Shown here piece by piece: positions 1 through 64,000 of a stretch of DNA of 64,000 bases; position 1 is the stretch's first letter; the number at the start of each line of letters is the position of its first letter. A program made the position numbers and the translations under genes. The DNA comes from Loxodes magnus (Eukaryota; Ciliophora; Karyorelictea; Loxodida; Loxodidae). Location of the stretch: NCBI GenBank assembly GCA_946699065.1, contig CAMPDV010001521.1:42649-106648 (forward strand), read 5' to 3'. The notes beneath the pieces were generated by a model that did not search any database, was not told where the DNA came from, and worked only from the letters and a program-made list of their open reading frames with translations.

Positions 1-300
1 CAGTTATTGCTCGTACCAGTTTATCCAAAAATAAAATTTGCAGTTTTAAATAATTATCCGAAAGTACTGGCTTTAATAGAATCTAATACACCAGAATCTA
101 AATCAATAAGAATAGATCTAGGAACAAATCTTCCTCCTTTAGTTTCATCAAAATAAGCATTTATTTTTTAAGCTATAAATCTATATCTCCTTGATAATTC
201 CCATTAGCTCAATTCCATGTTCATTTGAAATTTATTCCCAGAACTTACTTCCAATTTAATTTCCACATTAACCTACTTAAATTTACACAATTTTCTTCAT
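1..300 (-). pseudogene. Beta-tubulin-like pseudogene, 5' part (left arm copy)
   Basis: The start codon complement lies at 298-300. The frame resembles the tubulin N terminus (M-K-x-I-V then Q-x-G-Q-C-G-N-Q-I-G) and runs off the window. It is the inverted partner of 21648-22999. It shares that copy's one-base deletion early in the gene and has a further one-base deletion near 155 in a T run. It is therefore broken at least twice within 100 codons. Only this fragment lies in the window. Confidence 0.85.
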
Positions 301-2082
301 TTTTTAGTAATTTAATTTAATTTTTTCTTTAAATAGTTATAATAAATTCTGTTTAAAAATAATATAAAAGTTATATTTAATTTATAAGTTTATTAATATA
401 ATATGTTCTTTACCTTTTTAATTATAAACTAGAAAAATCTTAACAATTAAGAATTATTTATACTTAAATGCTACTTAATATAAATAATATTAGTAAACAA
501 TCCTTAAATTTATTTGCTATAGTCAGATTAATTTTATCTAAAACAAAATAATTTATAAAAATTGATATCCTTTAGAAGAGGTTTGTAGATACTTTCCATC
601 ATTTATTTTTTAAATAAAAGGGAAATCTATTTTCCAATTTATTTATTACATTTCTAAAATATTTCTTATTTAAATCTTTAATTTAAGTAAAATAAGAAAA
701 GATAGGAGTTTATAAAGAGTAGAATAAAACAATAATAGAATGAGAATAATTATAAATATATTTATAAAAGCTTTATATGGTATATTTATAGTTTCTATTA
801 TGACTCATTTAAATAAATAAAAATATTAAAAATAAAACTAAATCTATTTCTTTAATTTTGAATACTTAATAATTTTTAAAATGGTTATGTATAATTTAAC
901 TTTTATCTTTTTAATTTTAATATTTGCAGCTTTATAAACTTTAAACATTAAAATAAATTAAAATAGTTATTTGATAAGTAATCGATTATCTTATAAATAC
1001 AAATATTATTTTTTAAATTTAAAATTCATAAATTTATTTATTTTATTTTCTCAATTAACTAAAAATGATGTAGTAATTTTTATAATATTTTGTTTATCTT
1101 TTAGGTTTTAATAGTAATAAAAGATAATTTATACTTATTTAAAATTATATTCATTTTATAATATATTTAACTATTATTTCATCTTTTTGAAAAATTATTT
1201 ATTTTAGATAGTTTTTTAACTATAAGCATTTAAATAGAATAAATTGAAAACTAATTTGAACATTAGGTTTTAGATTATATTTTAAAATAGATTATAGTGT
1301 TAACAACTAATTAGAAATTTGAGAATTAAATTTATTTTCTAAAATTGTTGCTTCCATCAGATTAAATGTTTGGTAAAAAAATAGATAATATACCATAAAC
1401 TGATTCTCTTATATAAATTAAGTTTAACTAATATTAAACTCTATAATATCTGTATTACTGACTTTTTGGTTTTTTTCTATCTTGTTGACTAAAATAAATA
1501 ACTTATATAAATTGCTTTGCCTTACAAATTTATATTAAGGCTTATTATCTTAATTTAAGTCTTTTCTAAAGATTCCTAGACTTGAGAATCATATTTAATA
1601 ATAAGATGTCATAAGTTTAAATTTAATTTAGATTTATTTAATCTATTAGTAAGAAATTTATTCTTTAAGTATTAGAACCTAAAGCTTAAGAATTATTCAA
1701 CAAATAGTTTTTTATATTTTCACTTAAGCAAAATAATATTAATAAAAATATTAGAAATATATTAACCTTCAAGTAGAATCTACCTTTCTAGATTATATTT
1801 AAGAAAAATAAATAGAATAAAGTTATTTAATAATTATGATTCATTTACATTAAGAAATAAGTTTAAAACATATAAAAAGTATAAAACAATGGGATTAATC
1901 TTAAATAAGTCAAAACTATATTTTCTTAATTAGCTTAGAAAGATTATTTATTTAAAATTACTAAAATCAGATATAGAGCAAAATATTTCTTTAATGAAAA
2001 TTCTAAAAATATATATTTTATAATAATAGCTTTTTATTGAAAAAGTGAGTATAAAAAGAATAATAAAAACTAATTTTTAAAT
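301..2082. other. AT-rich intergenic DNA, left arm
   Basis: No tRNA, recognised motif or repeated element was found between the tubulin pseudogene and the dispersed repeat at 2083. The mirror copy is 19867-21647. Confidence 0.6.
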
Positions 2083-2376
2083 AAATTAATTAAATTAATA
2101 AATTAAATTAGCGTGGTACCACCATTGTTTGGTTCACCACGAAAAATTGAAGAAACCAAATTTAATTATTAAAAATAAACAAGAAATGTTTCTATCTTCA
2201 TCTAGTCTCTTTGATTCTTAACTTCTTCTCTCCGTTTTTATAATCAAAGATGATTGCCTTCACTCTTCAAATTCGTGTAATTCTTCCATAGACTGGAGTT
2301 AGAAGGGGTTAGAGAGCATTCCACTATTTGTGTCAAATGACCAATTATTTGTTAAATTTTTCTAAATAATAGTTAT
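2083..2376 (-). repeat. Dispersed repeat family E, left arm copy
   Basis: Inverted partner of 19573-19866 and similar to 29420-29690. Read on the minus strand, it ends in a hairpin with stem CGTGGT/ACCACG enclosing a GGTGG segment, followed by a tail of TTAAT repeats. A hairpin followed by a short-repeat tail is a pattern of retroposed elements. No target duplication was found at this copy. Confidence 0.7.
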
Positions 2377-2638
2377 TTGATTTCTTTTATTAATTGTGAT
2401 GAACTTAATAAAAATGAATCCAAATTAATTGATTTGTTTATATCAAATTTTTATAAATTGAAAAATATATAAAATTTAAATTATTTTTATCGGTTTATAA
2501 TAATCTTATATATAAAAAAAACTCACTTCAAAAAATTTACTATTGTATAAAATTCTGAGCGTAAAAGTTGTTTTCTGAAATTTAAATGAATTTTAAAAAT
2601 TTAAAATTTTTCATATATATAAAAAATTTAAAGTTTAT

Positions 2639-3124
2639 AGGTCCTTCCAAAAAACCTCATGCATTATAAACGTTGAGCAAAAAGCACTTTAAAAATTTTC
2701 ATGCTTTAAATAAAACACTGTTTTTACTCTCTAATATCTCTTAGCTCTTTACTTTTAAATACTTCTTGCTTCTTACTTCTTCTCTTTTTATCTTTACATT
2801 ATTTTCTTCTTAATATTTTAAGACTCTTTAAGCTCAACTAAAATCTTTTCTTAATATTTAATTCTTTGAAATTTACGTTTCATTTTTCTTTTTTTACTTT
2901 TTTGCTTTTTATCCTTCTTTACTCTCTCCTACTTGAAATTCCTTTTTACTCCTCCTATTATCGTCAATAATTAATTCTCTTATCTTACTTCTTTCTTCTT
3001 ATCTCTTTATCTTCTCTTTATTATTTTTAATCTTTGCATTATCTCTACCTCCAATCCTTTTTTTACTTAAATTATTACTTTATCCATTTGTCTTCATCTC
3101 CTCTCCTAACATACTCTTTAAAAT
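2639..3124 (-). other. Strand-biased (purine-rich on minus) tract, left arm
   Basis: The plus strand is almost all C and T, so the minus strand is purine-rich. Read on the minus strand it gives a long Lys/Glu/Arg-rich frame with no recognised domain. It may be degenerate coding sequence or simple low-complexity DNA. The ORF1 element at 3145-4078 is inserted at its edge. The mirror copy is 18825-19310. Confidence 0.4.
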
Positions 3125-3128
3125 CTTC

Positions 3129-4094
3129 AACTCAAGCCGAATTAATTAAATTAAATTAAAGTGTTAAAGAAGGATCGTCTACTTAAAAGCTTCCTACTTC
3201 CCTATCCAACCAATAGGAACTTGATCTCTAGGTAGTCTTCTCCTCCCTTCACTGTCAAGTTTTCGGAATGGTTGTCTCTTCATATAGCTTGCTTTCTTCT
3301 TATAAATTTCTCCATTCCTGGTTGGGTAAAATTAGGTTAGGTCATTCCATATTTTCTATTAAATCTTCTTTCTCTTCCAGCATCGTCTCCATAAGTGGTC
3401 TGTTCTCCTGCAGATGTATCATTTTTTCCTAAAATATTTCTCTTTAGTTTGTTCAATTGGCTTATTATTATCTTATTCGATCTCCATTGGGATAGATTGC
3501 ATAGCCTATTATTTTACACTTGTCTCTAATTTTTCCAATTTGATATGAATATTTTCATTCGATTCGTATAATTGTTCCAGCTGCCTATCGAATTCGTCAA
3601 TTCTGATATTCATTGCAGCCTGGTTTAAGTTTATAGGAGCATGGGTTTCCTCATCTTCTAAATGCTCTTGCTGTTCTTAAGCTAGTTCTTCAATCTGTTT
3701 TTCCAGATCTTTATTTTTTCCTATTAATGCTAAGATAAGCTTAGCCATTTCCTCCTTCGTCATTCCTAAGATTTGTTCTTTATTGAGATCTCCGAGGTCC
3801 ATTTAGGGGTTGAATGTCTTAATCTAGGCCTGAAAGTTACTAATCTTTTGCTTCTTGGGAAGGTCCTCAGTCGATATTGTTGCATGTTAGTGTTTCTAGG
3901 GTTGTCTGGGGGGTGTTGTTTAGAGTTGCTCCTATATGGTTTAAGAAGAAGGTTAGGTTTTGGAAGATGACGTATGGTGTTTAGAAATTTAGGTTTCCTG
4001 CTTCCTCTCTTCCTTTTTAGGTTAGAAAGAGGTGGTATAGAAGCCCTTTTTGAAACCTTCTACCATATTTTTTTTTATAACTCAAGCCGAATTA
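3129..4094 (-). mobile_element. ORF1-only retroelement with 16-bp target duplication (left arm)
   Basis: The same 16 bases, AACTCAAGCCGAATTA, lie at 3129-3144 and 4079-4094 and flank the insert. Long, exact target duplications of this kind are typical of target-primed retrotransposition (non-LTR elements). The insert's 3' end, read on the minus strand, is a run of TTTAA repeats. The insert carries one open frame (3145-4066) and no reverse transcriptase, so it cannot move alone. Confidence 0.8.
3145..4066 (-). CDS. ORF1/Gag-like protein, coiled coil plus altered zinc knuckle (left arm)
   Basis: Inverted copy of the frame at 17883-18804, described there in full. It differs from that copy by at least two substitutions near residue 40 (Ser to Thr and Phe to Ser, from bases near 3946 and 3955). 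The start ATG complement is at 4064-4066, 13 bases inside the target duplication. Confidence 0.7.
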
Positions 4095-4957
4095 GCATCC
4101 ATTTTTATAATTTCTTTCTTATATATTATCTATTTCAACTTATTTTCATTAGTAAAGACAAATTACTTATTTTCCATATAAGTTTCTGCCTTATTAAGTT
4201 CTTTTCGAATTTTTGTTATTTAAATTTTTCTAACTATTTTAATAATTTTTACTCTAAATTATAAATAAATTCTTTCGCTATCTAAATATATTTCATTCCT
4301 TAGTTTAGAATTCTTTAACTTATATCATAAATATTTTTTTAATTCATTTTGGAATATTCTTTCTAAAATTTTTTCATTAAATTCAGTAATTGTTAAATCT
4401 TTTGCAAAATCTGTTTATTTAAATCTTTTATATCTTCTTTCTTTCTTCATATTTAATTATAAAACTATTTTTTAATTTTTTATGACCTTAATATTTTAGC
4501 TTTATAGAAATTATTTGATTTTTTATAAGATGCTATTTTATATAATTGCAAATCTAACTTTTATTTTTTATCTTTAATATTTAATATTTTTTAATATCTT
4601 CCTTTTCATCAAAAGTAAAGTTGCTTACTAGCAACTTTTCCTTCTTCACTTACTTCAATATTCTTAAAAGGATAATTTTAATTTTATTGTAATTAAATAA
4701 ATAATTAAGCGTTTTATCGCTATTTTTACAGCCTTTTATGAAATTTTTCTAGGTTTAAGAATAGAAACTTAGAAGACTTTTAATTACTTAATTTAGTGTT
4801 TAGTTTGTTAAACTGATATTTCATATTATTAGTTTACTATATTAAAAAGGAAAATTAAAAGGAGTTTTATCTTATAAATATTAAATAGCTAAATTATTAA
4901 TAGAAACTATTTGTATTATCAAACATTTTAAAGCAATTGCTTAATATTCTTATAACA
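4095..4957. other. AT-rich intergenic DNA with a short hairpin
   Basis: Nothing coding was recognised. A small inverted repeat, GTTGCT-loop-AGCAAC, sits near 4620-4637 and is followed by four Ts. Its role is unknown. Confidence 0.5.
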
Positions 4958-5029
4958 GGTTGTTTGGTCTAGTGGTATGATTCTCGCTTAGGGTGCGAGA
5001 GGTCCCGGGTTCAATTCCCGGAACAGCCC
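4958..5029 (+). tRNA. tRNA-Pro (anticodon AGG), left arm
   Basis: Complete cloverleaf of 72 bases without CCA. The acceptor GGTTGTT pairs with AACAGCC (one G-U pair). The anticodon stem is CTCGC/GCGAG with loop TTAGGGT and anticodon AGG at 4990-4992. The T arm is CCGGG-TTCAATT-CCCGG. Both internal polymerase III boxes are intact, and several Ts follow the gene as a terminator. Confidence 0.95.
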
Positions 5030-6843
5030 TTTTTAAATTAAATTAAATAATGTTCGTCTTTCAGCTTAATCAAATAATTTTTATGATATCACTCTCATTC
5101 TGAAACTCTTAGGTCTTCATTATTGTTTTGATTTGATTTTTGTTAGTTTAGTTTATCTTTTTCTTGTATCTTTGTTCATTCTAAAAATAATTATTTTAAG
5201 TCTTCTTTATTCAAATATTACTAATGGATTTATTTTTCCCTCAATCATACTTAAAATCAAGTTATTTGTTAATGCCCTTTTTACATATTTTTAATAATTA
5301 AATGATAAATAAAAATAATCTTATTTATTTAGCTATTATACTATTAATATCAAAGCTTCATTATTTTAAATCTTCTAGCTAAATTTAAAATTTACTCTAG
5401 CTTAGGTTGTTTTTATATTCTATCACTTATTTTTTAAATTAAAGCTTTAAACATTTAAATTTTGCAATTCTTATGTTGGTTAGATTTAATAGTTTTACAT
5501 TTAGCTGAGATTGATATCTGGAAAATTATTTTTTATACAGTAAGTAGAATTTTTAATTTTTTTTGAAATAAAGCTATTTAAAGGTTTTATTATTAAATTT
5601 CCTTCGAAAAAAGTTTCAGAGTAACTTTCACTAACTTTAAATCCTTAAAATTAAATCTAATTTTTTAAAGCAATAAAGTAGTTCCTCTTTTGACTATCTT
5701 AACAAAAAATAAAGATCAACTTAAAAATCTATTTTTAGCTAATTTATTTTTCATAAATAAGCAACTATTTTATTATTAATTTGGAAAATTATATTAAATG
5801 CATTCCTTAATTTAATTTTTCTTAATGTACAAATATTATTAAACATATATGTTATATCTGAATTAGTAATTATAAAAGAATCCTTTTAAAATAATATGAG
5901 CCAAATGTTTTAAATTATAATAGAGACAAAAACTAAAATTTGCTTAACATTTTTTGTAAAATAACGTATTTACGACAGCAACTTATTGTGAAGCAAACAT
6001 TTTAAATAAAAATGAAATTTATTTCTGTTAATAATTAATAACCTCCTGTTTGTCATTAATATTTGCTTAATAAATTTAAAAAGATTCTATCTTTTATTAG
6101 TAATCTCCTATTATTTTAATCTTTTGCTTTGCTTTAAAATAATTTTATTTATCATGAGAAGAAAACATCAGCTACTTTTTAAATATAATAGTCAAATCAG
6201 TAAACAATTATATCAAAAAACTAATTTGTCGTTTACAAATTTAATTTTTAGCGAAAATATTGTTTATTTATAAAAAGTGCTATAATTAAATAATAAACTT
6301 CAATTATTATCATTTTTTATATATTTTTATAGTTTCTTCATAAATATCAAAGAATCTATCAAGTTATTTAATACACTAAAATTAAGAATAATTTAATTTA
6401 TAAAAATTAGATGCTTATCTTAGTAACATTTTGCTCATAATTCATAAAAAATATCTCATTGTATAAAATTAAAATTTTTAAATCACTTTCTGTCTTTAAA
6501 ATTCTTCTTAAGTGTGTTTAAAACTTCAATTTACATAAAGTTTCTCAATGATCTTAATAAAAGCACTAAAAATATTAACTTAAATTAGTTTATCTATAAA
6601 AGAAATAATAAATTAGCTTTGATTACTAACTACTACCAATAAATTAAAAAAATCTTAAAAGAAGACTAAGTTTTGAGCTATATGAACATTAAACAAAAAT
6701 AATTTAGGATTAAGAAAAAAACTTTGATTTACTTTAATTTAGTTTATATCCTTTTGTAATCAAATTTTATTAAAATTAATTCATTACTTAGTTAGAAAGA
6801 TATTTTTATTCTATTTAAACTTTTGATTATTTATTATTTAACA
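5030..6843. other. AT-rich intergenic DNA between two tRNA genes
   Basis: No coding similarity, tRNA or dispersed element was seen. The mirror copy is 15106-16919. Confidence 0.55.
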
Positions 6844-6914
6844 GCATTAGTGGTCTAGTGGTAGAATACTTCGTTGCCATCGAAGTGACCCGGGTTCGAT
6901 TCCCGGCTGATGCA
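6844..6914 (+). tRNA. tRNA-Gly (anticodon GCC), left arm
   Basis: 71-base cloverleaf. The acceptor GCATTAG pairs with CTGATGC, and the discriminator base is A. The anticodon stem ACTTCG/CGAAGT holds the loop TTGCCAT with anticodon GCC. The T arm is CCGGG-TTCGATT-CCCGG. It is identical to the genes at 15035 and 49315. A terminator-like CTTTT follows. Confidence 0.96.
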
Positions 6915-7656
6915 TCTTTTATCTAACTAAGCCTTAAAATACTTTTCTCATTTATGCTTTTTAATTAATTGACTTAAATGTAAATCTTCTTTAGATATCA
7001 TTTTTATATTTAAAGTAGAAATTTATTTTTTATTTTATCTGAAACTTGAAAACTTTTAATTTTTAGCAATTGAATCAATTATTGCTAACTTCTTACTAAT
7101 ATACCTCTATAATATACTTTTAATAAAACAATTAACCCTTTTAATTTAAATAATCTTAGTGCTTTTAAGATATTAAATTAAATGTTTAAGTTTATGTATT
7201 TATTTGATTTTTTTGTCTAATACAAATTTTAAATTTCTTTTTTTTATTTAAAGAAGATTTTATTTTTATTACTTATCCATCAAAGTATTTCAATATGATT
7301 AATAATATTTCATCTTAAAGCCATTTAAGTACTTTTTCTTCTCCTATATTTTATTAGATAACTAGTTAAATGGTAAAGTAGCTGTACATTTTCAAAGGTA
7401 ATTCTTCTGTATCTCTTTATTTTAAACATTTTTGTTAATTAAAATAAAATTAGAATATAACTAATTAAACTAAAATTAAGTAGTATTATCTTTTAGTAAC
7501 TTGTAAATATGGATTTAATAAAAAACTAATAGATAAAATATATAAGAATAGATTAAGAAACATTTAGCTAACTCATTCATCTAGAACTTCTTTTCTTTGC
7601 CAGTATTCTACATTTTACCTTTTAAAAGCAGAGATACTTCTTACCTTCATAAAAGT
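6915..7656. other. Upstream region of beta-tubulin, left arm
   Basis: Contains the tubulin promoter and 5' leader by position. No specific promoter motif is identified. Confidence 0.4.
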
Positions 7657-8994
<1,338 letters not shown>

Positions 8995-9390
8995 GTATTA
9001 AAAACATTTAATTCATAAATCACTAAAAAGTTTTTAAGTATTAGAAAAGTAAATTAAAACTTAAAAGTAAAGCTTGAGTTATAAAAATTACTGAAGATAG
9101 GATATTTCAAAAGTTTAAAAAAAAATTATTTTATTTATAATAATTTTTTTAAAGATAATTTTGAAAAGAAAAGAGTTTATGTATATTATATGATTAATCT
9201 TTATTAAGTCTTTGAGAAGTTTTTTTAATAAATTAAATTTTAAAGATTTAAAATTATAATGCTATTTAACAAGATTTATTTTTGTTATGCACAATTGATT
9301 TTAATGTCAGACGATTTTAAATTGTATAAATGAACCTTGTAAATTTTTGCTTTATAACAGGTGTGTTTTTACTCAAAGAATTTCGTTTTA

Positions 9391-10140
9391 ATGATAATTT
9401 GTTTCAAATAAAAAGAAATCACGCATAGAAATTGATGCAAAGAAAACCAGAAATTTTAACAAAAATCTAAAACGTCAAATAAAAAACTTACAGACCTCTA
9501 CTCTCTTCCAGGCGCGGAAGGATAATGCTTTTTATGAAACACGGAGAATAAGGATTTTGACAATCAGATCGTTAAGCAATCAATTTGACTTATGAAAAAA
9601 AAATTTTAAAAGCATTTTGAATTAATATTTCTATCAGAAAAGATAAAGGTCCTCTTAAATTCAAGTGAAGAACTTAATTAGGAGAAAAACCACTTAAGTA
9701 ACCAACTGATGCAAGGTCAAGTAGTGACTTAATAGCAACTCTGAAAATAATATTTACCTAGATCGAACAAAGTTGACATAATGAATATTGAATAAGATTA
9801 ATAAGCATAGAAAAAAAAGAATTAATAAGAATAAAAAAATAATAAAACCTCTGACTAGAATAAAAAAGATAGAGAATCACTTATACCCGGAATTCAAGAA
9901 TAAACAATCAAATATAGAAGATGCTGATTCTACCACTCAAAGATTCAATTACTGAAGACCTGCAAAGACTTTAGGCAACTAAAGAGAAAGGAAGAATAAA
10001 TAACGTGAATATAACTTACAAGATTATATGTAACTCCATATGGAGTATTCAAGAAGAAGAGTTTCAACGGAGCAAGAAGATTATCATAGTATATACCTCC
10101 TACATAAAAAACTTGATCGTGGTTTCCACTATGTTAAAAA
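9391..10140 (+). pseudogene. Decayed ORF1/Gag-like frame in the spacer
   Basis: From ATG 9391 one frame stays free of confirmed stops under the ciliate code. It gives a Gln/Lys-rich, probably coiled-coil segment (from about 9590 to 9860) and then a stretch that lines up residue by residue with the zinc knuckle of the family. The second Cys has become Tyr and the His has become Gln (near 9921-9963), so zinc binding should be lost. About 30 residues later comes the family's second motif, here LYVTPYGVFKKK. A two-tier hairpin follows at 10146-10176, as in the copies at 25.8 and 46 kb. I read this as an old ORF1-only element. Low complexity makes the N-terminal part uncertain. Confidence 0.6.
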
Positions 10141-10145
10141 ATGCA

Positions 10146-10176
10146 GCGAGAACCTGGTTTGGATTCCAGGGAACGC
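10146..10176 (+). other. Two-tier 3' hairpin of the ORF1 element
   Basis: Outer stem GCG/CGC (10146-10148 with 10174-10176), inner stem CCTGG/CCAGG (10153-10157 with 10166-10170), with short purine linkers. The same plan, with a different inner stem, follows the frames at 25789 and 46 kb. Confidence 0.6.
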
Positions 10177-10236
10177 AAAATTTTTTTGAATTTTTAGTTT
10201 ACTATTATTATTATTGTTATTGTATTTTTATTAAAT

Positions 10237-10706
10237 CGCCATAGTTGTTCAAAGGTGAACAAAAGGGACGGCTTCATTAGAGATTGGGGAAGCTAAGTAC
10301 CCATAATCGATTTTATGTCTTCCTCTGCTTTGGCTTGGCCTTGAGACATCTGCTAGTTTGATCTTCGGCACTGACTTATTTTAATTTTTAATTCTGGAAA
10401 TAAAAGGAAATTATTTTTGCGAGCTTCATCAGAGGTGGGGAATTTAAGTACCCATAATTGACACATGTCGTTCTCTGCTTTGGTGATGCAATGAGACGTG
10501 ACCCTGCCATTCCTTGAACCTCCAACAAGTATTAAAGATTACGAATATTCTGAAATTATACCAGTATAGAACAAGGTTTATCAGTTTCTGATAATTTTAT
10601 CAGTAACAAACATTCTTGTCAGTATGAAACATTTTTTAAATAGCTGCGCACCAACGAGAGTGCTACGCGCTCTACAATCAAATTTATTTATTATTATTTA
10701 TTTATA
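10237..10706 (+). mobile_element. SINE-like element, group A, copy 1
   Basis: Begins CGCCATAGTTGTTC and has two related modules, each with a core GGGGAA-TTAAGTACCCAT (here GAAGCTAAGTACCC in the first) enclosed by AGAG(G)/CCTCTG-type arms. Next come imperfect repeats around TATCAGTA. The element ends with the hairpin AGCTGCGCACC...TACGCGCT and a TTTA-rich tail. The first module resembles the first half of 5S rRNA in order: GCCATA, GGTGAAC, TTCAT, GAAGCTAAG. The distance is about 11 bases longer than in 5S. It has no coding capacity. Other copies are at 34896, 37012 and 51382. Confidence 0.8.
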
Positions 10707-12665
10707 AGTTCTTTCTGAAAATAAAGATTAAAGCATTTTAAAGTTTTTAAAATCGTAAAAATTTTTCGTTAAAGTTTTAAATATTTTATGTTCATAATTC
10801 TCTTTATATAAAATATTATAATTTATATGTTTGATTTTTTTTTATTTTTTAGATTTATTTTATTTTTAAGTTTTTTTATTTTATGTATTTTTTTAATTTG
10901 AAGATAAGACATTTTTATTTAAATATTAAGGTTTGCTTATTTTTAATCAATTTTTTCATATATTTTTCTTTACTTATTACAAAAACTGTAATTTTCTTTT
11001 TTAAATATTTTTTCATATTTGATTAAGTTATACTGATAATTTTGATTTAAATTTAGTTAAATTTTTAATTAATAAATTATTTTATTTTTTTATCTATTTA
11101 AATTCTTTATTTTTAATCTTAGTTTTATTTTACTTTTTTTAACTAAAAATATTGTTTAAAATATAAAAAAGTCAAATTCCATTTTTATTTAATAAAAAGA
11201 TAATTAAAAAGGTTAAAAAATTTAAAATATTTGCATATCCTATATTATTTACATGAACAAAATTTTTATAATTTTTAAATTTCCTCACAAAAAATTTTCA
11301 GTTTATGTGAAATTTTAAAGCCTAACAAATGCTTCTTTTTTTTAATAAAAAGTTTAAAATTTAGTGTAATTTTAAATTATTTTATATATTTTAAATGTCA
11401 AAAAATATTAATAATTGTAAATTAATTTTTAAAATTAAAAATTAGAGTATAGAGATCTAGTAAAAGATAGATAATCAAAAAGATTTCCCAATAAAACTTT
11501 AAACAAAAATTTTCAAGTAATGCCAATTTAAATATAAAAATAGCATTTTAAATCATTTTATCTTTTATGATTAAATCAAACATTGTAAATAAAAATAATT
11601 TAAAACATTTATTAGAGAAATAATAAAGTAAAATATCTTTTTAATCAAAATATTTATTTAAAAAATTCATTTAAAGCATTTTAATTGTATTTTTTGAATT
11701 TAAATGAAAAGAATAAATAAAATTTTAATCATAATAAAAAAATTAAAATTTTAGAAAAATCTAATTAAAAATGTTTCATTTTTTTTTTAAATAACTAAGT
11801 ATAATATTGAATATTGTAGATTCTAAATTATAATTTATATAATTAAAAGTGAATGAAAAATAACATATAATAAATATTTTTAAAATATAGTTTATAGAAA
11901 ATATTTCCTAAATGAAAAAACTATCAAAAATTAATAAAAGTAACTTTAGAAATTAGAAATAAACTAACAATATAAATGATTTCGAAGGAAGAAAATTAAA
12001 AATTTTCTTTTTAAGTAAAAAATATATAAATTTTTATTTTATAAAATAATAATAACCTTTCAATGCTTTTTTTAATATTTTGTACATTATTTATTATAAA
12101 ATCTAACTCTTAATAATAAAAAAAGTGATTAAGGAATATAAAAATATTTTTTTAAGCTATAAAGAAAAATAAAAAAATAATTACAAAAAATATACTAGCA
12201 TCAACAATAAAATATAAAATTTTCTGAAGAAAATCATTGAAAAATAGAAAAGTTTTGACATGAAAAAATCTGAGAAAATTCAGATGAAAATTTAAAATTT
12301 TATGCCAAATGACAAAAAGAATATATAAAGAAATAGTCGAGATTAAAAAGAAAAAATATATACTGAGAAATATACTGTAAAATGACAAATTGATAAAAAA
12401 ATACATCAAAGAAAAATATTTAATATTTTAAAAAATGCATATAAATATGTTTAAAATATTAGAATAATATATATTTAAAAAAGCTATCAATCAATAAAAA
12501 CAAATATAAAAATTGAAAAAAATACATTAAAGCTATAGAAAATGCTTTAAAAATTTGAAAGAAAAAAATGATAAATAGCATTAAAAGATAAAGATAAAAC
12601 ATAAAACTATATGGAATAAAAAAAACAAGAAAGATAATCATAAAAAATAAAAGAAAGAAAGAAAT
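10707..12665. other. Extremely AT-rich DNA with a T-to-A strand switch
   Basis: The plus strand is T-rich to about 11150 and increasingly A-rich after about 11900. No gene, tRNA or dispersed repeat was recognised. Short minus-strand frames here (for example 12152-12641) are Phe/Ile/Leu-only products of base composition. Confidence 0.6.
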
Positions 12666-12954
12666 AAAAATAAATCTTGTTAAATAGCATTATAATTTTA
12701 AATCTTTAAAATTTAATTTATTAAAAAAACTTCTCAAAGACTTAATAAAGATTAATCATATAATATACATAAACTCTTTTCTTTTCAAAATTATCTTTAA
12801 AAAAATTATTATAAATAAAATAATTTTTTTTTAAACTTTTGAAATATCCTATCTTCAGTAATTTTTATAACTCAAGCTTTACTTTTAAGTTTTAATTTAC
12901 TTTTCTAATACTTAAAAACTTTTTAGTGATTTATGAATTAAATGTTTTTAATAC

Positions 12955-14292
<1,338 letters not shown>

Positions 14293-15034
14293 ACTTTTAT
14301 GAAGGTAAGAAGTATCTCTGCTTTTAAAAGGTAAAATGTAGAATACTGGCAAAGAAAAGAAGTTCTAGATGAATGAGTTAGCTAAATGTTTCTTAATCTA
14401 TTCTTATATATTTTATCTATTAGTTTTTTATTAAATCCATATTTACAAGTTACTAAAAGATAATACTACTTAATTTTAGTTTAATTAGTTATATTCTAAT
14501 TTTATTTTAATTAACAAAAATGTCTAAAATAAAGAGATACAGAAGAATTACCTTTGAAAATGTACAGCTACTCTACCATTTAACTAGTTATCTAATAAAA
14601 TATAGGAGAAGAAAAAGTACTTAAATGGCTTTAAGATGAAATATTATTAATCATATTGAAATACTTTGATGGATAAGTAATAAAAATAAAATCTTCTTTA
14701 AATAAAAAAAAGAAATTTAAAATTTGTATTAGACAAAAAAATCAAATAAATACATAAACTTAAACATTTAATTTAATATCTTAAAAGCACTAAGATTATT
14801 TAAATTAAAAGGGTTAATTGTTTTATTAAAAGTATATTATAGAGGTATATTAGTAAGAAGTTAGCAATAATTGATTCAATTGCTAAAGATTAAAAGTTTT
14901 CAAGTTTCAGATAAAATAAAAAATAAATTTCTACTTTAAATATAAAAATGATATCTAAAGAAGATTTACATTTAAGTCAATTAATTAAAAAGCATAAATG
15001 AGAAAAGTATTTTAAGGCTTAGTTAGATAAAAGA
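14293..15034. other. Upstream region of right-arm beta-tubulin
   Basis: Mirror of 6915-7656. Nothing beyond the expected promoter region was seen. One substitution relative to the left arm lies near 14881. Confidence 0.4.
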
Positions 15035-15105
15035 TGCATCAGCCGGGAATCGAACCCGGGTCACTTCGATGGCAACGAAGTATTCTACCACTAGACCACT
15101 AATGC
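15035..15105 (-). tRNA. tRNA-Gly (anticodon GCC), right arm
   Basis: Exact inverted copy of 6844-6914, with complete cloverleaf and T-arm box. Confidence 0.96.
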
Positions 15106-16919
15106 TGTTAAATAATAAATAATCAAAAGTTTAAATAGAATAAAAATATCTTTCTAACTAAGTAATGAATTAATTTTAATAAAATTTGATTACAAAAGGA
15201 TATAAACTAAATTAAAGTAAATCAAAGTTTTTTTCTTAATCCTAAATTATTTTTGTTTAATGTTCATATAGCTCAAAACTTAGTCTTCTTTTAAGATTTT
15301 TTTAATTTATTGGTAGTAGTTAGTAATCAAAGCTAATTTATTATTTCTTTTATAGATAAACTAATTTAAGTTAATATTTTTAGTGCTTTTATTAAGATCA
15401 TTGAGAAACTTTATGTAAATTGAAGTTTTAAACACACTTAAGAAGAATTTTAAAGACAGAAAGTGATTTAAAAATTTTAATTTTATACAATGAGATATTT
15501 TTTATGAATTATGAGCAAAATGTTACTAAGATAAGCATCTAATTTTTATAAATTAAATTATTCTTAATTTTAGTGTATTAAATAACTTGATAGATTCTTT
15601 GATATTTATGAAGAAACTATAAAAATATATAAAAAATGATAATAATTGAAGTTTATTATTTAATTATAGCACTTTTTATAAATAAACAATATTTTCGCTA
15701 AAAATTAAATTTGTAAACGACAAATTAGTTTTTTGATATAATTGTTTACTGATTTGACTATTATATTTAAAAAGTAGCTGATGTTTTCTTCTCATGATAA
15801 ATAAAATTATTTTAAAGCAAAGCAAAAGATTAAAATAATAGGAGATTACTAATAAAAGATAGAATCTTTTTAAATTTATTAAGCAAATATTAATGACAAA
15901 CAGGAGGTTATTAATTATTAACAGAAATAAATTTCATTTTTATTTAAAATGTTTGCTTCACAATAAGTTGCTGTCGTAAATACGTTATTTTACAAAAAAT
16001 GTTAAGCAAATTTTAGTTTTTGTCTCTATTATAATTTAAAACATTTGGCTCATATTATTTTAAAAGGATTCTTTTATAATTACTAATTCAGATATAACAT
16101 ATATGTTTAATAATATTTTTACATTAAGAAAAATTAAATTAAGGAATGCATTTAATATAATTTTCCAAATTAATAATAAAATAGTTGCTTATTTATGAAA
16201 AATAAATTAGCTAAAAATAGATTTTTAAGTTGATCTTTATTTTTTGTTAAGATAGTCAAAAGAGGAACTACTTTATTGCTTTAAAAAATTAGATTTAATT
16301 TTAAGGATTTAAAGTTAGTGAAAGTTACTCTGAAACTTTTTTCGAAGGAAATTTAATAATAAAACCTTTAAATAGCTTTATTTCAAAAAAAATTAAAAAT
16401 TCTACTTACTGTATAAAAAATAATTTTCCAGATATCAATCTCAGCTAAATGTAAAACTATTAAATCTAACCAACATAAGAATTGCAAAATTTAAATGTTT
16501 AAAGCTTTAATTTAAAAAATAAGTGATAGAATATAAAAACAACCTAAGCTAGAGTAAATTTTAAATTTAGCTAGAAGATTTAAAATAATGAAGCTTTGAT
16601 ATTAATAGTATAATAGCTAAATAAATAAGATTATTTTTATTTATCATTTAATTATTAAAAATATGTAAAAAGGGCATTAACAAATAACTTGATTTTAAGT
16701 ATGATTGAGGGAAAAATAAATCCATTAGTAATATTTGAATAAAGAAGACTTAAAATAATTATTTTTAGAATGAACAAAGATACAAGAAAAAGATAAACTA
16801 AACTAACAAAAATCAAATCAAAACAATAATGAAGACCTAAGAGTTTCAGAATGAGAGTGATATCATAAAAATTATTTGATTAAGCTGAAAGACGAACATT
16901 ATTTAATTTAATTTAAAAA
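15106..16919. other. AT-rich intergenic DNA, right arm
   Basis: Mirror of 5030-6843. No gene was recognised. Confidence 0.55.
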
Positions 16920-16991
16920 GGGCTGTTCCGGGAATTGAACCCGGGACCTCTCGCACCCTAAGCGAGAATCATACCACTAGACCAAACAACC
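16920..16991 (-). tRNA. tRNA-Pro (anticodon AGG), right arm
   Basis: Exact inverted copy of 4958-5029. All stems pair, and the anticodon is AGG. Confidence 0.95.
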
Positions 16992-17854
16992 TGTTATAAG
17001 AATATTAAGCAATTGCTTTAAAATGTTTGATAATACAAATAGTTTCTATTAATAATTTAGCTATTTAATATTTATAAGATAAAACTCCTTTTAATTTTCC
17101 TTTTTAATATAGTAAACTAATAATATGAAATATCAGTTTAACAAACTAAACACTAAATTAAGTAATTAAAAGTCTTCTAAGTTTCTATTCTTAAACCTAG
17201 AAAAATTTCATAAAAGGCTGTAAAAATAGCGATAAAACGCTTAATTATTTATTTAATTACAATAAAATTAAAATTATCCTTTTAAGAATATTGAAGTAAG
17301 TGAAGAAGGAAAAGTTGCTAGTAAGCAACTTTACTTTTGATGAAAAGGAAGATATTAAAAAATATTAAATATTAAAGATAAAAAATAAAAGTTAGATTTG
17401 CAATTATATAAAATAGCATCTTATAAAAAATCAAATAATTTCTATAAAGCTAAAATATTAAGGTCATAAAAAATTAAAAAATAGTTTTATAATTAAATAT
17501 GAAGAAAGAAAGAAGATATAAAAGATTTAAATAAACAGATTTTGCAAAAGATTTAACAATTACTGAATTTAATGAAAAAATTTTAGAAAGAATATTCCAA
17601 AATGAATTAAAAAAATATTTATGATATAAGTTAAAGAATTCTAAACTAAGGAATGAAATATATTTAGATAGCGAAAGAATTTATTTATAATTTAGAGTAA
17701 AAATTATTAAAATAGTTAGAAAAATTTAAATAACAAAAATTCGAAAAGAACTTAATAAGGCAGAAACTTATATGGAAAATAAGTAATTTGTCTTTACTAA
17801 TGAAAATAAGTTGAAATAGATAATATATAAGAAAGAAATTATAAAAATGGATGC
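16992..17854. other. AT-rich intergenic DNA, right arm
   Basis: Mirror of 4095-4957, including the small AGTTGC/GCAACT hairpin near 17312-17329. Otherwise nothing was recognised. Confidence 0.5.
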
Positions 17855-18820
17855 TAATTCGGCTTGAGTTATAAAAAAAAATATGGTAGAAGGTTTCAAA
17901 AAGGGCTTCTATACCACCTCTTTCTAACCTAAAAAGGAAGAGAGGAAGCAGGAAACCTAAATTTCTAAACACCATACGTCATCTTCCAAAAGCTAACCTT
18001 TTTCTTAAACCATATAGGAGCAACTCTAAACAACACCCCCCAGACAACCCTAGAAACACTAACATGCAACAATATCGACTGAGGACCTTCCCAAGAAGCA
18101 AAAGATTAGTAACTTTCAGGCCTAGATTAAGACATTCAACCCCTAAATGGACCTCGGAGATCTCAATAAAGAACAAATCTTAGGAATGACGAAAGAGGAA
18201 ATGGCTAAGCTTATCTTAGCATTAATAGGAAAAAATAAAGATCTGGAAAAACAGATTGAAGAACTAGCTTAAGAACAGCAAGAGCATTTAGAAGATGAGG
18301 AAACCCATGCTCCTATAAACTTAAACCAGGCTGCAATGAATATCAGAATTGACGAATTCGATAGGCAGCTGGAACAATTATACGAATCGAATGAAAATAT
18401 TCATATCAAATTGGAAAAATTAGAGACAAGTGTAAAATAATAGGCTATGCAATCTATCCCAATGGAGATCGAATAAGATAATAATAAGCCAATTGAACAA
18501 ACTAAAGAGAAATATTTTAGGAAAAAATGATACATCTGCAGGAGAACAGACCACTTATGGAGACGATGCTGGAAGAGAAAGAAGATTTAATAGAAAATAT
18601 GGAATGACCTAACCTAATTTTACCCAACCAGGAATGGAGAAATTTATAAGAAGAAAGCAAGCTATATGAAGAGACAACCATTCCGAAAACTTGACAGTGA
18701 AGGGAGGAGAAGACTACCTAGAGATCAAGTTCCTATTGGTTGGATAGGGAAGTAGGAAGCTTTTAAGTAGACGATCCTTCTTTAACACTTTAATTTAATT
18801 TAATTAATTCGGCTTGAGTT
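17855..18820 (+). mobile_element. ORF1-only retroelement with 16-bp target duplication (right arm)
   Basis: TAATTCGGCTTGAGTT occurs at 17855-17870 and again at 18805-18820. Between them lie 934 bases with one frame and a 3' tail of TTTAA repeats. This is the footprint of target-primed reverse transcription. No endonuclease or polymerase is encoded, so movement would need a helper such as the LINE at the window's right end. A short hairpin, CCTAT/ATAGG, near 18732-18748 stands where other family members carry their 3' hairpin. Confidence 0.8.
17883..18804 (+). CDS. ORF1/Gag-like protein, coiled coil plus altered zinc knuckle (right arm)
   Basis: ATG 17883 lies 13 bases inside the target duplication. 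With TAA/TAG as Gln the frame is open through the whole element. The order is: N terminus MVEGFKKGF, similar to MSGFKPGFF of the 25.8-kb copy; a Gln/Ser/Pro-rich stretch; an acidic coiled-coil-like segment (about residues 90-200) containing NIRIDEFDRQLEQL; then a CCHC-type zinc knuckle with Cys219, His224 and Cys229. The first Cys of the knuckle is replaced by TGA at 18528-18530. Read as Trp it destroys the first ligand; read as stop it ends the protein there. Downstream comes the family's second motif, here FYPTRNGEIYKKK. No TGA stop lies inside the element. ORF1 proteins of this type bind RNA in non-LTR retrotransposons; that role here is inferred. Confidence 0.72.
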
Positions 18821-18824
18821 GAAG

Positions 18825-19310
18825 ATTTTAAAGAGTATGTTAGGAGAGGAGATGAAGACAAATGGATAAAGTAATAATTTAAGTAAAAAAAGGATTGGAG
18901 GTAGAGATAATGCAAAGATTAAAAATAATAAAGAGAAGATAAAGAGATAAGAAGAAAGAAGTAAGATAAGAGAATTAATTATTGACGATAATAGGAGGAG
19001 TAAAAAGGAATTTCAAGTAGGAGAGAGTAAAGAAGGATAAAAAGCAAAAAAGTAAAAAAAGAAAAATGAAACGTAAATTTCAAAGAATTAAATATTAAGA
19101 AAAGATTTTAGTTGAGCTTAAAGAGTCTTAAAATATTAAGAAGAAAATAATGTAAAGATAAAAAGAGAAGAAGTAAGAAGCAAGAAGTATTTAAAAGTAA
19201 AGAGCTAAGAGATATTAGAGAGTAAAAACAGTGTTTTATTTAAAGCATGAAAATTTTTAAAGTGCTTTTTGCTCAACGTTTATAATGCATGAGGTTTTTT
19301 GGAAGGACCT
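18825..19310 (+). other. Purine-rich tract, right arm
   Basis: Plus strand nearly all A and G. It gives a Lys/Glu/Arg-rich frame without a known domain. The ORF1 element abuts its left edge. Mirror of 2639-3124. Confidence 0.4.
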
Positions 19311-19572
19311 ATAAACTTTAAATTTTTTATATATATGAAAAATTTTAAATTTTTAAAATTCATTTAAATTTCAGAAAACAACTTTTACGCTCAGAATTTT
19401 ATACAATAGTAAATTTTTTGAAGTGAGTTTTTTTTATATATAAGATTATTATAAACCGATAAAAATAATTTAAATTTTATATATTTTTCAATTTATAAAA
19501 ATTTGATATAAACAAATCAATTAATTTGGATTCATTTTTATTAAGTTCATCACAATTAATAAAAGAAATCAA

Positions 19573-19866
19573 ATAACTATTATTTAGAAAAATTTAACAA
19601 ATAATTGGTCATTTGACACAAATAGTGGAATGCTCTCTAACCCCTTCTAACTCCAGTCTATGGAAGAATTACACGAATTTGAAGAGTGAAGGCAATCATC
19701 TTTGATTATAAAAACGGAGAGAAGAAGTTAAGAATCAAAGAGACTAGATGAAGATAGAAACATTTCTTGTTTATTTTTAATAATTAAATTTGGTTTCTTC
19801 AATTTTTCGTGGTGAACCAAACAATGGTGGTACCACGCTAATTTAATTTATTAATTTAATTAATTT
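19573..19866 (+). repeat. Dispersed repeat family E, right arm copy
   Basis: Alignable with 29420-29690 over most of its length. It ends with the CGTGGT/ACCACG hairpin and a TTAAT-repeat tail. A plus-strand frame of about 70 residues is possible but unrecognised. Confidence 0.7.
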
Positions 19867-21647
19867 ATTTAAAAATTAGTTTTTATTATTCTTTTTATAC
19901 TCACTTTTTCAATAAAAAGCTATTATTATAAAATATATATTTTTAGAATTTTCATTAAAGAAATATTTTGCTCTATATCTGATTTTAGTAATTTTAAATA
20001 AATAATCTTTCTAAGCTAATTAAGAAAATATAGTTTTGACTTATTTAAGATTAATCCCATTGTTTTATACTTTTTATATGTTTTAAACTTATTTCTTAAT
20101 GTAAATGAATCATAATTATTAAATAACTTTATTCTATTTCTTTTCTTAAATATAATCTAGAAAGGTAGATTCTACTTGAAGGTTAATATATTTCTAATAT
20201 TTTTATTAATATTATTTTGCTTAAGTGAAAATATAAAAAACTATTTGTTGAATAATTCTTAAGCTTTAGGTTCTAATACTTAAAGAATAAATTTCTTACT
20301 AATAGATTAAATAAATCTAAATTAAATTTAAACTTATGACATCTTATTATTAAATATGATTCTCAAGTCTAGGAATCTTTAGAAAAGACTTAAATTAAGA
20401 TAATAAGCCTTAATATAAATTTGTAAGGCAAAGCAATTTATATAAGTTATTTATTTTAGTCAACAAGATAGAAAAAAACCAAAAAGTCAGTAATACAGAT
20501 ATTATAGAGTTTAATATTAGTTAAACTTAATTTATATAAGAGAATCAGTTTATGGTATATTATCTATTTTTTTACCAAACATTTAATCTGATGGAAGCAA
20601 CAATTTTAGAAAATAAATTTAATTCTCAAATTTCTAATTAGTTGTTAACACTATAATCTATTTTAAAATATAATCTAAAACCTAATGTTCAAATTAGTTT
20701 TCAATTTATTCTATTTAAATGCTTATAGTTAAAAAACTATATAAAATAAATAATTTTTCAAAAAGATGAAATAATAGTTAAATATATTATAAAATGAATA
20801 TAATTTTAAATAAGTATAAATTATCTTTTATTACTATTAAAACCTAAAAGATAAACAAAATATTATAAAAATTACTACATCATTTTTAGTTAATTGAGAA
20901 AATAAAATAAATAAATTTATGAATTTTAAATTTAAAAAATAATATTTGTATTTATAAGATAATCGATTACTTATCAAATAACTATTTTAATTTATTTTAA
21001 TGCTTAAAGTTTATAAAGCTACAAATATTAAAATTAAAAAGATAAAAGTTAAATTATACATAACTATTTAAAAAATTATTAAGTATTCAAAATTAAAGAA
21101 ATAGATTTAGTTTTATTTTTAATATTTTTATTTATTTAAATGAGTCATAATAGAAACTATAAATATACCATATAAAGCTTTTATAAATATATTTATAATT
21201 ATTCTCATTCTATTATTGTTTTATTCTACTCTTTATAAACTCCTATCTTTTCTTATTTTACTTAAATTAAAGATTTAAATAAGAAATATTTTAGAAATGT
21301 AATAAATAAATTGGAAAATAGATTTCCCTTTTATTTAAAAAATAAATGATGGAAAGTATCTACAAACCTCTTCTAAAGGATATCAATTTTTATAAATTAT
21401 TTTGTTTTAGATAAAATTAATCTGACTATAGCAAATAAATTTAAGGATTGTTTACTAATATTATTTATATTAAGTAGCATTTAAGTATAAATAATTCTTA
21501 ATTGTTAAGATTTTTCTAGTTTATAATTAAAAAGATTAAGAACATATTATATTAATAAACTTATAAATTAAATATAACTTTTATATTATTTTTAAACAGA
21601 ATTTATTATAACTATTTAAAGAAAAAATTAAATTAAATTACTAAAAA
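19867..21647. other. AT-rich intergenic DNA, right arm
   Basis: Mirror of 301-2082. Nothing was recognised. Most of the substitutions seen between the arms fall here and in its partner. Confidence 0.55.
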
Positions 21648-22999
21648 ATGAAGGAAATTGTGTAAATTTAAGTAGGTTAATGTGGAAATTAAATTGGAAG
21701 TAAGTTCTGGGAATAAATTTCAAATGAACATGGAATTGAGCTAATGGGAATTATCAAGGAGATATAGATTTATAGCTTGAAAAAATAAATGCTTATTTTG
21801 ATGAAACTAAAGGAGGAAGATTTGTTCCTAGATCTATTCTTATTGATTTAGATTCTGGTGTATTAGATTCTATTAAAGCCAGTACTTTCGGATAATTATT
21901 TAAAACTGCAAATTTTATTTTTGGATAAACTGGTACGAGCAATAACTGAGCAAAAGGCTTTTATTCTGAAGGAGCTGATTTAATAAGCTAAGTTTTAGAT
22001 GTTGTAAGAAAAGAAACTGAAGTTTGTGATAGTTTATAAGGATTTCAAATGTCTCACTCTTTAGGAGGAGGAACAGGATCTGGATTGGGAAGTCTTATAA
22101 TATCCAGATTAAAAGAATAATTTCCAGATAAAATAATTTAAACTTTCTCAGTGTTTCCTTCTCTAAAAGTATCTGATATAGAATTAGAACCTTATAATAC
22201 TATCCTTAGTATTAATTAATTAATAGAGAATTCAGATATAGCTATGGTAATAGATAATGAAGCTTTATATAATTAATGCTTTAGAATTTTAAAATTAACA
22301 AATCCAACGTATGGAGATTTAAATCATCTAATAGTAAATACTTTGAGTGGAATAACAACTAGTTTAAGATTTCCAGAGTGTATAAATAATGATTTAAGAA
22401 AGCTTGCTTGTAATTTAGTTCCTTTTTCAAAAATCCATTTTTTAACTATCAGTCTTTCCCCTTTAAATTCACGTGGAAGTAGTTAATGTTAATAATATAC
22501 AGTTCCAGAGTTAACTTAATAAATTTTCAATGCGAGAAACTTAATGTGTGCAGCCGATCCAAGACATGGTCGATATTTAACAGCAGCCACCTTTTATAGA
22601 GGAAGAGTCTCAGCAAAAGAAATAGATGAGCAGTTGTTGAATGTTTAAAATAGAGGTTTATCTTATTTTATAGAGTGAATTCCTAATAGCTTAAAATCAT
22701 CTATATGCAACATTCCAATAAGATGATTAAGAACTTCAGCTACATTAATAGGAAATAATACTGCAATAAAAGAGAATTTTATACGAATAGGTTAGCAATT
22801 TTCAACTATATTTAATAGAAAATATTTTATTAAATGATATATTGAGGAAGGTATGGATGAAAATGAGTTTACTGAAGCAGAATTAAATATAAAAGATTTA
22901 ATATCAGAATATTAGAAATATGAAGATGCTGTAGTGAATGAAGATTCTAAAGATAGTGAAATTGAAAGTGAAGAAAGTGAGGATGAAGAGATACTGTGA
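21648..22999 (+). pseudogene. Divergent beta-tubulin pseudogene (right arm, complete)
   Basis: Recognisable as beta-tubulin along its whole length: M-K-E-I-V start, GGGTGSG at about 22065, [12 protein letters not shown] AADPRHGRY at about 22555, and an acidic tail ending in TGA at 22997-22999. One base is missing near 21746-21752 (codon 35 region), which breaks the frame. The length, 1352, is one short of a multiple of three. Elsewhere the frame is intact, with TGA at Trp positions. Many usually invariant residues are changed (for example MGTLLISK has become a weaker match, and many Asp and Arg residues are replaced). Both arms share the deletion, so it is older than the inverted duplication. 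Confidence 0.88.
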
Positions 23000-24439
23000 G
23001 AATATATACATTAAAGAAATAAAAAAACATCTTTATTTATAAGAATCAAATGAATAAACATAAGTTTAAAGTTATATCTTGATATATAAAACTTAATGAT
23101 TATTGTATTTAAACTGTTCCTACATTAATTAATTAAAATAAAAAAGAAAATTATAATTTTTTAATTTTAGAAATATAGAAAAAAGAAGTGGAAAAGATTA
23201 AGTTAAAATAATAAAAATATATGAGTTAATTGGATAAGATAAAATTTAATAATAAATCTATAAGTCTTAAATAACTTGTTTTACATATAAAACATAATTT
23301 TTTAATTTTAATCACATTATAATATTATAATATTATAATATTTTAATATTTTAATAATAAATTAATTTTAGTTTAAAAATGAACACTCAATATATTTTTT
23401 AAGAACTAATATGATGGATATTTTTTCATTTATTCATTTTGTCTTATCAAATTAAAAATTTGTTGTTGCTTTTATTATTAATTTTCTTATACTTTTGAAT
23501 AAATGCCTTTATTTAATTAAATTGAGCTTTTATTTATTAGAAATTTTTAAATATATATAAATATAATGATTGTGAAGTTTTCTTAATGCTTTTCCTTCAA
23601 TGAAAACTTTCTTAGATGTAAAATTAAAATTTGTCATCTTATGTCAATTTAATTTAATAAAATTTTTACTTAAAAAACTCAATTTTATAAATTTATATAG
23701 CACCTCATATTTGCATCTCCGTAAACATTAGTTTAAAATTCTTAGTGTTTATTTATTTCCTTTTAATAAGATATTTAGTTTTAGAGATTCCTACAATGTA
23801 TATATGATGTTATTCTACCTTAATAGAAATATTTTTTATTTTATATTTATACTAGAATATTTCGCTTTTTATTGATCTATTCTAAATTTTATTATTTTTT
23901 AATTTTAATAGTTTTTATTAATTAAATATTAGCTTATCATTTATAAAATTTATAATTAAAAGCATTTAACTTAATTGATTTATAATATTATTATTTTCCA
24001 TAGCTATTTAAGTATTCTCTCATAATTATCAATTTAGATTCATTATATTTTATATTTCAATCTAAATAATTAAGTTCTTAGATTTTATTTGATGCCACAA
24101 ATTTATTTTTTCAAGTTTTTTATTACTTTTATAAGCTAAAATCTCTAAGTAGCTTCATTTAAACTTCAAATTATAAGGGTTACTAGAAAATTAAGATTTA
24201 TACTATACAATATAAACTAAAAAATCATTTCTTGAATAAATTTTTAGATTTAGAGATTTCTTTTAAGTTAATCTTAGCTCGATTCTTTAATTTCTTCGTA
24301 GTAAATATACCATTTTCCATAATTAAGATTTTAGGATTTAAACTATATAAAAAATTAAAATTAAATTGATTGAGATAATTATTAAGCAACTAAAACAATA
24401 AAGGAAAATATAATAAAGAAAGGAAATTAAATTATATAA
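23000..24439. other. AT-rich intergenic DNA
   Basis: Outside the visible palindrome. Contains a short run of TATAA/TATTA repeats near 23325-23360. No gene was recognised. Confidence 0.55.
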
Positions 24440-24774
24440 TAATAAATAAATCAATTTAATTATAGAGCGTGTATCAATTTCGATGATGAGCAGCTCTTTA
24501 AATTAATTTTATTTGTTATTAATAAAAAATTATTATTGGAAATTTCCTCTAGTGCTTCACTTCCTCGGAAATTCTATCTTCTAATAGAGAATAGTCAGAG
24601 TGATACTCTAAGAGACCTGATTGTCTGGCATCTTTCAGCAACCGTTACTCAATACCTCCAGTTCTTTCCTGCTTGGCTCCTGCCGATATTTTTGCTCAGT
24701 TCGTCGCTCCTGAAGTACATCCTGGTACTTGAGTTTAAGTTAGTCTCAGTTGGAGGATTGTTCCTCCCTATTTA
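24440..24774 (-). mobile_element. SINE-like element, group C, copy 1
   Basis: Read on the minus strand it begins AATAGGGAGGAACAATCCTC, a hairpin GGAGGA/TCCTCC. It has an unrecognised GC-richer body and ends with a hairpin, GAGCTGCTC...ACACGCTC, with inner stem ATCA/TGAT, followed by an AT tail. The plan matches 37643-37974, which is also minus strand. Group B elements share the start and end design. Confidence 0.7.
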
Positions 24775-25135
24775 AAATATAAATATTAAAACATAATTAT
24801 AAAGCAAAGCTTTAAATATTTAATTCAATTATAATAAAATTAAAATTAATAAATTTATTTAGCCAACATAAAAAACTTTAAATTATCATGATCAATAATT
24901 AATAAAGCTCAAGAACATATTATGATACTTTAAAATATTTATTTTATAGAAAACTTAGTTGGAAAAAGGAAAAATAAATTAGATTAAAATTAAAAAAAAT
25001 CTAAACGTTTTTGTAGATTAATAATCAACATATTAACCTAATTTTCTTAGTAAATAATTATTATTCACATATACTTTTATTATTTTTTCTTTACTATTAA
25101 TATCTCTATAATACTTTATTATCATATTTATTTAA
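24775..25135. other. AT-rich spacer between two SINE-like elements
   Basis: No gene or repeat was recognised. Confidence 0.5.
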
Positions 25136-25510
25136 AATAGGGTGGAAAGCCCTTTCCTTCGGATGCTACTTGGAAGCCTTGCAAGGCAACTAAAAAATGA
25201 GCGCGGACGGAGAATAAATCGGAGAAAGAGAAAACAATAACAAGAGAAGGAAGATTCGATAAGCTGGAGAACTCTGAATGGCAGGAGAAAACCTTCTTCA
25301 TAGATTGGGGAAAGATGTACCCGTAATCGTATATTGCATCCTATGCTTTGGAAGGAAAAATTACAGGGACGTACTGCAGGAAGAGAAAATAAGGATAGAG
25401 AGACCCATAAAATTTTATTTTTCGACATTAAATAAAATTAATTTAAAGAGCTGCGCACCAACGAGAGGGCTACGCGCTCTATAATCCAATTTATTTATTT
25501 ATTATTATTA
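25136..25510 (+). mobile_element. SINE-like element, group B, copy 1
   Basis: Starts AATAGGGTGGAAAGCCCTTT, forming hairpin GGAAAG/CTTTCC at 25144-25157. The middle carries a module, GGGGAAAGATGTACCCGTAA, related to the group A core. It ends with GAGCTGCGCACC...CTACGCGCTC at about 25447-25480 and a TTTA tail. It is nearly identical to 47126-47488 over its whole length. Short frames on either strand are not conserved as proteins between the copies. Confidence 0.8.
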
Positions 25511-25788
25511 TCAATAAACTTTGTGTTGCTAGTTTTTCCTCATCAGATTTATAATTTTCTTCTTTATAAGATTGTTTATTTTATTTTTATGAATGTGGAT
25601 TAGAAACACTTTCTAACTTCTACTAGCACTTAACTCATTAATCCTATTTATAAAATTATATTAACCTAATAATTTTCTTAGCTTAACTTAAATTTTATTT
25701 CATTATGTTTAAAAATAACTTATTTTTATTTAATTCAAATCTTTTAATCTCTACTTTTGAAAAATTATATCTTAATATTTAATAAAAG
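25511..25788. other. AT-rich DNA upstream of an ORF1 element
   Basis: No feature was recognised. Confidence 0.4.
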
Positions 25789-26690
25789 ATGTCAGGATTC
25801 AAACCAGGATTCTTCGCGGCTCCTAAAAAATAGGAGTTAACGACATCCTATAAAGGCTAGGATCAGGAAAAGGGTAACAAAAAGGTCACCCATCAGGATG
25901 AATCTTCCACCTCTTAAGAAAAGCCTAGGAAATAGGCTAAGAATATTATGCGCTCGGATGACTCGAATCTCATCACATAATAGTAAATAAGCTATGATTA
26001 GCTGATTAAAGTGGTTCTAGACCTCCAGGAAAAGGTCAAAAAGTTGAAGAAAGACAATAAGAAGTTAGTGAAAAAACTTGAACTTGCAGAGGAAATAGAA
26101 TCGAGACTCATGACCTAAGAAAGAGACATTAACGCATTTTGAAATATATCACAAGACTAGAGCAATTAATCTCAAAACTAACAATAGAAGCAGAGAGAAC
26201 TGATCAGCAAATTTGAAAAAATAGAAGAAAATCAGTACAAATTGCAGCTTCAAATGGAATTGAAAGAATAAAGGAATGATAATAATTGAAGGTGAAAATA
26301 ACTCAAGATTTAAACCTAAACTACAAACAAAAAGATGTTATTATTGTAACTCTCAAAAGCATCTGTGGAAAAAATGCTAGAAATTTCTCAATTTCAAGTA
26401 AGAATATTGAAACTATTAGGAGTAGTTGGAGAAAAAAAGAAAGAAACTTTAACAAATAAAACTATCAAGAGAAAGAGAAAGAGAAAGATTATACTGTAAA
26501 AAATTTGAGGAAATTTACAAGAAAAAGACATCTAGCATCTAGGTGTAAGAAGAATTAAAAGACAACATGAATGGCAAGGAAAATAGTTGTAGAAATGTTC
26601 AGACTTTTATATTAAGCCTCTAGAGGCTGGCGGGAAAGAGGTTGAAATACCTCCAAGAACGCCAAACACTTAATTTTGTATTTGTATTTG
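25789..26690 (+). pseudogene. ORF1/Gag-like element, best-preserved zinc knuckle
   Basis: ATG 25789 opens MSGFKPGFFAAPKKQE. A coiled-coil-like Lys/Glu/Gln segment follows (about 25970-26270). The knuckle at 26336-26377 is a perfect C-x2-C-x4-H-x4-C (CYYCNSQKHLWKKC). It lies one frame ahead of the ATG, and two TGA codons in the first frame follow at about 26285, so at least one indel has broken the gene. Downstream, RLYCKKFEEIYKKK matches the second family motif. The 3' end has the hairpins at 26616-26663 and a tail of TATTTG repeats. A second copy is at 46003-46920. This is the reference member for the family. Confidence 0.75.
26616..26663 (+). other. Two 3' hairpins of the ORF1 element
   Basis: First, the palindrome GCCTCTAGAGGC (26616-26627). 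Then a two-tier hairpin: outer GGCG/CGCC (26629-26632 with 26660-26663), inner GAGGT/ACCTC (26638-26642 with 26649-26653). The same layout follows the frames at 10146 and 46 kb. Confidence 0.65.
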
Positions 26691-27517
26691 TATTTTAATT
26701 CTAAATTTTTAAAACAACGGAAGCCTTCTTATAGATTCTTTCACTCTACTTAGTTGATTAATTATTTTGAAAATGTTTTATTTTTAATAAAAAAGCTTGC
26801 TATTAGATTAAACAGAAAAGTGCTGACTGAAGTTTCTTTAAAGCCTCTACTTAATTTACTTTAATAAATTATGAAATTTAATAAATTAGTTCTATTTCCA
26901 AGTAGATTAAGAACAAATCTATCTTTAATCATTATTAGCATAATTATCCTTTATATAAGCGATGCTATATAATTGGTTATAAGTGTAACTAATTTATAAC
27001 TATTAATTAAATTTAGTTGCTTTTTGTAATTTTTCAGTTCTCTTAAAAATCCCCAAGAAAGAATAATAAATTTAATTTTATTAATTGCAAACAAAGAAAA
27101 ACAGCCTTAGTATAAAATTAACGAAATACTTTTCTCTAATTTGATCCATATTAATCATCTTTAGGATTATTTCCTCAACTATTTTTTATTAAAGAAGTAT
27201 CCTCATAGCTTAATATACAGCCTATACTCTTATATATTAGTAAACTTTTTATTAAAACATTTGGAAAATAGCTGTTTGATTATATGCTTTATTAGTGATA
27301 TAATGTACTATTAGTTTCTTCTAAAATAAATAATTTAGAATAATTATTTAATTTAACTAAGCATATTTATTGTTCCTTAGTATTTTATGATTATTTAGCT
27401 AATTTTAAATTACTAGTTACTTTCTTCACTTTAGTTATTTGCTTAGGCTATTTTAAATAATTTAAACATTTTTATGCTTTCCATACTTTAAATTTTATTT
27501 TAAAATAATCATCAAAA
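26691..27517. other. AT-rich intergenic DNA; last 100 bases duplicated at 45.2 kb
   Basis: No gene was recognised. From about 27420 the sequence matches the flank of the Pro tRNA at 45275. Confidence 0.5.
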
Positions 27518-27578
27518 GGACTGTTTTCGGGTGTTCCTGAGACCTTTAGCACCCTAAGTGAGAATCATACTACTAACC
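27518..27578 (-). pseudogene. Decayed tRNA-Pro
   Basis: The anticodon-arm region, including the complement of the AGG anticodon loop, is recognisable. About 11 bases have been lost from the D-arm and T-arm sides, and the T stem no longer pairs. Flanks on both sides (about 27420-27640) match those of the tRNA at 45275, so this is a decayed segmental duplicate rather than a retroposed copy. Confidence 0.85.
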
Positions 27579-28029
27579 TGTTAATATTTGATTGAGCCAT
27601 AGTATAAATATAACTTCTAATAGTAGAATTAACTATTAAGCTTATAATCCTTGCTTGCTATTTGTTTATAATTCTTCATTCACTTTTTCTTGCTATGTTT
27701 AATAAGCTAATTATTATACAATAAACTGTATAAAATCTGAACATTCTGTTTAAATATTTAACTTGAAGAAATATAAGTTAATTATTAATTATCAGGCATT
27801 TTATCTTAATACTCAAAAAAGCAAATAGTAACATGAATATCTTTAACTTTTTAGCTTTTAATTATAATTAATATGTAAAAGGATCTTTATAGCTTTATAA
27901 ATGCATAGAGTAAGTTAATTTAACTACTTCTAGTATAAGATTAATGCTTATAGTAAGCTTAAAAGCTTTAGCTATATATAATTCTAAAATATCTATTTAT
28001 TTAACTTTTCTAATATATTACTATACTTT
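27579..28029. other. AT-rich intergenic DNA
   Basis: The first 60 bases belong to the tRNA duplication. The remainder is unrecognised. Confidence 0.45.
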
Positions 28030-28370
28030 AATTAAACCTCCGAAACAATTCAAGCCATGATCGAAGGGTGCAGAAAGGATAGCTTCATCAGAGGTTAGGG
28101 AAGTTAAGTACCCATAGTCGATTATGTCTTCCTCTGCTTTATCTGATCCTCGAAGCTGAAACGGAATGACCTTTGGTTTTGACGAATATTTTTCTTGGAT
28201 TCTAACTTGAGGTGTTAAAAGAATTACTCCCTTGATATTCCTAGAAATGCAACCTGCCATGAAACCATTTTTTTTAAAGATGTATTTATTTATCAGTATT
28301 GATGATTTAAACTAGTGGCTAACCTAAAAATGGTGAAGCCACTTTAATCAATTTATTATTATTTATTTTT
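28030..28370 (+). mobile_element. SINE-like element related to group A, with a different 3' hairpin
   Basis: Has a single core module, TCATCAGAGGTTAGGGAAG then TTAAGTACCCAT, and the group A sequence ATGAAACCATTTTTTTTAAA. The usual terminal hairpin is replaced by AGTGGCT...AGCCACT at about 28313-28343, and the TTTA-rich tail is kept. The unrelated middle suggests a mosaic or an old lineage. Confidence 0.6.
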
Positions 28371-28920
28371 ATATAATATAGATTTTATTAAGCATCATAA
28401 AGAATTTTGGATCTTTTAAGCTATAAATGATAACTAAATATAAAGCTACTAGGAAAGTATGAAAATAGCAGATTGAACAAACTTAGGGAAGATTTTCTTA
28501 AGTATAGGGTTAAAGAGAATATACAATATGATATATAAATAATAAAGATTAGCATCATAATAGAATAAGCCTAATATCAATTATATATTTAAAAAGAGGA
28601 AAGTAATTATAACTTTACTTTAACTTTTTCATGGTTATTAATACGTAATCTTACAATTATTTAATAAGTATAAAACTAGAAAGTATTGTACAAATCATTA
28701 TAAATAAAAAAGGTTAAACATATTATACTGATTAAGAGTTTATTGTCTTTTAAATTGAGTTAATAAGAACAGGGATAAGCAAACAATATTTGATAGATTT
28801 AATCATTTTTCTTCTAGAAGAAGCATTTATGTTTACTTCAACATAAAAATTGAAAATTATTAAATCATTAAGATCTAATTAAAGTTAGAAAGTCTAATAA
28901 AAGAAATTAATATAAATAAA
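28371..28920. other. AT-rich intergenic DNA
   Basis: No feature was recognised. Confidence 0.45.
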
Positions 28921-29085
28921 ATGGAAAATTACTTGTAAAAAATCTCATCTCAAAAGATTCATCTTAGTCAAGTTACTATTAATAAACAGTACTTTAAGAA
29001 CTCCAAGTCATGCAATTAGAAAATTTTAAATTCTTAAGAACTGTAAAAGAAATCGAAAGGAAAATTGAACACATGATGATTAATT
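28921..29085 (+). pseudogene. Fragment of an ORF1 N terminus, duplicated at 29701
   Basis: Begins MENYLQK, similar to MEKNLGI of the 32.8-kb copy. The nucleotide sequence is clearly related to 29701-29860, with scattered substitutions. The two copies bracket the GC-rich island and the family E repeat. Confidence 0.5.
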
Positions 29086-29161
29086 CTTCATAAATCTTAA
29101 TTAATATATTAAAATGGATTTAGAAGTTTTTAACTATTATTATATATATTCATTTTTTAAA

Positions 29162-29345
29162 TGGATTCTGGTTTCTAGTCAACCGAGTAGGTAATCTGGT
29201 ACAGTCATGTCTGCACTGCAAGTACTCTTGCAATAGATGCCACCACAAGCAAGTAAGAACGGGTCCATTGTGTGATAAGCTTTACTTGTTTAAGTTTCTC
29301 TCTATCGGTACATGAGGTCGACTGGAACCGAAATCCAGATCTCAG
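29162..29345. ncRNA. GC-rich island with paired ends (possible structured RNA or SINE)
   Basis: About 180 bases with much higher GC than the surroundings. The ends pair: TCTAGTCAACC near 29175 with GGTCGACTGGA near 29319, extended outwards by GGATT-C-GGT with ACCGAAATCC. That gives some 19 pairs, including G-U pairs. No known RNA family was recognised, and no A/B box pair is clear. Adjacent inserts suggest it could also be a retroposed element. Confidence 0.35.
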
Positions 29346-29419
29346 AGTTATCCTGATTTTTATATGTCGTTATTCTGATCAGGAATTTAGAAAACAACAA
29401 GGATATGACTGAGATTACT

Positions 29420-29690
29420 AATAACTATTATTTAGAAGAATTTAACCTAATTGAATCATTTGACACATATAGTGGAATACTCTCTAATTTCATCCTTTGG
29501 AAGAATTACAAGATATTAAAGAGTGAAAACAATCAATTTTGATTATAAAAACGGAGAGAAGAAGATAAGAATCAAAGAGACCAGATGATGCTAGAAACAT
29601 TTCTAGCCTATTATAATAATTAAATTTGGTTTTTTTTTTCTTGGTGAACGAAACAATGGTGGTACCACACTAATTTAATTAATTAATTTA
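29420..29690 (+). repeat. Dispersed repeat family E, third locus
   Basis: Similar to 19573-19866 from AACTATTATTTA to the TTAAT tail, with many substitutions. The 3' segment AATGGTGGTACCAC is conserved, but the outer stem is weakened by mismatches. Confidence 0.7.
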
Positions 29691-29699
29691 TATAAATAA

Positions 29700-30290
29700 A
29701 AAAATAGAACATTTCTTGAAAAAGTCTCTTCTAAAAGGATTAATTTCAGCCAAACTATGATCAGTAAAAGATACTTTAAGACCTCAAAATTATGCAATAA
29801 AAAAATTTTAAACTTTTAAGATAAGTATAAAAGCTCGAAAGGAAAATTGAATACCTAAATGCGCAAAAAACTGAAAATAAGTAGACAGCAAATATCAGAA
29901 TCGACCAGTTAGAAACAAAATTCAACCAATTTGCAGAGCTGAAGGAAATCATATTCCTTTGAAATATATCGATGAAAGATCAGATGGATTTGGAATAACA
30001 ACCTTAGATAAATTATATTTCCTATCGGAAAATAATGAGATACTGATATTGCAAGAGGTTAGGACATAAAGTGTGAAATTGTTTCCAATTTTAACTAAAA
30101 GAAAAGAGAATCATAGAAAATTAATGGGAAAATATATTCAGACTATTTTGCAATTAAGAAGAACAATTTTACAGAAAAAAATACTAAAATTAAGCAAAGA
30201 AGCTCCAATATTTAATATGCAGCTAATTAATTCAATAAGAAATGAATGGGACTCGAGCTTTCGGAAACTATTAGGAAGAGTAAACTAAAA
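29700..30290 (+). pseudogene. ORF1/Gag-like remnant
   Basis: One frame reads K-L-E-R-K-I-E-Y then NIRIDQLETKFNQF, which matches NIRIDEFDRQLEQL of the arm copy. Next comes a knuckle-like YCKRLGHKVWNC whose first Cys is Tyr, and then LFCNQEEQFYRKK, the second family motif. The N-terminal part lies in another frame, so the gene is broken. It is probably the continuation of the 28921 fragment, with other elements inserted between. Confidence 0.6.
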
Positions 30291-31896
30291 ATCATCAGGT
30301 TTTATGATAGACATGATCCAAGCAAATTTGAAGTTAATACTTTTATTCAACAATAAACTTTTAATTCGCGATGAACCAAATATAGATGAAATCAAGTTAA
30401 TTAATTATTAATATTATTATATAATTTTGTTAGTTTCAATTATTTATAATTAAAAATTTAATTAAATTCATTAAAATGTGTAATTATTAATAAAAAATTT
30501 AAAGTTACTAAAACTTAAGATCTTTAAATACAAAATTTTATATTTATATGGGATATTAAAGTTTGATTATAATTGAGATATTTAGCAATTTTTCCACTGA
30601 CTACTTGAATATTTGGAGATTTAAAATAGATCTAATGCTTTTGAAATCTAAAATTTGATCCTTTTTCTTGTGTATTATCTTGAAAGTCCTATTCTCTCTA
30701 TAAGCTGCTTTAGATTTTCATCTATTTATTTTTCTGCTTCATTGCAGTAAAATTTTTATTTTTTCTTTTTATTTTCATTAGATATCATCTTTTCTGTAGC
30801 TGCTGTCTCTTTCTGATTTTTTTCAGTAGTTTAACTTAAATTTTAATAATTTTTGACAATATTGTAAATCTGTTCTTTAATATTGAAAAATGCCTCTTTT
30901 TTTTTTGATATTGTCTTTTAACCAGCAGATTTTTCTTTCTGCATAATATCCTCTTTTAGATCTTGAAATCTTACTGATATTATAGCTGTTTTTGATTTTA
31001 ATTTTTCTCTATTTAGTCATATTCTATTTTAAATTTTTTATTATATTTATGATATTAGCTGTATTGGCTATGTTACATATTTCAAAAGGTATTTAAATGA
31101 CATTGCTATATAATCTATAATCTTTTTCTTCTTGCTTGTTGAAATTTTCAATATTATCTTTTTTTAAATATTTTGATCTCTTCCTAAAGTTTTATTACCA
31201 TTTAACTAATTATAAGAAACTTTCTTTCATCTTATTTGTTAATTTTGATACTTCTCGCTGTGCAGGGAACTCTTTAAAATTAGAGATAAGCTTAAGCATT
31301 TAAGATAATTGTAAGACTTATAAAATAATGAAAATTAATTAAATAATAAAATATAACTACTTTAAATTAATTACTTACTAAGAAATTAATTATTCTCTTT
31401 TTAAATTTAGGTTTTTCATAATTTATCGTTTTATTAGTCAATAGTCACTTATAATAACTAAGCTTTATTGATAGTATCCATTTAATTAGATATTAAGTTT
31501 ATTTAAAACTATAATCCTTTTAATATTTCATACTTCTATTTTTAATATTTAGGATTTAATATTTAGATTATAAAATCTAATTTTTAAGTAAGATTTAATA
31601 ATTTACTAAGACTTGCTATAAATTAGACTTCAGTCATTTTACATTAGCAAGAGGCTTCTATAATATTATTTATCTCTATTAGCAAATAATTAATATAATT
31701 TAAATAAAATCTACTTTATTTTTAAAGCTTATTTATCAAAATTAAATTTATTATGCTAAATTCCTTGCTTAAATTATTTTTTGTTAAAGTAGCAATAAAA
31801 TTTAAATAATAAGAAAATAGCTTTACTTTTATAGAAATAATTTACTTGTTTAATAAAGATTTATTTAATTAATTTTAACTATAAGGGTTAGGATCA
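30291..31896. other. AT-rich DNA with a weak minus-strand coding-like stretch (30600-31280)
   Basis: Between about 30600 and 31280 the minus strand gives Lys/Gln-rich frames, one ending FYCNEAEK then a coiled-coil-like segment. No domain is recognised, and frame changes would be needed. It may be another ORF1 remnant. The rest is featureless. Confidence 0.3.
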
Positions 31897-31932
31897 TCTT
31901 TAATTAGAGGAAATCTTTCCTCAAATTAAAGA
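31897..31932. terminator. Strong hairpin 3' of an ORF1 frame
   Basis: Nine pairs (TCTTTAATT/AATTAAAGA), one mismatch, seven more pairs (GAGGAAA/TTTCCTC) and a 2-base loop. It lies 26 bases beyond the stop of the minus-strand ORF1 frame. By position it corresponds to the 3' hairpins of the other family members. A role in 3' processing or reverse-transcriptase recognition is inferred; the terminator type is only the nearest label. Confidence 0.45.
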
Positions 31933-31957
31933 CAATAAAAGTTTTTATATTCAGAAC

Positions 31958-32810
31958 TCAACTGTATATGTCTTCATCTGAATCAATTTCAAACTGAGAT
32001 AATTCTTCTTTCTCTTCAATAAGCTCATAGAATTGCTCTTCCATCTTCTTATAATTTTTCTCCGGCTTCTCTAAACTAATTCTAAGGTCATTGTTGTCCT
32101 TTTAAAGCTATTTATTCTGTTACTATTAATTACCAATATCCTGTTTGATTAGCGTCACACTTGAATCATTTAATATAAACTTCTTTCTGTAAATACCTCC
32201 AAAGTAGTTACAATATAGCCTCCTCGATGTTCCAAATTATTTACGGTGCTGCTCAAGCACTCTTCTTCACTTCGGACATTACCTCCAAAAATGTCCAGCC
32301 TTTTGAAAACAATAGCAACGTTTTATTAAGGGCTTGAATTAAAATTTTTATTCTGTTTACATTTTTTCAATTTCCATCTTTTCTGATTGAAGCTAGTTTT
32401 TTTTTGATTGGTAATCGAATTTCTTCTTTAATTTTCTATTGATTTGCTTCTAGGTTTTTTTCTAATAGTTCAAATTAGGAAGTTAAGGCTTCAATTTAAA
32501 ACTAAATTTTACTTACCAGGTCTTGGTCTTCCTTTTTTCTATCTTAAAAAAGAAGCCGAAGATTCAAGTTTTCCGCCTTCAGGATCTATATTTCGGTATT
32601 CATTTTCTCAATTAATGAATAAAGCTAAATAATGTCTTGCTCGTGGGATTTCTCAAGCTTTTTCAGTTTGTTAGGAAATTCCGTATTTCCCAATCCTTAA
32701 CAGGAGTAAATTTATCTTTTTTGAATTCTTGGTTCTTGTTAGTTAACTGAGACTTAAGATTGATCTTTAAGGTTAGAATTCAAGGTTTAGATTCCAAGGT
32801 TTTTTTCCAT
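31958..32810 (-). pseudogene. ORF1/Gag-like element with one frameshift
   Basis: Start complement 32808-32810 (MEKNLGIQ), stop TGA complement 31958-31960. A coiled-coil segment covers roughly codons 50-130. The knuckle RCYCFQKAGHFWRQC keeps QKAGHFWRQC, like retroviral knuckles, but has Cys one position early (C-x-C instead of C-x2-C). The second motif, RLYCNYFGGIYRKK, follows, then an acidic tail ending DSDEDIYS. The two halves are in different frames; the switch fits one extra base in the run of nine As on the coding strand (32397-32405). Total length 853 supports a single +1 indel. A strong hairpin follows at 31897. Confidence 0.7.
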
Positions 32811-33088
32811 TTTAAAAAAAATATTTTTAAAGATTTATTTATTTACTATATATCTAAATTTATGTGTTTTGACTCAAATAAATTTAATAATAAAAACCCA
32901 AATTATTAATTCTTTCTCACTTAATTATCAATTTTATATCTCAGATTTTAATTAATACAGACCTAAGAAATTTTAATTTAGCTTATATTTTTAATTTTTT
33001 TAATTTAACTATTTTCGTTCATCTATAAATTTGATGTATTTAGAATGAATAAATTTATATTATATTTATTATTTTTAAAGTCAATGAT

Positions 33089-34450
33089 TCATATTATTTC
33101 CTCATCCTCACTTTCTTCATCTTCACTTTCCTCTACTCCATATTTTTTATCTTCTTCTATTATTGCATCTTGGTATTATTAATATTCTGAAACTAAATCA
33201 CTCATATTTTATTCTGCCTATATAAACTCACTTTCATCCATGCCTTCTCCTGCATATCAATGTAAAAAAGCTTTTCTTTTAAACATAGCTTAGAACTGAT
33301 TTCCTATTCTTTTAAATATGTCTTAAATAGCTGTATTGTTTCCTATTAAAGTAACTGAAATATCTTAAAATTTTTATGGAATATCACAAAAGGATCATTT
33401 TAAGTTATTAGGGATTCATTCTATGAAATAAGGATTATTTATACTCTATACATTTTATATTTCATCATCTACTTCTCTTGCTGATATTCTTCCTCTAAAA
33501 ATTGCTGTTGCTGCTAAATAACGACCGCGTCTTGGATCAGACTAGCTCATCATATTTCTAGCATCAAACATTTATTAAATTAATTCTGCGACTGTTAAAT
33601 GCTTTTAAGAATAGTAACTGCCACGTGATGTTAAAGGAACACTACTACTCATAAAAAAATGTAGTCTTGGAAAAGGAACTAAATTATAAGCTAGCTTTCT
33701 TAAATTATTATTCAATTCACCTTGAAATCTTAAACTAGTTGTGATTCCACTCATTGTAGATGCTATTAAATGATTTAAATCCCCGTATGTTGTATTTTTC
33801 AGTTTTAAGGTTCGAAAACATATATCATATAAGGCTTCATTATCTAATATCATCACTTCATCTGAATTTTCTATTAAATAATTTATACTTAGAGTTGCAT
33901 TATAAGGTTCTACTACTGTATCAACTGCCTTTGGAGAAGGTAAAACAGTAAAAGTTTAAATAATTTAATCTGGAAATTCTTCTTTTAATTTAGATATTAG
34001 AAATGTTCCCAATCCTGAACCTGTTCCACCACCAATGGAGTGATCTATTTAAAATCCTTATAAGCAGTCACTATATTCAACTTCTTTTCTTACAGTATCT
34101 AAAATAAAATCTACTATCTCTGCTCCTTCAGTATAATGTCCTCTTGCTCAATTATTACCTGCTCCTGTTTATCCAAAAATAAAATTATCCAGTTTAAATA
34201 ATTATCCAAAGGGACCAGCTCTAACAGAATCCATTGTGCCAGGTTCTAAATCTGTAAGAATAGATCTAGGAATAAAATTTCCTTCCTTAGCTTAATTAAA
34301 ATAAACATTGATTCTTGATAGTTATAAATCAGAATCTCCATTATAAATTCCAATTGGATCTATTCCATGCTCATTTTAAATGTACTCCCAAAACTTAGTA
34401 CCGATGTAATTTTCACACTAACCTATTTAAATCTACACAATTTCTCTCAT
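33089..34450 (-). CDS. Divergent beta-tubulin paralogue, intact
   Basis: A continuous frame of 453 codons before TGA (complement 33089-33091). Trp101, Trp344 and Trp397 equivalents are TGA and Trp21 is TGG. The signature GGGTGSG is kept, as are GQC near residue 10 and LTSRGS. Differences are heavy: GQCGNQIG reads GQCENYIG, PRHGRY reads PRRGRY, and [11 protein letters not shown] reads [11 protein letters not shown]. The tail is acidic ([11 protein letters not shown]) but unlike the arm genes. An intact frame over 1.3 kb in AT-rich DNA argues for selection, now or recently. It is closer in style to the decayed copy at 21648 than to the arm genes. Function in a specialised microtubule is possible but unproven. 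Confidence 0.9.
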
Positions 34451-34895
34451 TCTTCTACAATTATTATTCCCTCATTTTAAATTGATCGAAACTGGTAAAT
34501 GAGAATATTAAATACCTATATTTATCAAGGCTATAAAGAATGATAAATATCAGTATGCTTAATTAACAAGATAGGAATATATCTAAGCATAATTGAAAAT
34601 GTAGTTCAAAAAGAAGATTTAATAAAATATCAAGTTTGAAAATAAAATGAAAGCTTAAGAATTAAGTAAAGGTATCTTATAGATATCTTTTAGCATAGAT
34701 AAAAAAAGAAATAATAGGGATCTAAGGAATAAAACTTGGCTTTTTAGAATAATTATTAGGATTAAGGATTTGTAGAAGAAACTCCTTCTTATACTTATAA
34801 ATATCTTTTTATTTATCTGATTTAAAGCATTTTACTTTAGTTCCTCATTATTAACTAAATAATAATTAAATTATTAATTTAATATTTTTAAAAAC
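34451..34895. other. AT-rich upstream region of the divergent tubulin
   Basis: No feature was recognised beyond the expected promoter position. Confidence 0.4.
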
Positions 34896-35410
34896 CGCCA
34901 TAGTTGTTCGAAGGTGAACAACAAGGTCATCTTCATCGGAGGTTGGGGAAGTTAAGTACCCATAATCGACTTTATGTCTTCCTCTGCTTTGGTTTGGCCT
35001 CGAGACATAAGATTCTTACACCTTCGACACTGGCTTGGCTTGGTTTCGTTTATTTTTAATTCTGGAACGAAAAAGAAATAATATTGCGAGCTTCATCAGA
35101 GGTGGGGAATTTAAGTACCCATAATTGACACATGTCGTCCTCTGCTTTGGTGATGCATTATACACAATCCTGGCATGTCCTTGGACCTCCAACAAGTAGA
35201 TAAGATTACGAGTATTCTTAAATTATATCAGTATTGAACATTTTTATCAGTACTGGATAATTATACCAGTATTGAACAAAGTTTACCAGTATCTGATAAT
35301 TTTATCAGTAAGAAACATTCTTGTCAGTATGAAACATTTTTTTTAAAGAGCTGCGCACCAACGAGAGTGCTACGCGCTCTATAATAAAATTTATTTATTA
35401 TTTATTTATT
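34896..35410 (+). mobile_element. SINE-like element, group A, copy 2
   Basis: Full-length form with both modules: GGGGAAGTTAAGTACCCATA near 34945 and GGGGAATTTAAGTACCCATA near 35104. Then come three to four imperfect TATCAGTA-type repeats and the terminal hairpin at about 35347-35380, ending in a TTTA tail. AATATTTT-like sequence on both sides may be a short target duplication, but it is low-complexity. It is nearly identical to the inverted copy at 37012-37520. Confidence 0.85.
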
Positions 35411-37011
35411 AAATATTTTAATTTCTAGATATTTTGTAATAGTTATACATAGCTTATTAAATTAAACCTAAGGCATAAAGTTACTTTCGTAATAATAGTA
35501 AAAGTATTGCAACATTTCTAATTAATATATTAAACTTATAAAATCTTAATTTTACCTCTTAATCTTAGCTATAAATAGATTTGTTTATTCAGTCATTTAT
35601 ATATTTATCTATCTATCATTTTAAAGTTTACTAAATAATTACAGCTATTATTCTTTTATTTTCTTCAAAGTTATTCCAAATAAGAGTTTTAATTTGTTAA
35701 TGTAATAAAATTCCTAGAGTCATAAGAGAATGCTTTTACTAAATAGCTTTTATTTTATTGCTAAATTAATTTATTACATTTCATTTTCATTTCTACTAAT
35801 TACCTTATTAGTGAGAAACTCTTTTATCAAGAGTGATATAAGAATTTAGAGTGTGAGAGGTTCTAGATTAAATTATTGAGCCAATATTAATGCAATTTAT
35901 AAAAGTTAGTAAATAAAGCTCTTTTTGATTTAATTGAGTGACTAGATTTAATATAACTGAATGTTTTAAATAAAAAGCAATATGAACATGATATTAAAGT
36001 TGAAAATATCTCTCTTATAAGGTTCTAGTTATAATTAAGTTTATTTGATAATTTAAAGTATTTATATAAGAGTAAATAGATTTTATAAGTCTAATTATTA
36101 ATTCTATAAACAATTTATCTTATAAATGAAAGTTCTGCTCATAGCTTAGATATTTTATTTTATCTAAATTTAAATATTCCACTATCCTATAATTTAGTAG
36201 CTAAGAATAAGTGCTAGATTTAAGTTATTCTATTTAAATAATTTCATAAAATGACTCTTTTATAGGAAATATATTTAGTTGGGTTAGTTATTGAATAGCT
36301 TTAAGATAGCTGTATTATAATAATACTCTAATTATTAATTTTTAGCTTAATAAACTTAAGTTTATAAATAGTTAATTTCCTTTTTTTAAAGCTACTTATA
36401 TATTCTCTTTAACACATTAAAGGTTATTTTTATATAATATAATTAATTTGCTTCTATTTACTAGTATGCTATACCTATAAGCATATTAAATTTATTAAAG
36501 CAAGGAATTATAATATTTTATCTTAAGATTAAAAATTTAAATTATTAAAACCATAAATATAAATAGCCATCCTTAAAATTGGCTTAGTTAGATAGTTCAA
36601 ACTAAGAGACTAACTGCAAATACAAAGTCCAAATCTATTTTATAAAATTAAATCAACATTACACCTATATAATATAAAAACCTTCCTTTTTATTATTAAC
36701 TATTAAAGAAAGCTAACTTTAAAAATATTTAATTTTTATTGGTTTAGTGATTCATAATAAATAAAACAATAACTAGAACTTTTCTTTTTTATAAATTAAA
36801 TGAAACTAGTTTCCTAAAAATAAAAAATGAGAATGAATTAAGTGTTGATAGCTATTTTTTAAGCTAAGCTATTTTTAAAAGTTTAAATTAAGATATTATT
36901 TTCTTTTGACCATTTAGTTAAAATTAAATTTAGCAAGAGTTATATAATTTTCTCAACTTCTTAGATAAAAATTAAATTATTTATAATATTTCTTCATTTT
37001 CCTTTAAATTT
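35411..37011. other. AT-rich DNA between two inverted SINE-like elements
   Basis: No gene or tRNA was recognised. Bounded by group A copies 2 and 3 in opposite orientation. Confidence 0.55.
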
Positions 37012-37520
37012 AATAATAAATAAATAAATTTTATTATAGAGCGCGTAGCACTCTCATTGATGCGCACCTCTTTAAAAAAATGTTTCATACTGACAAGAAT
37101 GTTTGTTACTGATAAAATTATTCAGTACTGATAAAAATGTTCAATACTGGTATAATTATCCAGTACTGATAAAAATGTTCAATACTGATATAATTTAAGA
37201 ATACTCGTAATCTTATCTATTTGTTGGAGGTCCAAGGACATGCCAGGATTGTGTATAATGCATCACCAAAGCAGAGGACGACATGTGTCAATTATGGGTA
37301 CTTAAATTCCCCACCTCTGATGAAGCTCGCAATATTATTTCTTTTTCGTTCCAGAATTAAAAATAAACGAAACCAAGCCAAGCCAGTGTCGAAGGTGTAA
37401 GAATCTTATGTCTCGAGGCCAAACCAAAGCAGAGGAAGACATAAAGTCGATTATGGGTACTTAACTTCCCCAACCTCCGATGAAGATGACCTTGTTGTTC
37501 ACCTTCGAACAACTATGGCG
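37012..37520 (-). mobile_element. SINE-like element, group A, copy 3
   Basis: Two-module form on the minus strand. TTAATAATAA occurs at both ends (about 37010 and 37533) and may be the target duplication. It has one more TATCAGTA-type repeat arrangement than copy 4. Terminal hairpin at about 37040-37075. Confidence 0.85.
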
Positions 37521-37642
37521 GTTTTAAAAATATATATTAATAATAACTTAATCAAATGTTTTATATTTAGAAGACTAATTTCACTTAATTTTCTAATGAT
37601 AAATAGATGAATTTGAATAAATCAAATATAATTTTTAAGTTA

Positions 37643-37974
37643 AATAATAAATAAATAAGATTAGATAGCGTGTAGAATCTCAACGGAGCGTAACTCTTTA
37701 ATAAAGATTTTTAAAGCCAAAAAAATTATTTTCTGAAGTCTTCCACAGCAATAGTATCCTTTGTGAGTCTTGGCTTCTATAGGGTGTGATCGGAATGCTT
37801 CCTAAGAGACCTTAGTATCTGGCAGCTTTCATCAATAATGCTACTTGATACCTCTTTAGTCTTTGTCTTCTCTCTTAGCTCCTACCATGATTCATGTTCA
37901 GTTCTTCACCCATGGGTACTCCATGGTACCAGATCTTAAGTCAATGTCAGTTGGAAGATTGCTCCTTCCTATTT
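37643..37974 (-). mobile_element. SINE-like element, group C, copy 2
   Basis: Read on the minus strand it starts AATAGGAAGGAGCAATCTTC, hairpin GGAAG/CTTCC, and ends with a hairpin whose inner stem is CTC/GAG, then a TTTA tail. It is related to 24440-24774 along most of its body. The stems differ in sequence but still pair. Confidence 0.65.
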
Positions 37975-38409
37975 ATTTATTTATATTAATAAAATTATAT
38001 TTAAATAAAGCTATTATTCTTTTGGAAAGATTAGTAATTATTTGAGGGATGTTCTAATTACTTTCTTCTTTAATGATTATCAAGATTTAAAATGTTAGAC
38101 TAGCAATTTAACTTTTTTATATAAAAAAATGAAGTTTATTATATTATAAATTTAGATTTAAATAATGATTTACTTTTAGATTTTAAAACTAGAACTAAGC
38201 TATTCTATATAATTCAAAGGTGATTTTACAATAAGTTTATATCTCAAATCTTTTGATTTTTGTAAAAATTAACCTTTCTTAAATAATTAAAGTATTTATT
38301 TTTGTATCTCATTTAAGCAATTCATGCTCATTCTAAGTATTTACTTTTTTTAGAAATATTTTTCTAAATTATTCACTTTAAGCAAAAAAATTTTATTAGT
38401 TTTAAGTTA

Positions 38410-40800
38410 TTTTATTGATTGGTTATCTTGATCCTGATTTTCGATAATATCCTTAATTTATTTTTCCAATCAAACTTTCTCTTTTAATTAAAATTTTCAA
38501 TTTTATTTGTTGTTTAATCTTGGCTTTCCTGTTGTCATTCAATTCATTAATTACTTTCTTTAGCTTGCTGTTCTAATTCTTCAGCTATTATTCTAAGAGA
38601 AAATTAAACCTAACTTTTTTAATATTCCTTATATTAACTTTTCAAATTTGTCTTTTCTTTTTCTTGATACATTATATATCCTAAAACTGAATCTAATCTT
38701 AAAGTTTTTCTTTCTCTTCATTTTCTTCAAGAACATTTTCTAATTCTTAATATTCTGAAAAGAACATTTTAATCCTTTCATTTCAGAATCTTTCTATCTA
38801 ATTATATTTATTCTTTACACTTTACAAATAAATTTATACCAAACTATAACTAGATATTAATTTTTTCTCTATACAACTCAAAATTCTACTTCTTCTTACC
38901 TTTCAAAGTATTGATATAATAATTTGTTTGCTTTTTAGCTTTTTTAATTCTTAGAGTATTAATTAATTTTGTTAGTATTTAAATAAATATTCTAGCTTTA
39001 TTAGTTAAGCTTTATTTCTTTTTTCTCTTTGCATTTTCTTGATTTTCAATTATAATAAATATCTTGGTTTTTTGCTAAAAAAATCCAAGGAGAAAATATC
39101 GTTTAAAAGATTTTGTAATAATTGGAAAGCTAAATTCAGCTAATAAATAACAGCTAGATTAACTAGGAAAAGAAATTTTGGCAATTAAAGTAGAAAAAGT
39201 ACTTTCATATCTATAGCAATATGGTGTTCTCCTGATTCCAAGTAGATTCTTATATAGAGTATGAAAATAGAGATTGATAAGTATTATTTTCCATCAAATT
39301 TAACTATATTTAACATAGGGTTTATACGTTAGCTAAAACATTATGAAAACAATTATGACAGTAGCAAGGCATCAGAATTAAAATATTATAGTAGAGTTTT
39401 TTAGAAAGATTAAAACTGATGAAATTATAAACTTCTAGTATATTTTTATGAATTCTCAGTAATAAAACTTGTCTTGCATCCTATCGTTAGAAATCCAAAT
39501 TAAGTCTTAATTTTGTAAATACGAATTAATCTTCGATTCTTGTGTAAATAAAAGATGATTAATATAGGAATAGCTACTCCGTTTAATATATGTGCAGGTA
39601 GAGCGAATGTTAAGATCTATATAAGATGATTTCCTATTTAGCATATTATTTCTGTATAAGCATTCAAGACAAGCACATCCTTATTAATATTGTAGCAACT
39701 AAATTAACTTTGAATAGTTAATATTAAACTTGAATACATTAAAAAAAGGAGACATTCATAACTGTTATAAGAAAAGCTTTTTGATAGATTTTTTTGTTTC
39801 TAGTGATTATATTAAAACAAACAGAAAAATAATAATCAAAATTATAAAGGGAAGAGGGATGCTACTTGTTACTTTTCTATAATTTTTCTATTCTTCTTCT
39901 TAATTAAGACATTAAAAATAAAATATAAGATGTTGCTGATATGAAACCTTAATTTAATGTAAATATATAGCAAAAATCATCTGACCAATTAAATTAAATT
40001 TTCTGTATTAGAGCTGAAAATTACATATAGCTAGAAAAAATTGTGAAAAAAACTCCATAGTACTAATCTTATTTCCTAGCTGACTATAAAGTGGACTTCA
40101 CTAAATAACTATGCAGAATATAAATATTATTAAGTGTTTAAACCATTTTTGCTCAACCTTCTTACCGTATATCACATAAAGTCTCTTTGTCTCCTTCAGC
40201 AAAAATACCTTACCAATTTATACCTTTTAATATTTAATATCTTTGACTTCAATCTGTGGCTTAGAGATAGTTTGCTACTTATAATGAATCATTAGAATTT
40301 CCTAAACAAGCTTTTGGTTTAGGACATTTATGAACTTTATCATCTGAAAAGTTCGCTCTTCAAAAACCTTCGCTAGGCATAATTAGATTATTTCCATAAC
40401 TTATTGCTCCATTAAAGCATTTTTTAGAGGAAATTTCCTAATTATTCAAGAAATATTATTCAAAGAAACAATTTTGTCATTAGAGACCATTTATTAATAT
40501 TTGACCAATAAGATAATTTTTTAGATATACAATAAATCCTTGCTAGTTTGCTGTGCTCTTGCCATGAGGTAAATTAGAGTTTGTTTAAAGTATAATATTT
40601 ATATAAGTATCAGATCTTCCATATATTGTTATATCTTTAACTTTAAAATCTCCCATTTATGCTTATATTCTAGTTTTACCTGCCAATTCTACTTAATTTA
40701 ATTCTATCTATACAATTGAAGTATTATCCTTTTTAACTAACTAATCATAAACATCAGTTATATTAATTTATCTTTATATAATTAAAGTTTTTACATTAGC
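38410..40800 (-). pseudogene. C-terminal remnant of the large repeat/membrane protein family
   Basis: Similar to the C-terminal third of the gene at 52544-60120. Matches include VYDQLVKKDNTS (VYGQLVKTDNTS there), GNNLIMPSEGFWRANF (GSNLIIPNKGYWRYSF there), HKCPKPKAC, and YYGVFFTIFSSYMQFSAL. Several Cys of the Cys-rich region are replaced, the first membrane span is mostly deleted, and later spans need frame changes. Similarity fades upstream at about 40800 and downstream at about 38410. It is a decayed, 5'-truncated duplicate. Confidence 0.75.
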
Positions 40801-40826
40801 TCATTTAAAGATTGGTGTTACCAAAT

Positions 40827-43150
40827 ATGAATGCATCTAATTCCTAAAGAACATCAGAAATAATAAATCTTAAATTTATGATTAGAAAATTAGCCAATTG
40901 TTTAAAAAGAGAAAATCACATATTTAGGGTTTATTCTACATCAGAAGAATAATTTTAATCCCTATTCCAAAGAATTCGCTTTCAAATATATAGCTGTAAT
41001 GAAGAAAGCTGTTTTTTTAACTAATGAGGTATAAGAATGTAACTTCTTGAGATTTTAAAAATTTATACAGGCTTTTTACATTACCTAAAGCAGAATATTA
41101 AGGAGACTTAGTACCATGAAGTATTCAAAAAGGAGCAGCTGGAGTTTTTGAACAGAATTGAATATAGCATGAGATTGATTTCAAGAAAAGCTTTTTAAGT
41201 AGCAACTTCAACATTTAGGTAGTCATACTATATAGACCTGAATTGAATACCTTTTAAGCACATATGACTATAAAATTCTTCAGATTCTACTATGAAATGA
41301 AATAAGAAAGTATTTATTTTCCAAGATCACTATAGGCTCTCTTTTCATAATATCTGGAAAAAAGGATTTAAATACTATGATTAAGTGTAGCAATTATTAG
41401 TTTTTTTTAAATATCAATCTGCTGAATTAATAGAATAATAGCAGTCTGAAAATTTTTACTAAACATATAAGAGACAAATCATAACAATATTTCTATAATG
41501 TTGCTACTAAAAAATTTATAAAATGAAGACAGCTAAAATATATACTGAGTAATTTGGTAATCTTTAGCAATTTCCACTAATTCTTATACGAAATTAATCA
41601 AAAAATATAGACGAGAAATATCAGTATATATAAACTTAATTCCTAATCTTATAATTTTCGTAAGGATCTTTAAAATCGTCATTATCCTATTGATAATCCC
41701 TATTGTATCAATGGGAGTATGACCCTTTCGAAAAAATCTTTAAATGTATATACTATTTAATATAAGAGATTATTTACCTGAAAAGATTTGGAATTATGAC
41801 TTAAGGTGTCTCATACTATAAGATCAAGAATATATAAAATCATTTTCAAGGCTTAAATTGGAGAATTTAGACTTATAAATCAAAATATTTAAAAAGAAAA
41901 TAGTAGCAAGAAAACTTGAGATTCTATAAATGGAGTAAGCAAAAAAGGATGAAGCTAAAGATGAGTAGAAAGAAGGATTAATTAAAGAAAAATGATGAGA
42001 TCAAGACAAGATTAAATAAAAATTTAAAACACTTACTAACGTCAATAATTGAAAGAAACAATTCTTGCAATTAAAGACATCAAAATACTCTTTTAGTTTA
42101 AATTTAATTAAATTTAATGATTTTTAATTCAAGTTAAACTTTAATACTCAAAAAATATTAATGTAAGCTAAAGAAAAGTAGCAGAACAGACTTTACAAAG
42201 TCCGAACTAGACATTTAATGAATCTTGTTTCATAGAAATAAATTGATTACCATTTGAATACTGCATTGCAAGTAAATACATAAAATTCTAAATTAAAATA
42301 AAATTAGAAACTTAATTACAACCGGATTCGGATATTGCTTTTCTTTTTAATAGGTCTGACTTAGACTATTTTAAAAATTTGTAGAAGTTGTCTTAATACT
42401 TTTAAATAGATTTAGAAAATACTAATGAAAGCAAAGAATTTTTCAAAGAATCTAAAACTTTAATTTAAAGAAATTCTACCAAGATGTAGTGATTCGGATG
42501 AGTGATATGCCTACAGCAAATCTTTATTTTGGGGAAATTTAAAATGATACAGAAAAAATCCTTATTATACATATACAACATTTAAAAAGAACAAAACAAG
42601 AGAAATAATTTCAATATACAACTAAGAACTTTCAGTTACATCTTTTAATATGATTTTAAGAAAAGACATTATTAAATAAAGCTTTCAGAAATTTCAAATT
42701 GTGGATAATTGGATACTTTCGAACATATTGAGCAATGTGAATCTATAAAAGATTTGAATGAAGAATTTGAAGATTTCAAAAACTATGATTTACTCAAACT
42801 TGTGACTTATAATTTAAGTCAACTTAAACAAAATTCTCCAACCCGAAAATAATTAGAAATGATATATTTTGAATAAAATGCTTCCATAAAAAACTACTTC
42901 TAAGAAGAAATCTAATTATTCAATAAAATGACGAATTTTTTAATAGAAATATTGAAGTAAGAAAACTTTGGAAGGTACAACGATGATGAAGAGGAAGATA
43001 AAACAGATATGAAGCAAGATAATTAATCAGAAATTATATTAAACATACTTATTACCTATATGAAAATATAGTAAAAACATAATAATAATAATTTTAATAA
43101 TTCAATTAGTAATATTAGTAAATCTTATTACTAACATTTGATGCTAATTT
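40827..43150 (+). other. Unassigned coding-like stretch
   Basis: From ATG 40827 the plus strand gives long frames with balanced composition and many Trp/Tyr/Phe, such as YQWEYDPFEKIFKCIYYLIQ (about 41720). A clearly acidic segment appears near 42980 (NDDEEEDKTDMKQDNQ). The best-looking segments lie in different frames (changes near 42480 and 42690), so introns, decay, or a wrong guess are all possible. I recognise no domain. It lies head-to-head with the pseudogene at 38410-40800. Confidence 0.3.
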
Positions 43151-43985
43151 ACTCTTGCTCATATTTATAATAACTATTATGAAACGAAACAAAGATAGTT
43201 TCAAAGTAATTAAAGAGAATTTCATCATGGGATTCAAAAATTAGTTATAATGTTTCTTATAAAGTTTTCATATATCTATCTTTAAAATATTTTTACTAAT
43301 CTAATTTATTTATTATAAAATCTAATTAAGTTCGAAGTTTTGCTAAAATATTAAATGCTAGTTGAGCATTTGACTTTAATAAGTTTGGCCATTGATATTC
43401 TAACTTATTTATTATATTTTATATTTTTAAAATTTATTCAATATTAAGAAAAATTTAAGATAACAGAAGTTATTTTTCCTATTTTAAGCTTATAATTTAA
43501 TCTCACTTACTATAGCTTTTTAAATAGGGCTGCTTGGGAAATAAACTTTAAGTAACTTGATAAGAGTGCTAGACTAAAATATTAGAAATGCTTAATTTAT
43601 AGCATAGAATTTATATATATAGCTATAGCTTAGTTACCTTTATATAATACTTATATTTTACCCTGTTTTTAAATTTAAGATTTATAATGCTTCAAGAATA
43701 TATCTTGGATAAAAATATTTGAATTAAAATCTTTGTTAATCTCTTTACTCTTATTTTATTATTAATGGAAAAGGAAAAATATTTTTGTAACTTCTCTAAA
43801 ATCTATCGAGTCTAAGCTTAGAAATCAAGCTATGTTTGTATTATAGATAAAAATATTTTGAATATCTGAGTAATATTTATTTAAATGTCTAAGCAAAAAT
43901 GTTATAAAGTCAAATAAAGTAAATCAGCCTAAAATATAATATAAATTTAAAGGATCCATATTACTTGAAATTAATTTTAAAGATT
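43151..43985. other. AT-rich intergenic DNA
   Basis: No feature was recognised. Confidence 0.45.
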
Positions 43986-44338
43986 TTAATTTTGTAGATT
44001 TCTTATAATTAAAAAGATGGTCGGAGCTGAGATTGACCTTCTGAATCATACTTTCTAGTTTTATGGCTAGGAACAAGTTCCTTTCCTGTCGCTGAGAAAG
44101 TCCCTGGTCAAAGTTAACCTTTTCAAGGGAACGCCTTCCTCTTGATTATCCACTCCTGGTAGGGGCTTGAAGTCTGGCTGCCCATAGCGATGGAGCTCCC
44201 TGGCAACTGCTTTTCGAAAGCAACAGGATATCCCCGTTATCCCATGAAGGGAGTGTTGGGGTCGTTAAACTGCAAGAAGTTGCAGTCCAAAACTCTTTAA
44301 GTTGAAATTAATTAATTAATTTTGTAGATTTCTTATAA
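43986..44338 (-). mobile_element. GC-rich insertion with 23-bp target duplication
   Basis: The same 23 bases, starting TTAATTTTGTAGATTTC, occur at 43986-44008 and 44316-44338. Between them lie 307 bases that are far richer in GC than the surroundings. The insert folds into several hairpins: ACTGCAA/TTGCAGT near 44270-44287, TGCTTT/AAAGCA near 44211, and a nested TCCCT/AGGGA with GGTTAA/TTGACC. The last has a G-U pair only if the minus strand is the RNA. A minus-strand frame of about 100 residues is open but unrecognised. It looks like a SINE or a retroposed structured RNA. No second copy is in the window. Confidence 0.65.
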
Positions 44339-44675
44339 ATTTTCTAGTCTTAAAGTTTTAAAAAATAATGTTCAATGCCTTGTAATATTTCAATACAATC
44401 TGCTTTTTAAGTGTTAATTATTATTAAATTTTTTCTATTAGAATCATCATATTTTAGAAACTTCACTTTTAATTACTCTTTAAAAGTTATATGTTTAAAT
44501 GTTAAATATAAGCTTTAATTTTATATTCTGTATGCTTAATTAAATTATATAGCACTTTATATTTCATTTAAATTATTTCATCTCTTTTAATTTATTAATA
44601 ATTTTGGAGCTTTTTAATTGCTACCAATAAGTGAAGACAGCTTGCTTTTCATTATTTTTGAAGCTACTTAAAAAA
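44339..44675. other. AT-rich intergenic DNA
   Basis: No feature was recognised. Confidence 0.4.
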
Positions 44676-44749
44676 TGGTCACAGTGAGTCTCGAACTCAC
44701 GACCTCTGCGTTATTAGCACAGCGCTCTAACCAGCTGAGCTATGCGACC
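44676..44749 (-). tRNA. tRNA-Ile (anticodon AAT)
   Basis: 74-base cloverleaf. Acceptor GGTCGCA/TGTGACC with one G-U pair, D arm GCTCAGCTGGTTAGAGC, anticodon stem CTGTG/CGCAG around loop CTAATAA (anticodon AAT), T arm GTGAG-TTCGAGA-CTCAC, discriminator A. All stems pair, so it is probably functional. Confidence 0.95.
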
Positions 44750-45274
44750 TTTTATATATATTAGATCCAGACATTATATATCACTCTATTTCTTCTTTCT
44801 TTACCTTTTAAGTTTAAAGCTTATAATTGAGTTTTAATAAGCTCTAAGCTAAGAAGCTTTAATATTTAATTTAAAAATAAGATTCTTAATATATTTAATT
44901 AACTAGTTTTTATAATTGCTTTCTCACTCTTACAACAATATAGACTTATATCTTAAACTTTATATTTTATACCTTAGAATCTCTTTAATCTACTATATTT
45001 TTTAACTAATTCTAAATTAAAATTTTATAGTTTATCTGATAAATTGATTTGCTTATATTTACTACTTAGCAATTTTATTTAGCTTTTATTTAATTAGTTC
45101 GAAATAAGGTATTAAAGCTATTACTTTTTCTAAGTATTATACTATTTGCTTTATTATGGACAATTTTGATGTACTAGTTAGTTTCTTCTTTCTAGTTATT
45201 TGCTTAGGCTATTTTAAATAATGTAAGCTTATTTATGCTTTCCATACTTAAATTTATTTTAAATAATCATTAAA
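44750..45274. other. AT-rich DNA between Ile and Pro tRNAs
   Basis: The last 100 bases are duplicated at 27420-27517. Otherwise nothing was recognised. Confidence 0.45.
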
Positions 45275-45347
45275 AGGGCTGTTCCGGGAATTGAACCCGG
45301 GGCCTCTCGCACCCTAAGCGAGAATCATACCACTAGACCAAAGAAGC
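45275..45347 (-). tRNA. tRNA-Pro (anticodon AGG), divergent acceptor stem
   Basis: Anticodon arm and T loop are as in the arm copies. The 5' acceptor strand is GCTTCTT instead of GGTTGTT and leaves C-C mismatches at pairs 2 and 5 with AACAGCC. One extra base lies before the T stem. It may be non-functional or may need editing. Both flanks are duplicated around the decayed copy at 27518. Confidence 0.85.
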
Positions 45348-46002
45348 TGTTAATATTTAATAGAGGCATAGTATAAATATAACTCTACAATAGCAAATTA
45401 AAAGTTAATCCTTTATCCTTTTTTGATTAAAGATCTTTATTTACTTACTCTAAATCTGAACTAATGTGAATAAGTAGATTTACTATATTTGATTAATAAG
45501 TACATATAAGTTATAAATAATTTTGAATTATCATAAAAAGGGAAATAAGATTTAAGTAATTAATATTATTGATATGCTAAAAGCAAATCCTTTATTTTTG
45601 CAGAGATACCTTAATCTATTTTATATCTAACTAAATATAACTATAATAATCTTCAAAAATGTATTTTAATGCATTATAGTTTCTAAATTTATCTCTTAGC
45701 TGTAATTAAGAAATAACCTTAATGAAGGTACAAGCAAAGATGTATTAATTATATATTAGTTTAAAAAATAATCTAAATTATTAAAATTAGAATCAAAAGA
45801 TTAATGTATAAAGCTTTTTTCTCTAATTTAGAATACTAAAATAAGTATGAGGCTATATCTTATTTTTGGATTTATTTATTAGTCATTTTATAAATAATAA
45901 TATAAGAGAAACCTTTAGAATTAATATCCAATTTTTAAATAAATAGAAATAAAGAATTTAGAGCTGATAAAATAGATTCTATGTTTAATAAACTTTAAGT
46001 AA
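45348..46002. other. AT-rich intergenic DNA
   Basis: The first 60 bases belong to the tRNA-flank duplication. The remainder is featureless. Confidence 0.45.
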
Positions 46003-46920
46003 AGTTGAAAAAATAATATATCAGGATTTTTTGCGGCTAAAATTGTAGGAGTTAATGAAATCCAAGAGAGACTAGGACCATGAAAAGGGAACCAAAAAAA
46101 GTTATCCATTAAATCGTATCTCCCACTTATGAAGAAGAGTTTAGGCAATAGGCTAAAAGTATTATGCGTTCAGAAGTCTCCAATCTCACCATAGAATAGT
46201 AAATAAATTATGATTAGCTGATAAAAATGGTGATAAACCTCCAGAAAGAGGTCAAAACTGAAGAAAGATAATAAGAGATTGATGGAAAACTTGAAATTGC
46301 AGAAGAAATAGAATTGATAATCCTGGCCTAAGAAAAAGACCTTAATGAATTTTGAAATATTTTACAAGACTAGAAAAATTAATCATAACACTTAGAATAG
46401 AAGCAGAAAGAACTGGTCAATAAAAAAGAAAAATAGAATAAAACCAGCAAACATTTTAGCGTTAAACGGATTTACAAGAATAAGAAAACGACCCAATGAT
46501 AATCAAAGGAGAAAAGAACTCGAATTTAAATCTAAACGAGAATTAAAAAGATTTATTATTGCAACTCTCGAACGCATCTATGAAAAAGATGCTAGAAATT
46601 TCAAAGCTTTAAATAAAAATACTGAACTACTAGAAAAAGTTAGAGAATAAAAGAAGATACAAAAACAACTAAAACTAAAAAGAGAAAGATTGTATTGCAA
46701 CAAATTTGGTAAAATATACAAGATGAAAGATACCAATCATTATATAGGCGAAAGGATTCCTCAAGAGCATTATGCATAACAAGGAGAAGAGTTGTAGAGA
46801 AATCCAAACTTTTATATATAGCCTCTAGAGCAATCTAGAGGTTAGCGGGAAAGAGGTTAAAATACCTCCAAGAACGTCAAAATATTTAATTTTATATTTG
46901 TATATTAATTAAAGTTGAAG
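46003..46920 (+). pseudogene. ORF1/Gag-like element, second copy of the 25.8-kb type
   Basis: Alignable with 25789-26690 almost end to end. The start codon is lost: the region of MSGFKPGFF is deleted to ATATCAGGATTTTTTGCGG. The first Cys codon of the knuckle has lost one base (near 46550), although YCNSRTHLWKRC follows in frame. The second motif reads ERLYCNKFGKIYK. The 3' hairpins are kept (about 46821-46884). TAAAGTTGAA lies on both sides (about 46002 and 46910) and may be a 10-bp target duplication. Confidence 0.72.
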
Positions 46921-47125
46921 AGCAAGCTTTATCTACTTAAAATATTCTCCATAATATAAAGGATAAGCTAGAATTTATAAATTAAAGTTAGCCTCTAAAG
47001 AGACAACAATAAGCTAAAGCTAAAATAAATAAAAAAATAAATTAAGAAAGAATAAATAATTTAAAAAATAGAAAAAGGTAATAATAAAATGTTTCTGATT
47101 ATTATTAAATTATATTATTAATTTA

Positions 47126-47488
47126 AATAGGGTGGAAAGCCCTTTCCTTCGGATGCTGCTTGGAGGCCCAGCAAGGCAACAAAAAATTGAGCGCGGACGG
47201 AGGATAAATTGGAGGAAGAGAAACCAATGTCAAGAAAAAGAAGATGTGACAAGCTGGAGAACTCTGAATGAAAGAGACAACTTTCTTCATCATAGGTCGG
47301 GGAAAGATGTACCCGTAATCGCATATTGCATCCTATGCTTTGGAAGGAAAAATTACAATACGTACTGCAGGAAGAGAAAACAAGGATAGAGAGACCCATA
47401 AAATTTTATTTTTCGACATTAAATAAAATTAATTTAAAGAACTGCGCACCAACGAGAGTGCTACGCGCTCTATAATCCAATTTATTTA
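47126..47488 (+). mobile_element. SINE-like element, group B, copy 2
   Basis: Nearly identical to 25136-25510, with the same GGAAAG/CTTTCC 5' hairpin, the same GGGGAAAGATGTACCCGTAA module, and the same terminal hairpin and tail (CTGCGCACCAACGAGAG then CTACGCGCTC). Differences are scattered substitutions and small indels. Confidence 0.82.
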
Positions 47489-49314
47489 AAAAATATAAAT
47501 AATGCTTAAGAAGAATCAACAGACACAGAGAAAATTAGAATTGAATTTTAAATAAAAATTACTTCAAATTAAAAAAGATTTAGGAAAATTTAATCATGTG
47601 CTTTTGTTGAATTAGGACCTGCTTTAAACTTTAATCATTGAGTTACTTTAAAAGATAAAAACAATAAAATTATAGACTAAATATTCTGATTCTTCAAAAT
47701 TTTATAATTATAAGTAGTATAATATCAAAACTCGATTAAGATCTATAGAATTTAATCTTTATTTTATGAATATATTCTAAAAATTAAACCAAGGAAAGAC
47801 CCAAAATTTAATTATCACAAGCTTCAGCTGTATAATTAAAAGTTCTTTCATTATTTTATGTAGTTACACTCTAATTCAATAAAGTATGACAATTTAATTG
47901 ATAACTTATTTTTAAATAAACTTAAATATTCTTTATTTCTTGCATAGTTTGATTCAGAATCATAAATAATCAAAAAAATTAGACGAATATTTAGATTCAT
48001 CAAAATAGAAATTTTAGCATGTGCTATAATTATAAATTTCTATGGAATTTTAATTGAGATGCTTGTCAAAAGTTTTAAAAAATTGAAGTAGTTATAAAAT
48101 TTCTAGTATTTTCAACAAATTTATGTCCAATAATTAAAGTGTTTCATTAAAATAGATTTGCTAAAATAATAACACTGATAATTCTAAAATTTTCTAACCT
48201 TTTAAGCATTAAAAAGTAGGATTAATATCTTTATTAAATTACTTTTTATTTATCTATCTAATTTTATAATCACTTTAAAGGCTTCGCCATTATGATTATT
48301 TAAAATTATTTTCTTAAGAAAACTATATGAAAAAAGTATTTAATTTAAGTTTCTATAAATTTGAATACAAAGAGAAACTAATTTTAGTCTTTTGTCTATA
48401 ATACTAAACATAAACAATTAAAAGACTGATATTTAGATTTAATTATTTATCTAAAGAAGAGATATTAAAAACCTTAGAGGATTTAAATTATTTTTATCTA
48501 ATCTCTTTTCATATTATTAAGGCTATCACTTTAATGAGCACTTTAATTAAATAAAATCTCTTCTTAATATTTAGAAAGAAAGAATTTTCGAGGTTTTCTA
48601 AATTTTAACTATAGAGCATAATTAAATATTTTTTATTTTGTTATTAAATTGAGATTTTAAGTTAAGAGATAAAAGAAGCTAAAATAATATATAAGATAGG
48701 ATTAAAAAGAAAAAGAAGATAAGTAAGGTAAAACTCATTATCATTTATTTAAATTTTTGTTTTCTTTCTTATAGCTTCATTATATATAATAATTAATAAA
48801 CACTTTAGCTTTAATAAAAGCTTTTCTGGTTAAGTTCTCCTTTTTCTTTTAGAATCTACGAAATGTAAAATGTTATATTTTTTATCTATCTATATTTGCT
48901 TTTTTTCTTTTATTTTACTTCTAGATATTTCATCAAGTTAACTATCTCATTATTTTAAATTAATTCCAAGATTTAAGAAAAAAAATTGTTTGATAATATG
49001 TTGTAATCTCGATTTATATGCCTAAATTTTATTTCTTTCGTTATATTTCGGAATAATTAATCATGGAAAATGTTTAATTGACTATGGCATTATGATTTAT
49101 GTCTAAAATCTTATTAAAATGATAGGTATTTTATATATAGCTGAATAGAGATTTGACTTTATAGTTTTATAATAATTAAGAATTTTAATTTTTTATATTT
49201 TCGTTATTTTATAGCAGTGTTAATTACAGTATTATAAAAGTGATATACTTGTATGCTTTTTAAGTTTTTCTTTTAACTTCTTTATTTAAGATTTAGCTTT
49301 CAAATTCATTAAGA
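47489..49314. other. AT-rich intergenic DNA
   Basis: No gene, tRNA or dispersed element was recognised in 1.8 kb. Confidence 0.5.
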
Positions 49315-49385
49315 GCATTAGTGGTCTAGTGGTAGAATACTTCGTTGCCATCGAAGTGACCCGGGTTCGATTCCCGGCTGATGCA
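49315..49385 (+). tRNA. tRNA-Gly (anticodon GCC), third copy
   Basis: Base-identical to the genes at 6844 and 15035, but its flanks are unrelated to theirs. A CTTTT terminator follows. Confidence 0.96.
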
Positions 49386-51381
49386 CTTTTATAACTCTTA
49401 AATATATTACTTATTTAATAAGGAATTTTTGTTTAATATACGTGATATAAGCTTTAATATCTCTCAAGCTTAAATTGCTAGAATTAAAGTTAACTTAAAT
49501 CTTCGAAAAGAGATGTTATTATACTCTTTAATTCTAGCTAAATTAATAATCCAACTATCTTTTATACTCTCTTTTTATTATCTCTAATGCTTTTTATTAG
49601 AGTTATGTAAAATTTTAATTATTTTATTTGGGAAAGATTTCTTAAGGTAATGATTATGATTTATAAATAATAGCAAAAAGCTAATAGTGCCTAAGTTTAA
49701 ACTTATTTTTATATTTCTTATATTTAACCTAAACGAATATTGTGAAAATTAAGAGAATTATCTTGCTTATAGACATTAATCTCAATTAATTCTTATTAAT
49801 TATTATTATCATCCAAATCATTATCACCTAATTTACTTAGCTTGTAAATTAATAGCAAGTAGTTATTCTTGTGAGATATCGCACTTAACTAGTTATATCT
49901 TAGAATTTTGTAGTAGATTTGCTTTATTTATCTAAGATTGTCTATTTCATCCTTATAGAATGTCAATCATATTATTTAAATAATTTCTTTTATTTCTAAG
50001 TCTTTATTTTAAATATAGGATTATAACTTTGAGCTTAGGTAGTATAATTAAACCTCTAAAGTCAAATATCATTTTAGTTATATTAGTTTATTATTTTACT
50101 ATTTAAACCTTTTTAGTTTGATAGATTACTAATAAAGGGAAGCTTCGAATAAAACTTAATATAAACGAATATATTATATTTGAGTTGCTTAGTCATCATA
50201 AGGTTATTATTTTATCTTTCAAAGTGTAGAATCTACCATCAAAAGAACCTGCTTAATATAAGGAAAATTAAAGGATGCTTATCTCTTTTATCTTAACTAG
50301 ATTCATTTATAAACTTTGAGAAATGTGTAACTCATTAGACTTATTAGTAGTAGTTTAAGTCACTCTAACACAGATCATCCTTTTTGGATTCTAAATAAGA
50401 AGAATTTATTAATCAAATATTAACTTAGTCAAATGTATCTTATAGGATAGGCTTTAAATATATAAGCATTTTTAGTCATAGAAGCACCAGAATTAAAAAG
50501 AGCAAGAAATTCCTTGCTTTTAAAAGATTCCATCTAGAGAATATTTATCTAATAAAATGGGCGAATTGTTAGCTCTAAAATTTTCCTTCCACTTAAAGTT
50601 ATAAATAGGTAATTCTTCCATTGTTTAAAAAAATACATGTCTAAATTCAATTTTATTAAGGCAAAAATAATTTGGAAATAGTTAGTAAAAATATGAGATA
50701 ATTTCATTTAAAAAATTATTAAATTCTTTAAATTATTTGTGAGCAAAGTGAAGATTTTATACCAAATAAAAAAATAAAAAAACCTAAAATTTTAAATTTT
50801 TGCTCTAAAAAATTAGAACATTTTTAAAGAATCTGATACCTTTAATCAAATATTTGCTTTGTGGCATTTCCGGATTTTAGTTTACTATATAAATATACTT
50901 AAAAGAATTTGTGATTTGTCCTTTTATAAAGAATTATTATATAAAAATTTAGTTATAGCATTAGAAAAAACACTTTAAAAGACAAGTTTAAGGTAGCTAT
51001 TCAAGCTTTTTATAAATTTAATATTCCCTTTATAATAAATGCCTTATATCTGAAATAGGAGGAACTTTTTTATAGTAGATTAAGTTCAATTTAATTTTAG
51101 AAATTAATTTAAATATTTTTAAGATAATTTTAGGATATCGTTATATCTTAATAACCTTTACTTTTTCTTAAAGTTGCTTTTACTTTAAACATCTTATTTA
51201 TCATATAAAAGTCTTTCATAAAATATACTAAATTAGCTTGTAAACACTTAAAATAAAACTAATTTTTTTAATTTTTAGTAAGGTTTTTCAATTAAAAAAT
51301 TTGATTACTTTCCCTTCTTCTTTGTCAAACTCAGCAGATTAAATAATTTATCAATGTAATGCTTCAAATTTCTAAAATGTA
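49386..51381. other. AT-rich intergenic DNA
   Basis: No feature was recognised in 2 kb. Confidence 0.5.
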
Positions 51382-51730
51382 ATAAAAATAAATAAATTTG
51401 ATCATAGAGCGCGTAGCACTCTCATTGGTGTGCAGCTCTTTAAAAAAATGTTTCATACTGACAAGAATGTTTGTTACTGATAAAATTATCAGATACTAGT
51501 AGACCTTGTTCAATACTGGTATAATTATTCAGTATTGATAAAAATGTTCAATACTGATATAATTTAAGAATACTCGTAATCTTATCTACTTGTTGGAGGT
51601 CCAAGGACATGCCAGGATTGTGTATAATGCATCACCAAAGCAGAGGACGACATGTGTCAATTATGGGTACTTAAATTCCCCAACCTCTGATGAAGATGAC
51701 CTTGTTGTTCACCTTCGAACAACTATGGCG
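51382..51730 (-). mobile_element. SINE-like element, group A, copy 4 (single-module form)
   Basis: On the minus strand it has the head GCCATAGTTGTTCGAAGGTG, then only one core module, then the TATCAGTA-type repeats and the terminal hairpin with TTTA tail. The missing stretch equals one module of copies 2 and 3, and the junction lies in the sequence the two modules share. That fits unequal recombination or template switching between modules, or an ancestral single-module form. Confidence 0.85.
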
Positions 51731-52543
51731 GTTTTAAAAAATATATATAATATTTATTTTTCTGACTAAGTCAGTTTATTTCTTTTTTATTTCTCTTTTC
51801 TCAAAACTTTTTTGAATATGGTTTCTTCGTTTAGATTTGTAGTTAATTTCTCTGTTAATATATTAAAGAAGATAAATTTTCTAAGCTTTGATATAATTTA
51901 ATGTGTTTTGTTTTCCTTTAGAATATTCTTCCTCACCTTTTTTTTCTATTATTAACGCTTGCTGTATATTAAACATTGATTAAGAAATATAATTATATAA
52001 CTTTAAGTTAGTTCCTGTGGTTTTTTTAAGATATAGCAGTGAATAGATGAAGAATATAAATAGTCTATTGACAGAATGCTTCATTTATCATACAATCTTG
52101 TCTTTTAAACCTTTATATATATAAATGTTTTCTAAATAATTAGATTTATTTATCTTACATAGCTCAGTCTAGCTTGATTAGATAAAATGGGAACTCTTAT
52201 TAAACCTTCTACAAATAGCATTCTATAAATTTAAATATTGGATAATGCATAGAAAATCCTAATTAACAGAGAAATAAGCACTCTATTTTCACTACGAATT
52301 TATTTAGACTATATGCAATTTTGTTCTATTGACTTTAATAAAGAGTGAAAATAAACTTATAGCTATGAAACTTTTATTTTCATAAAATAGAATATCTATA
52401 AGGAGAAGAGGTTAGAAATGAAGAAGTTGCTATAAGATTAACATTAAACTTAATAAAAGAATAGAAATAGAATATTCTTTACTAAGTACTTAAATAGAAT
52501 TCTTAATCAATTAAAATATAGAGTCTCAATCCTTTTCCTTAGC
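51731..52543. other. AT-rich DNA 3' of the large gene
   Basis: No feature was recognised. Confidence 0.45.
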
Positions 52544-55500
52544 TCAGTCTTGGCTTTTCTTTAAGAAATTTTTACTAGCATCACTTGGATCGTAAGATTC
52601 GATTTAGTTTTGTGAATACTCTAGAATTTTATACTATTATTCAAAATCTAAACTTCGATCTTCACTAATGACTTCAAATTTATCGATTTGCTTCATTAAG
52701 TCTAATGAATTTATTTGGTTTTTTATTGGAAGAAATCCTTTAATATTAGTAGAAGACTTTCTTAGCTAATTATTTCCTTTAAGAAGAGCTTAATCACTTC
52801 TCTAAGTAAACGAATCTGACTCGTCCACCTCAGCGTTTAATATATTTGTAGCTTAAAAACTTTCGCGATTCTATTAAATTGAGAATTCTTTATCTTTTTA
52901 TAAAGCATTTTTATCTTTAATTACTTTAGTTTCCTTCTCCAGACAATCGCCTTCTTCCTCTTTAGATAAAAAGCTTTCTTACTCTTACTCTCTATACTTT
53001 TAGAGAAACTGTTTAACTCTATTATTTCAATATTACTTTACAGATAAGTGACTATTCCAACAAATTAATTTGTATAGGTCACTCTAATTAATCTCCAGTA
53101 AAAGCTAAGTTTCAATTTAATGTAAGCATTATATTTCTTCTTTCTAATCAAACAGCTTATAAAGCTTTTTGCTTTTTGAAGAAAAGTCTTGTAAGTTACT
53201 TTTTTAATTGTCTTAGTCTTGGTATATTTCTGGTTAAACTACTAGTCAGCTTCTTGCTTTGTATGGCTTTTTCTTTTTAGCTTTCTATTATAATTAATTT
53301 CTATCTAAATTATTAGAAATCTCTATTAAATCTATTCTTTATTTGAAGCAGCCTAAAAGATAGTACCATTTTAATGAATTCCTTAATATCTAAAAACCAA
53401 GCTCTACTATTAAATTTTAGCTTCACTTAGCTATAAAATAGACGTTAACTATAACTAATGCTATAAAGGTAATCAAGTCTATCTATGGGTAACGTTCTCC
53501 AGATTCATAGTAAATACCTAAGTAAAGTATAAAAACCGAAATGTACAGATAATTAATTTCTAGCTTATTTAGCTCTTCTTTTATAAAGGGCTTATATCTC
53601 ACTTAGATCACTATAAAGATTGCTAAAACAGCTATTAAAATCCAGAACTAGAAAATGATAGAAGCTTTCTATAGGAATATGAAGATAGAGGATATTATAA
53701 ACTTTTAGAAGATCTTAACAAATTCCCAAAAGTAATACTCCTATTTATAGCCTATTGTAAGGAATCCAAACTATGACTTTATTTAGTAAGTCTAAATCTT
53801 CTTTCTATTCTTATAAAGGTATAGAGTTACTACAAGAGGAACCATTAGTCCATATAGAATTAAAGCTGGTAAGGCAAGTATCAAAACGAAGTTTAAATGA
53901 TGTTCTTTCCAACATTCTATCTCAACATAAGCATTTAATACATCAAAGTTATTGGAAATGTTGTAACAACTAAAAGCACTAAAAATAGTTAATATTAAGC
54001 TGGTATAAATTTAAAAGAAGGAAACACTTAGAACAGTTATAAAAACTGATTTGTTAAAAGGTTTACACTTAACTATGGATCAGAAGGATAAGGAGATTAA
54101 GGAAGCTATTAAAATGATAAAAGGTAATAAAATGCTGATAGTAACTTTACTATAATACTTTCTTTCACCTTCTTGATACAGACAATCAAATCTAAATATT
54201 GTGGTAGTTATTGCAATGTAACCTTAATTGACTTCAAACAAGTCATTGAAAGCTTTTGGTCAATTAAATTTAAAGTTTTATGATAAAGCTGAAAATTGCA
54301 TGTAGTTAGTTAAAATTTTAAAATAAACTCCATAATATGAATCTTTCTGACTAGCTGACTTTAAAGTAGATTTGACTATATAAATGATGAAAAATATAAA
54401 TATCACTATAATAAATAGAGCAAAAACTATAGACTCTTTTCTTTTCAAACACTTTTCGCATTTGCTGAGTCCATTTTTAGATCATCCTTCTTAGCATACA
54501 TCACATAAGATTCCTTAATATCCTTCAGTACAATATCCTTATATATTTGTTTCATTAAGCATTTGTTATCTTGATATTTCATTTGTTTTACCTAGATAAT
54601 CTTATATATATTTACTAGTTAAAGAAGTTCCTTAACAAGCTTCAGAATTTGGGCATTTATGCATTTTATCTGTAAAAAAACTATATCTTCAATATCCTTT
54701 ATTTGGAATTATTAAATTACTTCCATAACATGTTGCCCCTTCAAAGCATTCTTTACAATTTTTATCACTTTCGTTTAAAGAATATTATCCATAAAAGCAA
54801 TTCTAGCACTATTTCTCATTTACTAATATTTAACCTACAAGGCAATTAGAAAAATGAACTTTCATTTAAATTTTATTTTAAATTTATAGATTTTAAGGTA
54901 AGTTTTTTAAATCTATTGCATCAGTACTAAGTTGCAAAATTGCATCACTATCTGGCTTTGTATTTATACTTAGATCTTTTATATCGAAAACACCCATTTC
55001 AGCTTAGATTTTTGTTTTGCCTGAAAATGTTACTTAATTTGAATCTAATGCTTCTATCTAAGCAACTGAAGTATTATCAGTTTTTACTAGCTAACCATAA
55101 ACATCAGTAATGAATAATTTTCTTTCTTCTATAGGAAATCCAGGTAACTAGTCTATTAATTATCTTTCAGACTTATTTTAATAGCAATGAGCCAATACAT
55201 CAGAGATTGAGGTATTACTTAATTGGTAGCCAAAGGCAGCTAAATGATTTCCATAATAAGCAGAATTATTGATAAATAGCGTGCATATGGAAGAGGTATT
55301 GAGATGGGGTATAAAAGTAGGAAGAGTAGCTTGAAAAGAAATAGCTCCTCCTTCCCCTACATTAGTAGTAACAGAATTATGGATAAAGGAATTATTTTGT
55401 AATGTATAGTTACAAATTTATTTCTTATCACATACTAATCTTAATGCTCCACCTTTAGAAGCAAATTACTTCTAACCATCTATTTTATTATTCTAAAATA

Positions 55501-58500
55501 CATTTTACTTAAAAGTTATATTACCATTCAAGCAGTAACCAACTCCTCCATGTTCAGTTGCTATACAATCTTAAAAGATATTATTCTTAATTAAGTAATT
55601 ATATTTCAGATCATCATTCACTATGCATAAATAGCAGACCCATAACTATTATTACTTACTCCTCTCTCAAACTTTACGTCACTTAAATTTAATTCACTTT
55701 CTTCTATAACTAAACCAGTATCTTAGAAGTCTTCAATTCTACTATCTTCAATTCATAATTTACTACTTTTTTATGCATAAACTACTGCTCCATAACTAGA
55801 AGTACTATTAACAAAATCTATTTTCTCCAGACTCATATTTGATTCAAACCCATAAATTACTCCTCCTTTACCTCCTCTCATATTCTCAAACCTAACCTAA
55901 TTCATACTTAACTAACTTTATCTTACATAAATTGCTCCTCCTTCATATTCTCCTTCTCCATTTCTAAACCAACTATTATTTATTTCTATTTCAGAATAAA
56001 GGTCACTATAAATAAACGCTCCAGTGTATCCCTTTTGATCTTCAAAAGTAGATCCATTTATACTTATTTTCGAGTATTACCCTAAAATACCTGAAGTCTG
56101 TTTAAATCCTTTATTTTTACTTACTACTATCCTATTTATATTTAATCTACTTTCGTACACAAATACTATAGATGATTATCCATCATTATCACTTATTCTT
56201 ACTTATTCTAGCTAGCTTGGCTATTATAAGCTAGAAATTCATAAATTAATAATTCCCATAGAATAAGCTGTATTGCTACTAACTTCTGAGTTTATTATTA
56301 TGAATTAAGAATTCTATGCGAATAAGAAAGCTCCATCTAAAGCTTTATTCTAAGTAATATTTGAATTTTCCATTATGAATAAACTATCTTAAAACATATA
56401 ACCGACTCCTCCTTTATCTTAAGCTTTATTTTACTTACACTAGACTTCTTGAAACTTCAAAATAGATTGTTAGATGAAAAACACACCACCTTAGTTAGCT
56501 TAATTGTTACTTAGATTTGATTAAATAAACTGAATGTTTGATTAATCTGCTTTAATAAATCCTCCAACTTCAGCTTTATTATAGCTTGCGTTAATTTATT
56601 GTATAGTAGCTTATACTTAAGTAAATGATAAGACTGCTCCATTCTTAGCTTTATTTTCAATGAACTAGCATTTATTTATCTAGATAATATCTTAGTTAGC
56701 TTCTATTACTCCTCCTTACTAAGAAGCTTAATTATTTAAAAATTGGCAATCAACTATTTAATAAGTTGAAAGCTAAGACTAAATTGAAGCTCCTATCATA
56801 GCATTATTTTATTAGAAAGTAGAATTTAAGAATAAAGACTTAGTGCTTTTTAGAGAGATTAAAGAACTTGCTCTTACTTAGTTTTATATTAAAGCACAAC
56901 TAACTAATTTAAGGATCTAATTGGTAATTTCAATTAAAGCTCCATTAGTGATTTAATTTATTATAAAGGAGCTTTCTTATATTTGTATATGAGTATCCTT
57001 TGCTTCTATTAGTTGCTAGTTTATTTTATTATCCCTAAATTAAGTCTCATTTATAGCTATTAAATTAATCTCTACTACTTTTATCACTGAGCTCACTGAA
57101 TTATTATTAATAGCACATTTAGTAATTGATGAATTATCACCTACCAACATTTCTACTAAACTTCCTAAAGATGCATTGTTGTTTATCAAAGTAACTGATG
57201 TTAGGTTAAGATTGGAAGAACTTAAGTAAAAAATAGATTTCTTAGCTTAGTTTTATATGACTTAAGTATCGAATATTTATAAATATGACTGAAATAAATA
57301 GAATAAGTTACCAGATTTAGCATAGTTAGCTTTTATCTTACTCTATTAGATACTTATATTAGATGAAGTTCCAAATATTATTACTCCATTATCGTATACT
57401 TCATTCGCTTCAAAATCACTTCATTTAACGTCTATTTAACTTCCAGCTGATAAATAAAAACAAGAGCCTTATCTAGCATAGCTTTCTCGTATTTTTAAAT
57501 ATGAAATTGATAGAATGCTAGCTTCTTAGTAAATTAAGCCTCCACTATCTTCAGCATAATTTTAACTACTTTAAATATTTTCTATATCAATTCTTGATTT
57601 TATAGCATAAATAAATGCTCCTTTGACTGCTGTATTATTGAACACCTAAATTTCTAATATAGTAACTTAGCTTTATTCTATAAATAGACTTCCAGATTCA
57701 GTCGCTTTGTTATATTAAATTTCTATTTTTTAAATATCTAAAGAAAGAGATTTTAAATAACCAACACTTCCTTGCTCAGCTCTATTATATTGGAATGAAC
57801 TATTTACTATCTTTGTTAATTATTAATTAATCTAGTTTTCAAAGTAGAAGACTCCTCCTTTCTATGCTTCATTCTTATTATAAATATTATTTTCTAATAT
57901 CTAAATTTTTGATTCCTGTGAATATATAAATCCACCTCTCCCAGAACTAGCCTGATTACTTTAAGCACTTATATTTACTATTTTGCTTACAAAAGAAGAT
58001 TCCAAATTAATTGCCCCACCTTTTTGTTATGCTGTATTATTATAAAATAAGCAATTTTTAATTTCTTCAATAACAGCCTAATAACCTGAAAATAAAGCTC
58101 CTCCACTATCGTAAGCCTTATTTTAACCAAATTAACTGTTTTAAATTAGATTGATCGTTGAATCATCAAGATAAAAGGAGCCTCCATTATTGGCTTCATT
58201 TTTAATAAACTAGTTATTTTCAATTCTTTCTATTTTAGACTTCTCTATAAGATAAAATACTCCTCCTTGCTATTTAGCAACATTTTCAGAAAAAATGTTG
58301 CTTTCTATTAGCTTGATTTCTGAATTCTATAAGGCTAAGAATCCTCCTTTTGATTGCTAGTCTGTTCCTTAGTTTCTAATGGCTAGAATATTAGATATAT
58401 TAGTTATCTTAGAATCTAAAGAAATAAAAATAGCACTTCCTATTTATTATGCACTATTATTAGTAAAAGAGCAGTTAAATATTTAATCAATAATTGTCTA

Positions 58501-60120
58501 ATCATAACCATAAATTACACTTCCATTTTATGCTTTATTTAGTTCAAATTTATTATTTTAAATTAATTTTATTTCAGATTTTTCCAAATAAATGCAGCCT
58601 CCATTATTTGTTTCAGCACTGTTGTTGTAAAATGTGTTATTTTCTAATGCTATACTGATGCTATTCTAAACAAAAAATATAACTCCTCCTTTTTAGTAAG
58701 CCTTATTATTATAAAATTAACTATCTTGGATATAGTCAATTAAAGATTACTTCAAATACAAAAAACTTCCCTCTTATGCAGCTTAATTTCCCTTAGCTAA
58801 TATATTTTAAATGTATTGAATGTATGAATTTTCTAAGTACAAATCTCCTTGCTAGCTACGATTCTCTTCAAACTAACAATCTTAAATTTAACTTATATTT
58901 GAATAGTAACTATAAATAGAGGCACCTTAATAAGCTGTATTCTTTTTAAACTAAACATTTTATATTAAGTTTATTTTAACTCCCTATAATCAAATTGTTC
59001 CACTGTATTAATTTTAGTTTTAAATAAGCTAACTGTTTTCTATATAGTTACATACTGAATCCTCTAAGAAAATTATTCCTCCATCTTGTTCATAGTTGTC
59101 AATAAACTTACAATTTGATATGTCAATTATTGCCTTTTTCGCAAAAATAACTCCACCTTTTTAAATTGCTGAGTTATTTTGGAAAAGCCCTTCAACATAA
59201 GATTAGTTAGAATTTTCAGAATATAAAACTCCATAATCACATTTGTTTTATGTAAATGATGAGTTTGATAATATTAAAGATGAATTATAGAAGTAAAGCA
59301 TACTTTGTAATGACTTACTATACTCAAATAGAGAGTTTCTTATTATCAAATTGCTTTTAATACTAAAAAGAGAGTTTCCTCAAATGTATGTTAATGAGCT
59401 ATTTACTATTGTTAAGTTTGAATTTATTGCCAGCACAAGATGTTTTAAGTATTCTAATTAATTTTATTCTAATTCGCTTTCTTCTTCTTCAATTAAATCA
59501 TCTTCCAATTAAAAATAAAAGTCTACTATAAAGTCTCTTAAAATTGTGTCTTAAATGATTAGATTGGATTAATTCACCTATATGAAATTTTTGTACGGAT
59601 AGTTGTATCAATTTATATACGAATCTGATAATAATGATGGCATTTATTCTCCTGAAATAATGAGATTTTTGATAATGAAGAGATCTTACTACAGACTTAT
59701 TGCCAGCCCAGGATATTAAACTAATATTACTGCTGTGTTATTCTTCTCATAGCACATTGCTGATTTTTAATTATCTCCACATTCTTAATATGTTTGCATT
59801 GTAATTGTTTTAGAACCTTATCACTTAGATCCGTTTCTAACAATATCACAGGTATTTGCATTATAAGCTTAATTTAAGCAGTCAAGTTTATGATTATGAG
59901 GAGATATTAAAATTGATACTGATTGATTTTCCTTTGAGTAGTAAATAGCAGCTGATAAATCAGTAAATGGATATCCTTCAGTTCCATTTTAGTTAGATAT
60001 GTTTAACTTTTTGAATATTTCAGGTGTAGTGACATATACTTATTAAACTTGAGCTTTGGAAGCAGGAAAGAAGGCAAAAATAGTGGCAAAAAAGAAAAGG
60101 GATTAGAGGGATAAAGTCAT
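52544..60120 (-). CDS. Giant secreted or surface protein: beta-helix repeats, Cys-rich region, membrane spans
   Basis: Start complement 60118-60120, stop TGA complement 52544-52546; about 2525 residues. The N terminus is a typical signal peptide (MTLSLQSLFFFATIFAFFPA). From about residue 200 to 1670 there are tens of degenerate repeats of the form N-x-A-x-x-G-G-x-[IF]-[YF], each followed by S-x-I-x-x-I-x-N; this is typical of parallel beta-helix (pectin-lyase-like) proteins. A Cys-rich, EGF-like region follows, with GYWRYSF and CDVCQEGW (about 54400-54850). Then come about seven membrane spans (54430 to 53400), including FGFLTIGYKQEYYFWEFVKI, and a charged tail of about 280 residues. Large ciliate proteins with this architecture are known in Tetrahymena and Paramecium. 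One base appears missing near 55621-55630: the upstream frame meets TGA and the good frame resumes at -1. So the gene may be broken, recoded, or carry a sequence error. Confidence 0.82.
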
Positions 60121-60835
60121 TTTAAACTATAAAGGTATAAAATAATAAATAGATGGATTTAATTTAGTTTATTAAATGACTTAAGCTATCTAACTTTTAA
60201 AATCTCTTAAACAGTATTAGTTAATTAGGTGATAAGAGAAGTTTAGTTAGTATAAGTATATTCAATTTCATTATCATAATCAATACTTCTATAGAAAACA
60301 TTCAAATCAATAAGTAAATTCATTATACTAAGCTATAAGTAATAGATATATACAAGTAAATCACTTTAATAGCTTTTACTATTTAGAAATTTAAGGGAAA
60401 AGCTTTAGAAGTCCATAAACTAAATCTTATAATATTGGCAGCAAAAAAGCTAAGATAAGCTTATATAAAAGTAGAGGAGTGTTTTTTAACTATTTTCATA
60501 TACAACTTGAATGTAAAAGGAAAGAAAGGTTATACTAAAGAGAAAGCTAAAATTTTATTGGTTTAGGATTTTTTTATTTTAAATCAAGTTTTAATAATCT
60601 TAAAATATTAACCCTTCTTTGATTCTTCTCTGCAAATAAAAAAAATTATGAGCTATGAAACTTTAAATATAAAGTCTATAAAGAAAATATCAAATACAAT
60701 TATATTTACTTAGCATCTCTAAATATTAGATTATTTCAAGTTGAAAATAAAAGATAAAATTATTACCTAAAGAGCTTTTCCTTAAAATCTTTAAAAAAAA
60801 ATATTTTTGGATGTAAAGATAAGATATAAATTCAT
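60121..60835. other. Intergenic region between divergent genes
   Basis: Would hold promoters for the large minus-strand gene and the plus-strand candidate at 60836. No specific motif was recognised. Confidence 0.4.
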
Positions 60836-62302
60836 ATGAGTTCAGATTTCAAGGGACAAGAGAAAGAAATAGAAAATAGCCTTGATTTGGAGGTATTGTA
60901 AGCAAGCTAATTTTTTAGTTAATAATATTTATTTAATAAAAAAGAATAATTGAATAAAGAAAATATAAGTCCCAGTTAAGGACTAAAAATTATTTTATGA
61001 TTTATTTTCATTTTAGATTTAATCTCTTAGTACTTTTAAATAAATAAAAACAAAATTTATGATTCAGCTTATTATAATATTTGTTAAAAGATTCCAGTTT
61101 TGATTGATTTATCACAGCAAATAATTTTAAAAAAGTTATGATACCTGAGTTATGCTGTGTTATGAAACACTTTTTTTATTTAATAAGTTTGCTATATGAT
61201 TCATATTAACCTTAATGAAGTCAATATTTTATAGAATCACCACTTTAATTTAATAATTTCATTCTCTTTTATATAAAAGGAAAGTTATAAAAGAAAGAAA
61301 TATTCAAATAAGTCTATTAGATATTTTCCCTCCACAGTAACTATTCTTTGATTGATGACAACATTGTAAATAATAATATTTTTCTATAGAAAGTTAATTT
61401 TTAAGATTGATTTAGAGAATTTAATGTGAATAAGTTATCAATAAAGGAAATTAATAGTCAATATACATTTATTAGATGACTTTCATATTTAGAGAATAAT
61501 TTTACCTTTCTTAATTATTTTTCTCAAATAACCTCTCTTTAATGACTGTATATTAGAGATAATAAACTAAAAATGCTTTGATATTTAATTTTATATTCTA
61601 TCTACATTTGAAATTAAGGAATATTATTAGACTAAACTATTTCTAAATTGTTTATAGTGATCTATATTTCTAGTTTAACTCGCTTGCTGTGAACTTGTTT
61701 TATTCATTAATATCTTTGCTCTTGCTTATTAACTCAGACTCCCATATTAACACTATTTGGGAAAGTTAAATATTTTTGATAATAAGCTTTAGTTTTTAAA
61801 GCATAGATGGGTTAAAAACTATGATATGATAGGACTACTTCTAGCTTTTAATATAGTAAAGTTATGCTTTTATCTCTACAACTCTTTTAGCATTATTGCT
61901 TAATTTTTAAATTTAAATAAAAATGCTTTATATTTTTAAATTTGGTTATAATAACTTCATTATAAGGTAACTTAAGCATTTGACTTAATAATTTCAATAT
62001 AAGAATAATAACTTCTTATAGCTTAAACTTTTAATTGTTTTAAATTCAACTTATAAATGACTCCATTTCCTTTGTCATTATCATAGTTATATGCATCAAC
62101 CTTAACTAATTTACAATGTAAATAAATGCTTACTTTCCCTTTGTTAATTTTTAGAAGTTAAATAAACTAAGATAATAAAGAAAGTTTTAAATAAGGCAAA
62201 GAGCATTATAGATTAAAGTACTAATGTAAAACGTTTATGTAAGGTTTTTAAAGTAAGCATTTGCTTTTCTTTAATATTCTGAATTATTTTCCATCTTCTT
62301 GA
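60836..62302 (+). CDS. Candidate polytopic membrane protein
   Basis: ATG 60836 begins MSSDFKGQEKEIENSLDLEV. The frame ends at TGA 62300-62302 (488 residues). At least six in-frame TGA codons fall in hydrophobic settings where Trp fits (for example IILWFIFIL). Several spans look like membrane helices, including near 61690-61740 (FLVQLACCELVLFINIFALA) and 61830-61910 (MIGLLLAFNIVKLCFYLY). A basic, Gln-rich tail follows. No family is recognised. Because AT-rich DNA is open and hydrophobic by default here, this is a candidate only. Confidence 0.4.
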
Positions 62303-64000
62303 AGTATTATAATCAACAAAATCTCCAAAACACTGATGAAACTAAAGAACTAATCAGTAATAATCTCGACAGAAAGCATATACTTGAATTTAAAAAAAGA
62401 ATAAAACCCTTGAAGACTATGGATTTAAATCTTAACAAATAATTTCACAAAATAATCTACAAAAAGTTGAACAAGTAATAGCACCAAAAATCAACATCAC
62501 AGGCGACTAATCTAATATAGAACAAGATTAAGATTAAATCAGCCATACCCAAATAAACTCAATAGATAACTCTTCTCAAATAGAATGAGAAAGAATAAAT
62601 TTAGGCACCTCCAATATAAGAGGAATAAGATCAAACAAAGCTTAACTACTAAAGTTTATGGAAGAAAAAATGATAGATATTATGGCGTTATAAGAAATAC
62701 ATGTAGCGTAATTCGAAGATATGCCACAACTATTTGGATTCAGAGCGTGTATAAAGTTAGGTACAAATCATAGTAAAGGAGTAGCACTCTATATCAGAGA
62801 AAAATGACTAGATAGAGTAAAAGAAATAGAAATAGAGGGTCTCAACTAAATAGAATTATACCAGGGCAGTCGTATAATAGGTATAAGTCTGGATAGCAGA
62901 TTAGCAATAATAAACATTAATGCTCCGACAGCCTAAGAGTAAGCACACTGGATATTTTCTATGACGGATTACGACAATTTGTACACACAGCAATCGGTCT
63001 AGGACTTCAAATAATAGTAGTGGGTGATTTCAATGCTCACATACCATAATTTCTACCAAATGAACTAAATATAGCAGGATAACATTTACTAAATTTTATG
63101 CAAGAATTTGATCTGGCATGCGAAGACCCAACACAAGATCCAACATACATCACAATTTAAGGTAGAAGCAAATTCAAAATTGACTATTTCTTAGCAGATC
63201 CATTTATATCACCCAATATCATTAACACTTAATTTTACCAACGCAGAACAATAGGAGATCATCAACCTGGAAGATTAATATTACAAATAGTTAAAAAAAG
63301 TCGTGAATATATATAGAAAAAGAGAATTTGATTTATAAAACCCCAACAAGAATTGGTCTAAGAAAAATCTCAGAAATAGTTTGAGGAAACGGACATAAAT
63401 CAGTTCTCACATCTAAGCACTGAAGAATTTTATATCAAATGATAAGAAAAAATCTATTAAAACGCAGTCTTAGTATGTGGTCACACTACCTAAACAGCAA
63501 GAAAACATTATTACTCAGATGAAACGAAGTAAGCAAGGAAAAGATTCAAAAGCTAAGCAAAAAAAGTAAGGGAATTAATAAGACAAGGCGAGCTAGAAAC
63601 AATTCGTGAAATTAAACTAAGATAGGAACTTAGGCTCAAATATAGATAACATATGAAATAAGACTGCAAAAACTAATTCAATATTTTTCTCGACAAAATC
63701 AATAAGGGGAACCTTAATGACACATGAAAAGGGTTAAGGAGATGATTTAAAAGAGGGAAAATAGCACTATGAGCATTAGTAAATGAAGAAGACATTCAAC
63801 ATTTCAAAATAAGCTGAGAAAATCTTTTTAAGAATGGAAACAACAATCTACCAAACTAATTCAAAAATTAGCAATCAATAGAAATCAAGATTACTGATAT
63901 AGAATAATGCATCAGAAAACTAGCCCAATGAAAAGCAGTCGGGCCTGACCAAATATAAGCAGGTACAATTATGTCAGGAGGGAAGTAATTGATAATGGTA
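62303..64000 (+). mobile_element. Non-LTR retrotransposon (LINE), 5' part, cut by window end
   Basis: The main frame encodes an AP-type endonuclease and then the start of a reverse transcriptase. Endonuclease motifs in order: TSNIRG (Asn), LQEIHV (Glu) near 62690, VVGDFNAH at 63017-63040, FKIDYFL near 63180, and IGDHQP near 63255 (catalytic His). An approximately 180-residue linker with several TGA-encoded Trp follows. Then EIKITDIEQCIRKLAQWKAV and GPDQIQAG near 63890-63970, the usual opening of the LINE reverse-transcriptase domain. The frame shifts once at the T4 run 62955-62958, where one T seems missing, so this copy may be inactive. Upstream of the endonuclease is a Gln/Asn-rich stretch of uncertain start. 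It is the only enzyme-coding element seen and is the likely helper for the passengers. Confidence 0.88.

What the first reader, a model, noticed from the sequence alone, without database searches (positions are those of the whole stretch)
25789..26690. A new-looking family of ORF1-only retroelements
Six or more loci (left and right arm, 9391, 25789, 29700, 31958, 46003) encode a coiled coil, a CCHC knuckle and a second motif with consensus near LYC-x3-F-x2-IYKKK. None carries endonuclease or reverse transcriptase. At least the arm copy is bounded by a target duplication, so these moved as ORF1-only units, like the half-LINE (HAL1) elements of mammals. I know of no such description for karyorelicts.
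Basis: partly seen in the sequence, partly recalled or inferred. Interest (0 to 1): 0.8.

Follow-up and report, generated by a model that had tools for sequence, protein, structure and literature searches.

The report
Ciliate retroelements encoding only ORF1
A ciliate genome carries many copies of a short jumping element that encodes only a presumed RNA-binding protein and no copying enzyme, and some copies look newly inserted, so it probably multiplies by borrowing the enzyme of larger elements.

Summary
The genome (705.7 Mb, size of the Loxodes magnus macronuclear assembly) gave, for copies A, C and D, 40 of 40 scored matches near full length (first-look candidates 3991, 1545, 1610; the rest unscored). 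Units are 0.90-0.95 kb. Copies B, C and D have 10-16 bp target duplications; so do 6 of about 13 A-type sites and 3 of 4 fetched D-type copies. Four elements tested have no LTRs or inverted repeats. No EN/RT was seen downstream where looked for. D-type matches are 98-100% identical; two at different sites differ at 0 of 905 positions. Three sampled LINE families have other ORF1 proteins and 3' ends; only about 12 N-terminal codons of D resemble one LINE's leader. Best reading: several lineages of non-autonomous ORF1-only non-LTR elements, at least one recently active, moved in trans by LINE enzymes; the helper was not identified.

The parts
25789..26690 (+). Copy A: ORF1-only element, frameshifted; query for the genome search; TTTGTA-type tail; no clear target duplication
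46010..46909 (+). Copy B: ORF1-only element, 74.7% DNA identity to A; flanked by TAAAGTTGAA at 46000-46009 and 46910-46919
31868..32813 (-). Copy C: ORF1-only element of a second family; flanked by TAAATAAATCTTTA at 31854-31867 and 32828-32841 (14 nt lie between the 5' duplication and the start shared with most genome copies); frame with the second motif ends at a TGA
3145..4078 (-). Copy D (left arm): ORF1-only element of a third, young family; flanked by exact 16-bp TAATTCGGCTTGAGTT at 3129-3144 and 4079-4094; first knuckle Cys codon is TGA in this copy
17871..18804 (+). Mirror of copy D in the right arm of the palindrome, same duplication at 17855-17870 and 18805-18820
26336..26377 (+). CX2CX4HX4C knuckle of copy A
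26489..26518 (+). Second motif of copy A (LYCKKFEEIYKKK)
9391..10200 (+). Copy E (tentative): decayed knuckle and second motif by eye; profile E 0.29; ends not set
29697..30400 (+). Copy F (tentative): knuckle and second motif by eye; ends not set; a partial relative of its 5' part lies at 28905-29072

Best explanation
These are related families (A/B, C, D) of non-autonomous, ORF1-only non-LTR retroelements of about 0.90-0.95 kb. Each starts a few A-rich bases before an ATG, encodes one protein of about 290-310 residues (basic N-terminus, long helix that is probably a coiled coil, CCHC knuckle, second conserved motif) and ends in a short AT-rich tail. The element RNA is probably bound by its own ORF1 protein and reverse transcribed at a nicked target by the endonuclease/RT of an autonomous LINE acting in trans. 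Shown: common ends, target duplications at many copies, no LTR or inverted repeat in four elements, ORF1 only, open ORF in four of four fetched D-type copies, very recent copies. Inferred: RNA binding, target-primed reverse transcription, help from a LINE, and which LINE.
For: A-type: 40 of 3991 candidates scored, all nearly full-length, 30 fetched; 11 flank clusters, about 13 sites by eye. Duplication score of 12 or more in 5 of 11 cluster representatives plus L030, against 1 of 660 control pairs. D-type: 40 of 1610 scored, all from base 1-7 to 933-934 of 934, 98-100% identity; 4 fetched: frame 0 without TGA and CCHC intact in 4 of 4, exact duplications of 14, 16 and 14 bp in 3 of 4; L071 and L072 differ at 0 of 905 positions with different flanks and duplications. 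C-type: 40 of 1545 scored; leaving out 8 on contigs that look like the window's own site, 23 of 32 start at the same base, 3 nt before the ATG. In L070, L071, L072 and C the only direct repeats found at the ends are the duplications, and there are no inverted repeats. A-type majority reading: TGA at codons 118, 209 and 289 in frame 0, 6 and 8 TGA in the other frames. B against the majority of 13 insertions: third-position excess p=0.0065 over the ORF, 5.7e-5 in the post-hoc stretch nt 450-750. RVT_1 is abundant (150 of 3403 candidates scored, all over the cut-off) and EN plus RVT_1 were confirmed in L062.
Against: The 3' ends do not match those of the three LINE families sampled, so no helper is identified. 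Seven of about 13 A-type sites, including copy A, and L073 have no convincing duplication. In one search, 9 of 32 C-type copies start elsewhere (5 of them at base 1 or 3). D-type frames carry no TGA before the flank, so no own stop codon is visible. The knuckle is a motif match; Pfam gives no zf-CCHC hit. The third-position signal is weak outside nt 450-750 and could be inherited from a full-length ancestor. The 3' hairpins get little covariation support (3 of 18 pairs, covariation term +0.71).
Confidence: 0.85

Rival explanations
1. The copies are 3'-truncated or internally deleted remains of full-length LINEs with the same ORF1, not separate units.
For: LINEs are abundant and mostly incomplete in Loxodes magnus (PMC11441545, passages); the first 12 or so codons of D resemble the leader of the main LINE (23 of 26 bases against at most 18 in 2000 shuffles).
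Against: Common 5' and 3' ends over many sites, target duplications at those ends, recent identical copies. The body of LINE ORF1 shows no convincing match, and sampled 3' ends differ.
Confidence: 0.06
2. Retrocopies of a host gene family for a coiled-coil CCHC protein, made by LINE machinery.
For: Copies starting near the ATG with target duplications fit a processed retrocopy; a host source gene was not sought (not tested).
Against: At least three diverged families, each with many copies; ORFs open in recent copies; tails are TTTAA or TTTGTA runs, not simple poly(A).
Confidence: 0.08
3. Gag-only LTR retroelements or DNA transposons.
For: CCHC knuckles are common in Gag proteins (recalled).
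Against: No terminal direct or inverted repeats besides the target duplications in the four elements tested; duplication length varies (10-16 bp).
Confidence: 0.01

Closest known systems
HAL1 (half-L1) of mammals
   Same: Non-autonomous, encodes only an ORF1 protein (PMC5753468, passages).
   Different: HAL1 derives from L1. Here the sampled LINEs have a different ORF1 and different 3' ends; the protein has a CCHC knuckle and no strands in a low-confidence model; at least three families coexist.
HeT-A of Drosophila
   Same: Non-LTR element with a Gag protein and no pol gene (PMC5537684, passages).
   Different: HeT-A adds to chromosome ends; these elements are interspersed, many with target duplications.
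SINEs using LINE 3' ends
   Same: Short, non-autonomous, AT-rich tails; six window repeats (for example near 10625, 25443, 47434) share the main LINE's 3' end at 90-95%.
   Different: The ORF1-only elements encode a protein, open in recent copies, and do not share that 3' end.
[quoted passage not shown]
   Same: Probably the same genome: 706 Mb in the paper, 705.7 Mb here.
   Different: Those carry EN and RT and are 5-6 kb; the word ORF1 does not occur in that paper's main text (passages seen, supplements not).

Membership tests
Non-LTR retroelement | Target site duplications of variable length | tested here: met
   B, C, D in the window; 6 of about 13 A-type sites; 3 of 4 D-type copies; absent or unclear in the rest
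Non-LTR retroelement | No LTRs or terminal inverted repeats | tested here: met
   on L070, L071, L072 and copy C only
Non-LTR retroelement | Simple-repeat or poly(A) 3' tail | tested here: met
   TTTAA runs of different length in D-type, TTTGTA-like in A-type
Non-LTR retroelement | Own EN/RT (autonomous members) | tested here: not met
   No Pfam EN/RT within 3.3 kb downstream of places A-F; hence non-autonomous
HAL1-type half-LINE | Encodes ORF1 only | tested here: met
HAL1-type half-LINE | ORF1 derived from an autonomous LINE of the same genome | tested here: inconclusive
   Only the N-terminal leader of D resembles LINE L062; three LINE families sampled
HAL1-type half-LINE | 3' end shared with a LINE of the same genome | tested here: inconclusive
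   No match of A, B, C or D 3' ends to the LINE 3' ends sampled, three families; other families not seen
L1 ORF1p | Coiled coil plus RRM plus CTD (recalled) | tested here: inconclusive
   No significant Pfam match; model shows helices only, mean pLDDT 49
HeT-A | Located at chromosome ends | tested here: inconclusive
   Copies lie inside contigs; telomeres were not mapped

The most novel reading that the evidence does not exclude
ORF1-only elements form a long-lived lineage of their own in karyorelict ciliates: several families whose ORF1 is not that of the LINEs they exploit, whose protein is kept by selection because it packages its own RNA in cis, and at least one of which is active now, with an A-rich leader of about ten bases and, in the D family, an ORF without its own stop codon.
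Probability: 0.4. Interest if true: 0.75.

Novelty: new variant of a known kind. Interest (0 to 1): 0.62.

Why it matters
Why LINEs need ORF1 at all, and whether ORF1 protein acts in cis, is hard to test because ORF1 and RT usually sit on one RNA. An abundant, recently active element that keeps only ORF1 separates the two in nature. It also adds to the account of how a ciliate without extensive genome editing carries its mobile elements.

Tried and rejected
Protein search with copy D against 5.8 billion proteins: 655 candidates, none at E<=1; that collection evidently holds no protein of this genome's elements. Pfam, PDB and phage-collection searches gave nothing significant for ORF1. The second motif lines up position by position with the first knuckle in A, but D-type has no Cys there, so I leave it as a conserved motif of unknown role. 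blastp of ORF1 against LINE frames without composition correction gave many low matches in all frames, some with better E-values than the N-terminal match of D (0.002 against 0.012), so the leader resemblance rests on the DNA test, whose 26-base length was chosen after seeing the match. Flank clustering appears to join sites with different immediate flanks (L015/L025; L017, L020/L030). In one search L071 was given in a wrong frame; that row was left out. L031 was fetched and not analysed; L069 matched no other LINE piece and was not used. HeT-A passages were sought in PMC3357415 without result.

Full report
What was checked. The window is contig C1521:42649-106648 of an unnamed 705.7 Mb assembly of 7843 contigs. 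The size matches the 706 Mb macronuclear assembly of Loxodes magnus (PMC11441545, passages); identity is inferred from size, code and content. Three tubulin frames in the window read TAA/TAG as Gln and, pooled, TGA as Trp 11 times against 2 TGG. Pfam names a stretch of one of them Tubulin; 'beta' and 'karyorelict code' are recalled.

The copies in the window. A (25789-26690) and B (46010-46909) are 74.7% identical. C (32813-31868, minus) and D (4078-3145, minus; mirrored in the right arm of a palindrome) are more distant relatives. The knuckle is C-x2-C-x4-H-x4-C in A and in the four fetched D-type genome copies; B, C and the window's D each have lost a Cys. The second motif is LYCKKFEEIYKKK in A, LYCNKFGKIYKMK in B, LYCNYFGGIYRKK in C and FYPTRNGEIYKKK in D. 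The cited loci 9391 and 29700 show decayed versions of both motifs by eye, but a profile gave E 0.29 for the first and did not list the second among its 14 best.

Ends and target duplications. D lies between exact 16-bp repeats, C between 14-bp repeats, B between 10-bp repeats. In one search, with one mismatch allowed, D scored 16 and B 12; C scored 9 because the stretch given stopped short; A scored 8, E 8 and F 11. Of 344 random pairs one reached 12 or more (13). Repeat finding on L070, L071, L072 and C shows the duplications as the only direct repeats at the ends (L071 and C have one further internal pair each) and no inverted repeats.

Genome, A-type. The DNA search with A had 3991 first-look candidates, of which 40 were scored, all close to full length; 30 were fetched. 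Nine (L001-L009) share the window's own site. The others share nearly the same 5' start (A-rich bases, then ATGTCAGGATTC or near it) and the same 3' end (CACTTAATTTTGTATTTGTATTTG or near it), with unrelated sequence outside. Flank clustering gives 11 groups, about 13 sites by eye. Duplication scores of 12 or more occur in L011, L019, L021, L023 and L024 and L030; 1 of 660 controls reached 12. L001, L010, L015, L017, L018, L025 and L028 show none that is convincing (best scores 6-10). Blastn of the downstream 1.5 kb of all 30 against three sampled LINEs found an antisense LINE 225 nt away (L019) and short sense LINE 3' pieces 285 nt (L024, L026, L027) and 882 nt (L030) downstream; none continues from the element. 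Pfam was not run on these flanks.

Genome, D-type and C-type. D: 1610 candidates, 40 scored, every one from base 1-7 to 933-934 of 934, at 98-100%; five lie on C1521, C1473 and C1299 and look like the window's own site. The query ended at the element's ends, so only fetched copies show the ends. Four others were fetched with about 60 nt of flank. In 4 of 4 the frame is open from the ATG through the tail without TGA and the knuckle is intact; exact duplications of 14, 16 and 14 bp flank L070, L071 and L072, only 8 bp L073. L071 and L072 differ at 0 of 905 positions although flanks and duplications differ; the window copy differs from the four at 14-15. This implies very recent movement. The TTTAA tail differs in length between copies. 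C: 1545 candidates, 40 scored, 93-100%; of the 32 not on contigs that look like the window's own site, 23 start at the same base, 3 nt before the ATG, 4 others within bases 11-16 of the query, and 5 at base 1 or 3. No C-type copy outside the window was fetched.

Coding and selection. In a majority reading of A-type copies frame 0 has TGA at codons 118, 209 and 289, the other frames 6 and 8. L018 keeps the N-terminal, knuckle and C-terminal marks in one frame and reads through to codon 288 with TGA as Trp; most fetched copies are frameshifted. B compared with the majority has 47, 46 and 68 mismatches at codon positions 1, 2 and 3 (p=0.0065); the excess is strongest in nt 450-750, a stretch picked afterwards (14, 12, 33; p=5.7e-5), and absent in nt 0-300 and 750-867 (p=0.29, 0.53). 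A-type singletons spread over codon positions (101, 95, 114), as expected for decay after insertion. D-type ORFs show no stop of their own before the flank; I cannot tell how translation would end. The A-type 3' end folds into two hairpins with weak covariation (3 of 18 pairs changed on both sides, covariation term +0.71).

LINEs in the same genome. The RVT_1 search had 3403 candidates, 150 scored, all over the cut-off. L062 carries EN and RVT_1 and aligns with L064 over 5.5 kb; L068 belongs to the same family; L065 and L063/L066/L067 are two other families. L062, L063 and L064 have a different upstream CCHC protein; L065 gave no strict motif match. One link was found: the start of L062/L064 reads MVSFKKGFYTTS, in another frame than the main ORF1 body, and D reads MVEGFKKGFYTTSF; the best 26-base stretch matches at 23 positions against at most 18 in 2000 shuffles. 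The 3' ends of A-D do not match the sampled LINEs beyond AT-rich stretches. By contrast, six SINE-like repeats in the window share the L062 3' end at 90-95%, two more at 79-84%.

Protein. No homologue in the protein search and no significant Pfam domain. The AlphaFold model of the L070 ORF (6 sequences) has mean pLDDT 49; it shows a long helix, residues 104-190, shorter helices and no strands, so a coiled coil is plausible and an RRM is not seen, at low confidence.

Comparison and novelty. The architecture is that of HAL1 (ORF1 only; PMC5753468, passages); HeT-A is another case without pol (PMC5537684, passages). I searched the held papers for Loxodes with retrotransposon (3 papers), ciliate/non-LTR/ORF1/zinc knuckle (28 papers, 15 listed) and ORF1-only or half-LINE terms (15 papers; 5; 17, 8 listed). 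I saw titles and abstract starts; none of those listed describes such elements in a ciliate. Only open-licence papers are held, and the supplements of the Loxodes paper were not seen. I rate it a new variant of a known kind.

Noticed in passing
window 1-9286 and 12663-21948: Inverted repeat 99.8% identical; copies A and C also recur in opposite orientation upstream of the window (C1521:37929-38834 and 31235-32189), so the arms extend well beyond; real palindrome or assembly product not decided.
   Followed up: partly
window 7657-8990 +, about 21650-22990 +, about 33070-34450 -: Three diverged tubulin genes (75-78% DNA identity), using TGA for Trp.
   Followed up: partly
window 10210-10702, 25118-25497, 34870-35410, 37012-37546, 47109-47488, 51381-51759: SINE-like repeats ending in the same 3' sequence as the main LINE family.
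   Followed up: partly
window 2091-2377 and 29420-29690: Repeat whose end resembles the 3' end of the LINE family of L063/L066 (by eye); probably truncated LINE copies.
   Followed up: no
L070-L073: D-type ORF has no TGA before the flanking DNA, so no own stop codon in a code where TAA and TAG are Gln.
   Followed up: partly
window 53400-59410 -: Long beta-helix protein frame (PF13229, E 2.7e-30, in 55300-59409); a stretch at 53494-55125 is 64% identical to 39226-40775.
   Followed up: no
G000 C5131 and C20: RVT_1 matches repeat about every 2.5 kb, as in a tandem array of LINE pieces.
   Followed up: no
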